Assembly: GCA_017631435.1 (NCBI GenBank)
Contig: JAGBTG010000056.1
Span: 169,220-233,219 of the forward strand
DNA from: Bacteroidales bacterium
Lineage (GTDB): Bacteria > Bacteroidota > Bacteroidia > Bacteroidales > UBA932
Length of the DNA stretch: 64,000 nt
Direction of reading: 5' to 3'
Part shown: positions 1-64,000 of the stretch, piece after piece
Layout: each line of letters starts with the position of its first letter
Position numbering within the stretch: the first letter of the stretch is position 1
Translations under genes and position numbers: made by a program
Notes under the pieces: model-generated
The model's input: the letters and a program-made list of their open reading frames with translations, nothing else
Database searches by the model: none
Told to the model about the DNA's origin: nothing

Positions 1-80
1 GAAAAGATTCCCTGAAAATCACAGCATTTTCGGGAGAAATTCCCTGTCGGGAAGAAAATCTGGGAGAAATGGAGAAAAAA
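1..80. other. Upstream region with short hairpin and GGGAGAAA repeats
   Basis: No gene is seen here. Bases 11-19 pair with 26-34 (CCTGAAAAT with ATTTTCGGG, one T-G pair) to form a 9-bp hairpin with a six-base loop. It is followed by several copies of a GGGAgAAA-like word and one GTCGGGA heptamer at 46-52. There is no T run, so a terminator for a gene left of the window is not demonstrated. Confidence 0.4.
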
Positions 81-112
81 TTTGGTTAACTCCGCAATTA
101 TCACTACTTTCG
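81..112 (+). promoter_or_regulatory. rpsA promoter, Bacteroidota sigma-ABfr type
   Basis: TTTG at 81-84, a 20-bp spacer, and TACTTTCG at 105-112 match the Bacteroidota primary-sigma consensus (TTTG, about 19-21 bp, TAnnTTTG) with one mismatch. Transcription would begin near 117-120 and leave a leader of about 57 bases before the rpsA start codon. The leader is AT-rich and has no Shine-Dalgarno sequence, which is usual in this phylum. Confidence 0.7.
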
Positions 113-176
113 CGCGCTCAAAATTTTTTTGAGACTATACATATTGTTTAACCCACTAGTAGTTAATTAAATTAAA

Positions 177-2030
177 ATGAGTAACGAAACTAAAGTAACT
201 GTTGAGGAGGTAGAGGCTCCAGTAGCAGTTGAGACTAAAAAACGCAAAAGCAACGCATCTGTTGCTATTGACAAATTTGACTGGGATGCATTCGAGCAGG
301 ACACTGACTACGGTGTATCTAAAGAGGAAGTTGAGGCAAAATATGCAGAGACCCTTTCTTCAGTAATCGAGAACGAGGTTGTTGAGGGTACTGTAGTAGC
401 TGTAAACAAAAGAGAGGTTCTTGTTAACATTGGTTACAAGAGCGAGGGTATCATCGCTGTAAGTGAGTTCAGATACAATCCTGAGCTAGCAGTTGGTGAT
501 AAAGTAGAGGTATATGTAGAGAACGCTGAGGACAAAAAAGGTCAGCTAGTTCTTTCACACAAGAAAGCACGTTCACTTAGATCTTGGGATAGAGTTAACG
601 AGGCATTCGACAAAGATGAGATTGTTAAGGGTTACATCAAATGCCGTACTAAGGGCGGTATGATCGTAGACGTATTTGGAATTGAGGCATTCTTGCCAGG
701 TTCACAGATTGACGTTAAACCTATCCGCGACTACGATGTATTCGTTAACAAGACTATGGAGTTCAAGATTGTTAAAATCAATCATGAGTTCAGAAACGTT
801 GTTGTTTCACACAAAGCACTTATCGAGGCAGAGCTTGAGGCTCAGAAAGCTGATATCATCGGCAAACTTGAGAAAGGTCAGGTTCTTGAGGGTACAGTTA
901 AGAACATCACTTCTTACGGTGTATTCATCGACCTTGGTGGCGTAGACGGTCTAATCCACATCACTGACCTATCATGGGGCAGAATCAACCACCCAGAGGA
1001 GATCGTTGCTCTTGACCAGAAGATCAACGTTGTTATCCTAGATTTCGATGATACTAAGAAACGTATCGCTCTAGGTCTAAAACAGCTTAGCGCTCACCCT
1101 TGGGATGCTCTAGATGCAAACCTTCAGGTTGGTGACAAAGTTAAAGGTAAAGTAGTTGTTCTTGCTGATTACGGTGCATTCATCGAGATCCAGCCAGGTG
1201 TTGAGGGTCTTATCCACGTATCAGAGATGTCTTGGTCTTCTCACCTAAGAAGCGCTCAGGACTTCCTAAAAGTTGGTGACGAGGTTGAGGCTGCTATCCT
1301 AACTCTTGACAGAGAGGAGAGAAAGATGTCACTTGGTATCAAACAGCTTAAAGCTGATCCATGGGCTAACATCAGCGAGAAATACCCAGTAGCTTCTAAA
1401 CACAGCGCAGTTGTTAGAAACTTCACTAACTTTGGCGTATTCGTAGAGCTAGAGGAGGGTGTTGACGGTCTAGTACACATCAGCGACCTATCTTGGACTA
1501 AGAAAGTTAAACATCCATCAGAGTTCACTGCAATTGGTGAGAAACTTGAGGTTGTTGTTCTAGAGATCGACGCTGAGAACAGAAGACTAAGCCTAGGTCA
1601 CAAACAGCTAGAGGAGAACCCTTGGGATGTATTTGAGACTATCTACACTGTAGGTTCAGTTCACGAGGGTACTGTAGTTTCATTCAATGAGAAAGGTGCT
1701 GCTGTAGCTCTTGCTCACGGTATTGAGGGTTTTGCTCCTGCTAAAGCTCTTGTAAAAGAGGATGGCACTACTGCTAAAGCTGAGGAGAAACTTGAGTTCA
1801 AAGTAGTTGAGTTCAACAAGTCAAACAAAAAAATCGTTCTTTCACACTCAAGAATCGCTGAGGATGTAAAGAAAGAGGTTGAGGCTAAAGAGAACAAAGA
1901 GAAGGCTGCTGAGGCTGAGTCAACTCAGAAAGCTGTGAAGAAAATCAAAGCTAACATTGAGAAAACTACTCTTGGTGACATTGATGCTCTTGCAGCTCTA
2001 AAAAGCGAGATGGAGAAATCTTCAAAATAA
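177..2030 (+). CDS. rpsA: 30S ribosomal protein S1
   Basis: S1 binds mRNA on the 30S subunit and helps initiation of leaders that lack a Shine-Dalgarno site. The 617-residue protein has six S1/OB-fold repeats at roughly 62-130, 145-213, 234-302, 319-388, 406-475 and 491-560. Repeats three to five carry the clearest core (GVFIDLGGVDGLIH, GAFIEI, GVFVEL), and each ends in a D/EMSW or DLSW motif. The last 50 residues are Lys/Glu-rich. Length and repeat number fit Bacteroidota S1. Codon use is strongly biased: Glu is almost always GAG, Leu is CTT or CTA, and Val and Ala mostly end in T or A, as expected for a very highly expressed gene. The ATG at 177 follows the leader directly. rnz starts four bases after the stop and may be co-transcribed. 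Confidence 0.98.
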   Translation: MSNETKVTVEEVEAPVAVETKKRKSNASVAIDKFDWDAFEQDTDYGVSKEEVEAKYAETLSSVIENEVVEGTVVAVNKREVLVNIGYKSEGIIAVSEFRYNPELAVGDKVEVYVENAEDKKGQLVLSHKKARSLRSWDRVNEAFDKDEIVKGYIKCRTKGGMIVDVFGIEAFLPGSQIDVKPIRDYDVFVNKTMEFKIVKINHEFRNVVVSHKALIEAELEAQKADIIGKLEKGQVLEGTVKNITSYGVFIDLGGVDGLIHITDLSWGRINHPEEIVALDQKINVVILDFDDTKKRIALGLKQLSAHPWDALDANLQVGDKVKGKVVVLADYGAFIEIQPGVEGLIHVSEMSWSSHLRSAQDFLKVGDEVEAAILTLDREERKMSLGIKQLKADPWANISEKYPVASKHSAVVRNFTNFGVFVELEEGVDGLVHISDLSWTKKVKHPSEFTAIGEKLEVVVLEIDAENRRLSLGHKQLEENPWDVFETIYTVGSVHEGTVVSFNEKGAAVALAHGIEGFAPAKALVKEDGTTAKAEEKLEFKVVEFNKSNKKIVLSHSRIAEDVKKEVEAKENKEKAAEAESTQKAVKKIKANIEKTTLGDIDALAALKSEMEKSSK

Positions 2031-2033
2031 TTG

Positions 2034-2993
2034 ATGGAATTTTCATTTCTGACAATGGGGACGGCTTCGGCCCACCCCACTGCCAACCGATACCCAAGCG
2101 CTCACGTCCTAACGGTTCGTGAGCGTTTGTTCTTAATAGACTGCGGAGAGGGAACGCAGATGCAATTGCGTAAGTACGGGGTATCGTTTGCCAAAATAGA
2201 CAACATATTCATTTCCCACCTGCACGGAGACCATGTATTTGGCCTCTTTGGCCTGCTTTCTACCATCTCATTGGGCGGCAGAACAGCAGATCTGCATATC
2301 TATGCCCCGGGAGGATTCTCCAAAATGCTCGATTTCTTTATGGAGCAGTTTGGGGAAGGATTGTCATACAAAATTGAATTCCACCCAATCAAATGCACTG
2401 AGCCTGTTTTGGTATTTGATTCCCGACAGGTTGAAGTCTATGCATTCCCTCTTGTGCACCGTGTGGAGACATATGGATACCTCTTTAAGGAAAAGATGCC
2501 GCAGCGCAATGTGCACAAACACCTTATTGAGGCCCACAACCTTTCTTTATATGAGATAGCCCGTCTTAAAGAGGGGAGTGACATAATAAGGAAAGATACC
2601 TTTACAGATGACGACGGTTCGGAGGTTGAGTATGACCAGGTTCTGAAGAATGAAGACCTAACATATCTTCCTTACCAGCCACGTTCATTTGCCTATTGTA
2701 CAGACACAAAGCCGTTCAAGCGCCTTTCAAACTGGATTAAGGGAGTTGACATGATTTATCATGATTCTACCTATACTTCAGAGTTTGAAGACCTGGCAAA
2801 AAAACGTTTCCATTCAACTTCTAAGGGCGCCGCTTGTTGTGCTAAAGAAGCAGAAGCGGGAAAACTGATTCTTGGACATTTCTCAAAGAGATACAAATCT
2901 TTGGACCAGATGTTGCAGGAAGCACAGGAGGTTTTCCCAAACACTCTTCTTGCCAATGAAGGAACAAAATTTGAAGTTGAACTGAAGAAATAA
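2034..2993 (+). CDS. rnz: Ribonuclease Z (tRNA 3'-end endonuclease)
   Basis: A metallo-beta-lactamase-fold endonuclease that trims the 3' trailer of tRNA precursors. The protein is 319 residues. The N-terminus MEFSFLTMGTASA is followed by the substrate and metal motifs DCGEGTQMQL and SHLHGDHVFGLFGLL (the HxHxDH zinc site). Later come FAYCTDT, a DMIYHDSTY segment and a C-terminal LILGHFSKRY motif with the last metal-binding His. This is the short bacterial RNase Z form. The ATG at 2034 is chosen over the TTG at 2031, which directly abuts the rpsA stop. The gene follows rpsA with almost no gap and is followed seven bases later by a protease gene, so the three may form one transcript. Confidence 0.93.
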   Translation: MEFSFLTMGTASAHPTANRYPSAHVLTVRERLFLIDCGEGTQMQLRKYGVSFAKIDNIFISHLHGDHVFGLFGLLSTISLGGRTADLHIYAPGGFSKMLDFFMEQFGEGLSYKIEFHPIKCTEPVLVFDSRQVEVYAFPLVHRVETYGYLFKEKMPQRNVHKHLIEAHNLSLYEIARLKEGSDIIRKDTFTDDDGSEVEYDQVLKNEDLTYLPYQPRSFAYCTDTKPFKRLSNWIKGVDMIYHDSTYTSEFEDLAKKRFHSTSKGAACCAKEAEAGKLILGHFSKRYKSLDQMLQEAQEVFPNTLLANEGTKFEVELKK

Positions 2994-3000
2994 ATATACT

Positions 3001-4584
3001 ATGCTACGCAAATCTACATCAAGCCTGTTGCTTGCCGTTTCTTTCTGCATGATATCTGTTTTGGCTGTAGCCCAGAAACAGAACAACCTTAACATGCAGG
3101 CCAACAAATTGGGTCAGACACTTTACTATATTCAGAAAATGTATCTTGATACGGCCAATATTGAGACACTTGCCAATAAGGCCCTTGCAGCAATGGTAAC
3201 AGAACTTGATCCTCACTCTTCCTACATAACAAAAGAGGATATCAAGGCTATGGATGAACCTCTTGTTGGAAATTTTGACGGAATAGGTGTAGAATTTGCG
3301 CTTATAAATGATACTCTTACCATTAACGCTACTATCCCTGGAGGACCTGCAGAGAAGGTGGGTGTTAGGGCCGGCGACAAGATAGTTTCAGTTGATGATG
3401 AGACCATTGCGGGCACTTCCCTTACAATAGAGAGGGTGCACAAATATCTCCGTGGACCAAAAGGGACAAAAGTTAAAGTTGGCGTAGTCCGTAAAGGTGA
3501 GCCACAGGTTCTTGAATTTGTAATTACCAGAGACAAGATTCCGTTGAACAGCATTGATTCCTATTATGAGATTAAGGACGGGATTGTATATATCAGACTC
3601 ACCAGGTTTGCCGCTACATCCTATGATGAACTTCTTAAAGCATTGCAGAGTGTGGCAGTAGAGCCCAAAGGTATTGTCCTTGACTTGAGGGGCAACTCAG
3701 GAGGATATCTTGTAACCGCAATCCAGATTGCAAATGAATTCCTTCAGAAAGGAGATCTTATTGTATACACAGAAGGCAGGGCAATGCCAAGGATGGAGGA
3801 GTATGCAGACGGCAAGGGAATCCTTCAGAATATCCCAGTAGCAATCCTGATTGATGAAAGTTCTGCATCAGCCAGTGAAATTGTCTCAGGAGCAATCCAG
3901 GACCAGGACCGTGGAGTTATTATTGGCCGCAGATCTTTTGGCAAAGGCCTGGTTCAAAGACAGGTTTCTCTTCCCGACGGATCGGCGTTGCGCCTTACCG
4001 TAGCCCGATACCACACCCCAAGCGGCAGGGTAATCCAGAGCCCGTACGAGGAAGGCAAGAAAGATGAATACTACATGCAGGTAGTAGAGAGATATGCCAG
4101 AGGCGAAAACTTCAACAGGGACAGCATACACCTTGCAGATTCATCTGCCGTTTTCAGAACTCTGAAGCAGGGCAGGGCAGTTTACGGCGGAGGCGGTATC
4201 ATGCCCGATATCTTTATCCCTCAGGATACCACATTCTATACTCCATTCTATGGCGAAATCCTTAGAAAAGGTTTGCTGACCGATTACATGAACCAGTATT
4301 CAGATACCCACAGGGCATCCTTACTTAAGAAATATCCTAAAGTAGATCAGTTTGTTAAGAAATACAATGTCTCAGACGAAGATATTGTTGCATTCCTTGC
4401 TTATTGCGCCCAGAAAGGTGTTACACCTGCCGAAGGTGATATGCAAATTTCCGGCGGGCAAATAAGGAAGTACTTTAAAGCATTGATCATCCGCTCAATA
4501 TACGATTTCAACAGTTTCATTGAGTTCATCAATCAGGATGATAAGGATATCTTAAAGGCTGTTGAAGTCCTTTCCAGGAAGTAA
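3001..4584 (+). CDS. S41 family C-terminal processing peptidase
   Basis: A periplasmic serine protease of the tail-specific/CtpA type. The 527-residue precursor begins with a signal peptide (MLRKSTSSLLLAVSFCMISVLAVAQ). It has an N-terminal helical region, a PDZ domain at about 85-180 (GIGVEFALI and GPAEKVGVRAGDKIV) and an S41 catalytic core. The core holds the nucleophile Ser in DESSASASEIVSGA and the general-base Lys in RSFGKGLVQ, the Ser-Lys dyad of this family. The C-terminal 130 residues resemble the usual Bacteroidota extension. In this phylum such proteases are common in multiple copies and substrates are rarely known. It is the last gene before a tandem repeat array, with no clear terminator at its end. 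Confidence 0.92.
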   Translation: MLRKSTSSLLLAVSFCMISVLAVAQKQNNLNMQANKLGQTLYYIQKMYLDTANIETLANKALAAMVTELDPHSSYITKEDIKAMDEPLVGNFDGIGVEFALINDTLTINATIPGGPAEKVGVRAGDKIVSVDDETIAGTSLTIERVHKYLRGPKGTKVKVGVVRKGEPQVLEFVITRDKIPLNSIDSYYEIKDGIVYIRLTRFAATSYDELLKALQSVAVEPKGIVLDLRGNSGGYLVTAIQIANEFLQKGDLIVYTEGRAMPRMEEYADGKGILQNIPVAILIDESSASASEIVSGAIQDQDRGVIIGRRSFGKGLVQRQVSLPDGSALRLTVARYHTPSGRVIQSPYEEGKKDEYYMQVVERYARGENFNRDSIHLADSSAVFRTLKQGRAVYGGGGIMPDIFIPQDTTFYTPFYGEILRKGLLTDYMNQYSDTHRASLLKKYPKVDQFVKKYNVSDEDIVAFLAYCAQKGVTPAEGDMQISGGQIRKYFKALIIRSIYDFNSFIEFINQDDKDILKAVEVLSRK

Positions 4585-4608
4585 TTTCCCCTCCCTGTGT
4601 ATGAGTAT

Positions 4609-4859
4609 TCTCCCGGTTTTGTGAGGCTTTACAGGACATTTTCCCTGTGCGGCTGAAGTTTCTCCCGGAATTGCTGTTGTTTCCGGGACATTTTCTCTCT
4701 GCGGCCGTGGTTTCTCCTGGTTTTGCTGTTGTTTTCGGGACATTTTCTCTCTGTGGCCGTGGTTTCTCCAGGTTTTGCTGTTGTTTCCGGGACATTTTCC
4801 CTCTGTGGCTGAAGTTTCTCCCGGAATTGCTGTTGTTTCCGGGACATTTTCCCTGTGCC
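4609..4859. repeat. Tandem array, 52-bp period, five copies
   Basis: Units start at 4609, 4661, 4713, 4765 and 4817, exactly 52 bp apart; the last is truncated at 4859. Each unit has a TCTCCCGG or TCTCCTGG start, then TTGCTGTTGTTT, then CCGGGACATTTTC, then a CTGTGG-like end. The first unit is the most diverged. A period of 52 is not a multiple of three, so one reading frame cannot run through the repeat. I treat it as non-coding. It begins 25 bp after the protease stop codon and could lie in that gene's 3' untranslated region. A single diverged copy lies at 37044-37090. Confidence 0.85.
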
Positions 4860-5063
4860 GGAGTATTTTGTCCACGATATGCCGCCAAAACATGGATGTT
4901 TTGCTGCACTGGAGTATTTTGTCCACGAAATGCCGCCCAATCATGGATGTTTTCCATCGCCGGAGTATTTTGTCCACGAAATGCCATCAAAACAAGGATG
5001 TTTTGCTGCGCCGGAGTATTTTGTCCACGAAATACTGCCCAAACATGGATGTTTTGCTGCGCC
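4860..5063. repeat. Tandem array, 51-bp period, four copies
   Basis: Units start at 4860, 4911, 4962 and 5013 with GGAGTATTTTGTCCACGA followed by a variable central part and GGATGTTTTGCTGC. A fifth, broken unit starts at 5064. The array joins the 52-bp array without a gap, and the junction shares the word TTTTCCCTGTGC with the first array. The period is a multiple of three, and one frame reads as a 17-residue repeat (core EYFVHEMP). Substitutions between copies hit all codon positions, however, and that frame continues into the antisense of the SRP RNA, so I do not call a gene. Bases 5070-5112 hold nothing else recognisable. Confidence 0.85.
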
Positions 5064-5112
5064 AGAGCGGAGCGGGGATAGGAACGGAGGGGAAGAGTTG
5101 ATGTACGGGCAC

Positions 5113-5220
5113 AAAAAAAGGGTAAGCTTGATATATCGCACCGCTACAACCGCATACCCTTGCTACCTTCCGGTCCTGGGGGAATTTTGCAGGAGCTGGT
5201 CGTATATGACTTACCCGGGC
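5113..5220 (-). ncRNA. ffs: Signal recognition particle RNA, small bacterial type
   Basis: Read on the minus strand, the ends GGGTAAG and CTTACCC pair to close the molecule. The conserved domain IV core CAGGACCGGAAGGTAGCA lies in the middle, matching the Ffh-binding loop of bacterial SRP RNA. A run of seven T follows the closing helix at 5113-5119 and gives intrinsic termination. A good promoter lies immediately upstream. The RNA pairs with Ffh protein to target membrane proteins during translation. It is encoded between the tandem arrays and cdd. End positions are accurate to a few bases. Confidence 0.9.
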
Positions 5221-5221
5221 A

Positions 5222-5252
5222 CAAAGGTAGAAAAATTTTTATAATCCCCAAA
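5222..5252 (-). promoter_or_regulatory. Promoter of the SRP RNA gene
   Basis: On the minus strand TTTG (5252-5249), a 19-bp spacer and TACCTTTG (5229-5222) match the Bacteroidota promoter consensus exactly. The predicted start is at about 5216-5219, which agrees with the 5' end of the SRP RNA helix. The -33 box lies a few bases beyond the cdd stop codon. Confidence 0.8.
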
Positions 5253-5258
5253 CTTTAT

Positions 5259-5732
5259 TTAGAAACTGCTGAAAGAGAACGGCAGCAGAGCATCTATGGA
5301 TTCCATTACCTGAATCTTGCCGGCTGAACCAATGATTACGGCTATTGGAGCACCTGCCCTTTTCTGGCTCTCTACCATTACCTGAATGCATGCTGCACAA
5401 GGGTATGTTAGAGTGGAGGTCAAAATGCCATTCTGGCTCCCCACAATTGCAATTGCCTTTACCGGAGAAGATGGATAGTTGTGGTGTGCTGCAAACAGGG
5501 CAACCCTTTCTGCACAAAGTCCGGATGGCGATGCTGCATTTTCCTGGTTTGATCCGGTTACAATTTCGCCGTTGCCCATAAGTACTGCTGCACCAACATT
5601 GAATCCCGAATATGGTGCATATGAAGATTTTGTGGCTTCAATTGCCTTTTCAAGGAGGATTCTGTAATTGTGGGGAAGATCACTTGCAGAATTGTATTCC
5701 TTGTAGCTGATGTTGATATCTTTTTCTTCCAT
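5259..5732 (-). CDS. cdd: Cytidine deaminase
   Basis: This enzyme hydrolytically deaminates cytidine and deoxycytidine to uridine and deoxyuridine in pyrimidine salvage. The 157-residue protein has the zinc motifs CAE at 73-75 (with the catalytic Glu) and PCAAC at 111-115. The substrate segment YSGFNVGAAV lies at 41-50. A small tetrameric-type cytidine deaminase is typically 130-150 residues, so the length fits. The start at 5732 (MEEKDINISY) lies about 18 bases downstream of a TATCTTTG -7 box. The gene ends just before the SRP RNA promoter and is divergent from the glucosaminidase gene. Confidence 0.93.
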   Translation of the reverse strand: MEEKDINISYKEYNSASDLPHNYRILLEKAIEATKSSYAPYSGFNVGAAVLMGNGEIVTGSNQENAASPSGLCAERVALFAAHHNYPSSPVKAIAIVGSQNGILTSTLTYPCAACIQVMVESQKRAGAPIAVIIGSAGKIQVMESIDALLPFSFSSF

Positions 5733-5750
5733 AGAGCAACGGTTTTACTG

Positions 5751-5777
5751 CAAAGATACATTTTATTGTTACCTTTG
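5751..5777. promoter_or_regulatory. Divergent promoters for cdd and the glucosaminidase gene
   Basis: The minus-strand box TATCTTTG (5758-5751) serves cdd. The plus-strand box TACCTTTG (5770-5777) ends four bases before the ATG at 5782, so the plus transcript probably has almost no leader. Upstream -33 boxes are weak on both strands. Confidence 0.55.
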
Positions 5778-5781
5778 TTTC

Positions 5782-6699
5782 ATGAGTTACAGAAAATTTT
5801 CTTTGCTGCTGCTTTTCATTATTGCAGCTTTTACACTGGGGGCACAGAATCTTACCAGGGAGCAATATATTAAAAAATACAAGGATATTGCCATCAGGCA
5901 AATGTACAGGCACAACATTCCTGCAAGTATTATTCTAGCACAGGCATGTCTTGAATCATCCGACGGAAATTCCACTTTGGCAAAGAAGGCCAACAACCAT
6001 TTTGGTATAAAGTGCCATGACGGATGGAAAGGAAAGAAGATCAGGCACGATGATGATGCAAAAAGGGAGTGTTTCAGAAAATACAAGAATGCAGAGGATT
6101 CATTTAATGACCATTCCAATTTCCTCTGTTCCCGTACACGTTACGCTTCGCTGTTTGACCTTCCTTTAACTGATTACAAGGCGTGGGCTCACGGCCTTAA
6201 GGCTGCCGGTTATGCTACAAATCCAAAGTATGCACAGTTGCTTATCAATATTATTGAGGAGTATGAACTGTACAAATACGATTCAAAACAGAAATATTCA
6301 GAGAAATATAGCAGCAATTTTGCACAGCGCCGTGCAGAAAGGTTGAAGAGTAGGATGGAGAGGTTGAACCGTAAGGCTGCAAAAGCAGCTCTAAGGGCAA
6401 ATAAAGCCAGTTACAAGTATTATAAGTTTACAGGTTTTACAGAGCTGCAGGATGCTCTTGCACCGGAGCATGAGGTTGTTGCCCCGCAGCAGTCAGTTGA
6501 AGGGAATAAGGTACAAAAACAGCCTGAAAATCCTCAGCACAAGCAACAGCAGGATAATGCATATTACCTTGTGAGAAAGGGGGATACCCTGTATTCAATT
6601 GCAAGGAAGCATGGCCTTTCCGTAGCAGAAATCCAGAGGCTCAATCCCGGCATTAATGCAAATGATCTGAAAATAGGTACCCGCCTGAAACTTAAATAA
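5782..6699 (+). CDS. Secreted glucosaminidase (GH73-type) with C-terminal LysM
   Basis: Predicted peptidoglycan N-acetylglucosaminidase acting outside the inner membrane. From the ATG at 5782 the protein is 305 residues and starts with a signal peptide (MSYRKFSLLLLFIIAAFTLGAQ). A GH73/FlgJ-like domain covers about 25-170. It holds the catalytic Glu in ILAQACLESSDGNS, followed by NNHFGIKCHDGWKG and a DHSNFL motif. A Lys/Arg/Ala-rich linker follows, then a LysM domain at about 258-303 (YYLVRKGDTLYSIARKHGL), which binds glycan. A longer reading frame opens at 5710, but those extra residues do not form a signal sequence and the -7 box lies inside them, so 5782 is preferred. mltG follows with zero gap, giving a two-gene cell-wall unit. 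Confidence 0.9.
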   Translation: MSYRKFSLLLLFIIAAFTLGAQNLTREQYIKKYKDIAIRQMYRHNIPASIILAQACLESSDGNSTLAKKANNHFGIKCHDGWKGKKIRHDDDAKRECFRKYKNAEDSFNDHSNFLCSRTRYASLFDLPLTDYKAWAHGLKAAGYATNPKYAQLLINIIEEYELYKYDSKQKYSEKYSSNFAQRRAERLKSRMERLNRKAAKAALRANKASYKYYKFTGFTELQDALAPEHEVVAPQQSVEGNKVQKQPENPQHKQQQDNAYYLVRKGDTLYSIARKHGLSVAEIQRLNPGINANDLKIGTRLKLK

Positions 6700-7713
6700 A
6701 TGAAAAAGATAATTATAGGCTCAATTATTGGTGCCATTATAGGCGTTGCAGCAGTTGCAGTTCCAAGATACCTCAATGAGTACAGGAAGAGTGTTGCCAA
6801 CAAAACAACAGTCTATATTCCGCTGGAAAGCACTTATGGGCAGATGTTGGATTCCATTGCAACTGCAGTGGGAGACATGAAGTCATTCGGCAAGGTTGCC
6901 CAAAGGGCTTCGCTTGAAGAAAAGTTCAAACCCGGAAGGTACATTTTTACACCCGACAAAACCAACAAGGATATTGTAAGGACACTGGCTATGGGTTGGG
7001 AGAACCCTATGATGCTCACCCTCAGCGGCAATATCAGGGGATTGGAGAAACTGTCGGGATTACTTGGAAAGAAACTGGCTGCCGATTCTGCCGCATTTAT
7101 GGAGTATTTGTGCAGGGAGGATGTGTGGAAAGGTTGCGGGTTCAACAAGGAGAATTTTATGGGTATGTTCCTTCCAAATACTTATGAGGTTTATTGGACA
7201 ATCACCCCAGAAAAGTTTGTGGAGAGGATGAAGAAGGAGTATGAAAAGTTCTGGAATACAGAGAGAACCGCAAAAGCTGCCCAGATTGGCCTTACTCCGC
7301 AGGAGGTCTCTGTACTTGCTTCAATTGTATGTGAGGAGACCAATTATGGTCCTGAGATGCCAAGGGTTGCGGGAGTGTATATGAACAGGCTGAAGAGAGG
7401 GATGAAACTTGATGCAGACCCTACAGTAAAGTTTGCACTTGGAGACCCTACCATAAAGAGAATTCTTTTCAGGCATCTTAACGTAGATTCCCCTTACAAT
7501 ACTTATAAAAACATAGGACTTCCGCCGGGCCCTATAACCATTCCAAGCATTAAAGGAATTGAATCGGTACTTGGGTACGAGAAGCATAATTATTTGTATT
7601 TTTGTGCCAGCCCGTCAATGGACGGCACTCACAGGTTTGCCCGAACTCTTGTAGAGCACAACAGGAATGCCAGGGAGTATCAGGCTGTACTCAACAAAAT
7701 GAAAATTAGATAG
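6700..7713 (+). CDS. mltG: Endolytic murein transglycosylase MltG
   Basis: A membrane-anchored lytic transglycosylase that cuts nascent glycan strands and is thought to set their length. The 337-residue protein has one N-terminal transmembrane segment (residues 3-22) and a YceG domain. Key features are the LysM-like region at 35-110, FLPNTYEVYW, and the catalytic segment LASIVCEETNYGPEMPRVAGVY with its Glu. The family's YNTY..GLPPGPI motif is followed by a C-terminal HRFARTLVEHN. It begins immediately after the glucosaminidase stop codon, and mnmA follows two bases after its own stop, so the three are probably co-transcribed. Confidence 0.93.
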   Translation: MKKIIIGSIIGAIIGVAAVAVPRYLNEYRKSVANKTTVYIPLESTYGQMLDSIATAVGDMKSFGKVAQRASLEEKFKPGRYIFTPDKTNKDIVRTLAMGWENPMMLTLSGNIRGLEKLSGLLGKKLAADSAAFMEYLCREDVWKGCGFNKENFMGMFLPNTYEVYWTITPEKFVERMKKEYEKFWNTERTAKAAQIGLTPQEVSVLASIVCEETNYGPEMPRVAGVYMNRLKRGMKLDADPTVKFALGDPTIKRILFRHLNVDSPYNTYKNIGLPPGPITIPSIKGIESVLGYEKHNYLYFCASPSMDGTHRFARTLVEHNRNAREYQAVLNKMKIR

Positions 7714-7715
7714 AT

Positions 7716-8990
7716 ATGAAGATAGCAGTAGGATTATCGGGAGGAGTTGATTCAAGTGTTGCGGCACTTTTGCTCAAACAGGCAGGTCATGATGTGGTTG
7801 CGTTGTTCATGCAGAACTGGCATGATACCACCGGTACGCTCCATGGAGATTGTGAATGGGAGGAGGACAGGTTTGTGGCTGAGATGGTTGCCAAAAAGAT
7901 TGGTATCCCGTTCCATTTTGTGGATTTGAGCGACATCTACCGCCAGAAGGTTGTTGACTATATGTTCAGCGAGTATGAAAAGGGACGTACCCCTAATCCT
8001 GATGTGCTCTGCAACAGGGAGATAAAGTTTGATGCTTTCCTCAAATGCGCCCTTGAACTTGGTGTAGACTATGTTGCTACAGGCCACTATTGCAAGAAGG
8101 ATGAGTTTGTAAATGAGAATGGTGAGAAGATTTACCGTATCCTTGCCGGTGACGACAAGAACAAGGACCAGAGCTATTTCCTTTGCCAGCTTTCACAGGA
8201 GCAGCTTTCAAAGGCCCTTTTCCCGATAGGTGACATTGACAAGCCCGAGGTAAGACGACTTGCCAAGGAGGCAGGACTCCCAAGTGCGGAGAAAAAGGAT
8301 TCCCAGGGAATCTGCTTTGTGGGAAAAGTTGACCTTCCTGTGTTCCTGCAGCAGAAACTCAAGGCCAAGGAGGGAAATGTTGTGGAGATCTTTGCAACAG
8401 AGCAGGAGAGGGAGCCGTTTACCCAGCAGGCCCTAAAAGCAGGTGAGTGCGTTGCAGATCTTGAAGGAAATGTAATTCTCACCCCTAATGAGTTGGGCGA
8501 GAAATATATAGATTATACTCCCGACGAGTTGCAGAAACTTGCTGCCCCAGCAGCCTATACCCCAGCAGACGGCAAGGTGATTGGAAAACATACCGGTGCC
8601 CAATTCTATACCATAGGACAGCGTCGTGGATTGAATATTGGCGGACATAAGGAATCAATCTTCATTATTTCAATTGATATTGAGAACAATATCATTTATG
8701 TTGGAGAGGGACATTCGCATCCTGGATTGTACCGTAAAGGGTTGAAGATCAATAATGAGGAGATCCATTGGATAAGGGAAGACCTTGAACTTGCGGTGGG
8801 GGAGCGTCGCCGTTATATGGTGCGTATCAGATACCGCCAGCCTCTTCAGCAAGCAACCTTGTACAGGGAGGAAGACGGACTGTACATTGTGTTTGACAAA
8901 CCGCAGAGAGGCATCTCGGCAGGTCAGTTTGCCGCGTGGTACACCCATGGCGAGGAGGAGATGATTGGAAGCGGTGTTATAAGCCGCTAG
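7716..8990 (+). CDS. mnmA: tRNA-specific 2-thiouridylase MnmA
   Basis: Transfers sulfur to C2 of U34 in tRNA-Lys, -Glu and -Gln. The PP-loop GLSGGVDSSVAALLL is at the N-terminus. The two catalytic cysteines are in NPDVLCNREIKFD and SQGICFVG, and the ATP and tRNA motifs TGHYC and QSYFL are present. The YTIGQRRGLNIGGHKES motif opens the central domain. At 424 residues it is longer than the usual 350-370. The excess is an insertion of roughly 50 residues between the second catalytic Cys region and YTIGQRRG. The insertion is Lys/Glu/Ala-rich and contains ILTPNELGEKY. The start at 7716 lies two bases after the mltG stop. The stop overlaps the convergent downstream gene by four bases. Confidence 0.95.
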   Translation: MKIAVGLSGGVDSSVAALLLKQAGHDVVALFMQNWHDTTGTLHGDCEWEEDRFVAEMVAKKIGIPFHFVDLSDIYRQKVVDYMFSEYEKGRTPNPDVLCNREIKFDAFLKCALELGVDYVATGHYCKKDEFVNENGEKIYRILAGDDKNKDQSYFLCQLSQEQLSKALFPIGDIDKPEVRRLAKEAGLPSAEKKDSQGICFVGKVDLPVFLQQKLKAKEGNVVEIFATEQEREPFTQQALKAGECVADLEGNVILTPNELGEKYIDYTPDELQKLAAPAAYTPADGKVIGKHTGAQFYTIGQRRGLNIGGHKESIFIISIDIENNIIYVGEGHSHPGLYRKGLKINNEEIHWIREDLELAVGERRRYMVRIRYRQPLQQATLYREEDGLYIVFDKPQRGISAGQFAAWYTHGEEEMIGSGVISR

Positions 8991-9778
8991 AAATCAAGTT
9001 TAAGCCCGTCGTAGGCAGGCTGTACATTGCTTGGCAATATTGATTCCAGATGTGCATGAGTGCCAATCTGGTGCGAAAGATGAGTAAGGTAGTTGCGTGG
9101 AGCGGCTACCTTTTTTATTATATCAAGAGCCTCCGGCAAAGAGAAGTGGGAAATGTGTTTCTCCTTTCGTACGGTATTGATGATGAAAAGGTCAAGTCCT
9201 CTCAGCTTTTTAAATTCCTCTTCTGGTATCCTGCTTCCGTCGGTGATATATGCCATGTTGCCAAACCTGAATCCCAGGATTGGAAGCATGTAGTGGTATA
9301 CCCTTATTGGGGTGATTGTGAGAGATATGGTATTTCCGTCGGGAAGAATCTTGGAAATAGAGAAAGGATTTTCATCAATTGTGTGCAGTTTGTACTCCGG
9401 CACTCCGGGATATTTGTATTCTGCAAAGGCATATGAGTACTCCATTTTGAGGGAGTCCTGTACATTTGTCTCTGCGTAGATGGGAAATGCACTCTTTCGG
9501 AAGTAGTTGAATGCACGGATGTCATCCATGCCTCCGGTGTGGTCTTTATGTTGGTGGGTGAGGATAACTGCATCTATATCAGTTATTTTCTCGCGCAGCA
9601 TCTGCTGGCGGAAATCCGGTCCGCAATCTATGAGTATGCGGAAACCGTCAACCTCTACAAGTGCAGAGGTGCGGAGTCTGTTGTCCTTTGGATTCTCCGA
9701 TGTGCAGACAGGGCAGCTGCATCCAATCATTGGAACGCCCTGAGATGTTCCTGTACCTAAAAATGTGATTTTTCCCAT
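8987..9778 (-). CDS. Metallo-beta-lactamase-fold hydrolase, PhnP-like
   Basis: A 263-residue metal-dependent phosphodiesterase-type hydrolase. It starts with MGKITFLGTGTSQGVPMIGC, and then has the Cys-rich segment CSCPVCTSENPKDNR seen in PhnP-like proteins and the motif LIDCGPDFRQQML. The metal site is THQHKDHTGGMDDIR, with later ligand His in VYHYMLPILGF and LSHQIGTHAHLE. The cellular substrate is unknown; family members cleave cyclic phosphodiesters. It shares a divergent promoter region with rsmI. Its TAACTTTG box ends four bases before the ATG, so the mRNA is probably leaderless. Confidence 0.85.
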   Translation of the reverse strand: MGKITFLGTGTSQGVPMIGCSCPVCTSENPKDNRLRTSALVEVDGFRILIDCGPDFRQQMLREKITDIDAVILTHQHKDHTGGMDDIRAFNYFRKSAFPIYAETNVQDSLKMEYSYAFAEYKYPGVPEYKLHTIDENPFSISKILPDGNTISLTITPIRVYHYMLPILGFRFGNMAYITDGSRIPEEEFKKLRGLDLFIINTVRKEKHISHFSLPEALDIIKKVAAPRNYLTHLSHQIGTHAHLESILPSNVQPAYDGLKLDF

Positions 9779-9782
9779 ACTG

Positions 9783-9810
9783 CAAAGTTAGATATTTTTC
9801 CCTACCTTTG
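9783..9810. promoter_or_regulatory. Divergent promoters, hydrolase gene and rsmI
   Basis: The minus-strand -7 box TAACTTTG (9790-9783) stops four bases from the hydrolase ATG at 9778. The plus-strand box TACCTTTG (9803-9810) stops six bases from the rsmI ATG at 9817. Transcription normally starts about five to seven bases after this box, so both mRNAs would begin at or next to the start codon. Confidence 0.6.
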
Positions 9811-9816
9811 CCTTCT

Positions 9817-10524
9817 ATGAGCAAAGGAAAATTATATCTTATTCCGTCTCCTCTTGGAGACAATGACCCTAAGGAGGTAATTCCTTCTTATGTGTTGGAT
9901 CTGTTGCACAATATCAACCATTATGTGGTTGAAGAGTTCAGGACTGTGAGGAGATATCTCTCAAGAGCAGGCCTGAAAGGGGGCATTGAGCAGCTTCAGA
10001 TGTATGAACTGAATGAGCACACCCCAATTGCCCAAATTGAGAGTTATGTTAAAATTCTTCTCGATGGCAATGATGTGGGACTCATCTCCGAGGCAGGACT
10101 CCCTGCCGTTGCAGACCCGGGTGCACAGCTTGTTGACCTTGCTCACAGACACGGCATTGAGGTTTGTCCTCTTGTAGGACCTTCCTCACTGATGATGGCA
10201 CTTATGGGCAGCGGCCTCAACGGCCAGTGCTTTGCCTTTACAGGCTATCTCCCAGTAAAGCCCGACGAAAGGAAAGCCAAAATCAAACTGATTGAGAAAG
10301 TCTCACAGCAGCTTAAACAGTCTCAAATAATTATTGAGACACCATACCGCAATGGCCAGCTGTTTGCAGACATGCTCTCAACCTGCGCCCCAAAAACCAG
10401 AATCTGCGTAGCGGCAGACATAACCCTCCCAACCCAGACAATCATAACAAAATCGGTTGCCGACTGGAAGAAAGCCCCGTTGGAGATTGGCAAAAGGCCA
10501 TGTGTATTTGTACTATTGGGTTAA
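9817..10524 (+). CDS. rsmI: SAM-dependent 16S rRNA methyltransferase, RsmI family
   Basis: A tetrapyrrole-methylase-fold enzyme. The family methylates the 2'-O-ribose of C1402 in 16S rRNA. The 235-residue protein starts MSKGKLYLIPSPLG and has the substrate/SAM-site features VVEEFRTVRRYLSRAG, GLISEAGLPAVADPGAQLV and VCPLVGPSSLMMALMGSGLNGQ. A TPYRNGQLFADML segment lies in the C-terminal half. Residues 56-90 differ from the E. coli form and it is shorter than E. coli RsmI (about 286), as is usual for the Bacteroidota paralogue, so substrate identity with RsmI is inferred. The ATG at 9817 is preferred over an in-frame TTG at 9808 that lies inside the -7 promoter box. Confidence 0.82.
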   Translation: MSKGKLYLIPSPLGDNDPKEVIPSYVLDLLHNINHYVVEEFRTVRRYLSRAGLKGGIEQLQMYELNEHTPIAQIESYVKILLDGNDVGLISEAGLPAVADPGAQLVDLAHRHGIEVCPLVGPSSLMMALMGSGLNGQCFAFTGYLPVKPDERKAKIKLIEKVSQQLKQSQIIIETPYRNGQLFADMLSTCAPKTRICVAADITLPTQTIITKSVADWKKAPLEIGKRPCVFVLLG

Positions 10525-10554
10525 TATTGAGGAATAATTTGAAAATGTATAAAA

Positions 10555-10674
10555 ATTGAGAAGTATTAAAAATGGAGGACCTCATTCGACGGTTGCGAGT
10601 TATTTCGTAGTGAAACGGAGAAATGACGAAGCAGAGGAGACTGTGTCGTCCTTCATTTTTAAATAATTCTCAAT
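10555..10674. repeat. Long REP-like stem-loop between rsmI and folB
   Basis: An outer 8-bp helix pairs ATTGAGAA (10555-10562) with TTCTCAAT (10667-10674). A second helix pairs 10566-10580 with 10648-10662 over 15 bp with one G-T pair. An inner arm pairs TTGC (10593-10596) with GCAG (10631-10634) and GTTATTTC (10599-10606) with GAAATGAC (10620-10627). The ATTTCG...GAGAAATGAC core resembles REP-like palindromes scattered in many Bacteroidota genomes. It may be a mobile palindromic element or a structured 5' leader of folB. No second copy was seen in this window. Confidence 0.7.
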
Positions 10675-10688
10675 ATATTTAAACTATT

Positions 10689-11039
10689 ATGGATAGAGTT
10701 GAGTTGATAGACATGCATTTCTATGCATATCACGGATGTTTTGAGGAAGAACAGATCATCGGGAATAAATTTCTTGTAAATTTTTGGGCAGAGGCAGACT
10801 TAAGCAAACCTGCTACTACCGACAACATAGAAGATGCCCTAAATTATCAGTTGGTATACAACGTGATAAAAGAACAGATGGAGATAAAATCACACCTGTT
10901 GGAGCATGTTGCAAGGAGAATCCTTGATGCCGTAAAGGCTCAGTTCCCATACATTGAGCGTGCCCAGGTACAGATCTCAAAACTCAATCCCCCATTGGGA
11001 GGCCAGGTATACGCCTCAAGGGTAACCATGAATCTATAA
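10689..11039 (+). CDS. folB: Dihydroneopterin aldolase
   Basis: Converts 7,8-dihydroneopterin to 6-hydroxymethyl-dihydropterin and glycolaldehyde in folate synthesis. The 116-residue protein has MDRVELIDMHFYAYHGCFEEEQIIGNKF at its N-terminus, holding the YHG..EEE signature with the pterin-binding Glu. The SHLLEHVARRI motif sits mid-protein, and the catalytic Lys lies in the C-terminal SKLNPPLGG region. Length matches the family (about 120). It lies 15 bases after the stem-loop at 10555-10674 and 23 bases before mtaB. Confidence 0.92.
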   Translation: MDRVELIDMHFYAYHGCFEEEQIIGNKFLVNFWAEADLSKPATTDNIEDALNYQLVYNVIKEQMEIKSHLLEHVARRILDAVKAQFPYIERAQVQISKLNPPLGGQVYASRVTMNL

Positions 11040-11062
11040 ATTGAATTGGCAAACAAGAGAAT

Positions 11063-12322
11063 ATGACAAACAAGACAGTAGCATTTGTAACATTAGGGTG
11101 TAAACTTAACTTTTCAGAAACTTCCACTATTGCCCAGCAGTTTCTCGACAACGGTTACGTGAAGGTTGCGCAGAACAAGCCTGCAGATATTTATGTGATA
11201 AATACCTGCAGTGTAACTGAACATGCCGACAAAAAATGCCGTCAGGCCATAAGGAAGCTCCACAAGCAGAACCCTGATGCAATTATTGCAGTTACAGGTT
11301 GCTATGCCCAGCTGAAACCAGCAGAGATTATGGCAATTGAGGGTGTTGATCTTGTAGTAGGTGCAGACCGTAAAGGTGATGTGTTCCAGTTGGTAAGTGA
11401 ACTCCCAGCAAAACAGGGCAGTGCCCGTTCATACTCTTGTGCCATAAACGAAGTTGAAACAATTTTCCCAGCATTTTCAAGTGGTGAGAGAACCCGCTCT
11501 TTCCTTAAAGTACAGGACGGTTGCAACTACCATTGCTCATACTGTACCATTCCACTGGCCCGAGGCAAGAGCCGTAACCTTCCAATCTCAGTATTGGTAG
11601 AAGAGGCCAAAGCCATTGCAGCTAAAGGAATTAAGGAGATAGTCCTTACAGGTGTAAATACCGGAGATTACGGACGTACAACAGGAGAAGACTTTCTGGA
11701 TCTTCTTAAAGCTTTGAACGAGGTTGAAGGAATTGAGAGATACCGTATCTCTTCAATTGAACCAAACCTTTTGCGCGAGGATATTATAGAGTGGATTGCC
11801 AGTGGTAACAAATTCCAGAACCATTTCCACATTCCTCTTCAGTGCGGCTCAGATGCTGTACTTAAAGTAATGCGCCGCCGCTATACCACAGCAATGTTTG
11901 CTGAAAAGATTGAGATGGTCCGCCGCATTATGGGAGATGTTTTCTTTGGAATTGATGTAATTGTAGGCTTCCCGGGTGAGACCGACGAGGAGTTTGAAAA
12001 ATGCTACAACTTCCTGAAAAACACCATCAAACCAGCATTCATCCATGTGTTCCCTTACTCCCGACGGGCCAATACTCCTGCGGCTGAAATGCCTGACCAG
12101 GTACACGAGGCAACCAAGACCGCAAGGGTAGAGGCGTTGACAAAACTCTCGGACCTGTTGCACGAAGAGTATGTTGCAAGACATAAAAATACCACCCAAT
12201 GGGTGTTATTTGAGTCAACCCAAAAAGGTGGTATGATGTATGGTTATACCGGCAACTACATCCGTGTGGAGAGGCCGTATGACAAATCAAAGATTGGCAA
12301 TATCTGCGAGGAAACGATTTAA
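11063..12322 (+). CDS. mtaB: tRNA (t6A37) methylthiotransferase MtaB
   Basis: A radical-SAM methylthiotransferase that turns t6A into ms2t6A at position 37 of tRNA. The 419-residue protein has the N-terminal MTTase domain with three cluster Cys (TLGCKLN, NTCSVT, TGCYAQ). The radical-SAM core carries the CxxxCxxC motif in QDGCNYHCSYCTIPLARGKSRN, followed by EIVLTGVNTGDYG and HIPLQCGSDAVLKVMRRRY. A C-terminal TRAM-like region is short. tsaD, which makes the t6A substrate, lies 4 kb away on the other strand. Confidence 0.93.
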   Translation: MTNKTVAFVTLGCKLNFSETSTIAQQFLDNGYVKVAQNKPADIYVINTCSVTEHADKKCRQAIRKLHKQNPDAIIAVTGCYAQLKPAEIMAIEGVDLVVGADRKGDVFQLVSELPAKQGSARSYSCAINEVETIFPAFSSGERTRSFLKVQDGCNYHCSYCTIPLARGKSRNLPISVLVEEAKAIAAKGIKEIVLTGVNTGDYGRTTGEDFLDLLKALNEVEGIERYRISSIEPNLLREDIIEWIASGNKFQNHFHIPLQCGSDAVLKVMRRRYTTAMFAEKIEMVRRIMGDVFFGIDVIVGFPGETDEEFEKCYNFLKNTIKPAFIHVFPYSRRANTPAAEMPDQVHEATKTARVEALTKLSDLLHEEYVARHKNTTQWVLFESTQKGGMMYGYTGNYIRVERPYDKSKIGNICEETI

Positions 12323-12323
12323 T

Positions 12324-13310
12324 TTACTCCAAATTCATTTCCACTTCATAAGTGCTTACCTCGTGTTTGCCTTCCCTGATTGAGTGCAATTCACCAACGC
12401 AGTATCCTGGCCAACCTGTTTCTGTGTGTACTTTTACAAAAGTAAGCAGATATAACTGGTAGTCACCGAACATTTCTGCAGTGATTTCATTTGCCTTGTC
12501 GGGGAACATTTTCTTTGCTGCTTCAACCAATCCTGCCTTAAGCTGGTCTGAGTTGTAAAGTTTGGCCATATTTATCCCAACCCAAGAGGATTCTGGATCA
12601 CATTGTGAGATTGCAAACATGTTTTCTACCTTAAGCAATGTGTTTGCAAGTACCGGGTTTGATTCCTCAGTTTCAGATCTGTACCTTTTCCCTATATCAA
12701 GTTTGGTCCCGTGGAAACTGAATAGTGTAAGTATCTCTTCATAAGCCTTGTATACTGTATTTTCATTGCTGTATGCCTGCAGGATTGAATTGAGTACCTG
12801 ATTCACCATTTCTGAAAATTGCTGTTTCTGCTCATCAGTTAGACCGGCAGTCATCCCGTCAATCTCCTTTTTGCAGTCTTCCACAACAATCTTAAGCCCT
12901 TCTGTAATCTGTTGCCTTATCTGCTCCATATTGTCAATCCCGGTAATTGTGCCGTATTGGTCGGTATTGAATACAACAGGAACAGTCACATCTTCAAGGT
13001 GTTTGTAGATGATTTTTGTTATTGGATTGTCGGGATCCATACCAAGAACTGCCATCTCCTGGATACATTTCAGTTTATATCCTGTTCCGGTACTGTCGGT
13101 AACTTCTATTGTGTATTTTGTAAAGTTGTCGTACAACTTTGTTGTATCTCCGTTTTCCACCACATATTTGGAGTAGTTTACATCGTATGTGTATTTATCT
13201 CCCTTTTCCCAATATGCAACTACCTGTACAGTTGAATCCTGTAGGTTGATTTGCGCCATGGCCTGTGATGCAAACAGGGCCATTATCAGTAATGCGAAAA
13301 TTTTTTTCAT
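12324..13310 (-). CDS. Secreted protein of unknown function
   Basis: I do not recognise a family. The 328-residue product starts with a clear signal peptide (MKKIFALLIMALFASQAMAQ) and contains no Cys-anchored lipobox, so it is probably periplasmic. It is rich in Asp, Glu, Thr and Tyr. The part from 21-110 (AYWEKGDKYTYDVNYSKYVVENGD) looks like alternating beta strands, while 120-240 is mainly helical and the last 60 residues return to beta. There are no catalytic motifs. Its stop lies one base past the mtaB stop, so the two genes converge with no room for a separate terminator. Confidence 0.75.
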   Translation of the reverse strand: MKKIFALLIMALFASQAMAQINLQDSTVQVVAYWEKGDKYTYDVNYSKYVVENGDTTKLYDNFTKYTIEVTDSTGTGYKLKCIQEMAVLGMDPDNPITKIIYKHLEDVTVPVVFNTDQYGTITGIDNMEQIRQQITEGLKIVVEDCKKEIDGMTAGLTDEQKQQFSEMVNQVLNSILQAYSNENTVYKAYEEILTLFSFHGTKLDIGKRYRSETEESNPVLANTLLKVENMFAISQCDPESSWVGINMAKLYNSDQLKAGLVEAAKKMFPDKANEITAEMFGDYQLYLLTFVKVHTETGWPGYCVGELHSIREGKHEVSTYEVEMNLE

Positions 13311-13373
13311 TAGATTTATGTTTATTGTTTATGTAAATTTAGGAAGAATAATTGTATTTCTGATACTTTTATT

Positions 13374-13381
13374 TAACTTTG
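13374..13381 (+). promoter_or_regulatory. -7 box for the toxin-antitoxin operon
   Basis: TAACTTTG at 13374-13381 lies 40 bases before the ATG at 13422. The stretch between contains GTTATAACGATAGTTG, which has partial dyad symmetry and could be the operator of the HTH antitoxin; this is inference. Confidence 0.5.
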
Positions 13382-13421
13382 CAATAATAGTAACGTTATA
13401 ACGATAGTTGAAAGAGATGTT

Positions 13422-14093
13422 ATGATTCTTTATCATGGGTCAGATAAAATAATCAAGTCGCCTGCGTTTGGTGTAGGAAATCCAAAAAATGATTATGGAT
13501 TGGGTTTCTATTGCACCGAACATTTGGATTTGGCTAAAGAATGGGCTTGTTCTGAAGGTAGAGATGGATTTGCCAATATGTACACATTAAATTTGGAAGA
13601 CTTGAAAGTTCTTGATCTTCAAAGTGATGATTATCATATTCTTAATTGGCTTGCAATTCTTTTGCAGAACAGAACTTTTGTTCTGAAAAACGGTTTACCG
13701 GCAGAAGCGCACAACTATATTCTTGAAAATTTCCTACCCAGTTATCGGGATTATGATGTTATCAGAGGTTATAGGGCTGATGATTCTTATTTTGCTTTTA
13801 CACAGGATTTTATCAATAATACAATTTCTTTAAGGCAACTGCGCAAGGCTATGTATTTGGGCAAATTGGGTGAGCAGATTGTAATTAAAAGCAAGAGAGC
13901 ATTTTCTTACCTCAAATTTGAGAAGCCAATTGTAGCGGCAAATGAGGTTTACTATCCTAATAAAGTTGCCAGGGACAGGAGTGCAAGAAATGCATTCAGG
14001 ATTGAAAAAACTTTAACTCCTGTAATTGATGATGTCTATATTATTGATATAATCAGAAACGGTTGGAAGAATGATGATACACGCTTACGATGA
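13422..14093 (+). CDS. DUF3990 protein, likely ADP-ribosyltransferase-fold toxin
   Basis: A 223-residue cytosolic protein. It begins MILYHGSDKII, and the His5 in YHGS, the Tyr30 in YGLGFYCTEH and the Glu151 in LGEQIVIKSKRA occupy the places of the H-Y-E triad of diphtheria-toxin-type ADP-ribosyltransferases. DUF3990 proteins have this order of motifs and are often encoded next to small antitoxins. The next gene overlaps the last 23 bases and encodes a helix-turn-helix protein, the typical toxin-antitoxin arrangement. The region is more AT-rich and less codon-biased than neighbouring housekeeping genes, which fits horizontal transfer. The toxin activity itself is inferred. Confidence 0.75.
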   Translation: MILYHGSDKIIKSPAFGVGNPKNDYGLGFYCTEHLDLAKEWACSEGRDGFANMYTLNLEDLKVLDLQSDDYHILNWLAILLQNRTFVLKNGLPAEAHNYILENFLPSYRDYDVIRGYRADDSYFAFTQDFINNTISLRQLRKAMYLGKLGEQIVIKSKRAFSYLKFEKPIVAANEVYYPNKVARDRSARNAFRIEKTLTPVIDDVYIIDIIRNGWKNDDTRLR

Positions 14094-14715
14094 AATATAT
14101 CTTGAGGATGCAATGAATAATTTTGCTGTAATGCTGGATTATGGTTCTCAAGCCTATGAAGGTGATATTGAAGAGTTTTACGAATCATTTCTTGCTTCTG
14201 ATGTTGCATGTCAGTTTGAAAAGGGCAATCCGCAATATATTGCAGGTCTGTCGGGAATAGAATTGGCAGAAACTGTTTTTGTGTATCAGAAGGTCAATTC
14301 TCATGAAGTGGACTATCTTCCCGACAATTATTCAGATGTTTATTGGGCTGGTTGGGCATTGGCGTATTTCCAATGGGTGAGTAATTTTTCTTTCTCTTTT
14401 ATCCAAAAATCCGGACTGACTCTTAAACGGGTTTTGCAAATGTACAGTACATTTCATGAAGCTGATATATCAAAGTTTGTTGAAGCAGCTTATGAAATAA
14501 TTGGGAAAGCACGTTCAGCTGCTCACAATATTTTAAAGAGTTTACGTAAAAATGCCGGGTTTACACAGCAGGAACTGGCAACACGTTCCGGTGTTTCTTT
14601 GCGTATGATTAGAGCGTATGAACAAGGAGCCCAAGACCTTGGAAAGGCTGAGGCCAGAACTTTACTTAATTTGGCTACAGTTTTGGGTTGTTCTCCCGAG
14701 ACTCTGCTTTACTGA
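14071..14715 (+). CDS. Antitoxin-like protein with C-terminal XRE helix-turn-helix
   Basis: A 214-residue protein whose last 60 residues form an XRE-type DNA-binding domain (LRKNAGFTQQELATRSGVSLRMIRAYEQGAQ). The first 150 residues are helical and acidic (DEIYLEDAMNNFAVMLDYGS), the likely toxin-neutralising part. In related loci the neutralising domain and the DNA-binding domain are often separate genes, so this may be a fusion. It overlaps the DUF3990 gene by 23 bases, indicating translational coupling; the ATGs at 14071 and 14074 are both possible. Its stop overlaps the convergent flavoprotein gene by a few bases. Confidence 0.7.
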   Translation: MMIHAYDEIYLEDAMNNFAVMLDYGSQAYEGDIEEFYESFLASDVACQFEKGNPQYIAGLSGIELAETVFVYQKVNSHEVDYLPDNYSDVYWAGWALAYFQWVSNFSFSFIQKSGLTLKRVLQMYSTFHEADISKFVEAAYEIIGKARSAAHNILKSLRKNAGFTQQELATRSGVSLRMIRAYEQGAQDLGKAEARTLLNLATVLGCSPETLLY

Positions 14716-16286
14716 TTATTTTCAGAAAATATCTTCACTGCACAATTGATTCCGTCCATGGCGGATGAGACTATTCCTCCTGCGTAGCCTGCACCTTCTC
14801 CGCAAGGGTAGATGCCAGGAAGGGATACGTGCTGCAGGGTTTCCTTGTCTCTTGGAATCCTTACCGGTGATGATGTGCGGGACTCAACAGCCAGCAAAAG
14901 GGCCTTGTTGGTGTAGTAGCCGCGCATCTTCTTGTTGAACTCGGGGAATGCCTTCTGCAGGCGGGTTGCTACAAACGGAGGCAGCAGCTCATGGAGTGGG
15001 GCAGGGTAGGCTCCCGGCTTGTATGATGTCTCAGGAAGGTCTTTTGAAACTATGCCGCGGCAGAAGTCTTCCATTCTTTGGGCTGGAGCCATTATGCTGT
15101 TGCTGTTTGCAAACAGTTTGCGCTCAACATCCTGCTGGAATCTCAATACCTGAAGCGGCCCGTGTTCTGCATATTCCGGAACATCCTCTGGATTTACCTG
15201 TACTACTACACCTGCGTTGGCCCATTTTGAGTTGCGGGCAGAATTGCTCATTCCGTTCAATACCATTTCACCTTCTGATGTTGCAGCCGGTACAAGGATT
15301 CCTCCAGGACACATGCAGAATGAAAATACTCCCCTGCCATCTACTTGTGCTACAAGAGAATACTCTGCTGTAGGCAAGTATGGCTGGTATTTTCCGTGGT
15401 ACTGGATGTTGTTTATCAACGATTGCGGATGCTCCACTCGCACTCCAAGTGCAAAACCTTTTGGCTCAATTGTCCACCCTTTGGCGTTGAACAATTCATA
15501 GATGTCCCTTGCCGAGTGGCCTGTTGCAAGTATGATATTTTTAGCGGAGTATATTTTTCTTCCCGACGAATCACCATCGGGAAGATTTACCTCTTCCACA
15601 ACGGCATCCCATTTATCACCGCTGCGCACAAAGTCAACTACGTGTGAATTGAAATGCACCTCACCTCCGTGTTCAATTACACAGTTGCGCATGTTTTCTA
15701 TTACACGGGGAAGTTTGTCGCTCCCTATGTGGGCATGGGATTCTATCAATATTGAAGGGTCTGCTCCAAAGTGTACAAAAAGGTGTAGTATTTCCCTTAT
15801 GTCACCTTTTTTGGTTGAGCGGGTGTAGAGTTTTCCGTCTGAGAAGGTACCTGCGCCTCCCTCTCCAAAGCAGTAGTTGGAATTGGGGTTCACTTTCTGC
15901 TCGCGGGAGAGTTTTGCCATGTCAAATTTGCGCTGGTGCACATCTTTTCCGCGCTCAAGAACAATTGGCTTCAGGCCAAGCTGTACAAGTTTCAATGCTG
16001 CAAAAAGGCCTGCAGGGCCGCATCCTACAATAATTACAGGCTCAGCGTCATGAACATCTTTAAATTCTGCAAGTTTGTATGGCTCAATTGGTTCCATTCC
16101 TCTTAGCGCCACATTTACCCTATATCTGAATTTGATGTCTCCGCCGCGGGCATCCAAAGAGCGTTTCCTTACCTCGTGAGAGATTACTGCGCCCGGACGG
16201 GCCCTCAATGCCTTTTCACATGCGGCAATTATATCCTTGTCTGTAGGATTGAACTTTGCAGGAAATACAACTTCTACCTCTTTCAT
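14709..16286 (-). CDS. NAD(P)/FAD-dependent oxidoreductase
   Basis: A 525-residue cytosolic flavoprotein of the uncharacterised FAD-dependent dehydrogenase family common in anaerobes. The N-terminal 70 residues form a small alpha/beta domain. A Rossmann FAD motif follows (VIIVGCGPAGLFAALKLVQLG and VLERGKDVHQR). GEGGAGTFSDGKLYTR and the second nucleotide motif NIILATGHSARDIYELF lie further on, and the C-terminus contains the FAD-closing segment PGIYPCGEGAGYAGGIVSSAMDG. The substrate is unknown. It is followed on the minus strand by the end of the toxin-antitoxin pair and preceded 36 bases upstream by tsaD. Confidence 0.85.
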   Translation of the reverse strand: MKEVEVVFPAKFNPTDKDIIAACEKALRARPGAVISHEVRKRSLDARGGDIKFRYRVNVALRGMEPIEPYKLAEFKDVHDAEPVIIVGCGPAGLFAALKLVQLGLKPIVLERGKDVHQRKFDMAKLSREQKVNPNSNYCFGEGGAGTFSDGKLYTRSTKKGDIREILHLFVHFGADPSILIESHAHIGSDKLPRVIENMRNCVIEHGGEVHFNSHVVDFVRSGDKWDAVVEEVNLPDGDSSGRKIYSAKNIILATGHSARDIYELFNAKGWTIEPKGFALGVRVEHPQSLINNIQYHGKYQPYLPTAEYSLVAQVDGRGVFSFCMCPGGILVPAATSEGEMVLNGMSNSARNSKWANAGVVVQVNPEDVPEYAEHGPLQVLRFQQDVERKLFANSNSIMAPAQRMEDFCRGIVSKDLPETSYKPGAYPAPLHELLPPFVATRLQKAFPEFNKKMRGYYTNKALLLAVESRTSSPVRIPRDKETLQHVSLPGIYPCGEGAGYAGGIVSSAMDGINCAVKIFSENNQ

Positions 16287-16321
16287 AAACTGCTGGTTAA
16301 AAGGGTGTATTGTGCCACCCG

Positions 16322-17347
16322 TTATTTCATGTCAGCTGCCCTTGAAATTGGGGCTGCATCTATTGGACATGTCATGCCAAGGCGGAATTTGCACAATCCG
16401 CTCATTGCAATCATTGCTGCGTTGTCTGTTGTGAACTTGAATTCAGGGATGAATGTTGTCCAGCCTCTCTTTACACCTTCATTGTATATTCTTTCCCTCA
16501 GACCGGAGTTTGCAGATACTCCACCTCCAATGGTAATCTGCTTGATTCCTGTCTCTTTTACTGCTTTAACAAGTTTGTCGAGAAGAATGTCAATGAGATG
16601 TTTCTGGAAGGATGCACATATGTCTGCCTTATTCTCCTCAATGAAGTTCTGGTTCTCTTTAAGCTGGTCTCTGAGGAAATAAAGTAAAGATGTTTTAATT
16701 CCGCTGAAACTGTAGTCGAGTCCCTGAATATGAGGTTTTGAGAATTTGAAACGGTTAGCGTCACCCTCTTTTGCAAGTTTGTCCACTATTGGACCTCCAG
16801 GGTAGCCGAGTCCCATCATTTTGGCGCATTTGTCAAATGCCTCGCCTACGGCATCGTCTATAGTGTGTCCTATTACCTCAAAGTTAAGGTAATCAGTTAC
16901 TTTTACTATCTGTGTATGACCGCCGGAAACAAGCAGTGAAAGGAATGGAAACTCTGGAGACCTGTTCTCCTTGCCCTCTTCTTTAAGGAAGTGCGAAAGG
17001 ATATGTCCCTGAAGGTGGTTAACCTCTACAAGCGGTTTTCCGGTGGAGATAGAGAGTCCTTTGGCAAAGGATGTACCTACAAGAAGAGATCCTAAAAGAC
17101 CTGGGCCTCTTGTAAATGCAATGGCATCTATATCATCCATTGTTACTCCGGCCTTTTTCAAAGCCTGGTCAACAACAGGGAGGATGTTCTGCTGGTGTGC
17201 CCGTGATGCAAGCTCCGGAATAACACCGCCATAATTTCTGTGAACTTCCTGGCTTGCCATTACGTTTGATAGAAGATATTCATCCCTGATTACTGCAGCG
17301 GATGTATCATCGCATGAAGACTCAATACCTAAAATTAAATAGCTCAT
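16322..17347 (-). CDS. tsaD: tRNA N6-adenosine threonylcarbamoyltransferase TsaD
   Basis: Transfers threonylcarbamoyl to A37 of ANN-decoding tRNAs (t6A). The 341-residue protein has the ASKHA fold with ILGIESSCDDTSAAVI at the start. The iron-binding HxxxH is in VNHLQGHILSH, and LSLLVSGGHTQIVKV and GLGYPGGPIVDKLA follow. GGGVSANSGLRERI and FTTDNAAMIAM close the active site. Its minus-strand -7 box TAGATTTG lies at about 17373-17366, followed by an AT-rich leader. It precedes the flavoprotein gene in the same direction. Confidence 0.95.
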   Translation of the reverse strand: MSYLILGIESSCDDTSAAVIRDEYLLSNVMASQEVHRNYGGVIPELASRAHQQNILPVVDQALKKAGVTMDDIDAIAFTRGPGLLGSLLVGTSFAKGLSISTGKPLVEVNHLQGHILSHFLKEEGKENRSPEFPFLSLLVSGGHTQIVKVTDYLNFEVIGHTIDDAVGEAFDKCAKMMGLGYPGGPIVDKLAKEGDANRFKFSKPHIQGLDYSFSGIKTSLLYFLRDQLKENQNFIEENKADICASFQKHLIDILLDKLVKAVKETGIKQITIGGGVSANSGLRERIYNEGVKRGWTTFIPEFKFTTDNAAMIAMSGLCKFRLGMTCPIDAAPISRAADMK

Positions 17348-17448
17348 AAAGATTTTAATATAATTGCAAATCTACTCAGTTTTTTTGATTAAATTTGCTA
17401 TTTGGGTATACATAACGGAGATTTTTTATCAAAAAGTTTGTAAAAATA

Positions 17449-20400
17449 TTGGTTGCACTGTTTGCTCTGCTTGTTTCACTACAGGTAGCAGCAATTATTG
17501 TCATTCAGTTTCCAATAATACAGACTTCTCTGGCCCAGAAATTCGTATCCAAAGCATCAGATAGGATTGAAGGTGAGATTTCTATAGGTAAAGTTTACTA
17601 CCTTTTCTTCAATAAATTGATTATTACGGATATATCCATAGTTTCCAAAGAGAGTACCCCATTTCTTGATTCTCTTGAGACCAATTTCGGATATACTGAT
17701 ACATTGTTGTTATGTAATAAACTGTCGGTAAACCTTGATGTTACAGACTTTTTCCAAGGCAAGGTTAAATTAAATAAGATTGTTGTTGACGGCGGTGAAT
17801 TCAACCTTCAGACTGAAGCCGACAGAAGGTCTAATCTCGACAGGATATTCAAGATTCAAAAAAAAGAGAAGAAAGATACTGCAAACGGTCTTCCTGCTTT
17901 GCTTGCCAATACAGTAAAGGTTAAGGACTTCAGGTTTACAATGAAGAACCATACCAGGTACCGTTTTAAAGGTAATAATATAATCAACTTTGCAGATTTG
18001 GATGTAAGGAACATAAACATCAATATCAGTGATGTGCATCTTAAGTCTGATACACTTTATGCTTGTATCAATAATATTCAAGGAACAGACAAGAGCGGAA
18101 TGGCACTTGTAAACCTTCAGGGAAATGCCAGGGTGAGCAGTACTGAGGCTTTTGTCAGTGATTTCTATCTGCAGGATTGCTTTTCCACAATCAGCTCCAG
18201 GTATTTCTATATGAAATATGATTCACCCAAAGATTTGTCAGAGTTTACACAGAAGGTGAAATTGGGGCTTGATATGCATAATTCATATCTTAATTTCAAG
18301 AGTATTGGAAAGATTGCCCCTTCATTGGCAGAGAGTTCGCTTGCCTTTTATATAAATGGGGCCATATCCGGTCCAGTACGTGACCTTTCAACTAAAGGTC
18401 TTGTAGTTACATCAGAAACAGGTCATTCATTTCTTGAGATAGATGCCAGGATTACAGGGCTTCCTAAAGTTGCCAGTACCATGGCTGTTGCTACAATTTA
18501 TAACAGTTCAACAACTTTCAACGATATTGCAAATATTGTAGCATCTGTCAATTCTACCAGAAAGAACAAGGTGCTTGCCTCTTTGGCTCCAGGTACCGGT
18601 TTCAGCTATAAAGGTACTCTTACGGGAATGCTTACCGATTTTGTTATAGACGGAACGGTAACATCACCTGTAGGCAGTTCAGATGTAGATCTTCTGTTCA
18701 GGGTAGAGGAGAAGATCGGTACCAGGTTCAATGGATTCATAGATGTTGACAATGTCAATCTTGGCCATATTTTGAATAAGGGAATCCTTGGAGAGACTTC
18801 TGCAAGTGCCACATTGGATGTATTGTTTAAAAGGAGAGGTGGAATTGATCTTGCTGTTGATTCGCTCAACATAGACAATTTCTTCTTCTACGGCTATAAT
18901 TATTCCCAGATTCAGGGAAAAGGAGTTTTTGAGGATGGAATCTTTACAGGTGAAATACTCTCAAATGACCCTAACTTCAAGTTTGCCTATAATGGAATGG
19001 CTTCCCTTAAAGGTTCTCCACTCAACGGAAGTGAGTATGATTTCTCTGCAGAACTTGCATATGCCAATCTGGCCGCATTGAATTTTGATATGTCAAGCAA
19101 TGTGTCTGAAATGTCATTCAAATCAGATGTTGAGCTTCTGGCAAACAATGAAAATTCAATCACAGGCAATTTGAGGTTGGAAGATTTTCAGTTCAAGTCT
19201 GACAAAGGTCAGTACAAGGCCAATAATATTGACCTTAAACTGCTCAATTCAAGCAATGTGCATACTGCAACCCTTGATGCTCCATTTGCAAGAATGGAAT
19301 ATTCCGGACCTGTGCCTGCAGATTTGTTTGTGAAGAAATTCATTGATCTTGCTGTATTGTCAAAGGCAGACAATATGTTTGACAGGGATACCTCCATAAC
19401 CTACAGGTCTGGAATCTATAATTTCTCGCTCAAGACTCTCAAAACCAGGACCCTTCTTGATATTGCAGTACCGGGTTTGTATATTGAGGATGGTACAAGC
19501 CTTAAAGTTTTTATTGACAGGGATGACAATCTTACCTGCTCATTGCTGTCGGGAAGACTTGCAATGGGTTCACATTACCTCAAAGGTATAAATCTTGCTT
19601 TGGGCACATCTGCAGACACAACTGATGCAAGACTCTTTTCAGATGAGGTCCATATTGCCGGAATGACAATTGACAGCACTTCCATTGACCTTAGTGCTTC
19701 CAATAATGTTCTGGATGCAGGGTTTGTTTTCAGAAACGATTCTACTGAGAACAACAGTGCAAATATTCATACCAATGTAAAGTTTGGGGAGGGGAAAAAT
19801 ATCCTGCTCAATATTCTCAGCGGTTCCAACATTAGCCTTGAGGGGGAGAAATGGAATTTTACACCTGCACAGATAGCTTACAATGACAGTACCATTGTTG
19901 TAAATGATTTCAATATTGTAAATTCCAACCAGAAGTTCTCATTGAACGGCAATGTGAGCAAGTACAGTGCAGATACCCTCAACTTTGGTCTCGACAATTT
20001 CAATGTGGGTATTTTCAACCTTTTCTTGCGGAGGGCTTTTGATGTTCAGGGAAATTTCTCGGGAAATGGAGTTGTTTCAGACCTCTACAGGGCACCTAAA
20101 GTGTTCTTCAACATTGAAGGTTCAGACGTTTATGTATACAGAAATAAGGTTGGAAACCTTAAGATGATGAGCAGATGGAACGATTGGGATAAAGAACTCA
20201 ACCTTTTCATAAAATCTAGCCTTGATGACAAGATTACCCTTAATGCCAACGGATTCTACAGGCCTGAGGACTCATATCTGAATCTGAATGCATCTTTGGA
20301 AGATCTGTCTGTTGGTTATTTTGAGCCTTTCCTTTCAGATATCATTTCCCGCTCCAGCGGAAGCATGTCGGGAGAGCTGAAACTTTCCGGTCCACTCAAC

Positions 20401-21942
20401 AGACTTTCATTGACTGGTGAAGACTGCAGGTTCAACAATTTGAATTTCAAACTTAATTTTACCCAGGTGCCATATACTGTAAATGGTCCGTTTGAACTTA
20501 ACGAGAGGGGAATCTTTTTTACAGATCTTGCAGTTACAGACAGGTTCGGTTCCAAGGGAAAGATGAGCGGCAAGTTCGGCTACAATTATTTCAGGGACCT
20601 TCATCTTGATACTAAAGTCACTTTTACAAACTTCCAGTGTCTTGATACTCGCGAGACCGACAATGAATATTTCTATGGCCAGGCCTTTGCAACCGGTTCT
20701 GTACATCTGAAAGGTCCTCTTGAGAAGATAAATATAGATATTGATGTGGTTTCCAACAAGAATACCTCAATACATATTCCTTTACAGAACTCGGCAACCG
20801 CTTCGCAAACCAACCTGCTCACTTTTGTTGAACCTTATAAGGAGCGCAAAGTGGATGTATATGATTCATTGCAGACCCTTAAGGCCAATCTTGTAAACAA
20901 ATCCACTGAGCTTAGTGTGAATGTAGATGCCAGAATAACGCCGGATGCAGAGGTGATGATTGAGATTGACAAGAGTGTGGGGGATGTGATAAAGGCCCGT
21001 GGTAACGGTGTCATAGACTTTAATATTAATCCGACTCGTGACATTTTTGACCTTTATGGTGATTACCACGTAACTGACGGAAGCTATAAATTTGTCCTTG
21101 CAGGAATTGCTTCAAGGGATTTCTTTTTGCAGCCAGGTGGAACCATCAACTTCAATGGAGACATAACCAATACTACATTGGACCTTGATGCTGTCTATAC
21201 CACAAAAACAAACATAAATACACTTATTGCAGACACCAGTAGTGTTACAACAAGACGAACAGTGAACTGCATTATTGGAATGAACGGCAAAATGATGAAC
21301 CCCGAGCTGAACTTTAAGATAGATATCCCAGACCTTGATCCTACAACCAAGATAAGGGTTGAAAGTGCATTCAATACTCAGGGCAAGATTCAGAAACAGT
21401 TTATGGCATTGCTTGTGACAGGCAATTTTATTCCCGACGACCAGAGCGGCATTGCCAACAACTCATCCATGTGGTATTCAAATGCCTCCGAGATGTTGAG
21501 CAACCAGATAAGCAACATTTTCCACCAATTGGGTATCCCAGTAGATCTGGGCCTTGAGTATCAGCCTGGAGAGAAAGGTACTACCGATATTTTTGATGTG
21601 GCAGTATCCACCCAGCTGTTCAACAACAGGGTAGTGATAAACGGAAATATAGGCAATGATCCTTATGCGCATAGCGACAGGAGTGTGATAGGCAACCTTG
21701 ATGTGCAGATAAAGCTCGACAATTCCGGAAATGTGCGCCTTGATCTTTTCTCACATGCCGAGGACAAATATTCTGCCTATAATGATGCCGAGAACAGCCA
21801 GCGAAGCGGTGTGGGTATCGTTTACCAGAAAGAGTTCAATTCCTTCAAAGATCTGTTCAGAGGAAAATCCAAAGCACAGAAAGCTTACGAGAAGCAGGAG
21901 CGGGAGAAACGTAAAGCAGCAAAAAAACTACCACAAGAGTAA
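17449..21942 (+). CDS. tamB: TamB-like translocation and assembly module protein
   Basis: A very large inner-membrane-anchored protein that spans the periplasm. The family is linked to outer-membrane protein assembly and to lipid transport between membranes. The product is about 1,497 residues, beta-rich throughout. The C-terminal DUF490/TamB domain (about 1130-1470) contains NFNGDITNTTLDLDA, YTTKTNIN and the family-typical ending with SNQISNIFHQLGI. The N-terminus is a single hydrophobic anchor. The first standard start codon is TTG at 17449, but the frame is open back to a stop at 17413 and the Lys-rich positive side of the anchor (IKKFVKIL) lies at 17428-17451, so translation may begin at an ATC codon at 17428. 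The last 30 residues are a Lys/Arg/Glu-rich tail. Confidence 0.85.
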   Translation: MVALFALLVSLQVAAIIVIQFPIIQTSLAQKFVSKASDRIEGEISIGKVYYLFFNKLIITDISIVSKESTPFLDSLETNFGYTDTLLLCNKLSVNLDVTDFFQGKVKLNKIVVDGGEFNLQTEADRRSNLDRIFKIQKKEKKDTANGLPALLANTVKVKDFRFTMKNHTRYRFKGNNIINFADLDVRNININISDVHLKSDTLYACINNIQGTDKSGMALVNLQGNARVSSTEAFVSDFYLQDCFSTISSRYFYMKYDSPKDLSEFTQKVKLGLDMHNSYLNFKSIGKIAPSLAESSLAFYINGAISGPVRDLSTKGLVVTSETGHSFLEIDARITGLPKVASTMAVATIYNSSTTFNDIANIVASVNSTRKNKVLASLAPGTGFSYKGTLTGMLTDFVIDGTVTSPVGSSDVDLLFRVEEKIGTRFNGFIDVDNVNLGHILNKGILGETSASATLDVLFKRRGGIDLAVDSLNIDNFFFYGYNYSQIQGKGVFEDGIFTGEILSNDPNFKFAYNGMASLKGSPLNGSEYDFSAELAYANLAALNFDMSSNVSEMSFKSDVELLANNENSITGNLRLEDFQFKSDKGQYKANNIDLKLLNSSNVHTATLDAPFARMEYSGPVPADLFVKKFIDLAVLSKADNMFDRDTSITYRSGIYNFSLKTLKTRTLLDIAVPGLYIEDGTSLKVFIDRDDNLTCSLLSGRLAMGSHYLKGINLALGTSADTTDARLFSDEVHIAGMTIDSTSIDLSASNNVLDAGFVFRNDSTENNSANIHTNVKFGEGKNILLNILSGSNISLEGEKWNFTPAQIAYNDSTIVVNDFNIVNSNQKFSLNGNVSKYSADTLNFGLDNFNVGIFNLFLRRAFDVQGNFSGNGVVSDLYRAPKVFFNIEGSDVYVYRNKVGNLKMMSRWNDWDKELNLFIKSSLDDKITLNANGFYRPEDSYLNLNASLEDLSVGYFEPFLSDIISRSSGSMSGELKLSGPLNRLSLTGEDCRFNNLNFKLNFTQVPYTVNGPFELNERGIFFTDLAVTDRFGSKGKMSGKFGYNYFRDLHLDTKVTFTNFQCLDTRETDNEYFYGQAFATGSVHLKGPLEKINIDIDVVSNKNTSIHIPLQNSATASQTNLLTFVEPYKERKVDVYDSLQTLKANLVNKSTELSVNVDARITPDAEVMIEIDKSVGDVIKARGNGVIDFNINPTRDIFDLYGDYHVTDGSYKFVLAGIASRDFFLQPGGTINFNGDITNTTLDLDAVYTTKTNINTLIADTSSVTTRRTVNCIIGMNGKMMNPELNFKIDIPDLDPTTKIRVESAFNTQGKIQKQFMALLVTGNFIPDDQSGIANNSSMWYSNASEMLSNQISNIFHQLGIPVDLGLEYQPGEKGTTDIFDVAVSTQLFNNRVVINGNIGNDPYAHSDRSVIGNLDVQIKLDNSGNVRLDLFSHAEDKYSAYNDAENSQRSGVGIVYQKEFNSFKDLFRGKSKAQKAYEKQEREKRKAAKKLPQE

Positions 21943-21948
21943 CTTTTT

Positions 21949-21975
21949 GCCCATTGGGACGGCGCCCTAATGGGC
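21949..21975. repeat. Intergenic hairpin, GGGACG-loop family
   Basis: GCCCATT at 21949-21955 pairs with AATGGGC at 21969-21975, and GGG at 21956-21958 pairs with CCC at 21965-21967. It directly follows the tamB stop. Its stem arms are the same as in the hairpin at 59719-59750. It may end tamB transcription, but only three T follow it on the plus strand. Confidence 0.7.
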
Positions 21976-21980
21976 ACTTT

Positions 21981-22019
21981 AAAAAAAAATCCCTGCGGGA
22001 ACAATTTCCAGCAGGGATT
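21981..22019 (-). terminator. Intrinsic terminator of slyD
   Basis: On the minus strand the arms ATCCCTGC (22018-22011) and GCAGGGAT (21996-21989) form an 8-bp stem, followed by nine T (21989-21981). It lies 21 bases after the slyD stop. Confidence 0.85.
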
Positions 22020-22039
22020 CAATTTATCTGTCAATGATA

Positions 22040-22588
22040 TTAGTGGCATCCGCCGCAACCGCATGATGAGCAGTCTGAACCGCAGCTGTCGCCGCAAGAG
22101 TGCTGTACTTTCTCATTGAAAAGGCCGTTTGTAAGCTCGGTCTCAGTAGCCTCTCTGATAGCCTCAACTTTACCGGTGAAGTGTAGTGCAGCACCAGCAA
22201 GTGGGTGGTTGAAGTTCATTACAACTGTATCAGCCTTAACCTCGTCAATTGCACCGTTAAGTCTGTTGCCCTCAGAGTCCATCATAGGAAGAACATTGCC
22301 TGGAGTTAGAAGGCCGTCCTCAATCTTGCCGTCAATCTCAAATAGTTTTTTAGGAAGCTCAACAATTGCATCCTCATTCACTCTGCCGTATCCCTCATCC
22401 TCAGTAAGGGTGAACTCAAATGTGTCACCAACTTTCTTGCCTGCAATGTACTCCTCAAATTTAGGAAGAAGGTAGCCGGTACCAAAGATGAACATCATAG
22501 GTTTCTCGGCAGTTACTGTCTCAATCACGTCGCCATCAACTTCCAAAGTATATGATAACGAAACAACTTTGTTTAGATTAATTTCCAT
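22040..22588 (-). CDS. slyD: FKBP-type peptidyl-prolyl isomerase, SlyD-like
   Basis: A cytosolic prolyl isomerase with chaperone activity. The 182-residue protein starts MEINLNKVVSLSYTLEVDG. It has the FKBP core (FGTGYLLPKFEEYIAGKKVGDTF, EDEGYGRVNEDAIVELPK) with the inserted IF chaperone domain and closes with FNHPLAGAALHFTGKVEAI. The last 20 residues are Cys/Gly/His-rich (six Cys and a final His), a nickel- and zinc-binding tail like that of E. coli SlyD, where it serves hydrogenase maturation. No hydrogenase gene is in this window. The gene stands alone with its own terminator. Confidence 0.93.
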   Translation of the reverse strand: MEINLNKVVSLSYTLEVDGDVIETVTAEKPMMFIFGTGYLLPKFEEYIAGKKVGDTFEFTLTEDEGYGRVNEDAIVELPKKLFEIDGKIEDGLLTPGNVLPMMDSEGNRLNGAIDEVKADTVVMNFNHPLAGAALHFTGKVEAIREATETELTNGLFNEKVQHSCGDSCGSDCSSCGCGGCH

Positions 22589-22651
22589 ATTTGTTAAATT
22601 TTTAATTGTTATTCAATTTTTAAAGCATGCAAATTTGCTGCATTTTTTCCA

Positions 22652-24103
22652 TTATTTCAAATTTTTGCCCCTTACCGGCTTCCCGAATCTGGTAATTTTA
22701 TATCCTATTGCCGCTATTGCCAAAGAAACAAATGGAGACAACAGGTTAAAGAAGCAGTAAGGTAGATAAGCAAGGGTAGGGATTCCCAACACACTGCTCT
22801 GCATGGCTGCACATGAATTCCAAGGAACCAGTACAGAAGTTACAGTTGCAGAATCTTCCAATGAGCGGCTCAACAGCTGCGGTTCATATCCCTCTTTTTT
22901 ATATATGTCTGCAAACATCTTGCCCGGAAGGATGATTGACATATACTGGTCTGAAAGGGTAAGGTTACTGATGATACAGGTTCCAAGTGTGCTTCCAACC
23001 AAAGATGTGTGACCTTTAATCATCTTAACCATCTTCTCTGTAATAGCATCGAGGTATCCGCCAGCTTCCATTACACCACCAAAGGCACATACACACATTA
23101 TAAGCCATACGGTATTGAGCATTCCTGCCATTCCACTGGTAGAGGCCAGCTCGGTAAGCATTGCACTCTCAGTTGTAATGTCCAAAGGCATTGACATTAT
23201 TTTGAGCGGTGCATAGATGAAGGTCTGAACAGAATCCACTGCGTATGGTGTTATCTGTGAAATAATCTGCGGCTGTACAAACACTGCAATGATTGAACTT
23301 ACAATTGCAGAGATGAACAGTGTGAGGAACGCAGGCATTTTCTTGTAGATCATAAAAATGGTTGCAGCTGGAATAAGCAGAAGCCAAAGCGAAACGTTGA
23401 ATGTATTCTCAATCATTGCGCATTCTGTGGCCACATCAAGGTTTGATGTAGTTGGAACGGCAAATCCCGCAATAGCAAAAATCACTGCACAAATTATAAC
23501 AGTTGGAATGTTGGTAATGAGCATATACTTGATATGCTTGTACAAATCAACTCCAGAGATGCTTGCAGCAAGGTTTGTAGTATCTGACAAAGGTGAAATC
23601 TTATCTCCGAAATATGCTCCCGATATAATTGCACCAGCCAGCCATCCGCTGTTGAATCCCATAATCTCACCGGCACTCAGCATGGCAATACCAATTGTAC
23701 CAATGGTGGTCCATGAACTTCCCAAAATAAGGGAAATCAATGCAGTGAAGATGAAAATCACCAACAGGAATATTGAAGGATTGATCAACTGAAGTCCATA
23801 ATAAATCAAAGTTGGCACTACTCCCGACAGCATCCAGGCAGAGGTAAGTGCTCCAATTGAGAGCAGGATGAAGAATACTCCACCGGATTTGCTGAAGTTG
23901 TCGGCAATTCCGGCCTCAATTTTCTCCCAGCTGATGCCAAGTCTTGTCATTGCAATGAGCGCACCGGTAAGTGCACCACCCAAAAGTGCAATCTGGGATG
24001 GACCGCTTGTAAGTTCATCCCCAAACAGTATTGAACCTATTACAATGAGTGCTACCAGCACAACCATTGGCAGCAGTGATAATACTAAAGAAGGTTTTTT
24101 CAT
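22652..24103 (-). CDS. nhaC: Na+/H+ antiporter, NhaC family
   Basis: A 483-residue inner-membrane protein with about 11 hydrophobic segments, expected to exchange Na+ for H+. Family features are SLILGSSWTTIGTIGIAML, GAIISGAYFGDKISPLSDTTNLAAS with the acidic residues of the transport path, and near the C-terminus LTLSDQYMSIILPGKMF and SATVTSVLVPWNSCAAMQ. Its stop-to-start context is tight: the tldE gene ends one base upstream, so it is probably expressed with tldE and tldD. In this genome it would complement the Na+-pumping decarboxylase and the Na+-type ATPase encoded 30-40 kb away. Confidence 0.9.
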   Translation of the reverse strand: MKKPSLVLSLLPMVVLVALIVIGSILFGDELTSGPSQIALLGGALTGALIAMTRLGISWEKIEAGIADNFSKSGGVFFILLSIGALTSAWMLSGVVPTLIYYGLQLINPSIFLLVIFIFTALISLILGSSWTTIGTIGIAMLSAGEIMGFNSGWLAGAIISGAYFGDKISPLSDTTNLAASISGVDLYKHIKYMLITNIPTVIICAVIFAIAGFAVPTTSNLDVATECAMIENTFNVSLWLLLIPAATIFMIYKKMPAFLTLFISAIVSSIIAVFVQPQIISQITPYAVDSVQTFIYAPLKIMSMPLDITTESAMLTELASTSGMAGMLNTVWLIMCVCAFGGVMEAGGYLDAITEKMVKMIKGHTSLVGSTLGTCIISNLTLSDQYMSIILPGKMFADIYKKEGYEPQLLSRSLEDSATVTSVLVPWNSCAAMQSSVLGIPTLAYLPYCFFNLLSPFVSLAIAAIGYKITRFGKPVRGKNLK

Positions 24104-24104
24104 A

Positions 24105-25460
24105 TCAAATTCCAGTAAAATCTACGTTTTCAAATGCAAGTGAAGGAATGAGCCACCTTGAACATGTTCTGGCATCATTTCCTACAAGAGCAAGATTATT
24201 CCACAAAGATACTATATTGCCGGTAATGTTCATTTCCCTTACCGGAAATAAAATCTCACCGTTCTCAAAATAAAATCCCTCAATTCCATATGAGAAATCT
24301 CCGGTAAGTCCGTTGCAGTTGCCACCGTTGAATCCGGTTACCAGTACACCTTTGCCCATTATTTTTATCATATCCTTATAGGTGAGGTTTCTGTGCTCAG
24401 GTGCAAACTCATCCAGTGAAAAATATGGAACAGAAGCGCTCTCAACGGTTGGATCGCACTCCATCTTGTTGGCAGAGTATGTATTTATGTAGTATGTATC
24501 CACTACACCGTTGCGGATGATGTCCATGGGTTTTGTAGCAAGGCCGTCACCGTCAAAGTAACGGCTGCCGCTCATTCCCTTCCAGTGTGGATTATCAAGC
24601 AGCGTCATCTTTTCAGAAAATACTTTCTCTCCCTTTTTGTTCAGAAGGAATGAGTTCCTCTGCTGGATGTTGCTTCCGTTGAGAGCCTGGAAAATAGGGG
24701 ATACGAGCCTGCTTGCACTGCTGTTGTCTACAATCATGTTCATCTTTCCACCCTCAATTTCCTTTGGGTTAAGTTTTGCAAGAGCCCTTTCAAGGGCCTT
24801 TACACCGCATCCTTGAAAGTTTAAATCTTTGTAGTGCAGAGCAGATTCATACCACCATGATTCGCTTCTGGCTTTGCCTCTCCCTTTTACAGAACATTCT
24901 GCACTAACTGTAAAGTTGCTTTGCAGCATATCTCCCTCAAAGCCTTGTGAATCTATCATATACTGGTACTCAAGCATGTCTCCGTATTCTGTGTTAACAG
25001 AGACAATTTTCTTGTTTTTACCATAAATCTCCTCCATTACTTCAAAAGCAATCTCCTTTTTCCTCTGGGGGTCCATCTCAAGGATATATGGATCATATTG
25101 GTCAAGATCATCATCCTCTCCGTGCCAGCAAAGTTCCTTTGGAGGAAGTGCACGGGCACTGTCGGGAGTAAGATAGGCATTTGTGGCCATGGCCTGTTTT
25201 ATGAAAAGTTCAAGCTCTTCCTTGTTCAGGCGGTTAGTGGAGTAGGCACCGTAGCGTTCATTTGATATTATCTGTATGTACAGGTTGCGGTCGTTGGCAT
25301 TCTGAAGATTCTCCAGATTGCCGTCCAAGGCTGAGAATGAGTTCTGTATGCCAAAGTTCATGGTAATGCGGCAAGCCTGGGCTCCCAGTTTCATCACTGT
25401 GTCCAATGCCCTCTGGGCTGCCTCCACCTCAAACGAGTTGTCTATTTTGTTGGTTCTCAT
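24105..25460 (-). CDS. tldE: Metallopeptidase-related protein TldE/PmbA
   Basis: The non-catalytic partner of TldD. In E. coli the TldD-TldE heterodimer degrades unfolded peptides, completes microcin B17 maturation and degrades the CcdA antitoxin. The 451-residue protein has the PmbA-type core (SASRLVSPIFQALNGSNIQQ, GSRYFDGDGLATKPMDIIRNG, NGGNCNGLTGDFSYGIEG) and lacks the HExxxH motif present in its neighbour. The product starts MRTNKIDNSFEVEAAQRALD. It lies one base after the tldD stop and one base before nhaC. Confidence 0.92.
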   Translation of the reverse strand: MRTNKIDNSFEVEAAQRALDTVMKLGAQACRITMNFGIQNSFSALDGNLENLQNANDRNLYIQIISNERYGAYSTNRLNKEELELFIKQAMATNAYLTPDSARALPPKELCWHGEDDDLDQYDPYILEMDPQRKKEIAFEVMEEIYGKNKKIVSVNTEYGDMLEYQYMIDSQGFEGDMLQSNFTVSAECSVKGRGKARSESWWYESALHYKDLNFQGCGVKALERALAKLNPKEIEGGKMNMIVDNSSASRLVSPIFQALNGSNIQQRNSFLLNKKGEKVFSEKMTLLDNPHWKGMSGSRYFDGDGLATKPMDIIRNGVVDTYYINTYSANKMECDPTVESASVPYFSLDEFAPEHRNLTYKDMIKIMGKGVLVTGFNGGNCNGLTGDFSYGIEGFYFENGEILFPVREMNITGNIVSLWNNLALVGNDARTCSRWLIPSLAFENVDFTGI

Positions 25461-25461
25461 G

Positions 25462-26889
25462 CTAGTTGCTTCCTCCTACAATCAGTTTTTTTACAAGAAT
25501 GCTTGGCATGCCACAAGATACAGGAATATATTGCCCTTTTCCGCAAGTCCAGGTTGCATTCTCCATCCTTGAATTGTTTGCTACAGCGGTAATGTCCTCC
25601 AATGCCTTTGGCCCGTTGCCAATGATGTTCACGTCTTTAATAGGCTGAGTCAGTTTTCCTTTCTCAATAAGATATCCGCTCTTTACAAAAAACGTAAAAT
25701 CCCCTTCGCCAATCTGCACCTGTCCGTTACTGAAGTTGTCTACGTAGATGCCTTTTTTTACCTGTGAAATCAGTTCCTCTTCAGTGCAGTTGCCGTTCTC
25801 CATGTAGGTTGCCCTCATACGTGGAATCGGCTTATATCTGAAAGATTCCCTGCGGCCGTTTCCAGTAGGGGATACTCCGTAGAATTTGGCACTTATGCGG
25901 TCATGCAGATATGAATTGAGGATACCGTCCTTAACCAGATAAGTTTTTTGGCCCGGGATACCTTCATCATCAAAGTTGCAGCTTCCGCGGTTGCCGCTCA
26001 AAGTTCCGTCATCCACAATGTTTATATTGCTGTTGCATACCTGTTGTCCCATCATATCAGAGAAAATTGATGTCCCCTTCCTGTTGAAGTCTGCCTCAAA
26101 AGCGTGTCCTACAGCTTCATGCAACAGGATTCCGCTTCCACCTGCACCCATTACAACCGGCATTGCACCGCCCTTGGGCTGTGACGCCTCAAACAGGAAT
26201 GCTGTCTTGGATGTAACCTCAGAGGCTATCTCCTTCATCAGTTCCTCAGTAAGCATCTCAAATCCCATCCTGAAACTCCTTGAAACGCCGCTGGTCTCGC
26301 TTCTCCCTTTTCCGTCTTCCATTACACAGTTTGCCACTACATTTATCATTGGACGCTCATCTGTATAAGCTTCTCCATTTGAGTTGTAGAACAGTACCAG
26401 TGTGTTTGAGTCTGCAATCTTCCCTATAACTTTAACAGTCTTGTTGTCCTTTGAGAAGATCTTCTCATTGAGCATCTGCAGATATGGTATCTTGTAATCT
26501 ATATTTGTTTCCTCCCAGTTCTTCCCGATAGGGTAAAGATTGTCACTTTTGAGAATCTTGGTTTCTGGGGTAACCTTAAGTGTTGCAGTTGCCTCATCAG
26601 CAATCTGGGCTGCAGTAAGAGCCGCCTTTTTCATAAGTGGCATGGTGGTTATCTCTGAATAGGCATATCCGGTTTTCTCACCTTTTACAACCCTTATACC
26701 TACACCATAATCTATATGGGTTCCGGCTGCATTAACCTCACCGTCCCTGAGCGTAACCTCGTTGATTACCGAGTGCTCAAAGAAAAGGTCGGCATATTCA
26801 CCCCCCTTTGAGAGTGCTGTAGAAATGAGCTCCCTCAGGTTCTCCTCAGTAACCCCAAAGAAGCTCATGTATTTATTGTAATTTGTCAT
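25462..26889 (-). CDS. tldD: Zinc metalloprotease TldD
   Basis: The catalytic subunit of the TldD-TldE peptidase. The 475-residue protein carries the zinc site HEAVGH in GSGILLHEAVGHAFEADF. The third ligand lies in the downstream Cys-containing ENATWTCGKGQYIPVSCG region, typical of the family. FDDEGIPGQKTYLVKDGIL and MRATYMENGN are further family motifs. The enzyme pulls unfolded peptides into an internal chamber. Possible link, by inference only: in other bacteria this pair trims leader peptides of ribosomally made peptides, and this window has such a candidate system near 40-52 kb. Transcription would start right of 26889, where a hairpin lies. Confidence 0.93.
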   Translation of the reverse strand: MTNYNKYMSFFGVTEENLRELISTALSKGGEYADLFFEHSVINEVTLRDGEVNAAGTHIDYGVGIRVVKGEKTGYAYSEITTMPLMKKAALTAAQIADEATATLKVTPETKILKSDNLYPIGKNWEETNIDYKIPYLQMLNEKIFSKDNKTVKVIGKIADSNTLVLFYNSNGEAYTDERPMINVVANCVMEDGKGRSETSGVSRSFRMGFEMLTEELMKEIASEVTSKTAFLFEASQPKGGAMPVVMGAGGSGILLHEAVGHAFEADFNRKGTSIFSDMMGQQVCNSNINIVDDGTLSGNRGSCNFDDEGIPGQKTYLVKDGILNSYLHDRISAKFYGVSPTGNGRRESFRYKPIPRMRATYMENGNCTEEELISQVKKGIYVDNFSNGQVQIGEGDFTFFVKSGYLIEKGKLTQPIKDVNIIGNGPKALEDITAVANNSRMENATWTCGKGQYIPVSCGMPSILVKKLIVGGSN

Positions 26890-26901
26890 TATATGGTCAG
26901 T

Positions 26902-26932
26902 TTGACCTTTGTGACGACGTCAAAAAGGTCAA
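26902..26932. repeat. Intergenic hairpin, GACGACGTCA-loop family
   Basis: TTGACCTTT (26902-26910) pairs with AAAGGTCAA (26924-26932); the loop holds TGACGACGTCA with an inner GACGTC palindrome. It lies between the M14 peptidase stop and the tldD start. There is no T run in the sense of the M14 transcript, so a simple terminator role is unproven. Confidence 0.7.
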
Positions 26933-26939
26933 AAAATAA

Positions 26940-28484
26940 TTAGTCAATCTTTTTAAGAAGAATCTGGTCTACAAGCTCGCCCTGTGTAGCAGTGTGGGTG
27001 TATTTGATTTTCTTGCCACCCTTGTGGTTTATTTCGCCTACTTTAATCCACTCATTTTCACCCTCATTGCTCTTTTTGAGGTTGTCGCCAACAGCCCATT
27101 TGTATACTTCATATTTGCCGGCAGGAATCTCAACACCCTCTTTTTTGCCGTTGAATGTATATTTCACGGCAGCATTCTTGCCTGTAGCTTTAAGATAACT
27201 CTCACCAAAGTAGAATTTGCTGTGGTCTGTCATTGTTTCAAAACCACCTTTATTTGCAGGCTCACCAATTATAATTCTGTATGGTGCACCCTCCTGAAGG
27301 TAGTCTCCAAGTGCAAGCACGTTGTAGTCTGCAAATTTCTGAAGGTTCTCAACTGATACCCACTCGCCGGCTTTATTCTGGCTGTAGTATGTATATGGGG
27401 TCTCAAATGTTACAGCTAGGGTCTTCTCTCCGCTGTTGTTCCAGAACCATCCCTCGCAATATCTGCTGCCCATCTTTGAGAAGCAAAGGTCACCTTTTGC
27501 AAAATATGGGTTGTCGTTTATGGTAAGGTTGGCAAGGAGCATAATGTCTTTGTAGAACTTGTCTGAAGAGGTCTCGGCTGTATGTACCCAATAAGTTGCC
27601 TGATGCATGCTTTGTGAGTGCATGTTAAGGAATACGTCAACACCTTTCTCTTTCAGCAGGGTCTGCAGGAATGCCCTCATGTTCTTAACCTCTTTTGTTG
27701 TAACTTCTTCCGGATCATCCCAGTTTACCTCCATGTTCACTCCGCTTGAGTTTGAGCGGCTGTTGCCCTCTACTACACCGTCGGGATTAGTGAAAGGAAG
27801 GATGTAGAACTCCACGTTCTCCCTCAATGCGTTGGCATAAGGGGTGTCTGATGCAAGCACATCAATCATCCTCTCAAGGTGCCAGGTACCTGGAGTCTCG
27901 CTGGTGTGTACGCGGCCATGGATGTACACCACTTTTTTGCCATCCTTGCCATTACGGTTGGTGATTTTCAGTAGAGGCATGTTTCTGCCGTGCTCACTGG
28001 TTCCTACAGTACTCAAGTCTACCCAAGGGTTCTTTACCCACTCCTGAATCTTGCCAAGCAGACGGCTGTAAGTATATGGAACATAATATGCTATATATAC
28101 TTTATCCTGGTTGTATTTCTTAATGATTGTCTTTTCATCTGGAGACTCTGTCTCTGAGAATCGTATCCAGTTCTTGTTGTCGTAGCTGTAGAAAGGTCTT
28201 CTTGCATCCGAATTCTTTACATTCAGGATAACCTCCTTGTCTTTGACCCCCTCCATACAGAAGTAGTACCATCTTGCACTTGGGGCAAGGGTAGGGCGGG
28301 CAGGGTTTGCCGGGTCAAAACGGCTGTAGAAATTGTAGGTGATGGTCTCGGTTCCGTTTTTGGTCTCCTGTGAAACCAGTTCAACTTTCTCCATTGATCC
28401 GCACTCAAAATCTGCAGAAAACTTTATCTGCGCACTTGCGGTTACAGCAGCAAACAGTGCTGCAATTAAAAACACTCTTTTCAT
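26940..28484 (-). CDS. Secreted M14-family zinc carboxypeptidase
   Basis: A 514-residue exported peptidase with signal peptide MKRVFLIAALFAAVTASAQ. An N-terminal beta-rich domain (20-150) precedes the M14 catalytic domain. The domain has zinc ligands in HGRVHTSETPGTW (HxxxE spacing) and the distal His in FLNMHSQSMH, the substrate-binding NPDGVVEGNSRSN region and the general base Glu in LAVTFETPYTYY. The N-terminal domain plus catalytic domain order resembles the cytosolic-carboxypeptidase-like branch of M14. A beta-sandwich of about 100 residues ends the protein. It is followed on its transcript by a short gap and a hairpin. Confidence 0.85.
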   Translation of the reverse strand: MKRVFLIAALFAAVTASAQIKFSADFECGSMEKVELVSQETKNGTETITYNFYSRFDPANPARPTLAPSARWYYFCMEGVKDKEVILNVKNSDARRPFYSYDNKNWIRFSETESPDEKTIIKKYNQDKVYIAYYVPYTYSRLLGKIQEWVKNPWVDLSTVGTSEHGRNMPLLKITNRNGKDGKKVVYIHGRVHTSETPGTWHLERMIDVLASDTPYANALRENVEFYILPFTNPDGVVEGNSRSNSSGVNMEVNWDDPEEVTTKEVKNMRAFLQTLLKEKGVDVFLNMHSQSMHQATYWVHTAETSSDKFYKDIMLLANLTINDNPYFAKGDLCFSKMGSRYCEGWFWNNSGEKTLAVTFETPYTYYSQNKAGEWVSVENLQKFADYNVLALGDYLQEGAPYRIIIGEPANKGGFETMTDHSKFYFGESYLKATGKNAAVKYTFNGKKEGVEIPAGKYEVYKWAVGDNLKKSNEGENEWIKVGEINHKGGKKIKYTHTATQGELVDQILLKKID

Positions 28485-28489
28485 ATCTT

Positions 28490-29248
28490 TTATTTATTAT
28501 TTGCAATTGTGGCTGCATAGGCAAACAGGGCAAAATCACCTTTGCAAGGGTCGCCGGGAAATGCCTTGTGAAGGAATTCGTTGATTTCCAATGCTGTTGT
28601 GATATCAGCCCCTTTTCTGGAAGTTATGCCCATATTCAGGGCACTGCGGTGTACATGTACATCAAGAGGAATCACAAGTGAGGCAGGGGAAGTGTTCTTC
28701 CACAAGCCAAGGTCCACTATACCGTCGTTGCGCACCATCCATCTGCGGAGCATATGAATCTTTTTATTGGCCGCCTTCGGTTCACTTTTCTGACCGTAGA
28801 TTTTTACCCTGAATTCGTCGGGAGTAAGGATTTCCAATGAATCATTTTTGAGGTAAAACTCCCTCAATCGGCCGCAGATTGCTGCAAAATCACTCCATTT
28901 GATTGTACGGTGCAGGCTTTTGTCTTCATCCCGATAGTTTCCTGCCATTACATAACTGTATGGCTCCCAGTTCATTTCATCAAAAGCCCTCTTGCAGTCG
29001 CGCACAATCATATCCCTGCGCCCCCAAGCAAGATGTGCAGCAATCACCGCCGCAATCTCTACATCCTTAAGGGTGAATTTTCTTCCCGACAAATTACTGG
29101 ATGCTTCCCCTCCAAGCCCTTCAATACCTCCTTTACCCTCCATTATCCTGGCAAAATGCTTTGGAAATATGATGGGATCGCCTGAAAAAAATTCCTCTTT
29201 ATTATATTGTTCCGCCAATTGGCGTATGATATTGAGACTTTGTTCCAT
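28490..29248 (-). CDS. TIGR02757 (DUF2400) family protein
   Basis: A 252-residue cytosolic protein of a conserved but uncharacterised family. Recognised motifs are VAAHLAWGRR-like AAVIAAHLAWGRRDMI, IHMLRRWMVRNDGIVDLGLW, LVIPLDVHVHRSALNMG and FPGDPCKGDFALFAY. The last three form a helical arrangement like that of HhH-GPD DNA glycosylases, but I see no direct evidence for base-excision activity. A TATCTTTG box ends seven bases before its ATG. It precedes the M14 peptidase gene by five bases and may share its mRNA. Confidence 0.82.
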   Translation of the reverse strand: MEQSLNIIRQLAEQYNKEEFFSGDPIIFPKHFARIMEGKGGIEGLGGEASSNLSGRKFTLKDVEIAAVIAAHLAWGRRDMIVRDCKRAFDEMNWEPYSYVMAGNYRDEDKSLHRTIKWSDFAAICGRLREFYLKNDSLEILTPDEFRVKIYGQKSEPKAANKKIHMLRRWMVRNDGIVDLGLWKNTSPASLVIPLDVHVHRSALNMGITSRKGADITTALEINEFLHKAFPGDPCKGDFALFAYAATIANNK

Positions 29249-29255
29249 ATTATGG

Positions 29256-29263
29256 CAAAGATA
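29256..29263 (-). promoter_or_regulatory. -7 box of the TIGR02757 gene
   Basis: TATCTTTG on the minus strand (29263-29256), seven bases from the ATG at 29248. It lies at the very end of the WD40 gene, whose stop codon is at 29265-29267, so the two genes can be transcribed separately. Confidence 0.5.
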
Positions 29264-29264
29264 C

Positions 29265-32200
29265 TCAAAAATCCCCTTTCAATTTTATAATATTCAATTT
29301 TGAACCCAAACTGTTATCTATCAGATAATTTCCGCATGGTGAAAAACCTTTAGTACGGAATTCATATACAGGTGAAGCAAGTTTTCCCTCCTTATCTATA
29401 ACAACTGTATTGTTGCCTGTAACTGAAATATAATTGCCGTCCCTGCTTATAAACATGCCCATATAACTCCATCCTGGAGTTGCGTCAAGTGCATACTCAA
29501 ATATAGGAGTGTCATTCCCAATCCGGTATTTTATTATTTTCTGGTTACCGTTTTTATCAGCATTAAGTAATACATATATGTATTCTCCGTCATTTGTAAT
29601 ACGTATGCTTACTATATTTTCTTCAAATTCTATAGGCTCCATTGCATGTTTCCTATTCTTTACATCCCTTACTTCAAGAATATTATTTGAAAGATTTCCG
29701 TTTTCTATGCTGCAGTACCCTGTTGTATAGGCAAAATAATTTCCATTTCCTGAAATTGCTGACATATTTAATGGAAAACCTTTTGCTCCTCCTGTAAATA
29801 TAAGCTTGTTCTCCTTTCCAATCTCATATAGATACGTGTAGAACATTGGATCTGAAAAGATAAGATATTTTCCATCATCAGAAATGGTGTTGTCCCAAGG
29901 TCCGTTAACACTTTTTATTGTCATTGTTTTTTGTGTCTTGAGGTCCATTAGAGACATAGGCATCAGCCTTAAGTTCTGGTCTATTTTCTCAATAAGCATT
30001 TTCCCGGTGCCAATAAATTTTATTTTTGAAATTATGTCACCCGGTATAAAAGGTCCATATGCCAATTCCCCGTTGCTTAAATTGAACACAGCAAAGGAAG
30101 TGTAGTCAGCTACAGCAAAATAATTTCCACAATTGCTTGATGTTACCGCTGCAGGAAAAGGTGTCCTTAAATTGTGCTCAATCTCATATACTTTACTGAA
30201 ATCGTTTGCATTCAGAACCAAAATAGTGCTGTCTCCAGCAGCAAATAGATATTTTCCGCAAGAGGAGTAGCTTGCAGCATATATTTTATCCAATGATAGT
30301 GCAAGGCCGTCTGTCTTGTAATATACTCTGCCCTTTAGCTTATCTGCATCATGATACGCGTCACTAACATTCTTAAGGAGCTCTTTCGCCTCTTTGTAAT
30401 TGCCTTTATCAAATTCATTTGATGCCAGTATTGCATAATATGCCGACCGGTAGAATTGTGGGTCTGATACAACTCTGCTTTCCTCAATAGGGGTGTTGAA
30501 AGGTGAAGTTTCCCTATAATGCTCCACAATTTCTTCCTGGGTATTTATCTTCCATATTTTCAACGGATTGAACAGAATGCTGGTTGCCATGAATTTACCG
30601 TTTGGAGAAAGGACTATCTCCTGGGTCCTCCGTTCATTCTCAATAGCAAATGGCATTTTGGTCCAATTTGAAGTCTCAAAAAAGTATATATGGCTGTCCC
30701 AGCAGCTTACTGCAAGAATTGAGTCGTTTTGGATGAATTTTGCTGAAACTGCCTTGTCTGGGAACTTTACAAGTTCACAAACCAAATTGCCATTGGAAGA
30801 ATCCATAACCTTTAATGTGGAATCAGCAGATGTGCTTGCAATCCATTTTCCCCCTTTTGAGAAATTCAGTTCAGATATATAACCATTATGTGCAGCTTCC
30901 TTTGAATTTCTTCCCGACAATAATTTGCCCGTTTCAGTATCCCATATGCTGATTCTATGGCTATATGTATATGAAGCAATAATTTTTCCGTCATTGCTCA
31001 AGCTGATGCCGGCAACTCCGGTTCCTGAATTCTTCATCTTCTTGAGTATGCCGCCTGAAGCTGCATCCCATTTGATTATACTTCCGTCATTTGATGCTGA
31101 ATATATATATTTTCCGCACGGTGAATATTTTACATCATTTACTTTTGCCGAATGCCCTTTCATATAAATTGGACCGTTTCCGTTTTTGATGTTCCAAAGG
31201 TGGATTGTCCAGTCAATGCCCGAAGTTACCAGATAATTACCGCATGGGCTGAAATCCATATCCAATATCTCTTTTGTGTGCTTTATGGCAATTGGCAACG
31301 CATTTCCGGTCTTTACATCCCAAAGATTTACCTTATTGTCATTTTCGGCAAATGATGCCAGTATTTTACCGTCGGGAGAAAACATTACTTTTTCCACAAC
31401 CTTCCTGTCATGTACAAGGGGCTTTCCAATTTTCTCTCCGGTAGCTACATTCCATATCTTCGCTGTGCTGTCATTAGAACAGGTAGCTGCCATTGAATTG
31501 TCACTTGAAATGTCAATCCATAGGATATTTCCACTATGGTTCATTGAATATTCTTTATTCAAGCCACTTTCAATATATATGGTGTTGTTGTCATTTGTAG
31601 CAAAAATGCTCAAATTGCTGTTGCCTGCTGGAATACTCTTGCAGTTGTTGTCCACTTCTGTTATTAATTTTCCATTTCCGGCATCATATATTAATATTGT
31701 ACCTCTTTTTTTTGTTGATTGCCCGTAGATATATTTTCCGTCGGCAGAAAAATCAGGCCTTATAACATTGTTCAGTTCAAATTTCAGGCTCCTTTTATTT
31801 ACATCAATTATAAAGTTATTTGATTTCTTGTCATTGATTATTACCATATCTCCCCCTGGAGAAAGTGCAGCATGGTACTTGTTGCCCCTTGATTCAAAAA
31901 GTTTGGCATTTCTCTCCAAATCCCACACCTGCGCATTTTCTTTTCCATGCATCAATATTCTTTTTCCTTTTTTGCTCAATTGGAATCTGTGGGTAGTATT
32001 GTTTTCAATATCATAATCAATTATCTTGTTTTCCTTTAGATAAATGCATTTCAATTTCCAGTCGTCAAGCAAAACATACAGCATTGTGCCGCAAGGCGAA
32101 TATTCACACTGCACCACCTTATTGTCGGTCATTGTTATCATTGCAGATCTCTTATTTGTTAAGATATCCCACTCCTCAATATGGTTGTCTCTGCATATTG

Positions 32201-32660
32201 CAACCCTGTCTGATTGTGGTGAAAAGCAGAATGATTTTGGATTTATGTCTTTAGGCATTTCCTTGTTTACCCTCTTTCCGGTAATTGAGTCAAAAATGTA
32301 AAGCTGTGACAATTCATCTCCAATATAGTTTACTGCACCAATATATTTCCCGTCATTTGTAAATTTTATTCCTGACGGATATCCGGTCATCTTTATATTC
32401 ATGGATGTATTTCTGCAGCTATAATATATATGTTGCAGAAGATTCAATGCTTCCTGATATAATGAGTCTTCAGTGTTTTTATAATCAGAAGGAAGAACAA
32501 GCAGCAGATGTTTTATAGCATCAGTTGTATTATGGTGTGAAATCAGGCGTTTTGCCTCCTCAATGTGATATTTATATCTGTAAAAATCTGAAGAGTCTTT
32601 TTGCTGTGCCAAAAGAGTACAGCAGGTTATGGATGCAAGGATAAGGAGCAATTGTCTCAT
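29265..32660 (-). CDS. Large secreted WD40-repeat protein
   Basis: A 1,131-residue protein with signal peptide MRQLLLILASITCCTLLAQ, expected outside the inner membrane. Residues 25-95 are helical and resemble a TPR-like cap (YHIEEAKRLISHH). From about 100 onward, at least fourteen WD40-type blades are visible through repeats of a FSPDGK or YSPCGKY turn followed about 20 residues later by an IWD or LWN strand (examples: FSPDGKILASFAEN, YSPCGKYIYSASNDGSIIKWD). A second helical segment at about 720-760 (YYAILASNEFDKGNYKEAKELL) separates two propellers. No enzyme domain is seen, so a binding or scaffold role is likely. No gene partner is evident. Codon use is more AT-rich than in neighbours. Confidence 0.82.
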   Translation of the reverse strand: MRQLLLILASITCCTLLAQQKDSSDFYRYKYHIEEAKRLISHHNTTDAIKHLLLVLPSDYKNTEDSLYQEALNLLQHIYYSCRNTSMNIKMTGYPSGIKFTNDGKYIGAVNYIGDELSQLYIFDSITGKRVNKEMPKDINPKSFCFSPQSDRVAICRDNHIEEWDILTNKRSAMITMTDNKVVQCEYSPCGTMLYVLLDDWKLKCIYLKENKIIDYDIENNTTHRFQLSKKGKRILMHGKENAQVWDLERNAKLFESRGNKYHAALSPGGDMVIINDKKSNNFIIDVNKRSLKFELNNVIRPDFSADGKYIYGQSTKKRGTILIYDAGNGKLITEVDNNCKSIPAGNSNLSIFATNDNNTIYIESGLNKEYSMNHSGNILWIDISSDNSMAATCSNDSTAKIWNVATGEKIGKPLVHDRKVVEKVMFSPDGKILASFAENDNKVNLWDVKTGNALPIAIKHTKEILDMDFSPCGNYLVTSGIDWTIHLWNIKNGNGPIYMKGHSAKVNDVKYSPCGKYIYSASNDGSIIKWDAASGGILKKMKNSGTGVAGISLSNDGKIIASYTYSHRISIWDTETGKLLSGRNSKEAAHNGYISELNFSKGGKWIASTSADSTLKVMDSSNGNLVCELVKFPDKAVSAKFIQNDSILAVSCWDSHIYFFETSNWTKMPFAIENERRTQEIVLSPNGKFMATSILFNPLKIWKINTQEEIVEHYRETSPFNTPIEESRVVSDPQFYRSAYYAILASNEFDKGNYKEAKELLKNVSDAYHDADKLKGRVYYKTDGLALSLDKIYAASYSSCGKYLFAAGDSTILVLNANDFSKVYEIEHNLRTPFPAAVTSSNCGNYFAVADYTSFAVFNLSNGELAYGPFIPGDIISKIKFIGTGKMLIEKIDQNLRLMPMSLMDLKTQKTMTIKSVNGPWDNTISDDGKYLIFSDPMFYTYLYEIGKENKLIFTGGAKGFPLNMSAISGNGNYFAYTTGYCSIENGNLSNNILEVRDVKNRKHAMEPIEFEENIVSIRITNDGEYIYVLLNADKNGNQKIIKYRIGNDTPIFEYALDATPGWSYMGMFISRDGNYISVTGNNTVVIDKEGKLASPVYEFRTKGFSPCGNYLIDNSLGSKLNIIKLKGDF

Positions 32661-32762
32661 AATCTAAATTTTTGAATAAATATAGTAAAAATCAGAATTA
32701 CAAATAGTATTCCAATTAAATTCAAATTTAATTTCTTACTTGCTTCTGAAAGATAAAATTAT

Positions 32763-32770
32763 TAAATTTG
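32763..32770 (+). promoter_or_regulatory. -7 box of the DUF3332 lipoprotein gene
   Basis: TAAATTTG at 32763-32770 lies 30 bases before the ATG at 32801. The 140-bp space between this gene and the divergent WD40 gene is very AT-rich and shows no other structure. Confidence 0.5.
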
Positions 32771-32800
32771 ATACTTTAAAATCACTTAAAAACTATTGTT

Positions 32801-33343
32801 ATGAAAAAGACACTTAGAAATTCAGCTTTGCTGCTTGCTGCAGCGTTCATGATGTCATCATGTATCGGTTCATTCCAGTTGACAAACAAAGTTAAGGATT
32901 GGAATGAGAGTCTTGGAGACAAATTCATCAACGAGGTTGTGTTCCTTGCATTTCACATTGTTCCAGTTTATGAGATCTGTATGTTTGCAGACCAGATAGT
33001 ATTCAACTCAGTTGAGTTCTGGACAGGTGAGAGACTTGTAGCAAGTGCTGGTGAGAGACAGATGATCAGAAACAGCTTTGGTAAAGACGTAGAGATCAAA
33101 ACCCTTAAAGACGGTTATATGTTCTCTGACGGCAATTCATCAATGAAAGTCCTTTACGATTCAGCAAACAAAACTTGGAAGGTTGAGACTGATGATAAGT
33201 CTGCTGATCTTATTAAATTTGTAGATGACAATAATGCACAGTTGTTCCTTGCTAACGGTGATGTTATGGACATTACTCTTGATGAGGCAGGTGTTGAGAT
33301 GGCTAAAGCTCATATCAACAACACTCTTTCAATGGGCAAATAA
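32801..33343 (+). CDS. DUF3332 family lipoprotein
   Basis: A 180-residue lipoprotein: signal MKKTLRNSALLLAAAFMMSSC with a lipobox ending at Cys21. The first mature segment GSFQLTNKVKDWNESLGDKFINEVVFLAF has the DUF3332 signature of a helix plus a hydrophobic stretch. It is followed by a C-terminal beta-rich part of about 90 residues. Function is unknown. Codon bias toward GAG and CTT is strong, so it is probably abundant. It has its own promoter and terminator. Confidence 0.8.
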   Translation: MKKTLRNSALLLAAAFMMSSCIGSFQLTNKVKDWNESLGDKFINEVVFLAFHIVPVYEICMFADQIVFNSVEFWTGERLVASAGERQMIRNSFGKDVEIKTLKDGYMFSDGNSSMKVLYDSANKTWKVETDDKSADLIKFVDDNNAQLFLANGDVMDITLDEAGVEMAKAHINNTLSMGK

Positions 33344-33363
33344 CTAATTTTCAAAATATTTTA

Positions 33364-33394
33364 AAAGCCGGAGTACAAAACTTCGGCTTTTTTT
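33364..33394 (+). terminator. Intrinsic terminator of the DUF3332 gene
   Basis: AAAGCCG (33364-33370) pairs with CGGCTTT (33384-33390), extended by AGT-ACT inner pairs, then eight T. Confidence 0.85.
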
Positions 33395-33456
33395 GTAAAT
33401 TTGGGAGAAACCTTCTTTCTGATTATAAAATCTATAAATACCTAAAATCAGCTGTT

Positions 33457-36400
33457 ATGAAAAGATTTATCCTTTTGACATTGTTGATTCCACTCTTTCT
33501 CATATCATGTGAGAAAGCAGAAGATCCTGTTCTTACCGTTTCAGGTGAATCAATCAATGCTCCTGCCAATGGCAGCAGTACAACTTTTCAATTGTTTTCA
33601 AATAATCCTTGGACGGTTTCTGCACCGGGATGGTGTACCGTTTCACCGTCGGGAGGAGATGGTGCTTCCGAAGAAGTACAGGTAAAAGTAACTGTGAAAG
33701 AGAATGATACCTATGACGACCGTTCAGCAGATATTACTTTTGTTTCCGGCGAACTTACAAAAATAGTGAAAGTGAGCCAGACAGCCAAAAAAGGAGTTGT
33801 TCTGCCAAAGGATGAGTACAAAGTTTCCAGTGAGGCACAGCAGCTTGAAGTTACAGTTAAGGCCAATGTGGAATATAAGGTTGAAATTGATGTTGACTGG
33901 ATCAGGCAAGCAGGAACAAAAGCACTTGAAACAACAACATTCCTGTTTGATATTGAGCCTAATGAAGGCTATGATCCAAGACAAGCTATAATCAATATCA
34001 TAGATGAAGAGATGAATGATACCTTGTCTATTGAGATTGAGCAGGTACAGCAGGATGCCATATTTGTTTCTCCAACAGAGTACAATCTGTCATGTAAGGA
34101 GCATACTCTGGAACTTGAGGTACAGACGAATGTAGATCTTGAAGTTGCAATTCCGGAAAGTGCAAAGGACTGGGTATCACATATTGAAACTAAAGCTCTT
34201 GAAGACAAGACAATAGTTCTAAAAGTTGCGGCAAATACTGAATATGACCCAAGAACATGTGAGATTCAGATAAAGAAAAAGGGTGAAGATTATTCAGAGA
34301 CAATATTTATCTACCAGGAGGAGCTGCAAGGTGTAGTACTTTCAGAAAAAGTATTTAATGTTTCATCTGAAAAACAGAATGTAGAAGTAAAATTCCAGAC
34401 AAATGCGTATGTAGAATATGAGGTAGCTGAAGACAGTAAGGAGTGGATATCAGTTCTACAGACAAAATCTATGGAAGATAAGGTTCTTGTCCTTGCAATA
34501 GCCGAGAATACAAGTTTTGATGAAAGGATTGGAAATGTATTCATAAAAATTGACGGATCAGACTATTCAGATACTGTAAAAATTATCCAACATCATAAAG
34601 ATACATTGTATTTTGCAGAAAACAATTTCAATGTAGTTAAAGAAGGTGGATCGATTGATGTTAAGGTATATTCTACAGTTGAGTATGATATTGAAATCCT
34701 TGTTGATTGGATTACCAGTACAGCTACCAAATCAGTTGTTGAAAAGACCCACACTTTTGATGTAGCTGCCAATTCAGATGTTCAGGGACGTAATGGATAC
34801 ATTTTATTCAAATCCAAAACTACTGATCATAAAGATACAGTAGTTGTAAATCAGAACGGTTCAGGAGGATATATTTGGTATAACGGTATTGCGGCATCAA
34901 AGAGTGTTCCAGGAAGCGGTACAGAGAGTGATCCTTATATTATCCATACAGCAAACGACTTGCAGTGGCTGATTGACCAGGCAGATTATGCAGGAGAAGC
35001 TACATATGAGGAGAACGGTTATGATATGTTCAAGACCAATCTTACTATAGGCAAATATTACAAACTCACCCATGATTTGACTATTGACAGTGATTATGAT
35101 GTTGTTGATGCCAGCGGTAATGTAATTGAAGCAAAAGGATGGACTCCAATTGGTTCCGGTTATGAAAAGGAGAGATCTAATAAATTTGATTCTTTCTGCG
35201 GCAATTTTGATGGAGGTGGCCATACAATCTATGGTAAAATGGTGCCGGTACACAATTCATTGTCTAAAATTGGTGTCCAATTTTTTGGATTCTTCGGTTT
35301 CTTGGACAGTTATTATAGCAGCTATGAGGATATAAATTTATTTGCAAATGTTAAAAACCTCAATATGGATGTGGTACTGGAGTGTGATGTAGAGGCTACC
35401 ACAATTGATTATGTTGGAACAGCTGCCATAAATGTTGGAGCTATTGCAGGTTTTGTATATCCAATGGATACAGAAATCAGTAACTGTAATGTAAGAGGTA
35501 CTATTAAGGGCGGTACATCTACAGGTACCACTATGGTAAGAACTGCAGTTGGAGGTCTAGTAGGATATTTCCAAGGTAAAGGTATTATCAATTGCCATAA
35601 TTACAGCACTGTTATAGGCGGTTATACTACAGGTCCATGCGATCAATCTTATGTAGGTGGTATCACAGGAGCTGCTTACTCCAGTTCAGTTGCCATTACA
35701 AACTGTACCAACAACGGACCAGTTACAGCAGGAAGTTCACTTTATGAGAATCTCACTGGCGGTATAGGTGGTTGGATAGCGAACGCCAATATTTCGGATT
35801 GCCATAATTATGCACAAATAACAGGAGGTGATGTTACTTATGATGGCGCTTATGACAGATATTCTTCACGTCCTATTCAGTATATTGGAGGTCTAGTAGG
35901 ATATTGTATGGACGGCTCTACATCAAATTGTTCAAATACCGGCACTATTATATCAGGTAATTTGGCAGTTGTTGATGAAGCATATCAGGCAACAAATTCA
36001 GAATTGAATATTGGAGGTATAGCTGGTACATGTTATACATCATTAGAGAATTGTGTCAATAAAGGAAAAATAATTGTAAAATCGGTAGAGAATGTAATGG
36101 TTGGAGGTTTGGCAGGACAAGCCGGCAGAACCGGTATTTCCAAATCTGAAAACTACGGTTCAATTGAATTTGCAGGCGAGGTGAGAGATTGTGAATTGGG
36201 AGGTCTGTTTGGTCACTGTGAAGGTTATTTTGATCTTGTTGACTGTACAAATTACGCAGATGTAATTGGTCCAAAAGATATTAAATATTCTTATACAGGA
36301 GGACTTATAGGATATTCAGGTACAAGGAACATTATCCGCTGTATAAACATAGGTAATGTTACAGGTGCAGGCGCAAATCTGGGTAATGGATTTTCTTATA

Positions 36401-36978
36401 TTGGTGGCCTTTTGGGTTATCACACCTATTCAAATTCATTGGTGCAAGACTGTATTAATGAGGGTAATGTATCTGCCGTTGACAGTAAATTTGACATAAA
36501 TATGGGAGGAATTGCAGGTTATATTTATAATGATACCAAAATTTTAGGAAGTACCAATAAGGGTACAGTCAAAGGTGCCAAAGCATTAAGATGCAATATC
36601 GGAGGACTTGTTGGTCATTTGCCGCATGTTGGTATTATTGAAGGCAGTATAAACGAAGGTGCTGTGATTGGTGGAGCATCAATCTATGAATATGTTTCTG
36701 ATCCTGTAAGATATGACCAGACAGCCAATACCGGAGGTATAGTAGGATTATTGAGCAGCGAGTCAATAATTAGAGGCGCAACTGTAAATAAAGGTTCAGT
36801 AACTGCGGGATATTCAATTTATGGGCACACAACTTATACAGGAGGCATTGCCGGTTATGTTTTACATAATACAGCAACAATTTGTTCATGTACTAAAAAT
36901 GAAGGTGCACCAGGATTGCCTATATACGGTGGCGGTGTTGCACCAAAAAGTGAAGATTCTTCTTGTACAGCACATTAG
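33457..36978 (+). CDS. BACON-repeat surface lipoprotein with GLUG-like C-terminal repeats
   Basis: A 1,173-residue lipoprotein with signal MKRFILLTLLIPLFLISC; Cys18 is followed by the acidic stretch EKAED, which favours display on the cell surface. Five BACON-type beta-sandwich repeats of about 90 residues fill 25-470, each with an NV-Y-V-I/V-DW-I pattern and ending in a QxxxD strand. From about 475 (GSGTESDPYIIHTANDLQWL) a second region begins, with more than ten imperfect repeats of a GG(I/L)(V/A)GY turn followed by NCxNxGxI/V. This is a GLUG-like right-handed beta-helix. Such proteins commonly bind glycans or mucin, which is inference here. It stands alone and ends in a strong terminator. 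Confidence 0.82.
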   Translation: MKRFILLTLLIPLFLISCEKAEDPVLTVSGESINAPANGSSTTFQLFSNNPWTVSAPGWCTVSPSGGDGASEEVQVKVTVKENDTYDDRSADITFVSGELTKIVKVSQTAKKGVVLPKDEYKVSSEAQQLEVTVKANVEYKVEIDVDWIRQAGTKALETTTFLFDIEPNEGYDPRQAIINIIDEEMNDTLSIEIEQVQQDAIFVSPTEYNLSCKEHTLELEVQTNVDLEVAIPESAKDWVSHIETKALEDKTIVLKVAANTEYDPRTCEIQIKKKGEDYSETIFIYQEELQGVVLSEKVFNVSSEKQNVEVKFQTNAYVEYEVAEDSKEWISVLQTKSMEDKVLVLAIAENTSFDERIGNVFIKIDGSDYSDTVKIIQHHKDTLYFAENNFNVVKEGGSIDVKVYSTVEYDIEILVDWITSTATKSVVEKTHTFDVAANSDVQGRNGYILFKSKTTDHKDTVVVNQNGSGGYIWYNGIAASKSVPGSGTESDPYIIHTANDLQWLIDQADYAGEATYEENGYDMFKTNLTIGKYYKLTHDLTIDSDYDVVDASGNVIEAKGWTPIGSGYEKERSNKFDSFCGNFDGGGHTIYGKMVPVHNSLSKIGVQFFGFFGFLDSYYSSYEDINLFANVKNLNMDVVLECDVEATTIDYVGTAAINVGAIAGFVYPMDTEISNCNVRGTIKGGTSTGTTMVRTAVGGLVGYFQGKGIINCHNYSTVIGGYTTGPCDQSYVGGITGAAYSSSVAITNCTNNGPVTAGSSLYENLTGGIGGWIANANISDCHNYAQITGGDVTYDGAYDRYSSRPIQYIGGLVGYCMDGSTSNCSNTGTIISGNLAVVDEAYQATNSELNIGGIAGTCYTSLENCVNKGKIIVKSVENVMVGGLAGQAGRTGISKSENYGSIEFAGEVRDCELGGLFGHCEGYFDLVDCTNYADVIGPKDIKYSYTGGLIGYSGTRNIIRCINIGNVTGAGANLGNGFSYIGGLLGYHTYSNSLVQDCINEGNVSAVDSKFDINMGGIAGYIYNDTKILGSTNKGTVKGAKALRCNIGGLVGHLPHVGIIEGSINEGAVIGGASIYEYVSDPVRYDQTANTGGIVGLLSSESIIRGATVNKGSVTAGYSIYGHTTYTGGIAGYVLHNTATICSCTKNEGAPGLPIYGGGVAPKSEDSSCTAH

Positions 36979-37001
36979 GGTCTTTAGTATCAAATAGAAA
37001 G

Positions 37002-37035
37002 AGCCGGGTCAAATTCATTTTGATCCGGCTTTATT
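37002..37035 (+). terminator. Intrinsic terminator of the BACON protein gene
   Basis: AGCCGGGTCAAA (37002-37013) pairs with TTTGATCCGGCT (37019-37030) with one mismatch-type pair, then TTATT. It lies 24 bases after the stop. Confidence 0.8.
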
Positions 37036-37043
37036 ATGTAGAT

Positions 37044-37090
37044 TGTCCTGGTTTTGAGGTGTTTTCGGGACATTTGCCCCCCACGGCTGT
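37044..37090. repeat. Solitary diverged copy of the 52-bp repeat
   Basis: This stretch aligns with the unit starting at 4713: a shared TCCTGGTTTTG, then GTTTTCGGGACATTT, then an ACGGCTG-like end. It is about 47 bp because a few bases are missing after the first block. It lies between two terminators, in non-coding DNA. Confidence 0.65.
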
Positions 37091-37120
37091 AAAAAAAAGA
37101 GGAACCATTACTGATTCCTC
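37091..37120 (-). terminator. Intrinsic terminator of rpmE
   Basis: On the minus strand GAGGAA (37120-37115) pairs with TTCCTC (37104-37099), extended by further pairs, then eight T (37098-37091). It lies 24 bases downstream of the rpmE stop. Confidence 0.85.
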
Positions 37121-37143
37121 CATTTGTACCTTGTGTTACAAGA

Positions 37144-37389
37144 TTATTTCTTTTTGTAACGGCTGTAGAACTTGTCAACTCTACCTGCAGTGTCAACCAA
37201 TTTCATCTTACCAGTGTAGAATGGGTGAGATGTGTTTGAAATCTCCATTTTCATTACTGGGTAAGTTACACCGTCAATCTCAATTGTCTCTTTAGTGTTT
37301 ACACATGAACGTGTAATAAATACGTGGTCGTTTGACATATCCTTGAAAGCTACAAGGCGGTAGCTCTCGGGATGAATACCTTGTTTCAT
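37144..37389 (-). CDS. rpmE2: 50S ribosomal protein L31, type B
   Basis: A small 81-residue ribosomal protein of the zinc-free type B. It starts MKQGIHPESYRLVAFKDMSND. The conserved ETIEIDGVTYPVMKMEISNTSHPFYTG segment lies in the middle, and the basic end is KFYSRYKKK. The CxxC motif of zinc-binding type A is absent; only one Cys is present. Codon bias is strong. It forms a single-gene unit. Confidence 0.95.
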   Translation of the reverse strand: MKQGIHPESYRLVAFKDMSNDHVFITRSCVNTKETIEIDGVTYPVMKMEISNTSHPFYTGKMKLVDTAGRVDKFYSRYKKK

Positions 37390-37484
37390 TTCTTTAAAAT
37401 TTTAATTGTTAGTTTTTCAGCGCGCAAATGTAAGAATTCAATTTGTGAATACCAAAATTTTCAGCACCAAATACTAAAAAATCT

Positions 37485-38237
37485 TTATTCCCTGTTTGCA
37501 AACTTTGCAAGTAGCTTCAAAATCTCCAAATACAGCCATACAAGTGTAACTGTAAGGCCAAATGCACCGTACCATTCCATGTATTTTGGAGCTCCTGCAG
37601 CAGATGCTTGATTAATGAACTCAAAGTCCATAAGAAGGCTGAATGCTGCTACTGCTACAATCACAAGACTGATTCCAATGCTCAGCGGGCTGCTGTTGTG
37701 TAGCATAGTCAAATTTACTCCAAATAGAGATACCAGCCAGCTTCCAAGGTAGAATACAAGGATGGATATCAATGCAATGTGAAGCACTTTCATAAATGTG
37801 CTGTTCACTTTTACAAGGCCGCTTCTGTAAACGGTAAACATTACAATTGCCGTTACCATTGTAAGGGCTACTGCGTTGATTACTATGTTTGGTGCAGTAA
37901 GTGCAAACTGTTCGTTGAATACTGCAGAAATTCCACCAAGTGCAAGACCTTCTCCTGCAGCGTAAATAGGGGCAAGGAAAGGTGCTGTTTTAGGCTTGAA
38001 TGAGATGATCATAGCAAGGACAAATGCTCCAAGCACACCGCCTATCATCCATGGGAAAAATGATTGTGGATTTACTGCATTATAATACATTTTCCATGTA
38101 TATGCAGCACCCGCAACCACCATAAGGAGCATAAGCAATGTTTTTGTTGCAGTGCCACCTACTGTCATCACATCAGACTGGGAATATGAATAACTCTGTT
38201 TTCTGAAAATGTTTTCGTTCAATACCGGATTTGCCAT
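37485..38237 (-). CDS. Bax inhibitor-1/YccA family membrane protein
   Basis: A 250-residue inner-membrane protein with seven hydrophobic segments. The cytosolic N-terminus carries NPVLNENIFRK, typical of the BaxI_1 subgroup. Family features are PIYAAGEGLALGGIS, the closing LMDFEFINQASAAGAPKYMEWYGAFGL motif and LYLEILKLLAKF. Eukaryotic relatives act as calcium leak channels; the bacterial role is poorly known. Bases 37390-37484 upstream of rpmE are AT-rich and hold its promoter region. Confidence 0.9.
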   Translation of the reverse strand: MANPVLNENIFRKQSYSYSQSDVMTVGGTATKTLLMLLMVVAGAAYTWKMYYNAVNPQSFFPWMIGGVLGAFVLAMIISFKPKTAPFLAPIYAAGEGLALGGISAVFNEQFALTAPNIVINAVALTMVTAIVMFTVYRSGLVKVNSTFMKVLHIALISILVFYLGSWLVSLFGVNLTMLHNSSPLSIGISLVIVAVAAFSLLMDFEFINQASAAGAPKYMEWYGAFGLTVTLVWLYLEILKLLAKFANRE

Positions 38238-38291
38238 AATTCAAAATTTTTTCCGCACCAGGCGGGTTAATAAAAAATTGTCGGGAAGAAA

Positions 38292-39518
38292 TTATTTGAT
38301 TCTGAACAACTGTTCCTCCTCATACAGCAATGCCTTTTTGGCTTTGCGTATCCATTTCTGCTCCTCAACTTTTATATGCTCTTTAATATCGTGCCAATCT
38401 CCATTTCCTGCCACAAAGTCAACCAGAACTTTGTCTCCAAGGAGCAGTTCTATGGCTGTTTTGTCGTTGCCGGCCTCATATTTGCCTGGGCGGAACTCAA
38501 ATTCTGCACAATTGTCATGCAGGAACCTTATCACGCGCAAATTGTGTGCCAGCGCATGGTACTGCATATTTGGGTTTGGGAGGAACTGGAAGCCGAAGCA
38601 GCACTCATCCTTCCATTTGTGGAATGTAGGGATAAACCGCATCCATCTCACAAACACACCCTCATCATACAATGGAGATTTTGGATCATTCCAACCTTCA
38701 AGGCCATGTTCCTTGCAGTATCCCGACAATTCTTCCATATAAGGAGCGCCAAACATCTCAAACGGACGGGTAGTTCCCCTTCCTTCGCTCACATTTGTGC
38801 CCTCCCAGAGGCACTGTCCGCTGTAAAAATGGGCTGTGAACAAACCCGGGAAGTTTGGAGAAGGGGGGATGCTCCAGGGCATGAGGTCTCTGTTTACAGC
38901 TGAAGCCTTATATGAAATTATATGCAACGGAAATTTTGCATTTATTTCATTGTAAAGCATATATGCAATCTCTCCAAAAGTGAGTCCGTGACGGTGCACA
39001 ATTCCCTCAATTCCAATGAATGAACTGTAACCAGGTTTAAGGGCAGTTCCTTCCACTTGCCTTCCAGCCGGGTTTATCCTGTCTATGATGTACACCGGAA
39101 GATCCATCTCGTTAGCTTTCAGTACTTTGAATAGGTTGAATAGGGTACTCAAGTAAGTATAGTATCTGCATCCTACATCCTGTAATTCAACTATGAGGGC
39201 ATCAATCTCCTGAAGATCCTTGAGGCTTGCAGCCAAAGACTCCTCCTTGCTGCCATACAATGAAATGAACTCAACTCCCTCAAGCAGTTTGTTGTAACCG
39301 TCTCCGCTGTTCAATTTTACCTGGTCCTGCAACTCACCAAAAAGGCCATGCTCCGGCATAAAAACCTTTGTGAGTTTGCCCATTTTTGCAACACTCTCAA
39401 ACAGGTACTCCCCACGCTCCGGATTCCACGCTGTCTGATTGCACAGCACTCCCAATTTGCCTCTCTTAAGCACCAGATCCGGCTGCTCAAAAAACGATGT
39501 TGTTCTGAATGAAAACAT
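38292..39518 (-). CDS. namZ: DUF1343 exo-beta-N-acetylmuramidase NamZ-like
   Basis: A 408-residue glycoside hydrolase of the DUF1343 family, whose studied members release N-acetylmuramic acid from peptidoglycan fragments. Motifs seen: VLCNQTAWN, VFMPEHGLFGELQDQVKLN, IVELQDVGCRYYTYLSTL, IIDRINPAGRQVEGTAL, GIVHRHGLTFGEIAYMLYNE, PWSIPPSPNFPGL, and LWEGTNVSEGRGTTRPFE. No signal peptide is visible (MFSFRTTSFFEQPDL), so it is predicted cytosolic, unlike many family members; an upstream start is not available in frame. This suggests use on recycled muropeptides, which is inference. Confidence 0.9.
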   Translation of the reverse strand: MFSFRTTSFFEQPDLVLKRGKLGVLCNQTAWNPERGEYLFESVAKMGKLTKVFMPEHGLFGELQDQVKLNSGDGYNKLLEGVEFISLYGSKEESLAASLKDLQEIDALIVELQDVGCRYYTYLSTLFNLFKVLKANEMDLPVYIIDRINPAGRQVEGTALKPGYSSFIGIEGIVHRHGLTFGEIAYMLYNEINAKFPLHIISYKASAVNRDLMPWSIPPSPNFPGLFTAHFYSGQCLWEGTNVSEGRGTTRPFEMFGAPYMEELSGYCKEHGLEGWNDPKSPLYDEGVFVRWMRFIPTFHKWKDECCFGFQFLPNPNMQYHALAHNLRVIRFLHDNCAEFEFRPGKYEAGNDKTAIELLLGDKVLVDFVAGNGDWHDIKEHIKVEEQKWIRKAKKALLYEEEQLFRIK

Positions 39519-39550
39519 ATTTAATATATAATTTACTTTTACCTTTTAAA

Positions 39551-39760
39551 TTACACTTTATCATCTTTAAGTAGATGATGAGCAATGATATGATTATTAC
39601 CTAAATATCTTACAAGAAAAATTGTTTTACCGTTCTCTTCATGAATACTATAGAACACATACCAGGTTGTATTCATATTTCTGCTGAAGGAGGAGTAGAA
39701 CAAATCATTACCATATCGTTTAAAATAAGAAGGCGCATCCTTCTTTACTTTAAGCGGCAA
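39551..39760 (-). CDS. RelE/ParE-like toxin, start region disrupted or non-canonical
   Basis: The readable product from a TTG at 39760 is 69 residues (LPLKVKKDAPSYFKRYGND..., then TTWYVFYSIHE, FLVRYLGNNHIIAHHLL), resembling the C-terminal part of RelE-like toxins paired with Phd antitoxins. The same frame stays open back to the TGA that ends the antitoxin, adding RQYSEQLFKDIQTY, but there is no ATG in it. An ATG overlapping that TGA is one frame away and runs into a stop after 18 codons. Removing one base after it would give an intact 84-residue toxin. So it is either a frameshifted toxin or one made by an unusual start. It ends just before namZ. Confidence 0.6.
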   Translation of the reverse strand: MPLKVKKDAPSYFKRYGNDLFYSSFSRNMNTTWYVFYSIHEENGKTIFLVRYLGNNHIIAHHLLKDDKV

Positions 39761-39802
39761 GTAAGTTTGAATATCTTTGAATAATTGTTCTGAATACTGT
39801 CG

Positions 39803-40039
39803 TCATGCTATATTTTGGCCCTCCTTTCGCTCAAACATCTCATTCAACCCTTCACGCACTCGAGCAAGGACCTCGTCAACTGTAATAGCACGACTTAAAT
39901 CTTCATTTGAATTTACATTCTGCGCAACAAGAACAAAAGTTTCATTCTTGCCTCTCTGGATTACAACTTTCTCATTTTTAGCTATATCCAGATACTTTTT
40001 CATATTATTTCGCAATTCAGCGGAACTGATAATAACCAT
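39803..40039 (-). CDS. Phd/YefM-family antitoxin
   Basis: A 78-residue protein, start MVIISSAELRNNMKKYLDIAKNEKVVIQRGKNETFVLVAQ: the Phd/YefM N-terminal DNA-binding fold. The C-terminal 35 residues (acidic and helical, DEVLARVREGLNEMFERKEGQ) would wrap the toxin. Its stop codon TGA overlaps a possible toxin ATG. The upstream region contains two ACATTATA/TGTACAT-like palindromic words (around 40050-40070) that could be the operator. Confidence 0.8.
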   Translation of the reverse strand: MVIISSAELRNNMKKYLDIAKNEKVVIQRGKNETFVLVAQNVNSNEDLSRAITVDEVLARVREGLNEMFERKEGQNIA

Positions 40040-40094
40040 AACTAAAAATTACATGTACATTATAATGTACAAATTTAAGGTTTACAGTTTTATT

Positions 40095-40364
40095 TTACAA
40101 ACCAATTGCTCCACATTCAACAAGTTTGCTGATCCAACTTTTAGAATCCTTACTTGCCAAATCTGCATCAATTCCATATCTCTGCTGCAAAAATTCTGCC
40201 GCATCTTCAGCGGTAAATTCCTTGTTGCAGAAATTCTCCCACAGTGCCGTTGCACTCTCATTGAATGATATTATCTTTGTCATCTCCACGCCGTGAGTCC
40301 CCTGTTTTACAACCACTTTCTCACCGGCTATCTCCCTTAAAATATAATTGCTGCTTAATTTCAT
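40095..40364 (-). CDS. PqqD-family protein (RiPP recognition element)
   Basis: An 89-residue protein with the PqqD fold. It has MKLSSNYILREIAGEKVVVKQG at the start (beta strands), ISFNESATALWENF in the middle (the NxxAxxLW helix motif) and a helical end with FLQQRYGIDADLASKDSKSWISKLVECGAI. PqqD-like domains bind the leader of a precursor peptide and hand it to modifying enzymes. No radical-SAM enzyme or cyclase lies next to it. In related genomes such proteins occur with HPr-kinase-like, nucleotidyltransferase and S24/S26 genes, and exactly that set is at 48258-52298. The ATG at 40364 is chosen over a longer frame because a TATCTTTG box lies at 40390-40383. Confidence 0.8.
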   Translation of the reverse strand: MKLSSNYILREIAGEKVVVKQGTHGVEMTKIISFNESATALWENFCNKEFTAEDAAEFLQQRYGIDADLASKDSKSWISKLVECGAIGL

Positions 40365-40402
40365 AGTGCTTTTGTTTTGTTGCAAAGATAATCAACATTT
40401 TT

Positions 40403-40528
40403 GTTACGTCGTCTTTTTGTACAATTGCCTGAATATAAGATTTTTAATTTTCGCAAGTTTATATTATTTTGATTATCTATTTTGTAATTATCTGATATTT
40501 AAATAATTGTACAAAAAGACAACGTAAC
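40403..40528. repeat. 24-bp inverted repeat flanking 78 bp
   Basis: The arm 40403-40426 (GTTACGTCGTCTTTTTGTAC and four more bases) is the reverse complement of 40505-40528 with a single mismatch. The 78 bp between are AT-rich and hold no reading frame of note. It sits exactly between the PqqD promoter and the riboswitch promoter. It could be a small palindromic mobile element, a two-site operator or, in RNA, a long hairpin. Confidence 0.75.
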
Positions 40529-40538
40529 TTAAAGTTTA

Positions 40539-40571
40539 TTTGCAAAATAAATTTTTAAATACATATCTTTG
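40539..40571 (+). promoter_or_regulatory. Promoter of the cobalamin-riboswitch operon
   Basis: TTTG at 40539-40542, a 21-bp spacer and TATCTTTG at 40564-40571 fit the Bacteroidota consensus. Transcription would begin about at 40577, inside or just before the first riboswitch helix, which is expected for an aptamer at the 5' end. Confidence 0.7.
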
Positions 40572-40572
40572 C

Positions 40573-40761
40573 AATGCAAACGGAGCCGCAAACAATTTTT
40601 CATTGTTGGCGGTGAAAAGGGAATCCGGTGAAAATCCGGAACAATACCAGTTGCTGTAAGTTCTATCCACGTTGGAACATGTTGGCTGTACTCTTTGCCA
40701 CTGATCTTTAAGATTGGGAAGGCGCAGCCAAAGAACGAGTCAGAAGACCTGCCTTTGCATT
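40573..40761 (+). promoter_or_regulatory. Cobalamin (adenosylcobalamin) riboswitch
   Basis: P1 pairs AATGCAAA (40573-40580) with TTTGCATT (40754-40761). Between are the class signatures GGTGAAAAGGGAA, CCGGTGAAAATCCGGAAC, GCTGTAAG, the GCCACTG B12-box region, TGGGAAGGCG and GAGTCAGAAGACCTGCC, in the order of the known aptamer. When cobalamin binds, expression of the downstream uptake operon is expected to drop. Downstream, a CCTG...CAGG hairpin (about 40771-40787) precedes the first gene by some 130 bases. The exact expression platform is not resolved. Confidence 0.95.
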
Positions 40762-40913
40762 TTAGATTCTTGCCTGCTGGAATACAGGTCATAATCATAC
40801 AAAACCATTACACAAAACGTATCAGGCAATTGCATTCTATGCTCCATTTTTGGGCATCAGTTTCTGCATCTGCATGCTGTACGGATTGCTGTAATATCCT
40901 GCAAATTACACCA

Positions 40914-41417
40914 ATGATTATGGCATCAGATGCCAACAATTTAATCCAAAAAAGGAATTTGTGGAAATTCCTTAAAATGGTTCAGGTTCAAAACAGGCCT
41001 GTGTTCAAGATTATGGCTGGGGTACCAACCTCTGTCATTTGGATTGATATACTTGAAAGAGATACCAATAAGACAATTCAGGTCCTGTCAATATCTGAAT
41101 TCATAGAACAGCTTCACACACTTCCCACCAAAGGGGCAGTCTACAGAATAAATCAGAGAACATATTCTCTTCCCGACGAAGAATATGACATATCCGCAGG
41201 GGAGTCTCTATTTACAGCATCCTGCAGGGAGCAGCTTACATTGCAGATTCTCCCATCCATGCTTTTTTACCTCTGCTACCAGAAAGTAAAGGCCAGAGCT
41301 CCTAATTTCCTTGAATGCATGGAAGATATAAAAAAATACAAACTGACCCGCAAGGATATGGAACGCTTGACGCCATACATAAGCGAGTGCAACAAACAAC
41401 TCATAGACAAACTTTAA
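40914..41417 (+). CDS. Protein of unknown function, first gene of the B12 operon
   Basis: I do not recognise a family. From the ATG at 40914 the product has 167 residues (MIMASDANNLIQKRNLW...); the ATG at 40920 is equally possible. It has no signal peptide or membrane segment, so it should be cytosolic. The first 90 residues look alpha/beta (QNRPVFKIMAGVPTSVIWID), and the last 50 are helical and basic with three Cys (YLCYQKVKARAPNFLECMED). The frame is open further upstream, but that part overlaps the riboswitch and cannot be coding. It is odd to find an unknown cytosolic protein as first gene of a cobalamin uptake operon; it lies 17 bases before a 40-codon peptide gene, so it may act on that peptide. 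Confidence 0.65.
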   Translation: MIMASDANNLIQKRNLWKFLKMVQVQNRPVFKIMAGVPTSVIWIDILERDTNKTIQVLSISEFIEQLHTLPTKGAVYRINQRTYSLPDEEYDISAGESLFTASCREQLTLQILPSMLFYLCYQKVKARAPNFLECMEDIKKYKLTRKDMERLTPYISECNKQLIDKL

Positions 41418-41434
41418 CCTTAAATTCTTACATT

Positions 41435-41557
41435 ATGGAAACATTGGATTACTCGGCACCTAAGGTGCAAATTATTGAAATTGAAGTGGAAGCAGGTTTT
41501 GCTGTATCACAGCAGGAACCTTCTGAATGGGAAGAACTTGAACTTTATGGATATTAA
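41435..41557 (+). CDS. 40-residue peptide, possible precursor peptide
   Basis: A short gene from ATG 41435 giving METLDYSAPKVQIIEIEVEA then GFAVSQQEPSEWEELELYGY. The first half (APKVQIIEIEVEAGFAVSQ) is a pattern seen in many small Bacteroidota peptides of unknown role. The second half is acidic and aromatic and ends in YGY. There is no signal peptide. The split into a hydrophobic-acidic leader-like half and a distinct tail fits a ribosomally made precursor peptide, and a PqqD-like protein is encoded 1.1 kb away. It could instead be an assembly factor or a non-functional frame; the next gene begins 22 bases later. Confidence 0.6.
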   Translation: METLDYSAPKVQIIEIEVEAGFAVSQQEPSEWEELELYGY

Positions 41558-41579
41558 TAAACTAAAGACGGACATTGCT

Positions 41580-43280
41580 ATGAAGAAGACTATAATTACA
41601 ATCATGGCTGCTCTGGCATGTGTATCATGTGAAAAGGAGAATACTATCTTCTCCCAGCCTGAAGAGACATTTGTTGTAAAAGGTTACAGCAATACCATTG
41701 AGACCAAAACATCTTTTGGTACACCAAGTGGAAATGAAATTCCTTACAATTGGTCATCGGGAGATTTCATCTGGTTGGGAAACAACAAGAGCAACAGCAT
41801 AAATGATGATTGCACACTTGCAAATTTCACATTTAAAGGTGGTACTGCAATTGTTGGAACCGGACACATTTTCTATAATATGACTGGAACAGCCAAGACT
41901 GCTAAAGTACTTGCCACTCAAACAGCAGACGGCAACCTTGGTAACGATGGCGATTTTGGCTATGCTGTTCTTGACGAGTACAATTCATTCTACCTCTCAC
42001 ACAAGACATCATATTTGTGGTTCAATACCACAAGCAAAGATGCTGATATGCCAAAACTGCTGTCAATCAGCCTTAAAACAGAAGGAGTTGCTATAGCCGG
42101 CGAAAGAGTCTACAATTTCAGCATTGGCGAATGGGAAGATGCAGTAAGTAACGGCAGCCCGGAAATTGTTCTAGCTTTTGATGGCGGTTATCAGTTGCAG
42201 GAATCAAACGCCGGAATTATGGCTGCAATGGTAATGTTGCCGGCAGAGGTTGCAGGTACTGCACTCACTGTAACATACAATTTTGAGGATGGAACTCATT
42301 TCACCCAGAATTTGAATCCTACAAAAAATTTTACCCAGGGTAAAACACTCAGGGTTTCACAAGAGATCAACAAGTCAGACCTTGTTACTCCTGAACCCGA
42401 GCTTGATTATGTGTTGAGAGTACTCACTTTTGAGGATAACGATGCAAGGTTTGAACCGTATACTCTTGATTACGCTGGAGTTGATATTGAAACATGGAGT
42501 GATCTTATAGATAATCCACAATATATGGGTCCACTCACTTATGGAGACTGTCAGACTGCAGCATACCAATGGTATGATGAGTGCAATACAGAATTGTACC
42601 ATATTTTTCCCGACAATTATTCATATTGCTTCTGGGGTGGTGGTCATGCCATTTCAAACTATTGGGGTGCAGGTTGGTCAGATGAGGACAGAAATACCCA
42701 TATTGCCAAATATTATGGTGATGATTATGTAGAAAACAATGCTGGCAATGATGCAGCATTAGGTTGGTTCAACCTTCAGATGATGGTACCTGTAAAAGCC
42801 CATTCAGGAGACAACTTTGCAGTACACTACGGTTACAAGGATTTCTTTACATATATTGAAAATCTCCCTGAAATATCATTTGCCGATGGCGAGAAACGTG
42901 TTATTGACCACATGTGGGTAACCAACACCAACTATACCCTTAACCAGTTGTACAACGGAGTGAAGAGTGAGGCCGGCAACAGTTTTGGCGGTAACTGGAC
43001 AGGCTTGACAGAGAGTGCATGGATGAAGATCGTTGCCCAGGGATTTGATGACCCTGATGCCGATGCTTATGCAGAACCTGTGAGTGAGGTGGAGTTCTAT
43101 CTTGTAAAGGGTGAGAATGTTGTAACTGATTGGCAGAAATGGGATTTGTCGGGATTAGGAGAAGTGGCAAAAGTCAGGTTCAATTTCCTTTATTCTGATG
43201 AGATGGGTGGAAGATATGGATTTACAATTCCAGGTTATTTTGCTTATGATGATGTGGCTGTGAGATTTCCTAAAGAATAG
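41580..43280 (+). CDS. DUF4465 surface lipoprotein of the B12 locus
   Basis: A 566-residue lipoprotein: MKKTIITIMAALACVSC with anchor Cys17 followed by EKE, consistent with surface display. Residues 25-300 form a beta-rich N-terminal domain that resembles fimbrillin-like folds (EIPYNWSSGDFIWLGNN). A DUF4465 domain covers about 310-566. It includes YVLRVLTFEDND, GDCQTAAYQWYDE, the Gly/Trp-rich FWGGGHAISNYWGAGW, TNTNYTLNQLYNG and the end YGFTIPGYFAYDDVAVRF. DUF4465 proteins recur in riboswitch-controlled cobalamin loci, so a role in corrinoid capture is likely. The ATG at 41580 gives a proper signal; a longer frame from 41475 does not. It is four bases from the next gene. Confidence 0.85.
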   Translation: MKKTIITIMAALACVSCEKENTIFSQPEETFVVKGYSNTIETKTSFGTPSGNEIPYNWSSGDFIWLGNNKSNSINDDCTLANFTFKGGTAIVGTGHIFYNMTGTAKTAKVLATQTADGNLGNDGDFGYAVLDEYNSFYLSHKTSYLWFNTTSKDADMPKLLSISLKTEGVAIAGERVYNFSIGEWEDAVSNGSPEIVLAFDGGYQLQESNAGIMAAMVMLPAEVAGTALTVTYNFEDGTHFTQNLNPTKNFTQGKTLRVSQEINKSDLVTPEPELDYVLRVLTFEDNDARFEPYTLDYAGVDIETWSDLIDNPQYMGPLTYGDCQTAAYQWYDECNTELYHIFPDNYSYCFWGGGHAISNYWGAGWSDEDRNTHIAKYYGDDYVENNAGNDAALGWFNLQMMVPVKAHSGDNFAVHYGYKDFFTYIENLPEISFADGEKRVIDHMWVTNTNYTLNQLYNGVKSEAGNSFGGNWTGLTESAWMKIVAQGFDDPDADAYAEPVSEVEFYLVKGENVVTDWQKWDLSGLGEVAKVRFNFLYSDEMGGRYGFTIPGYFAYDDVAVRFPKE

Positions 43281-43283
43281 AGT

Positions 43284-45050
43284 ATGAGAAAACTTCTTAA
43301 ATTTTTGTTTTTATATATGATGGCTGTGGTTACATCGTCTTGTAATGTAGACGATGTAATCACTACATCTTTACCCCCAGAGATAATTTTAGACAGTGAA
43401 ACAGGAATATACACTGTAAAAACGGGGCGAGAAATTGTAATAGCACCTTCCTATAAAAATGCAGAAGGAGCAGATTATCTTTGGACAATGGAAGGAGAAG
43501 TGCTTGGCACTTCCCCCTCTTTGCGTTTTATGAACGATGTTACCGGTGAGTATTTCATTAACTTGGAGGTTACTGCAGAAGGTGGAACTGCCAAAGATGA
43601 GATAAGGGTTGATGTAATTGACCTTGAGATACCAACAGTTACTATAGCTGGCAGCAGACAGCAGACTGTAGCAACTGGTACAACCATTACTTTTTCTGCA
43701 GCTGTGAAATCAACATCACTTGAAACAGGGATAGTATGGAAAGTAAATGGAACTCAGTCTGGTACAGATAATGAATTTACATTTAAAGCTTCTGCACCTG
43801 GCAAATACACCATTACAGTAACTGCAACAAATGATGACGGCACCCATACGGATAAAATTGAGTTGGATGTACTTGATCCCGACGATATGCCGTTCAATTG
43901 GGAATTTGCAAAATACACATATCATACAGTTGCCGGCAGGAAGCTGCTTATTGCACCAACTTCTGTAAGTGATGACCAATCAATTGAATACTTGTGGAAA
44001 ACAGTTGGAAATGAGGGTGATTCCAGCACAACCTCCAGATTTGTATTTGTTGCGGAGAATCCGGGAGAATATAGGATAAATGCTTCTGCCACTGCCTATA
44101 AAGGTGATAACAAGGTAATGTTAAACCATGAGTTTGTTGTTACAGTTTACGAGGAAAACAAATTCTTCAGATCTGTTGCAGTTACCTCAAAATCTGACTG
44201 GAACAAAGTGTATGAGTATACACCGGCTCCAGGACAGTTTATTAATGAACTCAAGACAGGAGGATTTGACAACACCCAGACAACACCTGAGGCTGCAATT
44301 GCATATGCAGAGAAAAGGATGTCTGAAAAGGACTCTAAAGGTAACCCATATCCTAACTGGGTTTCATTGGGCGGCTTTGGAGGATACATTATTGTGGGAT
44401 TTGACCATAGCATTGAGAACAAAGGAGATTATGATTTTGGCATCCTCGGCAACTCATTCAACGGTTCGTCTGAGCCCGGAATAGTATGGGTAATGCAGGA
44501 TGAGAACGGTAATGGTCTTCCCGACGATACCTGGTATGAGCTTGCCGGATCAGAAACCGGTAAGGATGAGACAATACAGGATTATTCAGTTACCTATTAC
44601 CGTCCAAGTGGCCCGAATATGCCGGTACAGTGGTCAGATAACAAAGGCAATAGGGGAGAGATTGATTATCTTAAGCAGTTCCACAGGCAGGAATACTATT
44701 ATCCTCTATGGATTAAAGAGGACAGTTATACCCTTACTGGCACTTGTCTTAAAGCAACCAACTATGATGCATCAGGTAATGGTTCCTATTGGGTAAATCC
44801 TCATTATGATTGGGGATATGCAGACAACTGGAGCCCGATTGACCGCCTTACAAACGAGGAAAATGCCAACGCTGATGCCAATGCAAACTATTTCAAAATC
44901 TCCAACGCAATAGATTTTGAGTGCAAGCCGGTGGACCTCAAATTTATTGATTTTGTAAAGGTACAGGTTGGCGTAAATACCAAGAGCGGATGGCTTGGTG
45001 AAGTTTCTACGGAGGTGTTCGGATTCTTTGATTATAATATGAAGAAATAG
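43284..45050 (+). CDS. PKD-like multidomain surface lipoprotein of the B12 locus
   Basis: A 588-residue lipoprotein with signal MRKLLKFLFLYMMAVVTSSC; Cys20 is followed by NVDD. Three PKD-like Ig-fold domains cover about 35-110, 113-198 and 205-295 (for example YLWTMEGEVLGTSPSLRFM and KVNGTQSGTDNEFTFKA). The C-terminal 290 residues form a globular domain with SLGGFGGYIIVGFDHSIEN, EPGIVWVMQDENGNGLPDD, TWYELAGSE, and YWVNPHYDWGYADNW. This domain pairs with DUF4465 and BtuG proteins in other Bacteroidota cobalamin operons. I infer a cobalamin-binding or receptor-assembly role; no catalytic residues stand out. It is four bases after the DUF4465 gene and two bases before btuG. Confidence 0.82.
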   Translation: MRKLLKFLFLYMMAVVTSSCNVDDVITTSLPPEIILDSETGIYTVKTGREIVIAPSYKNAEGADYLWTMEGEVLGTSPSLRFMNDVTGEYFINLEVTAEGGTAKDEIRVDVIDLEIPTVTIAGSRQQTVATGTTITFSAAVKSTSLETGIVWKVNGTQSGTDNEFTFKASAPGKYTITVTATNDDGTHTDKIELDVLDPDDMPFNWEFAKYTYHTVAGRKLLIAPTSVSDDQSIEYLWKTVGNEGDSSTTSRFVFVAENPGEYRINASATAYKGDNKVMLNHEFVVTVYEENKFFRSVAVTSKSDWNKVYEYTPAPGQFINELKTGGFDNTQTTPEAAIAYAEKRMSEKDSKGNPYPNWVSLGGFGGYIIVGFDHSIENKGDYDFGILGNSFNGSSEPGIVWVMQDENGNGLPDDTWYELAGSETGKDETIQDYSVTYYRPSGPNMPVQWSDNKGNRGEIDYLKQFHRQEYYYPLWIKEDSYTLTGTCLKATNYDASGNGSYWVNPHYDWGYADNWSPIDRLTNEENANADANANYFKISNAIDFECKPVDLKFIDFVKVQVGVNTKSGWLGEVSTEVFGFFDYNMKK

Positions 45051-45051
45051 A

Positions 45052-46122
45052 ATGGTTAAGAATATAATTAAGTTGGTTCTTCTTTCCTTTATCCTGCTCA
45101 TGCCATCGTGCATGGAGTGGGATTATGGATTGGAGGAGAGTTTTGACATGTCTTCGTCGGGAGAAGGACTGTTCATTTGCAATGAAGGGAATTTCCAGTA
45201 TGGAAATGCTACGTTGTCTTATTATGACCCTCAGAGTAAAGTTGTGCAGAATGAAGTGTTCTACCGTTCCAATGCCATGAAGTTGGGGGATGTTTGCCAG
45301 AGTATGGTTATCAGGGATGGTATCGGTTGGGTTGTGGTGAACAATTCACATGTGATTTTTGCAATTGACATCAATACTTTTAAAGAGGTTGGCCGCATTA
45401 CAAATCTCACTTCTCCACGTTATATCCATTTTCTCTCTGATGAGAAGGCTTATGTGACTCAGATATGGGACAATAGAATTTTCATTGTAAACCCAAAAAA
45501 GCTTGAGATTACCGGTTATATTGATGTTCCAAATATGACAATGGAGAGCGGTTCTACAGAGCAGATGGTGCAGTATGGCAAGTATGTTTATGTCAACTGC
45601 TGGTCTTATCAGAACCGTATCATAAAGATTGATACTGAGACTGATAAGGTTGTTGATGAGCTCACTGTGGGTATCCAGCCTACTTCCTTGGTAATGGATT
45701 GCAACAATAAGTTGTGGACTGTTACTGATGGTGGTTATGAGGGCTCTCCTTATGGCCATGAGGCACCTTCACTTTACAGGATAGATGCTGAAACATTCAA
45801 GGTGGAAAAACAGTTCAAGTTTGATTTTGGCGACTGGCCGTCAGAGGTTCAGCTCAATGGTACAAAGGACAAAATCTACTGGTTGAATGATGACGTATGG
45901 GAGATGGATGTCAATGCAGACAGGGTTCCTGTCAGGCCATTCCTACCTTATAACGGCACATTGTATTACGGACTTACCGTTTGTCCTCATACAGGTGATG
46001 TGTATGTTGCTGATGCCGTTGATTATGTTCAGCAGGGCAAAGTTTACAGATACTCCAAAGATAAGGTGCTGTTGGATGAATTTTATGTTGGTATTATTCC
46101 GGGAGCTTTCTGCTGGAAATAA
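45052..46122 (+). CDS. btuG: BtuG-type cobalamin-binding surface lipoprotein
   Basis: A 356-residue lipoprotein with signal MVKNIIKLVLLSFILLMPSC and acidic residues after Cys20. It is a seven-bladed beta-propeller of the DUF5074/YncE type, with motifs GLFICNEGNFQYGNATLSYY, LTSPRYIHFLSDEKAYVTQ, GSTEQMVQYGKYVYVNCW, IKIDTETDKVVDELTVGIQP, LWTVTDGGYEGSPYGHEAP and the end FYVGIIPGAFCWK. This pattern is that of BtuG, which binds cobalamin with extremely high affinity on the surface of gut Bacteroides and sits as a lid on BtuB. The gene directly precedes btuB, as expected for that complex. Confidence 0.92.
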   Translation: MVKNIIKLVLLSFILLMPSCMEWDYGLEESFDMSSSGEGLFICNEGNFQYGNATLSYYDPQSKVVQNEVFYRSNAMKLGDVCQSMVIRDGIGWVVVNNSHVIFAIDINTFKEVGRITNLTSPRYIHFLSDEKAYVTQIWDNRIFIVNPKKLEITGYIDVPNMTMESGSTEQMVQYGKYVYVNCWSYQNRIIKIDTETDKVVDELTVGIQPTSLVMDCNNKLWTVTDGGYEGSPYGHEAPSLYRIDAETFKVEKQFKFDFGDWPSEVQLNGTKDKIYWLNDDVWEMDVNADRVPVRPFLPYNGTLYYGLTVCPHTGDVYVADAVDYVQQGKVYRYSKDKVLLDEFYVGIIPGAFCWK

Positions 46123-46148
46123 TACTGCAGGAATAATGTGTTATTGGT

Positions 46149-48203
46149 ATGAAAAAATATATATTGTTTTTAACTGTTTCTTTAGTCTGCAATTCTTTTT
46201 TGTTGGCCCAAAAGGTTTCATCAAAAGAGTGGTCTACTAAAGGATTTACACTTAAGGAGATTACTGTATTGGGTGAGCGTCCTATGAAGGAGATTGGTGC
46301 CCAGCTTACCAAGTTTGATTCTGTAGTGCTCAAAGAGAATATTGCCCTTTCTATGGCTGACGTGCTCACTTTCAGTTCTCCAATTTTTGTAAAGAGCTAT
46401 GGAAGGGCCACACTCTCTACAGTCTCTTTCCGTGGAACTTCACCTTCTCATACTCAGGTCACTTGGAACGGTATGAAAATTAACAATCCAATGCTTGGTA
46501 TGACTGACTTTTCAATGATTCCATCATATTTTATTGATGATGCTTCCCTCCTTCATGGAACCTCTTCTGTAAATGAGACTGGAGGAGGTTTGGGTGGAGC
46601 TGTTAAAATGTCTACTGTTCCAGCGCAAAATGAAGGTTTTGGCGTTCAGTATGTTCAGGGTGTTGGATCTTTTAAAACCTTTGATGAGTTTTTACGCCTT
46701 ACTTATGGAAGTGAAAAGTGGCAGATGTCTACCCGTGCTGTGCTCTCATCTTCTCCTAATGAATATGAGTATAAGAACCATGATAAGAAGGAGAATATCT
46801 ATGACGAGGATATGAATATTGTAGGACAATATTATCCTGTTGAAAATAACAGGAGCGGCTCCTATAAGGATTTTCATTTTCTGCAAGAGGTATATTACAA
46901 TACAGGCAAGGGAGACCGATTTGGTTTCAATGCCTGGTATATAAACTCCAATCGTGAACTTCCAATGCTTACTACAGATTATGGTGAGGAGATGGATTTT
47001 GATAACCGCCAGCGTGAACACACTTTCCGAAGTATCCTTTCATGGGACCATTTCCGTTCAAATTGGAAGTTGTCTGCTAAAGGTGGATATATAAATACAT
47101 GGATGGCTTATGACTATAAAAGAGATGTTGGAAATGGTAATATGGCCCATATGACCAGATCAAGAAGTAAAATCAACACATTTTATGGTCAGGCCGAAAG
47201 TGAGTATTTTATAGGGAAGAAATGGCTATTTACAGCAAATGTGGCGGTACATCAGCATTTTGTTGAGAGTCAGGACAAGAATATCATTCTGCAGGAAGGT
47301 GGAAAGGGAATTGTAGGATACAATAAGGCACGTGTGGAACTTTCAAGTTCTGTTTCAGCAAAATACCGTCCAACAGATAATATAGGATTGTCTTTTGTAT
47401 TGCGTGAAGATATGTATGGAGAGGATTTTACACCTCTTATTCCAGCATTTTTTATTGATGAAGTAATTTCTAAAAAGGGAAATATAACAGCCAAAGCTTC
47501 AGTTTCAAGAAATTTCCGTTTCCCTACACTCAACGATTTGTATTTTCTTCCGGGTGGAAATCCTAACCTCAAGAAAGAGAGCGGAATAACCTATGATGCA
47601 GGAATTTCATTTGCTGTAGCCAAAGAAAACAGGTATACCTTGAACGGTTCCCTGAACTGGTTTGATTCATACATAAACGACTGGATTCTGTGGCTCCCTA
47701 CAACCAAAGGATTTTTCTCGCCAAAAAACATTAAGGATGTACATGCATACGGTATTGAAACTCAATGGGATTATTCTGTATTGATTACACAGAGGCTAAA
47801 ATTTGACCTTAATGCCACATACTCGTGGACACCTTCAATCAATGAGGGGGAGCCCATTTCTGCAGCAGACCAGTCTGTGGGCAAGCAGCTTCCGTATGTT
47901 CCGCATCATTCAGCCACCATTACCGGACGCTTGTCATGGAACAGCTGGTCATTCATTTACAAATGGTGCTACTACAGTGAGCGCTTTACAATGTCGAGCA
48001 ATGACATTTCCCTTACCGGAAGGCTGCCGGAATATTATATGAACAATATAACCGTAGAAAAAGGTGTCTCATTCAAATTTGCTGATATCTCAATCAAAGG
48101 ATCGGTAAACAATTTGTTTGATGAAGAGTATTTGTCAGTGCTTTCGCGCCCTATGCCAGGGATAAATTTTGAGATATTTCTTGGCATTACACCTAAATTT
48201 TAA
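46149..48203 (+). CDS. btuB: TonB-dependent cobalamin receptor BtuB
   Basis: A 684-residue outer-membrane barrel. Signal peptide MKKYILFLTVSLVCNSFLLAQ, then a candidate TonB box (LKEITVLGE). The plug domain lies at about 45-160 (NIALSMADVLTFSSPIFVKSYGRA, STVSFRGTSPSHTQVTWNG), and a beta-barrel of about 520 residues follows. The C-terminal signature INFEIFLGITPKF ends in an aromatic residue. It lacks the N-terminal carboxypeptidase-like domain of SusC proteins and no SusD follows, which agrees with a BtuB rather than a glycan transporter. It is the last gene of the riboswitch operon. ABC transporter genes (btuCDF) are not in the window. Confidence 0.92.
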   Translation: MKKYILFLTVSLVCNSFLLAQKVSSKEWSTKGFTLKEITVLGERPMKEIGAQLTKFDSVVLKENIALSMADVLTFSSPIFVKSYGRATLSTVSFRGTSPSHTQVTWNGMKINNPMLGMTDFSMIPSYFIDDASLLHGTSSVNETGGGLGGAVKMSTVPAQNEGFGVQYVQGVGSFKTFDEFLRLTYGSEKWQMSTRAVLSSSPNEYEYKNHDKKENIYDEDMNIVGQYYPVENNRSGSYKDFHFLQEVYYNTGKGDRFGFNAWYINSNRELPMLTTDYGEEMDFDNRQREHTFRSILSWDHFRSNWKLSAKGGYINTWMAYDYKRDVGNGNMAHMTRSRSKINTFYGQAESEYFIGKKWLFTANVAVHQHFVESQDKNIILQEGGKGIVGYNKARVELSSSVSAKYRPTDNIGLSFVLREDMYGEDFTPLIPAFFIDEVISKKGNITAKASVSRNFRFPTLNDLYFLPGGNPNLKKESGITYDAGISFAVAKENRYTLNGSLNWFDSYINDWILWLPTTKGFFSPKNIKDVHAYGIETQWDYSVLITQRLKFDLNATYSWTPSINEGEPISAADQSVGKQLPYVPHHSATITGRLSWNSWSFIYKWCYYSERFTMSSNDISLTGRLPEYYMNNITVEKGVSFKFADISIKGSVNNLFDEEYLSVLSRPMPGINFEIFLGITPKF

Positions 48204-48209
48204 TTAAAG

Positions 48210-48243
48210 TGACCTTTAAGACTCTGTCCTAAAGGTCATTTTG
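48210..48243 (+). terminator. Hairpin ending the B12 operon
   Basis: TGACCTTT (48210-48217) pairs with AAAGGTCA (48231-48238), followed by four T. The stem sequence is shared with hairpins at 26902 and 52188, and the loop holds GAC...GTC. Confidence 0.75.
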
Positions 48244-48244
48244 C

Positions 48245-48252
48245 TATATTTG
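48245..48252 (+). promoter_or_regulatory. -7 box of the four-gene maturation operon
   Basis: TATATTTG at 48245-48252 ends five bases before the ATG at 48258, so the mRNA is probably leaderless. No clear -33 TTTG lies 19-21 bases upstream, which suggests a weak or activator-dependent promoter. Confidence 0.5.
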
Positions 48253-48257
48253 CAGTT

Positions 48258-49382
48258 ATGATTTTAAAGAAGCCTATACAAATGTTATTTGCCCTTCTCA
48301 AAGGGTCTTTGCTCAATTGTAATGTGGAGTATAAGTTGTTTGAAACAGCCACAGCTCAGGAGTGGGCTGAGTGCTTTGCTGCTGCATCAAAACAGGGTGT
48401 TCTGGCTCTTGCATGGGATGGAGTTCAGACATTGCCATTGGAGATGCAACCTCCTAAGGAGTTGAAATTCAGATGGGCTATAAGTGTAGACAAATATGAG
48501 GAGAGACATCGCAAATACTGTAAGGCAGTTCATGATCTTCAACAGTTATATAAGGAGCATGGTATAGCAACTGTGCAGTTGAAGGGTGTAGGTTTTTCTT
48601 GGGGATATAATCAGCCTCATCATAGGGAAGGGGGTGACATTGACATCTATACTTATTCATCTGATACTCTAAGGATGAGTCATCGGGAAGCAAATGAATT
48701 GGCAGACAGGTTGATGGTGCAGATGGGAAATCCTGTTGAGATGCATGGATACAAGCACAGTAATTTCAATTTCAATGGGATTCCTGTTGAAAATCATAAG
48801 ATGTTTGTGAATATGCATGTGAACAGGCAGTTTATGCAGCCTTTGAATGATTATCTCCTTAAGGTTCTTGATCCTGTAGAGGTTTCTTTCTATGATGGTG
48901 AATACAGGATATTTGTTCCTTCACCACAGTTCAATACCTTGTTTATCAGCTGCCATGCTTTTCAGCATTATGGCAGTGGGATTGCACTGCATCATCTTTA
49001 TGATTGGGCTACAATACTTGCCAATCACGGATTGTCTCTACCTGAGGGCAATTTGTTGAATAAAAAGTTTCTCAGGGCCATTGCAGCGTTTACACATCTT
49101 TGCAACAAATATCTGGGTACGAGTATAGATTTGTGTGGTTTTCCTGCAGGTTATGAGGAGATGGCTGATGAAATGTTGTATGAGATGCTTAATCCGTTGT
49201 ACAATAAGGTGGTACCGTATACCAATCCTGTTATGATTTTCCTTTATAAGACCAGAAGGTTTTCTAGGGGTACCATGCTTTCCAAGCAGGTTTTTGACAA
49301 GTCTATAATACGGAGCATCCTGGAGTCTGCGGTTGCACATATTAAACATCCCCAAACTATTTTGGGCAGAGGAGATAGGTAA
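48258..49382 (+). CDS. NTP_transf_5 family nucleotidyltransferase
   Basis: A 374-residue cytosolic protein of the uncharacterised nucleotidyltransferase family. The catalytic core is QLKGVGFSWGYNQPHHREGGDIDIY: Lys109-Gly110, the basic patch HHRE and the metal-binding GDIDIY at 126-131. Downstream is ISCHAFQHYGSGIALHHLYDWATIL, with a helical C-terminus. Such enzymes accompany HPr-kinase-like proteins in some lasso-peptide and related gene clusters, where one was shown to modify or extend a phosphorylated peptide tail; the substrate here is unknown. It is the first gene of an operon, and its TAATG stop-start overlap couples it to the ABC transporter gene. Confidence 0.85.
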   Translation: MILKKPIQMLFALLKGSLLNCNVEYKLFETATAQEWAECFAAASKQGVLALAWDGVQTLPLEMQPPKELKFRWAISVDKYEERHRKYCKAVHDLQQLYKEHGIATVQLKGVGFSWGYNQPHHREGGDIDIYTYSSDTLRMSHREANELADRLMVQMGNPVEMHGYKHSNFNFNGIPVENHKMFVNMHVNRQFMQPLNDYLLKVLDPVEVSFYDGEYRIFVPSPQFNTLFISCHAFQHYGSGIALHHLYDWATILANHGLSLPEGNLLNKKFLRAIAAFTHLCNKYLGTSIDLCGFPAGYEEMADEMLYEMLNPLYNKVVPYTNPVMIFLYKTRRFSRGTMLSKQVFDKSIIRSILESAVAHIKHPQTILGRGDR

Positions 49383-51001
49383 TGATTGGAAGGATACTGA
49401 ATTTGTTGGTAAATGACGAAAAGAGGGAAGGTGTAAAAGTTGTAGCTTCAATTTTTATATCTGCTCTCCTTGATTTTGTTGGTTTGGCTTCTCTGCTTCC
49501 TGTTTTGTATTTTCTTCTTGAGGGGGGCGGTAACAGAGAGGCCGCTTTGTATTTTGCGTTGCTTGCTGTTGGGGTAGTCATTTTCAAAAGTGCTCTTTCT
49601 ACTTATTTTTCAAGGTTCCAGAGCCGTTATCTTCTTGGATTGTACAGGAGATTGAGTTTTACCCTCTATTCCAACTATTATAATAACGGACTGCTTTTTA
49701 TAAGGGAAAAAGGTTACAGCACTCTTGGGCATTCCGTAAATTTCATGTGCTATACTTTCAGTGAAAGGATTCTTTCACCGCTTATGAGAATGGCAGGCGA
49801 TATTCTTCTTATACTTCTTGTTACAGTGGCACTTCTCTTTTATGATTGGCGTACTATTGCTGTCCTTTATTTGTGCTTTATCCCTTTTATGCTGGTTTAT
49901 GTAACCTTTGTGCGTAAAAAAGTTAAGATTTATGGCCAACAGGAGTTTCAAGCCCGAAGGCAACAGGCCAAGACTGTGGCTGACACTTTCCGCGGTTATG
50001 CCGAACTTGAGATTAATGATGCTTTTCCAAGACTACAGGAATCTTTTCTCAATGGTGTTGACCAGGTGAGCAGCAACAGGATTAAGATGCAGACACTAAA
50101 TATGTTTCCAAAGTTCCTCTCTGAACTGGCTATTATTGTGGGGATGGTTGTTATGGTTCTTCTTGGCGGTGATAATGCCCGGATACTTGTTGGTGTTTTT
50201 GCTGTGTGTGCTTTCAGGTTGCTTCCTGCTTTCAGAGGTTTGCTTTCCGGGTTTACCCAACTCCAGAATGCCCTTCCTGCGCTTGATACAATTGAGGAGG
50301 GAGTTGTTTCCCGTAATGCCCATTTTGTACAAGGTAACGACGTCTCTTTGTACAATTCGTTGGAAATCAGTGGTGTGAAATTTTCATATGGAGACAAAGT
50401 GCTTGATTTTGGCACTCACAGGATTGAGAAAGGGGAGTATGTGGGGTTTTGCGGGTATAGCGGCGTAGGCAAGACTACGCTGTTCAATCTCATTTTGGGA
50501 TTTTTGCAGCCACAGGAGGGTGCGGTGCTGGTTGACGGTGAGCCGCTAACAGAGAGGAACAGGAAAGGTTGGCTTAAGCATATCGGTTATGTGCCTCAGG
50601 AGGTGTTCATTTTCAATGGTTCTTTGGCAGAGAATGTTGCGCTTGGGTATAAGGATATTGATGGTGATAAGGTAATGCAAGTCTTACAGATGGTTTCTCT
50701 TGGGAGTTGGGTTTCCGGATTGGAGAATGGGATATTCAGCAGTTTGGGCGAAGGCGGTGGAAAGTTGTCGGGAGGACAAAAACAGAGGATTGGAATTGCA
50801 AGGGCTTTGTATAAGGGGGCAAGTCTGCTGCTGCTTGATGAGGCAACATCTTCATTGGACAACAATACTGAAAGGGAGATAAATGAAATGCTTCTGGGGC
50901 TTAAAGAGGAGATTCCAGGGCTTACTATTCTAAGTATTGCCCATAGGGAGAGCACTTTGGCGTATTGTAACAGAATAATTAATTTGGAAGTTAATGTGTA
51001 G
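49382..51001 (+). CDS. ABC exporter, fused membrane and ATPase domains
   Basis: A 539-residue half-transporter. The membrane domain (1-330) has six hydrophobic segments. The ATPase domain has Walker A GYSGVGKTT (358-366), the Q-loop in HIGYVPQEVF, the signature LSGGQ (462-466), Walker B LLLLDE (482-487) and H-loop His in SIAHRES. It has no N-terminal C39 peptidase domain, so any leader removal must be done by a separate enzyme; an S26-like peptidase is encoded two genes on. As an exporter in a peptide-maturation type cluster, its cargo is plausibly a peptide, which is inference. It overlaps the first gene by one base and the next by eight. Confidence 0.9.
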   Translation: MIGRILNLLVNDEKREGVKVVASIFISALLDFVGLASLLPVLYFLLEGGGNREAALYFALLAVGVVIFKSALSTYFSRFQSRYLLGLYRRLSFTLYSNYYNNGLLFIREKGYSTLGHSVNFMCYTFSERILSPLMRMAGDILLILLVTVALLFYDWRTIAVLYLCFIPFMLVYVTFVRKKVKIYGQQEFQARRQQAKTVADTFRGYAELEINDAFPRLQESFLNGVDQVSSNRIKMQTLNMFPKFLSELAIIVGMVVMVLLGGDNARILVGVFAVCAFRLLPAFRGLLSGFTQLQNALPALDTIEEGVVSRNAHFVQGNDVSLYNSLEISGVKFSYGDKVLDFGTHRIEKGEYVGFCGYSGVGKTTLFNLILGFLQPQEGAVLVDGEPLTERNRKGWLKHIGYVPQEVFIFNGSLAENVALGYKDIDGDKVMQVLQMVSLGSWVSGLENGIFSSLGEGGGKLSGGQKQRIGIARALYKGASLLLLDEATSSLDNNTEREINEMLLGLKEEIPGLTILSIAHRESTLAYCNRIINLEVNV

Positions 51002-51845
51002 TAAAAAATATATTGTTGCGCAACATTGTTTTGAAGTATGTTCTGAGGTGCTGTGCAATGCAGTTTCAAAGATTCAGGGATTCAAACCATTTGAGGTTAC
51101 TTCCGGTACGCCGGAGTTTTCATTTGCAATGGGGGAGGAGCTCCCGGCTGAATATAATGTGCAGTATTCCTTTACCTATGAAGATATTCTTGGTGAGTAC
51201 GGTTCTACTGAAAACGGGTTTTTTCTTAAACAGACTCCTGCCAATGAGGAGCCGCTCCTTTTGTGGACAAGTGACCATAATGACGTTGTCTTTTTGGCCG
51301 GAAATCTCTCGCCGCGCCTTGTAAGGTTTGCTCTATGGGTAGGTTACGGACTCAAGACTGCTGCTTCCGGAACAATTGCCATTCACAGCAGCTGCATTGT
51401 TGCAGATGGACGGGCAGTAATCTTCTTGGGGGAAAGTGGTACCGGCAAAAGTACACATACACGCTTATGGAGGGAGAATATTCCAGGTGCCGTGTTGCTG
51501 AACGATGACAGCCCAATTGTACGTATATTTGACGGTTCCGTATGGGTTTTTGGAAGCCCCTGGAGCGGAAAAACTCCTTGCTACAAACAGGAACGCTATC
51601 CTCTGGCAGCATGCGTGAGACTTTCACAGGCCCCTTATAATGCTATACATAAGTTGCATGTAATAAAAGGATATGCCGCCCTGCATCCGTCTTGCCCACC
51701 GGAGTTTGCCTATGATGAACGGATTTATTCACACATCTCTGCCGCTCTTGGCACATTGCTAAAATCTGTACCTGTATATCACCTGGAATGCCTTCCCAAT
51801 GCTGCTGCAGCACATCTTTCATTTGAAACTGTTTTATCACGATAG
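50994..51845 (+). CDS. HPr-kinase/PEP-carboxykinase-like P-loop protein
   Basis: A 283-residue protein. Its C-terminal part is related to the catalytic domain of HPr kinase: P-loop GESGTGKST at 146-154, LLNDDSP with two Asp (170-173) and GSPWSGK (187-193). The N-terminal 130 residues do not match the N-terminal domain of true HPr kinase, and no HPr or CcpA partner is near. Relatives in lasso-peptide clusters phosphorylate a Ser on the precursor peptide. Here the neighbours (nucleotidyltransferase, exporter, S26-like peptidase) make a peptide-kinase role likely, though unproven. The ATG at 50994 overlaps the end of the ABC gene by eight bases. Confidence 0.85.
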   Translation: MCSKKYIVAQHCFEVCSEVLCNAVSKIQGFKPFEVTSGTPEFSFAMGEELPAEYNVQYSFTYEDILGEYGSTENGFFLKQTPANEEPLLLWTSDHNDVVFLAGNLSPRLVRFALWVGYGLKTAASGTIAIHSSCIVADGRAVIFLGESGTGKSTHTRLWRENIPGAVLLNDDSPIVRIFDGSVWVFGSPWSGKTPCYKQERYPLAACVRLSQAPYNAIHKLHVIKGYAALHPSCPPEFAYDERIYSHISAALGTLLKSVPVYHLECLPNAAAAHLSFETVLSR

Positions 51846-51857
51846 ATCTTTGTGTGT

Positions 51858-52298
51858 ATGAAAACCCTCTCCAACGACATATTCTTTGCACAGGTTGAAT
51901 CAGAGATTGCTGCCGGGCGAAGTGTGCGGTTTAAAGTTAAAGGACACTCAATGTATCCTTTGCTTCGCAACGGGAAGGATGAGGTTACTTTGTCCCCACT
52001 TGAAAAGGTGCCTGCAGTTAATGATATTGTCCTTTTCCGCTACCGTGGCAAACACATTCTGCACAGGATCATTTCCATTGAAGGTGACACATACACTATC
52101 CAGGGTGACGGCATATATCTCTCTTGTGAATATTGCACCCGCGAAGAAATTATTGGCGTAGTTACCCATATCCACAAAAATGGAAAAGTGACCATTGGGA
52201 CGACGTCAAAAAGGTCAAAATTCTATATTTTCTGCTGGCACAGGTTGCGGTTTTGCAGAAGGTATCTGTTGGCAGTGCTCAGAAGAGTGTACAAATAA
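51858..52298 (+). CDS. S26/S24-like signal-peptidase-fold protein
   Basis: A 146-residue protein. The nucleophile motif is KGHSMYPLL (Ser31), followed by VNDIVLFRYRGKHILHRI with the HR pair (69-70) that in SipW-type signal peptidases replaces the usual Lys. Then come IQGDGIY and a C-terminal hydrophobic/basic segment (FYIFCWHRLRFCRRYLLAVL) that may sit in the membrane. It is a candidate for leader removal from the cargo of the ABC exporter. An ATG at 51858 is chosen; an in-frame GTG lies two codons upstream. A copy of the window's intergenic hairpin family is embedded in codons around 52188-52216, so the C-terminus may have been altered by that element. Confidence 0.82.
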   Translation: MKTLSNDIFFAQVESEIAAGRSVRFKVKGHSMYPLLRNGKDEVTLSPLEKVPAVNDIVLFRYRGKHILHRIISIEGDTYTIQGDGIYLSCEYCTREEIIGVVTHIHKNGKVTIGTTSKRSKFYIFCWHRLRFCRRYLLAVLRRVYK

Positions 52299-52333
52299 AA
52301 AATGCAGCCCCCGCAAGGAACTGCATTTTTTTT
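52297..52333. terminator. Bidirectional terminator between S26-like gene and atpK
   Basis: AAAAATGCAG (52297-52306) pairs with CTGCATTTTT (52321-52330), with an A run on one side and a T run on the other. It can end both convergent operons. Confidence 0.85.
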
Positions 52334-52354
52334 ATACTGTCATAGTATTTTCAA

Positions 52355-52810
52355 TTATGCTGGCAAAGCCAAGAAAGCTGCAGCAAATGCCAAGATAGCG
52401 TAAAGCTCTGGGAATACACCTAGGATTAGAGTTTTACCGAATACGTCGTTACCATTAGCCATCTCGTTAACACCGTTAGCTACCAATGAAGCCTGTTTAA
52501 CAGCTGAGAAGAAACCTACGATACCTAGAGCGATACCTGCAGCGCAGATTGCAAGAGCAGCGTTGATTGATAGGGTCTCCATTACTTTAAGTTTGTTGAG
52601 CATTAGGAAGAATGCTGCAAAACCGTAAAGACCCTGGGTAGCAGGAAGAGCACAAAGGATCATTGCAGAACCGAACATATCAGGGTTCTTTTTAAGTGCA
52701 CCGATAGTTGCGTTACCGCCAATTGTTACTCCAAATGTTGAACCGATACAAGATACTGCCAACATGATGCCCATACCAACATAGGCCAAGAAGAAAGGTA
52801 ATTGTTCCAT
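52355..52810 (-). CDS. atpK: V-type ATP synthase subunit K (rotor ring)
   Basis: The 151-residue membrane-ring subunit has two hairpins, four transmembrane helices. In helix 2 the LPATQGLYGF segment holds Thr58-Gln59. Helix 3/4 contributes Gln106 and the ion-binding Glu135 in FPELYAIL. The Thr-Gln pair plus Glu is the arrangement that coordinates Na+ in the Enterococcus hirae K ring, so this ring is predicted to carry Na+. Codon bias is strong. It is the last gene of the V-ATPase operon and lies 65 bases after atpI. The ring needs subunit I for ion access. Confidence 0.93.
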   Translation of the reverse strand: MEQLPFFLAYVGMGIMLAVSCIGSTFGVTIGGNATIGALKKNPDMFGSAMILCALPATQGLYGFAAFFLMLNKLKVMETLSINAALAICAAGIALGIVGFFSAVKQASLVANGVNEMANGNDVFGKTLILGVFPELYAILAFAAAFLALPA

Positions 52811-52875
52811 AATATTAAAATTTTTAAATTGTTATTAATCTTGTTTTTGTTTTCCCGATAATTTGCAGGGATTAA

Positions 52876-54663
52876 TTATTTCTTTTTTAAAGGATTATAT
52901 GCTCTTCCGCCACCCTCGAATCCTGCATTCTTGTAGAACTCAATGAAGGTGAGTCGCAATGGATGCACAAATGCACCAAGGCTTGAAAGGAGCATTACAA
53001 AAATGTGTCCTATGATGAGCATGATTATCATAAGCAGCCATCCAATGTACGGAACCTCGCCAAGGGTCATTGAGATTGAGTTGATTACAAATCCCAAAAT
53101 ACCGCCGGAGGTTGCAAGTCCAAAAAGACGGATGTATGAAAGTACATCACCAAATACACTGGTTGAATCATATAGGGTAAAGGTACCTTTTACAATTCTT
53201 ACAATTGGGTTCTTGGCATCGGAGCCGCAAAGCACTATAAGAGCAAGTGATGCAAATCCAATGTAATTGACCCATGCAGGGTAGCTGAAGCCTGCTTCAG
53301 ATGATGCGTATGCCAATGTAGCCCAAGCTATTGCCATACCCCATCCAAGGGCGTTCAAACCTACTCTGTAGTTCTTCTTTATTATATTGTATACGCACTG
53401 GATAAGTCTTGCAACTACAATCTGGAATATTCCAAATAGAATTGCAAACCAGAACATCTGCATATCATTGAAGAAGAACTCTGTAATATTCTGAGGAAGC
53501 GGTACAAGCTCATACAGCTTGGCACCAAATACGGTACCGCTGAATGCAGGCATTATTACTGTACCCAAACCCAGCCATGCTATAAGTTTTCCGTAGTTTG
53601 CAAATGCTTTAACCTTAAAGTTTACAAACAGGCCGGCAAGAATAAGAACAAGTCCGTAGCCCATATCGCCCAAACAGAAACCAAAGAAGAGCATGTAGAA
53701 CGGAGCATAGAACATTGTAAGGTCAAGCTCTCCGTATTTTGGAAGCATGTACAGCTCCCCAATTGGCTCGTACAATTTTGCAAAGAAATTGTTCTTGAGC
53801 TTGATAGGAGGGTTGTCCTCTTCTTTTGCATCTTCTTTCAGGTAATATACATTGTTCTCCTCAAGGAATGCTGTTACCTGCTGGTCAATCTCAGTAGGGG
53901 CAAATGCCTCAAATATTACAATCTTGTTGTCGGCTTTCTTTACTGATGCACCGTTGGCAAGATAGAGATCCAGGTTGTTGAACAGTTCCTCTTTCTGCGC
54001 ATTAAGGTCATCTATGCAATTGGTAAGTGCAAGAAGCTCATTGTTTGCCGCCTGGTACTTAGCCTCACATTCTTTCAGTTCAGCCTCAAGGATATTGGCC
54101 GAAACTGAAGGGAATGAGCTTGGAACAAGAGGCAATGAAGGCTTCTCACCATTTTCCATTATTACTGCAAAGTAAATTTTGCCGTTGTATTCATTAAGGA
54201 TGTGTACAGGGCACTGGTTTTCCCACTCCTTGTTGTATTTCTGTGACGATACGCAATAGAAATACAGTGTAAGTGAGAGCTCTTCAAGGGCCTTGAAGTT
54301 GTCGGGAGTAAAAATACCCCATGGAAGTGCCTCCTCATATTCTGCTTTTAGGGTAGCAATCTTGCCTTTAAGGAGATCCTTCTGTGCTGTCATATTGGTG
54401 TAATGGGCAAGAAGGTCCTGGCAGGAAGGTTTCTGTGCAGGTATTTCCATTTTGGCTTTAAGAGCCTCATCCTTAAGTCTTTTCAATGCACTGGCAGCTG
54501 CGTTGTATTTTGCAATCTCCTCAAATTTCTCCATTGAGTATGAGTCTATTGCACGCTTCTGCCTTGTTACGTCTACAACACCAATTTCCTGGAGTTTCCC
54601 AAGAAAATCCTCTACCTCCTTGTGGAATACCACAAATGAGTATTTAGTCATTTTCTTAATCAT
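52876..54663 (-). CDS. atpI: V-type ATP synthase subunit I
   Basis: The stator membrane subunit. About 595 residues from the ATG at 54663 (MIKKMTKYSFVVFHKEVEDF). The N-terminal 310 residues form the cytosolic coiled-coil arm; the C-terminal part carries seven to eight transmembrane helices. Family motifs: YGELDLTMFYAPFYMLFFGFCLGDMGYGLVL, SVFGDVLSYIRLFGLATSGGILGFV with the essential Arg, and FVHPLRLTFIEFYKNAGFEGGG. The start at 54663 overlaps the atpD end by eight bases and gives the MI-KM-K pattern common in this subunit; an internal ATG at 54651 is an alternative. Confidence 0.93.
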   Translation of the reverse strand: MIKKMTKYSFVVFHKEVEDFLGKLQEIGVVDVTRQKRAIDSYSMEKFEEIAKYNAAASALKRLKDEALKAKMEIPAQKPSCQDLLAHYTNMTAQKDLLKGKIATLKAEYEEALPWGIFTPDNFKALEELSLTLYFYCVSSQKYNKEWENQCPVHILNEYNGKIYFAVIMENGEKPSLPLVPSSFPSVSANILEAELKECEAKYQAANNELLALTNCIDDLNAQKEELFNNLDLYLANGASVKKADNKIVIFEAFAPTEIDQQVTAFLEENNVYYLKEDAKEEDNPPIKLKNNFFAKLYEPIGELYMLPKYGELDLTMFYAPFYMLFFGFCLGDMGYGLVLILAGLFVNFKVKAFANYGKLIAWLGLGTVIMPAFSGTVFGAKLYELVPLPQNITEFFFNDMQMFWFAILFGIFQIVVARLIQCVYNIIKKNYRVGLNALGWGMAIAWATLAYASSEAGFSYPAWVNYIGFASLALIVLCGSDAKNPIVRIVKGTFTLYDSTSVFGDVLSYIRLFGLATSGGILGFVINSISMTLGEVPYIGWLLMIIMLIIGHIFVMLLSSLGAFVHPLRLTFIEFYKNAGFEGGGRAYNPLKKK

Positions 54664-55267
54664 TGTTCTCTTCCTCCTCTTCAATTAAGTGTCGGGTTTT
54701 CACTATCTTCTGAGATGCCTTTGAAAGATTTTCCTCATCTTCCATGTATCTCTTGATTTTCCTGATTGCCTCCTGATATCCTGGAATCTGTACCTTCTCA
54801 TAAAGGTTCACCTTCTGAGTGGTTTTCTTTCGGGTATAATCGAGAATCCTCATTTTTTCCCGATAGATTTCAGATTCTATACCTATCTGGGCAAGCTGCT
54901 GAAGAATGTCTACACCGTCTGAGTACCATAGAGGCCTTTTGAATATGTCAAATTCATTTACCTCATATATTACATCAACCAGCGCAGGGGTCTTCACACC
55001 TGCAATCTTCTCGGTTTTGAGTTTTACATCCTTAACCGATATAAGGCCTGGTGTGAACTCATTCCATAGTGCTGCCAGATATTCGTAGGCTTTAAGCGAG
55101 GCATCAAGCTTTTCCATTAGGGCATCACTTACCTCCTTGGCACGCTTAACCTCAAGCCTTAGGGCGCTCTCCTTGTTCTTTAGGGTAGGGAGGGCGTTCT
55201 TCCTTATCTTGAGCTGCTTGTTAAGCTCGTTAAGTGATGTCTTGTTATATTGGAATTTGATTGCCAT
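54656..55267 (-). CDS. atpD: V-type ATP synthase subunit D
   Basis: The central-shaft subunit that couples the A3B3 head to the K ring. 203 residues, almost entirely coiled coil: MAIKFQYNKTSLNELNKQLKIRKNALPTLKNKESALRLEVK at the start and the KKTTQKVNLYEKVQIPGYQEAIRKIKRYMEDEE helix near the end. Conserved pattern: Lys-rich N-terminus and the R-K-T-x-x-V-N-x-E-like motif in the C-terminal helix. It overlaps atpI by eight bases and follows atpB by three. Confidence 0.92.
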   Translation of the reverse strand: MAIKFQYNKTSLNELNKQLKIRKNALPTLKNKESALRLEVKRAKEVSDALMEKLDASLKAYEYLAALWNEFTPGLISVKDVKLKTEKIAGVKTPALVDVIYEVNEFDIFKRPLWYSDGVDILQQLAQIGIESEIYREKMRILDYTRKKTTQKVNLYEKVQIPGYQEAIRKIKRYMEDEENLSKASQKIVKTRHLIEEEEENND

Positions 55268-55270
55268 ACT

Positions 55271-56593
55271 TTAGTTGCCTTTCCAGTATTTGTCTACAAG
55301 ATTCTGTTTGATACTAAGCTCTTCAGGTTTGAAGTATTTTCCAAACAAGTCCCATGCAGTGTCGAGCATCTGGTCAATTGTAATGTTCACATCAATTGCA
55401 AGAAGCTTGTTTGAGTAGTCTTTTGCGTAATCAAGACAGCGCAAGTCGTAGTCGCTCAAGTCAAAACCGTTCTCAAGTTTTGTCTTTGCGTTGGCTGCAT
55501 CTGCAAACAGACGTACACCTGTATTCATTACCTGACCATGATCCTCACGTGTCTGTTTTCCAATTACAAGCTGTTTCAGACGTGAAAGTGAACGGAATGG
55601 GTCGATGATTACTTTACCGGTATCTGTATCTGTTCTCAAGAAGAGCTGTCCCTCTGTAATGTAACCTGTGTTGTCGGGAATGGCGTGGGTAATGTCACCG
55701 TCATTTAGGGTTGTTACTGCAATGATGGTAATTGAACCGCCGTCCGGCAACTGTACTGCCTTCTCGTAGATTTTTGCAAGGTCTGAGTACAGTGAACCTG
55801 GCATTGAGTCTTTTGAAGGGATCTGGTCCATACGGTTACTTACAATTGATAGGGCATCTGCATAAAGGGTCATATCTGTAAGAAGTACAAGTACTTTCTC
55901 GTTCTTGTCAACTGCAAAATACTCTGCTGCAGTAAGTGCCATATCCGGGATAAGCAGACGCTCTACAGGAGGCTGCTCTGTTGTGTTTACAAAGCTGATG
56001 ATCTTGTTCAACGCTCCTGCGTTCTCAAACATCTGTTTGAAATACAGGTAATCGTCGTTTGAAAGACCCATACCGCCAAGGATGATCTTGTCTACATCTG
56101 CTCTCAATGCCACGTTTGCCATAACCTGGTTATAAGGCTGGTCTGCGTTGGCAAAGAAAGGAATTTTCTGTCCGGATACAAGGGTATTGTTAAGGTCAAT
56201 ACCTGCAATACCTGTCGGGATTAACTGTGAAGGCTGTTTTCTTCTGTATGGGTTTACTGATGGACCTCCAATGAAACGTTTCTCTCCGTCCACTTTTGGA
56301 CCGTTGTCAATTGGATCACCATATGCGTTGAAGAAGCGTCCTGCAAGATCCTCCGATACATGTAGTGAAGGGGCCTCGCCAAAGAAGATAACCTCGGAGT
56401 CAGTAGGGATACCCTCTGTTCCCGAGAACACCTGCAATGTTACAAGGTCTCCTTTAATTTTTACAACCTGAGCCAATCTGCCGTCGACGGTAGCAAGCTC
56501 ATCGTTGGATACACCCTGTGCCTTCAACGCAACTGTGGCTTTGGTAATTGCCTCCAATTGGGTGTATATTCTCTGGAATGCTTTAGTTGTCAT
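55271..56593 (-). CDS. atpB: V-type ATP synthase subunit B
   Basis: The non-catalytic head subunit; 440 residues. It lacks a P-loop (the corresponding stretch is QKIPFFANADQPYNQ). Family motifs are RFFNAYGDPIDNGP, GGPSVNPYRRKQPSQLIPTGIAGIDLNNTL, VLLTDMTLYADALS and SMPGSLYSDLAKIYEKAV. The segment NTGVRLFADAANAKTKLENGFDLS lies near the C-terminus. Its start overlaps the atpA end by 11 bases, so A and B are translationally coupled. The order A-B-D is standard. Confidence 0.95.
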   Translation of the reverse strand: MTTKAFQRIYTQLEAITKATVALKAQGVSNDELATVDGRLAQVVKIKGDLVTLQVFSGTEGIPTDSEVIFFGEAPSLHVSEDLAGRFFNAYGDPIDNGPKVDGEKRFIGGPSVNPYRRKQPSQLIPTGIAGIDLNNTLVSGQKIPFFANADQPYNQVMANVALRADVDKIILGGMGLSNDDYLYFKQMFENAGALNKIISFVNTTEQPPVERLLIPDMALTAAEYFAVDKNEKVLVLLTDMTLYADALSIVSNRMDQIPSKDSMPGSLYSDLAKIYEKAVQLPDGGSITIIAVTTLNDGDITHAIPDNTGYITEGQLFLRTDTDTGKVIIDPFRSLSRLKQLVIGKQTREDHGQVMNTGVRLFADAANAKTKLENGFDLSDYDLRCLDYAKDYSNKLLAIDVNITIDQMLDTAWDLFGKYFKPEELSIKQNLVDKYWKGN

Positions 56594-58334
56594 GGTTGAT
56601 TGTTTTATTTAGTTGCTCAAGATATTTTTCAAATTCTGCGCTCTTGTATACCGAGTAGTTCATCTGACGCATAACGTTGATGATACCTTTATAGAAGTTT
56701 GCGCACTCTTCAAAGTCTTCAAATTTCACTGGAGCCTCACATACTTCAAGAACTTTGTTAAGCATGAATTCCTGACGGTCCATTGGGGTAGAACAGTCTA
56801 TGCTGTCAAATGCATCCTGCTGAAGGATGATGAAGTCTATAAGCTCGCTCTTCCAGTAACGGCTGTGGTATTCCATAGGCACACCGTCATCACCAAGGAT
56901 ATTGATCTGCTCGTAAGCCTCTTTTCCTCTGATAATGTAGTTCTTGGCCTTGTTTACCTTTTCAACCCACTGAGGATCCACTTTTGCGTTAAGGTATTCT
57001 GCAATCTCCGGGTACTCCAAGTATTTTGAGTATGAGTCAATTGGGTCAACTGCAGGGTATCTCTTGCGGTCTGCACGGCTCTGGTTAAGGGCGTAGAAAC
57101 ATCTTGCAGCTTTCTTGGTTGACTCGGTAACAGGCTCTTTTAGGTTACCGCCGGCTGGCGATACTGTACCTATGAATGTTACTGAACCGGTTGATCCGTT
57201 GTTGAGTTTTACAATACCTGCCCTTGCATAGAAGTTTGAGATGATTGCAGGAAGGTCTACCGGGAATGCATCGGCACCAGGAAGCTCCTCCATACGGTTA
57301 CTCATCTCTCTCAAAGCCTGAGCCCAACGAGATGTTGAGTCTGCAAGAAGAAGAACTTTCAAACCCATTGCACGGTAGTACTCACCAATTGTCATTGCAG
57401 TGTAAACTGAAGCCTCACGTGCTGCAACCGGCATGTTTGAGGTATTACAGATAATTGTTGTACGCTCACTCAATTTGCGTCCTGTACGTGCATCTACAAG
57501 CTCAGGGAACTCAGCAAAGATCTCCACTACCTCATTGGCACGCTCACCGCAGGCTGCCATGATGATAACATCAGCCTCACCCTGTTTTGCAATTGCATGC
57601 TGAAGCACTGTTTTACCGCAACCGAAAGGACCAGGGATGAAACCTGTACCACCCTCGGCCATTGGGTTAAGGGTATCGATACATCTTACTCCGGTTTCCA
57701 TAATCCTATAAGGACGAGGTTTCTCTTTGTAACCTCCAATGGCAACTTTAACCGGCCATTTCTGAACCATTGTTACATTGTGGTCCTCACCGTTCTCGTC
57801 AGTTACAACTGCAACTGTGTCTGAAGCCTTGTAGCTTCCCTGAGGATTTACAGATTTTACTGTATATTCACCCTTGAAGCTGAAAGGGACCATGATTTTA
57901 TGAGGAAGCCATCCCTCCTTAATCTCACCAAGCCAGTCTGCGGCAACAACTTTGTCACCAGGTTTGGCAATAGGGGAGAACTCCCACTCTTTATCCATAT
58001 CAATTGGAGCAGTATACTCGCCCCTCTGAAGGAATACACCTGTCATAGTTGAAAGGTTGTTCTGCAAACCGTCATAGTTGCTTGAAAGCAGACCAGGACC
58101 TAGAGTTGCCTCCAACATGAAGCCCATGAACTCCACATCGTTACCTTTCTTCACACCACGTGTACTCTCATAAACCTGAACAGAAGCAAATTTTCCGTTC
58201 ACCTTTATGACCTCTGCCATCAGCTTGGTATCACCCAGCTTGATGTAGCATATTTCATTCTGTGCAACAGGACCATTAACCTCCACTGTAACCAGGTTGG
58301 CAATGATACCTGTAACTTTTCCTGTGGTACTCAT
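56583..58334 (-). CDS. atpA: V-type ATP synthase subunit A
   Basis: The catalytic head subunit, 583 residues. Walker A is GPFGCGKTVLQHA (Cys instead of the usual Ser). Walker B and catalytic region: ADVIIMAACGERANEVVE and KVLLLADSTSRWAQALREMS. The A-type bulge domain lies at about 110-190. The stretch PAVDPIDSYSKYLEYPE is typical of V-type A subunits. It overlaps atpB and follows the DUF2764 gene by six bases. Confidence 0.96.
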   Translation of the reverse strand: MSTTGKVTGIIANLVTVEVNGPVAQNEICYIKLGDTKLMAEVIKVNGKFASVQVYESTRGVKKGNDVEFMGFMLEATLGPGLLSSNYDGLQNNLSTMTGVFLQRGEYTAPIDMDKEWEFSPIAKPGDKVVAADWLGEIKEGWLPHKIMVPFSFKGEYTVKSVNPQGSYKASDTVAVVTDENGEDHNVTMVQKWPVKVAIGGYKEKPRPYRIMETGVRCIDTLNPMAEGGTGFIPGPFGCGKTVLQHAIAKQGEADVIIMAACGERANEVVEIFAEFPELVDARTGRKLSERTTIICNTSNMPVAAREASVYTAMTIGEYYRAMGLKVLLLADSTSRWAQALREMSNRMEELPGADAFPVDLPAIISNFYARAGIVKLNNGSTGSVTFIGTVSPAGGNLKEPVTESTKKAARCFYALNQSRADRKRYPAVDPIDSYSKYLEYPEIAEYLNAKVDPQWVEKVNKAKNYIIRGKEAYEQINILGDDGVPMEYHSRYWKSELIDFIILQQDAFDSIDCSTPMDRQEFMLNKVLEVCEAPVKFEDFEECANFYKGIINVMRQMNYSVYKSAEFEKYLEQLNKTINHDN

Positions 58335-58340
58335 ATATTT

Positions 58341-58955
58341 TTATTCTAATATTTTATTTTCAATTCCTTTGAAGGTTCCCCTTACTTCATCTACCAGCTT
58401 GCGGAACATCTCTTCACCGGCTTTGGCATCAAGCTTGTTCCACCTGTCAATAAGTTTTCCTTTGGCCAGGAATGCCAGAATTACATCCATATTGAACTCG
58501 CCGTATTCATTCAGTCCGCTAATGTAGTCCCATTTGAAACTGTCGAGCTGCTGTTCCTTCTCAAGAATGTTCCTGTTGGCAAAAATTGCCTGAAGTCTTG
58601 TAAGCTGCTCGCTGCTCAAATCAAGATCCACATTATTTGCCGGACACACTTTATATGAATCTGCATTGCGCTCCATCTTTCCTGCAACAAACTCAACTTT
58701 GCGGTTCCTTATTTCAAGATCCAAAGCAAAGTAAAGTCTTATGAACCTGTTCTTGCAGTTCATTGCTGCACGGTAGAAGTGGGCATTGAGATTCTCCTCA
58801 TTTGTACCAAAGTCAAACCACTCAATAAAGCGGCGGTCCTTCTCGCTGCTGCTGTTGTAGATTGATTCCCTCACAGCATCATATGAGAAAGCCTTGTTGT
58901 CTCCGTTAAGTACAAGTTCGGGCAGTCCTGCAATAATGTAATGATAGTTTCCCAT
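58341..58955 (-). CDS. DUF2764 V-ATPase-associated protein (possible subunit C replacement)
   Basis: A 204-residue mostly helical protein, starting MGNYHYIIAGLPELVLNGDNKAFSYD. The same gene sits between subunit E and subunit A in chlamydial, spirochaetal and Bacteroidota V-ATPase operons. Those operons, like this one, lack recognisable genes for subunits C and F. The fixed position and helical make-up suggest it takes the place of subunit C between stator and shaft; this is inference. It lies 17 bases after atpE and six before atpA. Confidence 0.85.
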   Translation of the reverse strand: MGNYHYIIAGLPELVLNGDNKAFSYDAVRESIYNSSSEKDRRFIEWFDFGTNEENLNAHFYRAAMNCKNRFIRLYFALDLEIRNRKVEFVAGKMERNADSYKVCPANNVDLDLSSEQLTRLQAIFANRNILEKEQQLDSFKWDYISGLNEYGEFNMDVILAFLAKGKLIDRWNKLDAKAGEEMFRKLVDEVRGTFKGIENKILE

Positions 58956-58972
58956 TATTGTTGATCAGTGAA

Positions 58973-59581
58973 TTATCCAAAAAGAAGCTCTTTGGTCTTA
59001 GGTCTCAAATACTCTGCAATGATGTTCTCAAAATCCTTGTCGGTGAAGCTTAGCATATATCCCTCACCTTTAGGGGCAATCTTGAATCCTCCCTGAACAC
59101 CTTTGCTGAACTGTACATCCACACCTGCTGAGCATATCTTTGAAAGCTGCTCTGCAGCAAACTGCTCAAGCTCTGCCTGTTTCTCTGCAGGAAGAATGAT
59201 CTCCAGTGCTACTGAATCTGAATTCTGTGGATTGAATGCTGTAACAATGGCTTTTACAATCTCTTTCAAGAACTCAGTCTCTGCAACTGCACTCTTGGCT
59301 GGAGCCAATGTTTTAGCTGTAATTACACTCTCAATCTGCTGTTTTACTGCTGTGAATGCCTGCAATGAAGCCATCTTCACATCATTCTCAGTTTTTGACT
59401 TTAGCTCAGCAGCATCATTCTGTGCTTTAGCCAGAATCTCCTGAGCCTGCTCTTTAGCCTGTGCAATAATCTGTGCAGCCTCATTTTTGGCATTTGCCAT
59501 CATCTGCTCAGCCTCTTGCTTGCCTTTGGACAGTCCCTCGTTATAGAGTTTGTCTGTCAATTCTTGCAACTTGTTTTGCAT
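58973..59581 (-). CDS. atpE: V-type ATP synthase subunit E
   Basis: A peripheral-stalk subunit of 202 residues. The first 90 residues are one long Ala/Glu/Gln/Lys-rich helix (KQEAEQMMANAKNEAAQIIAQAKEQAQEILAKA). The C-terminal globular domain ends with SFTDKDFENIIAEYLRPKTKELLFG, the family pattern. It is the first gene of the operon. An AGGAG sequence lies 12 bases before the ATG, one of the few Shine-Dalgarno-like sites in the window. No partner subunit G/H gene is visible. Confidence 0.92.
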   Translation of the reverse strand: MQNKLQELTDKLYNEGLSKGKQEAEQMMANAKNEAAQIIAQAKEQAQEILAKAQNDAAELKSKTENDVKMASLQAFTAVKQQIESVITAKTLAPAKSAVAETEFLKEIVKAIVTAFNPQNSDSVALEIILPAEKQAELEQFAAEQLSKICSAGVDVQFSKGVQGGFKIAPKGEGYMLSFTDKDFENIIAEYLRPKTKELLFG

Positions 59582-59620
59582 ATATATAGTCTCCTATTAA
59601 TTTTTAACTAAAATGACTAC

Positions 59621-59628
59621 CAAAGTTA
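59621..59628 (-). promoter_or_regulatory. -7 box of the V-ATPase operon
   Basis: TAACTTTG on the minus strand (59628-59621), 39 bases before the atpE ATG. The -33 position reads TGGG, a weak match. The leader contains AGGAG near 59592-59596. Confidence 0.55.
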
Positions 59629-59718
59629 TGTAATTTTATCCGAATATCCCACTCTCCAACTAAATTATTATCACAAAAATAGTCAGTTCCGGTATTATAT
59701 TTTCTTCCCGACAAATTA

Positions 59719-59750
59719 ATGCCCATTGGGACGACGTCATAATGGGCATT
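59719..59750. repeat. Intergenic hairpin, GACGACGTCA-loop family
   Basis: A perfect 10-bp stem, AATGCCCATT (59719-59728) with AATGGGCATT (59741-59750), around a loop reading GGGACGACGTCAT-like. A TCCCGAC heptamer lies 8 bases to the left (59706-59712). The 231-bp region between the two sodium operons holds this hairpin, the decarboxylase terminator and the ATPase promoter. Confidence 0.8.
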
Positions 59751-59757
59751 TTAGAAC

Positions 59758-59790
59758 AAAAAAAAGAGCAGCAAGTGATTGCTGCCCTTT
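59758..59790 (-). terminator. Intrinsic terminator of the decarboxylase operon
   Basis: On the minus strand GGCAGCAA pairs with TTGCTGC around a four-base loop (59786-59768), then eight T (59765-59758). It lies about 25 bases after the beta-subunit stop. Confidence 0.85.
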
Positions 59791-59812
59791 TTCATTTCAA
59801 GTATTGTTGGGA

Positions 59813-60964
59813 CTATGCAAGGAATGCAAGCAGGATACCTGCTGCAACTGCACTACCGATAACACCTGCCACGTTAGGACCCATAGCATGCATTAGAAGG
59901 TAGTTTCTCTTGTCATACTCAAGACCTACGTTATTTGATACGCGTGCTGCATCTGGAACTGCAGATACACCTGCGTTACCGATAAGCGGGTTGATCTTGT
60001 TGCCCTCTTTCAAGAACAAGTTGAAGAACTTCACGAACAATACACCTGCAAATGTTGCAACAACAAATGAGAATGCACCAAGGATGAAGATCTTAACTGA
60101 GCTCCACTGCAAGAATTTGTCTGCCTGAGTTGAAGCACCTACGGTAATACCGATAAGGATGGTTACAACGTCAATTAGCGGACCGCTTGCTGTAGTTGCA
60201 AGACGTTTTGTAACGCCTGACTCCTTAATGAGGTTACCGAAGAACAACATACCCAATAGTGGAATACCTGAAGGTACGATGAATGCTGTTAGAAGGAAAC
60301 CTACGATAGGGAACAGTCTCTTCTCTGTAGGAGATACAGCTCTTGGAGCTTTCATCTTGATAAGTCTCTCTTTCTCAGTAGTAAGCAGCTTCATGATAGG
60401 AGGCTGGATTACTGGAACAAGAGCCATGTAAGAGTAAGCTGACACTGCAATAGCACCCATCAAATCCGGAGCAAGTCTACCTGAAAGGAAGATAGCTGTA
60501 GGACCGTCAGCACCACCAATGATACCGATTGCACCAGCCTCAGTAGGAGAGAAGCCCAATGCAAGAGCAACAATGTATGCGCCAAAGATACCGAACTGTG
60601 CAGCAGCACCGATAAGCATAAGTTTAGGGTTTGAAATCAATGCAGAGAAATCTGTCATTGCACCAATACCCAAGAAGATTAGAGGTGGATACCAACCCTG
60701 GCTTACACCACCATAAAGGATGTTAAGCACAGAACCTTGCTCGTATACACCTACCTGTAGTCCTGGAAACAAAGGAATGTTTCCAATAAGGATACCAAAG
60801 CCAATAGGAATAAGAAGCATAGGCTCCCAATCCTTTGCAATAGCCAGGTATATGAATACCAATCCCACAAGTATCATCAGGATATGCCCCATTGTTACAT
60901 TGGCAAATCCTGTGTACATAAAGAATTGGCTCAAATTATCTAAAATACTAGCTTCGTAAACCAT
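59813..60964 (-). CDS. mmdB: Na+-translocating decarboxylase beta subunit
   Basis: The membrane subunit that couples decarboxylation of carboxybiotin to Na+ export. 383 residues with about 11 hydrophobic segments. The essential Asp is Asp153 in GIIGGADGPTAIFLSGRLAP. The C-terminal motif VSNNVGLEYDKRNYLLMHAMGPNVAGVIGSAVAAG carries the Asn and Ser of the Na+ path. It is somewhat shorter than the usual 400-430 at the N-terminus, where the first helix starts directly (MVYEASILDNLSQFFMYTGF). It is the last gene of the operon, two bases after the biotin-carrier gene. Confidence 0.95.
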   Translation of the reverse strand: MVYEASILDNLSQFFMYTGFANVTMGHILMILVGLVFIYLAIAKDWEPMLLIPIGFGILIGNIPLFPGLQVGVYEQGSVLNILYGGVSQGWYPPLIFLGIGAMTDFSALISNPKLMLIGAAAQFGIFGAYIVALALGFSPTEAGAIGIIGGADGPTAIFLSGRLAPDLMGAIAVSAYSYMALVPVIQPPIMKLLTTEKERLIKMKAPRAVSPTEKRLFPIVGFLLTAFIVPSGIPLLGMLFFGNLIKESGVTKRLATTASGPLIDVVTILIGITVGASTQADKFLQWSSVKIFILGAFSFVVATFAGVLFVKFFNLFLKEGNKINPLIGNAGVSAVPDAARVSNNVGLEYDKRNYLLMHAMGPNVAGVIGSAVAAGILLAFLA

Positions 60965-60966
60965 AA

Positions 60967-61407
60967 TTAACCAATTATTACAAGAGGTGCACCCTCAAGT
61001 ACTGAATCACCTTTACCTACTTTAATTGCTGTTACTGTACCGTCTGCAGTAGACTCAATTGCGTTCTCCATTTTCATTGCCTCAAGAACCATTACAGTCT
61101 GGCCTCTCTTAACAACATCACCCTCTTTAACGCATACGTCAAGGATAACGCCTGGAAGTGGAGAAGTAACTGCAGTACCAGCACCGCCTGCAGCAGCGGC
61201 AGGTTTTGCAACTGGAGCAGCAGCAGGAGCTGGAGCAGCAGATTTTGCTACAGGTTTAGCAACTGGAGCAGCTGCTTTCTTAACTGGTTTGTCAAACTCA
61301 ACTTTGAATGGAGTTCCGTTTACCTCCACTTCAGCCATTGAGCCATCTACCTCGTTAATGGCAACATTGTATTCGTTACCATTAATTTTCAATTTGTATT
61401 CTTTCAT
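60967..61407 (-). CDS. mmdC: Biotin carrier subunit of the Na+-pumping decarboxylase
   Basis: A 146-residue protein. The N-terminal 40 residues form a small beta domain (MKEYKLKINGNEYNVAINEV). A Pro/Ala/Lys-rich flexible linker runs from about 43 to 78. The biotinyl domain at 80-146 has the attachment motif EAMKMENA with biotin on Lys112. The carrier shuttles CO2 from the carboxyltransferase to the membrane beta subunit. The long Ala/Pro linker is typical of the methylmalonyl-CoA and glutaconyl-CoA decarboxylases. Confidence 0.95.
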   Translation of the reverse strand: MKEYKLKINGNEYNVAINEVDGSMAEVEVNGTPFKVEFDKPVKKAAAPVAKPVAKSAAPAPAAAPVAKPAAAAGGAGTAVTSPLPGVILDVCVKEGDVVKRGQTVMVLEAMKMENAIESTADGTVTAIKVGKGDSVLEGAPLVIIG

Positions 61408-61428
61408 TGTGTAAATTTCTTTAATGGA

Positions 61429-62415
61429 TTATTTTTTTCTTTGTGGAGTCTCTCTCAAAGTGTAAATCTTAGAACTCCAAGGTGAATATGTTCTTGATAC
61501 CTTGTTGATTGTAAGAACGGTCTCCTCAAAGTCGTGAGCCTCATTCTCTATCATGAACAAGTGGATAGCCATTGAAATTGCAGCATATGTCTCTGCAGAA
61601 ACCTGACCTGATGTATCTGCCTTCTCTTTGTTTGCAACATCCTTAACAGCCTCAACTGCATTCTCTGATTTCTTCCTGATATGGAATTTACCAATCTGTT
61701 TGAATACAAGATAAAGGATTGCCAATGCAAGGAATGTTACACTCATTGCAGTAAGTGTAAGGAAGATGCCAATAGGGTCTGCCTTAGCCATCAATGCAGA
61801 TTTAGACTCGCCGTCCAAAGTTGCATTGTTTGTGCTAGGGGTAGGGTTATCCATTTTAATCCAACCGAACTCAGTTGAAGTATCAGCTTTAGCCTCAGCT
61901 TCAAGCAAAGAGTTTCTGTAAGATTTGTAGAATGCGCTAAGCTCTGTAACAGAACCAACACCGTCCATTTTTCTACCGTATGATTTATTTGTATCAAGTG
62001 CAGGGAATACCACTTTGTCAATGATGGTTCTACCATCAGCAGCAGTGAAGATTACCTCTTTTGCACCGTCCAAAGTAAATCCAAGATGGAAAGTACCTCT
62101 GTTTGCAACACCGTCAGCCCAGAAAAGGATGTGCTGGCGAGGCTGAACTTTGGTAAGTACATCACCTTTAGGAATCATGTACATTGTAAGATTCTCAGGA
62201 TCTGTTGACAGATAACATCCTGCGATATCTACAGTACCGTATGAAGTGTTGAAAAGCTCAATCCAACCGCTTCTGTAGCCATAATCATCCTCAAACCCCT
62301 CAGTGTTGGTTACAAGAACCTCATTAAGGCGCATGTCGGACATATTCTGGGCATTCAGATTAGAAGCGCAGACAAGAACTCCCAACAACAATATTAAACT
62401 GTAAATTTTCTTCAT
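61429..62415 (-). CDS. mmdD: Lamin-tail-domain/OadG fusion, gamma/delta subunit of the decarboxylase
   Basis: A 328-residue protein in the slot of the small anchoring subunit (OadG/MmdD, usually about 80-120 residues). It begins with a signal peptide (MKKIYSLILLLGVLVCASNLNAQ). An exported lamin-tail-type beta-sandwich covers about 25-195 (LNEVLVTNTEG, SGWIELFNTSYGTVDIAGCYLS, LFWADGV). A single membrane helix at about 214-238 (DPIGIFLTLTAMSVTFLALAI) is the OadG-type anchor. The cytosolic tail contains SAETYAAISMAIHLFMIENEAHD and YSPWSSKIYTLRETPQRK, the complex-binding end. The exported domain is an addition to the known subunit; similar fusions occur in other Bacteroidota. Confidence 0.85.
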   Translation of the reverse strand: MKKIYSLILLLGVLVCASNLNAQNMSDMRLNEVLVTNTEGFEDDYGYRSGWIELFNTSYGTVDIAGCYLSTDPENLTMYMIPKGDVLTKVQPRQHILFWADGVANRGTFHLGFTLDGAKEVIFTAADGRTIIDKVVFPALDTNKSYGRKMDGVGSVTELSAFYKSYRNSLLEAEAKADTSTEFGWIKMDNPTPSTNNATLDGESKSALMAKADPIGIFLTLTAMSVTFLALAILYLVFKQIGKFHIRKKSENAVEAVKDVANKEKADTSGQVSAETYAAISMAIHLFMIENEAHDFEETVLTINKVSRTYSPWSSKIYTLRETPQRKK

Positions 62416-62432
62416 TTTAATTGTTGTTAAAA

Positions 62433-63986
62433 TTATAGAGGTAGGTTATCGTGCTTCTTAGCCGGATTAGCAAGTTTCTTGGTCTGAAGCTCCTGAAGAG
62501 CTCTGATGATACGGAAACGAGTGTTTCTTGGCTCAATTACATCATCAATGTAACCGTATTTGGCAGCGTTGTAAGGGTTTGCAAATGCATCTCTGTACTC
62601 CTGCTCTTTCTCTTTAGCGAATGCTTTAGGATCAGCAGCCTCTTTCATCTCTTTACCGTAAAGAACCTCAATAGCTCCAGAAGGACCCATTACTGCAATC
62701 TCACCTGTAGGCCATGAGTAGTTGATGTCACCACGAAGGTGTTTAGAGCTCATCACACAGTATGCACCACCGTAAGCTTTTCTAAGAACAACTGTAACTT
62801 TTGGAACAGTAGCCTCACCGTAAGCGTAAAGAAGTTTAGCACCGTGAAGGATGATTCCGCCGTACTCCTGCTGTGTACCAGGCAAGAAACCAGGAACGTC
62901 AACTAGGGTTACCAATGGAATGTTGAAAGCGTCGCAGAAACGTACGAAACGTGCAGCTTTTCTAGAAGAGTTGTTGTCAAGAACACCTGCAAGAGCTTTA
63001 GGCTGGTTAGCTACGATACCAACAGACTGACCGTTGAAACGTGCAAAACCTACAACAATGTTCTTAGCGTAGTCTTTGTGAACCTCAAGGAATTTGCCCT
63101 CGTCAACGATAGCGCCAATTACCTCGTATACATCGTATGGTTTGTTAGGATCATCAGGGATAATCTCGTTAAGTGAATCCTCAAGACGGTCGATAGGATC
63201 GGTAGTCTCAACATATGGAGCCTCCTCCAAGTTGTTCTGAGGGATATAGCTCAATAGAGCTTTGATAACCTCAAGACCCTCAACCTCGCTGTCTACTGCA
63301 AAGTGTGCAACACCACTCTTTGAAGCGTGTACGCTTGCACCACCAAGCTGCTCCTGTGTAACATCCTCACCAGTTACTGATTTTACTACTTTAGGACCAG
63401 TCAAGAACATGTAGCTGGTACCTCTGGTCATGATGTTGAAGTCAGTTAGAGCTGGAGAATATACAGCACCACCTGCACAAGGACCGAAGATAGCAGAAAT
63501 CTGAGGGATAACACCAGATGCAAGAATGTTTCTCTGGAAAATCTCAGTATAACCTGCAAGAGCGTTTACACCCTCCTGGATACGTGCTCCACCTGAGTCG
63601 TTAAGACCGATAACTGGTGCACCCATAGTCATACCTTTGTCCATTACTTTACAGATCTTCATTGCAAAGCTCTCAGAAAGTGAACCTCCGAATACGGTAA
63701 AGTCCTGAGCAAATACGTAAACCATACGGCCGTCGATTGTACCTCTACCGGTTACAACACCGTCACCAAGGAATACGTTCTTCTCCATACCGAAGTTTGT
63801 ACAACGGTGTGTTACAAACATATCAAACTCCTCAAAGCTTCCCTCATCAAGAAGCATGTTGATTCTTTCACGAGCAGTATATTTGCCTTTTTCGTGCTGT
63901 GAGTCAATTCTTTTTTGACCACCGCCAATGCGTGCTTTCTCACGTAGAGAAATCAACGCTTTTACTTGTTCGAGTTGATGGCTCAT
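62433..63986 (-). CDS. mmdA: Methylmalonyl-CoA decarboxylase alpha subunit (carboxyltransferase)
   Basis: A 517-residue acyl-CoA carboxyltransferase of the crotonase fold. Motifs: [107 protein letters not shown], and [19 protein letters not shown]. It moves the carboxyl group of methylmalonyl-CoA to biotin. Alone it could also be the beta subunit of propionyl-CoA carboxylase. The adjacent anchoring, biotin and Na+-pump subunits identify it as the decarboxylase, which in Bacteroidales serves the succinate-to-propionate route. Start at 63986; the upstream promoter is cut by the window end. Confidence 0.93.
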
Positions 63987-64000
63987 TTTATAATTCTTAT

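Follow-up and report, generated by a model that had tools for sequence, protein, structure and literature searches.

A probable Bacteroidales form of the linear polyphosphorylated peptide pathway with dispersed, lipoprotein-paired precursors

A maturation system of the linear polyphosphorylated peptide (LPP) type occurs in gut bacteria across Bacteroidales, and its precursor peptides, a fimbrillin-like lipoprotein module and an HprK-like kinase co-occur across genomes. Both observations are new here, as are the dispersal of six precursors over the source genome, the pairing of nearly all peptide genes with a lipoprotein gene and the agreement of leader type with kinase clade. The window, by which we mean the whole analysed stretch of 64,000 nucleotides from a Bacteroidales bacterium, encodes a PqqD-like protein, a 40-residue peptide within a cobalamin-related unit and a four-gene maturation operon (Table 1). 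We consider it probable that these genes represent a Bacteroidales version of LPP biosynthesis, in which many precursors are matured in trans and the products would act together with neighbouring lipoproteins at the cell surface.

The reference system, lppA-K-B-S-D-N from Paenibacillus alginolyticus, was published in May 2026 and belongs to a family described as confined to Bacillota and given no biological role; gene deletion, mass spectrometry and structure work established leader binding, phosphorylation and cleavage for it (Popov et al. 2026, PMC13381572). The initial annotation of the window had proposed that the same genes, all of which are present where it placed them, recognise, phosphorylate or nucleotidylate, cleave and export a ribosomal peptide of a new class. 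The mechanistic part is very probably correct: LPP biosynthesis uses the same five protein kinds, and since the two sets match part for part, the mechanism is well supported and the class is not new. A wholly new product class is therefore rejected, LPPs having already been described (PMC13381572).

Table 1. Features of the window locus, with positions counted from the first nucleotide of the window.
Feature	Position	Strand	Basis
PqqD-like discrete RiPP recognition element (RRE), leader-binding protein	40095..40364	-	profile and fold matches
Cobalamin riboswitch at the head of the peptide-bearing unit	40563..40770	+	Rfam RF00174, 94.8 bits
Protein of ~160 residues, function not assigned, 5' of the peptide gene; start uncertain	40914..41417	+	
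Precursor peptide, 40 residues: leader Y6xxP9...E19xGFA23xS25, then acidic tail	41435..41557	+	
Lipoprotein, partner of the peptide: lipobox Cys, fimbrillin-like N-terminal module, C-terminal DUF4465 (BtuH-type B12-binding)	41580..43280	+	
PKD-domain protein, B12 unit	43284..45050	+	
DUF5074 beta-propeller-like protein, B12 unit; presumably BtuG-like	45052..46122	+	
TonB-dependent receptor; BtuB reading from position	46149..48203	+	PF00593 E 2e-33, PF07715
Inverted repeat between B12 unit and maturation operon	48210..48238		
NTP_transf_5 nucleotidyltransferase (LppN-like), GGDID motif	48258..49382	+	
MsbA/PglK-type ABC exporter without peptidase domain (LppD-like)	49382..51001	+	
HprK-like P-loop kinase (LppK-like)	50994..51845	+	
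S26-type Ser-His-Asp peptidase (LppS-like leader peptidase)	51852..52298	+	

The maturation enzymes and their relation to known pathways

The PqqD-like RRE, a feature of the LPP class, is the only match in the source genome with the query used, and its fold lies nearest to lasso RRE-leader complexes. A profile search against the PDB gave matches; the sequence alone gave none in phmmer. PDB entry 9x8z (LppB) was not among the matches listed. Asp73 of the protein is invariant in 40 of 40 rows, comprising the window and 39 of the 51 relatives picked. In the kinase, the P-loop and a DD motif are conserved, and 16 of 17 kinases match the HprK-related kinase A model (TIGR04352) at E 0.01. The protein from the window is not a member of that family, reaching 18.6 bits where the cut-off is 200. 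Its matches to family models all score below the model cut-offs, the Pfam HPr kinase models do not match it, and its profile retrieves PEPCK and ABC-type P-loop proteins from the PDB, so that the HprK-like assignment rests on weak HprK-related matches together with gene context. The S26 peptidase is of the archaeal type with its catalytic residues widely retained (Ser in 65, His in 64 and Asp in 63 of 65), and the GGDID motif of the nucleotidyltransferase is found in 8 of 19 matched relatives. At one further locus (L071) the exporter is fused to an S24 peptidase domain.

Both the window and the Bacillota system possess a discrete RRE, an NTP transferase and an MsbA-like exporter, as well as an S26 Ser-His-Asp leader peptidase, SipW-like in LPP, with no B2 protease detected; the kinase is HprK-like in LPP and probably so in the window. 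They also share a YxxPxV leader and a conserved Ser that ends an A-x-S stretch, AQS in LPP. Apart from their hosts, they differ in the continuation of the leader, ExIEVxVEKGF here and LxHQxIxFET there, in the acidic tails of 6–23 residues following the Ser here as opposed to a 45-residue core there, in the up to 12 dispersed and nearly always lipoprotein-paired precursors per genome, and in the NTP transferase, which in Bacteroidales is often encoded away from the kinase.

Tailoring by an HprK-like kinase and a nucleotidyltransferase is also described for the lasso peptides paeninodin and pseudomycoidin (PMC8498205), which further share a discrete RRE and a Y/WxxP leader (PMC13381572). Their leader peptidase is of the B2 type, whereas that of the window is of the S26 type. 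As the B2 protease (Transglut_core3) was found in none of the eight peptide-bearing genomes searched, some of them incomplete, identity as a lasso peptide was rejected; a macrolactam cyclase was likewise absent from the ten window proteins scanned. In a full-text search whose coverage excludes bioRxiv and most subscription journals, PMC13381572 was the only one of the listed matches to show this enzyme set in its title or the opening of its abstract, and none of those listed showed it in Bacteroidales. The survey also took in a Bacteroidales RiPP mining paper (PMC10352776) and an RRE paper (PMC12710340).

Dispersed precursors and their lipoprotein partners

The peptide is not private to the locus and proved to be one of six precursors dispersed over the source genome and paired with surface-type lipoproteins, as compared with a single kinase match and a single PqqD match. 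All six share the motif Y-x-x-P-x-V-E-x-I-E-V-x-V-E-K-G-F-A-x-S followed by an acidic tail, and the Tyr and Pro of YxxP are invariant in 43 of 43 peptides. YxxPx[VIL] and the conserved Ser of the LPP motif YxxPxVLxHQxIxFETxxS are present, its HQxIxFET part being absent. Searches against NCBIfam and Pfam returned only chance-level matches for the peptides.

Of the 45 readable peptide genes, 42 lie 5' of a lipoprotein gene, and 40 of the lipoproteins that follow carry a fimbrillin-like N-terminal module; 2 of 43 partners lack it. The module resembles fimbrillins (Mfa_like_1, type V pili) in forming part of a lipoprotein with an N-terminal TRT...W..GD motif. The partners differ from fimbrillins in their varied C-termini (adhesin-like, B12-binding or peptidase; LRR_5 in six, DUF4465 in five, Fib_succ_major in two, M48 and M64 in one each of the 43), and 37 of 43, the window lipoprotein among them, have no PF13149 match at E 0.001, with six matching. 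For the N-terminal module of the window lipoprotein, the AlphaFold model (pLDDT 45.8) is too poor to judge the fold.

The pairing was also seen from the side of the module. An upstream YxxP reading frame accompanies 17 of 26 modules fetched by a module model, itself built from peptide partners, with 30 loci kept out of 78 matches, as compared with 18 of 951 control genes, about 12 of which we read as divergent lipoproteins or kinase. Two of the loci counted as negative are L227, where such a frame is visible, and L231, which stems from a kinase-less genome. A larger count of 50 in 66 modules is, unlike that of 17 in 26, biased, since loci L075–L104 were fetched via peptide matches. In the source genome, two of eight strong modules stand without a peptide.

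The initial annotation had the B12 operon interrupting the set; it does lie between the parts, but it contains the peptide itself and is hence no mere interruption. A cobalamin riboswitch precedes all five DUF4465 partner units (window, G011, G017, G021 and G024), B12 binding being the function described for DUF4465/BtuH (PMC8941943; PMC13398666). B12 uptake as the entire purpose of the system was nevertheless rejected, because only 5 of 43 partners carry DUF4465 and four other peptide units of the source genome have no cobalamin riboswitch. Homologues of the unassigned protein preceding the window peptide are found 5' of the peptide at two further loci (L088 and L089). Behind the B12 unit, the inverted repeat is listed as a terminator-like element of the minus strand; read along the plus strand, it is followed by four T.

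Co-occurrence and competing readings

The PqqD-like gene had been assigned to the four-gene operon despite its separate position, and comparison of gene neighbourhoods bears this out: PqqD, kinase and peptide genes do occur together, contrary to what the initial annotation had named as its refutation, and related Bacteroidales often carry the peptide along with the enzymes. In Phocaeicola faecalis FXJYN30E22 (L109), the peptide gene (3280–3396) and a lipoprotein frame (3529–6840) are followed, all in one direction, by the PqqD, NTP_transf_5, ABC, kinase and S26 genes (6944–11297). Kinase loci number at least 473; among the 80 best, all named, 52 have a PqqD gene within 6 kb, a more permissive search adding none to the others, and S26 is present in 79, the ABC exporter in 58 and NTP_transf_5 near the kinase in only 17. 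Across a sample of 238 genomes of the order, the kinase was detected in 10 of 11 peptide-positive versus 23 of 227 peptide-negative genomes (p 7e-9, kinship ignored; the named loci behind the models may share species with the sampled genomes). Within a genus, GFAxS peptides were found in 8 of 9 genomes with the NTP_transf_5 cassette versus 1 of 28, at a threshold of E 1e-6 chosen after the fact and again ignoring kinship. Leader type follows kinase clade in a tree (23/23 versus 1/9) with hand-labelled leader types and 16 of 48 rows without a known peptide, one locus (L056 of G021) being an exception. One genome (G188) has peptide and module with the kinase absent at E 1e-15, another (G006) has a peptide with no kinase found, and three (G240, G095 and G140) have modules and no kinase.

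Several other explanations deserve consideration. The cassette may mature a secreted antimicrobial or signal, with the lipoprotein as immunity protein or receptor, which would suit the conflict-type horizontal spread inferred for LPPs (PMC13381572); we regard this as unlikely, given partners that are large and varied, a riboswitch-led unit recurring in five genomes, up to 12 copies per genome, and tails that are short, Cys-free and net negative (44/44). Less credible still are upstream reading frames that control lipoprotein translation and have no connection with the cassette. In favour of such frames, the peptide and lipoprotein genes lie close together (−8 to 183 bases apart, in most cases below 60) and the peptide frame in G256 continues into the lipoprotein, but conservation acts at the residue level with codons changing synonymously, YxxP agrees with RRE leaders, the kinase co-occurs and even directly follows the peptide at two loci (L047 and L143), and at L118 no lipoprotein comes after the peptide.

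A shade lower again we place a fimbria-like assembly into which the peptide itself would be built unprocessed, for instance as a donor strand, with the cassette serving another substrate. The conserved stretch does alternate like a beta strand and the modules occur in tandem, some of ~290 residues, reminiscent of stalk and tip subunits; RREs, however, also bind beta-strand leaders, leader type tracks kinase clade, and the peptides have neither Sec signal nor lipobox as judged by eye. That cassette and peptide are chance neighbours, as their separation by part of the B12 unit in the window might suggest, is contradicted by the co-occurrence of peptide, module and kinase and appears highly improbable.

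Proposed pathway and significance

In the proposed Bacteroidales form of the LPP pathway, the PqqD-like RRE would, by homology, bind the beta-strand leader through Y-x-x-P, with Asp73 holding the leader Tyr. The HprK-like kinase is predicted on the same grounds to phosphorylate the Ser of A-x-S, possibly more than once, and NTP_transf_5, where present, may place a sugar or nucleotidyl group on the phosphate. By analogy with its homologues, the S26 peptidase would remove the leader near GF|AxS, and the ABC exporter would move the acidic product, of ~9–26 residues if cut at this site, to the periplasm. Each product would then work at the cell surface with the lipoprotein whose gene adjoins that of its precursor and which carries the fimbrillin-like module, a partnership that we infer from gene pairing only. 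Tentatively, exported phosphopeptides, one per lipoprotein, be it an adhesin, a B12-binding protein or a protease, could serve quite generally to license, cap or anchor surface proteins.

If true, this would constitute a peptide partner system that none of the papers searched describes, and it would offer a first hint at what LPPs do: a family published without a role would gain a concrete hypothesis as peptide partners for surface proteins. It would also account for small Bacteroidales genes whose family no Pfam or NCBIfam model covers, and link that family to B12 capture via the riboswitch-led DUF4465 units. Phocaeicola faecalis is one of the culturable hosts in which the hypothesis can be tested.

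Window genes and the precursor family

All six genes named in the initial annotation were confirmed in the window sequence. Pfam identifies the PqqD-like protein, the NTP_transf_5 nucleotidyltransferase (NTP5; PF14907, E 1e-34) and the ABC exporter, which carries no peptidase domain; the assignments of the S26 peptidase and the HprK-like kinase are weaker. For the 40-residue peptide, Pfam and NCBIfam searches found no family. The peptide is surrounded by genes for an uncharacterised protein, a DUF4465 lipoprotein, PKD and DUF5074 proteins and a TonB-dependent receptor, together with a cobalamin riboswitch. DUF4465 is the B12-binding domain of BtuH (PMC8941943; PMC13398666). Homologues of the uncharacterised protein, sharing about 25% identity at E values from 1e-14 to 1e-15, lie upstream of the peptide in loci L088 and L089. 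The antitoxin-like gene near the PqqD gene is followed by a 69-residue frame without Pfam match, whose likely counterpart in locus L041 has 112 residues.

Features in the window and in other loci (L numbers)
Feature	Position	Context	Assignment
PqqD-like protein	window 40095-40364 (-)		PF05402, E 4e-10 (Pfam)
~160-residue protein	window 40914-41417	between riboswitch and peptide	no family (Pfam)
Phd/YefM-like antitoxin and 69-residue frame	window 39551-40039	between NamZ-like gene and PqqD	antitoxin: PF02604, E 7e-7, just below cut-off
Bacteroidales small SRP RNA	window 5116-5223		Rfam RF04183, 105.7 bits
ABC exporter, N-terminally fused S24 peptidase domain	L071:1716-3956	adjoined by PqqD and kinase genes	
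Polysaccharide-like genes	L114:8959-12959	after cassette	judged by eye
Tailless peptide copy	L039:12876-12962	no adjoining lipoprotein	ends immediately past GFAAS
Peptide-lipoprotein frame	L259:1504-2613	genome G256	370 codons
Tandem fimbrillin-like modules	G026:C12:42681-51500	L226, L233	five matches, one in a ~290-residue frame

A profile search recovered six peptide copies in the window's own genome. Of 39 genus genomes, 11 have matches at E ≤0.01, each holding 1 to 12 copies. An alignment of 43 peptides shows no variation at Tyr6, Pro9 and Glu19 and at least 90% conservation at each of Gly21, Phe22, Ala23 and Ser25. Conserved residues of 44 leaders are encoded by several synonymous codons, and 173 similar pairs among them differ 823, 291 and 1669 times at codon positions 1, 2 and 3, a pattern showing that selection acts on a protein. 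The tails past the Ser are net negative in 44/44 and contain Cys in 0/44. The tailless copy in L039 is perhaps broken.

Nearly every precursor beside a lipoprotein

Forty-nine peptide matches were found at E 0.05, and leaving out four at locus edges, a lipoprotein gene comes next in 42 of 45 (the script's lipobox rule called 40, and reading added two), with a spacing of -8 to 183 bases, mostly below 60. L091, L118 and L143 depart from this pattern, the last with the kinase next. Across 43 partners (these 42 and one further), the lipobox Cys is kept throughout and a W-x-x-x-D motif is almost invariant. A model of the fimbrillin-like N-terminal module matches 41 of the 43 at E 0.001, 29 of these 41 being its own seeds; the partners in L104 and L107 gave no match at this threshold. 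Mfa_like_1 matches six. The C-termini vary, with BspA-type LRR in six, DUF4465 in five, Fib_succ_major in two, and M48 and M64 peptidase domains in one each. A cobalamin riboswitch precedes the peptide in all five DUF4465 units and in none of four other own-genome peptide units examined. Of eight strong modules in the own genome, six have a peptide and two do not. The tandem modules of genome G026 suggest stalk and tip subunits.

Gene order and co-occurrence of the maturation genes

The initial annotation proposed that the PqqD gene, the kinase-type operon and a small peptide belong together, and a neighbourhood comparison bears this out, the maturation genes being grouped in related genomes. 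The order is PqqD-NTP5-ABC-HprK-S26 in L044 and L045, peptide-HprK-S26-PqqD-NTP5-ABC in L047, from a different family, and peptide-lipoprotein-PqqD-HprK-S26 in L043. PqqD and NTP5 are divergent and about 300-400 bases apart in L041, NTP5 is adjoined by a peptide-lipoprotein pair in L039, and in the window the gap is occupied by the B12 unit including its peptide. As its content differs among these three, the gap is a variable site, and the separation of PqqD from the operon in the window is thus probably secondary.

A kinase search returned at least 473 genome loci, chiefly metagenome assemblies, from Phocaeicola, Bacteroides, Alistipes, Prevotella and others. Among the best 80 (45 with 6 kb on each side), S26 lies within 6 kb of the kinase in 79, the ABC exporter in 58, PqqD in 52, NTP5 in 17 and a window-type peptide in 12. 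The S24-ABC fusion in L071 ties cleavage to export. For the polysaccharide-like genes of L114, a comparable neighbourhood is described in Bacilli (PMC13381572).

In a sample of 238 genomes of the order (thresholds of E 1e-4 for the first peptide model and 1e-3 for the second), the kinase occurs in 10 of 11 genomes with either peptide type versus 23 of 227 without (p 7e-9, kinship ignored). With kinship likewise ignored, the first model alone gives 6/7 versus 27/231 (4/5 after removing two seed genomes), and modules give 8/12 versus 25/226. Within the genus, at E 1e-6, the peptide is found in 8/9 NTP5-cassette genomes versus 1/28, or 5/6 minus seed genomes, again ignoring kinship. Contrary cases are G188, G006, G240, G095 and G140, which hold a peptide or module and no kinase. 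In G256, one of the 11 peptide-positive genomes, a second-type peptide-like start is in frame with a lipoprotein signal sequence, representing either a natural fusion or an assembly frame error.

A second leader type and the biological role

Genus genomes with a kinase of the other clade mostly yielded no window-type peptide, G021 excepted. A search with the lipoprotein module returned 7 to 21 modules per genome in six of these, and 0, 1 and 0 in three genomes that lack the kinase. Of 26 readable non-redundant modules, 17 are preceded by a small ORF with Y-x-x-P and a hydrophobic stretch with terminal Ser, Thr or Asn, in many cases G-[IV]-x-C-x-S; the corresponding figure for control genes is 18 of 951 (Fisher p 7e-21). 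A midpoint-rooted tree of 48 kinases separates two groups with full support, the first with 23 GFAxS loci and no second-type locus, the second with eight second-type loci and one GFAxS locus (L056).

The peptide system is real, conserved and widespread and, judged by its protein families, is a Bacteroidales variant of the linear polyphosphorylated peptide pathway. What is new is the genomic logic of one machine serving many precursors, nearly every one with its own lipoprotein. The partner is typically a lipoprotein of surface type, and in five genomes a B12-binding one preceded by a riboswitch. In the simplest interpretation, the mature phosphopeptide would aid, cap or anchor its partner lipoprotein at the surface.
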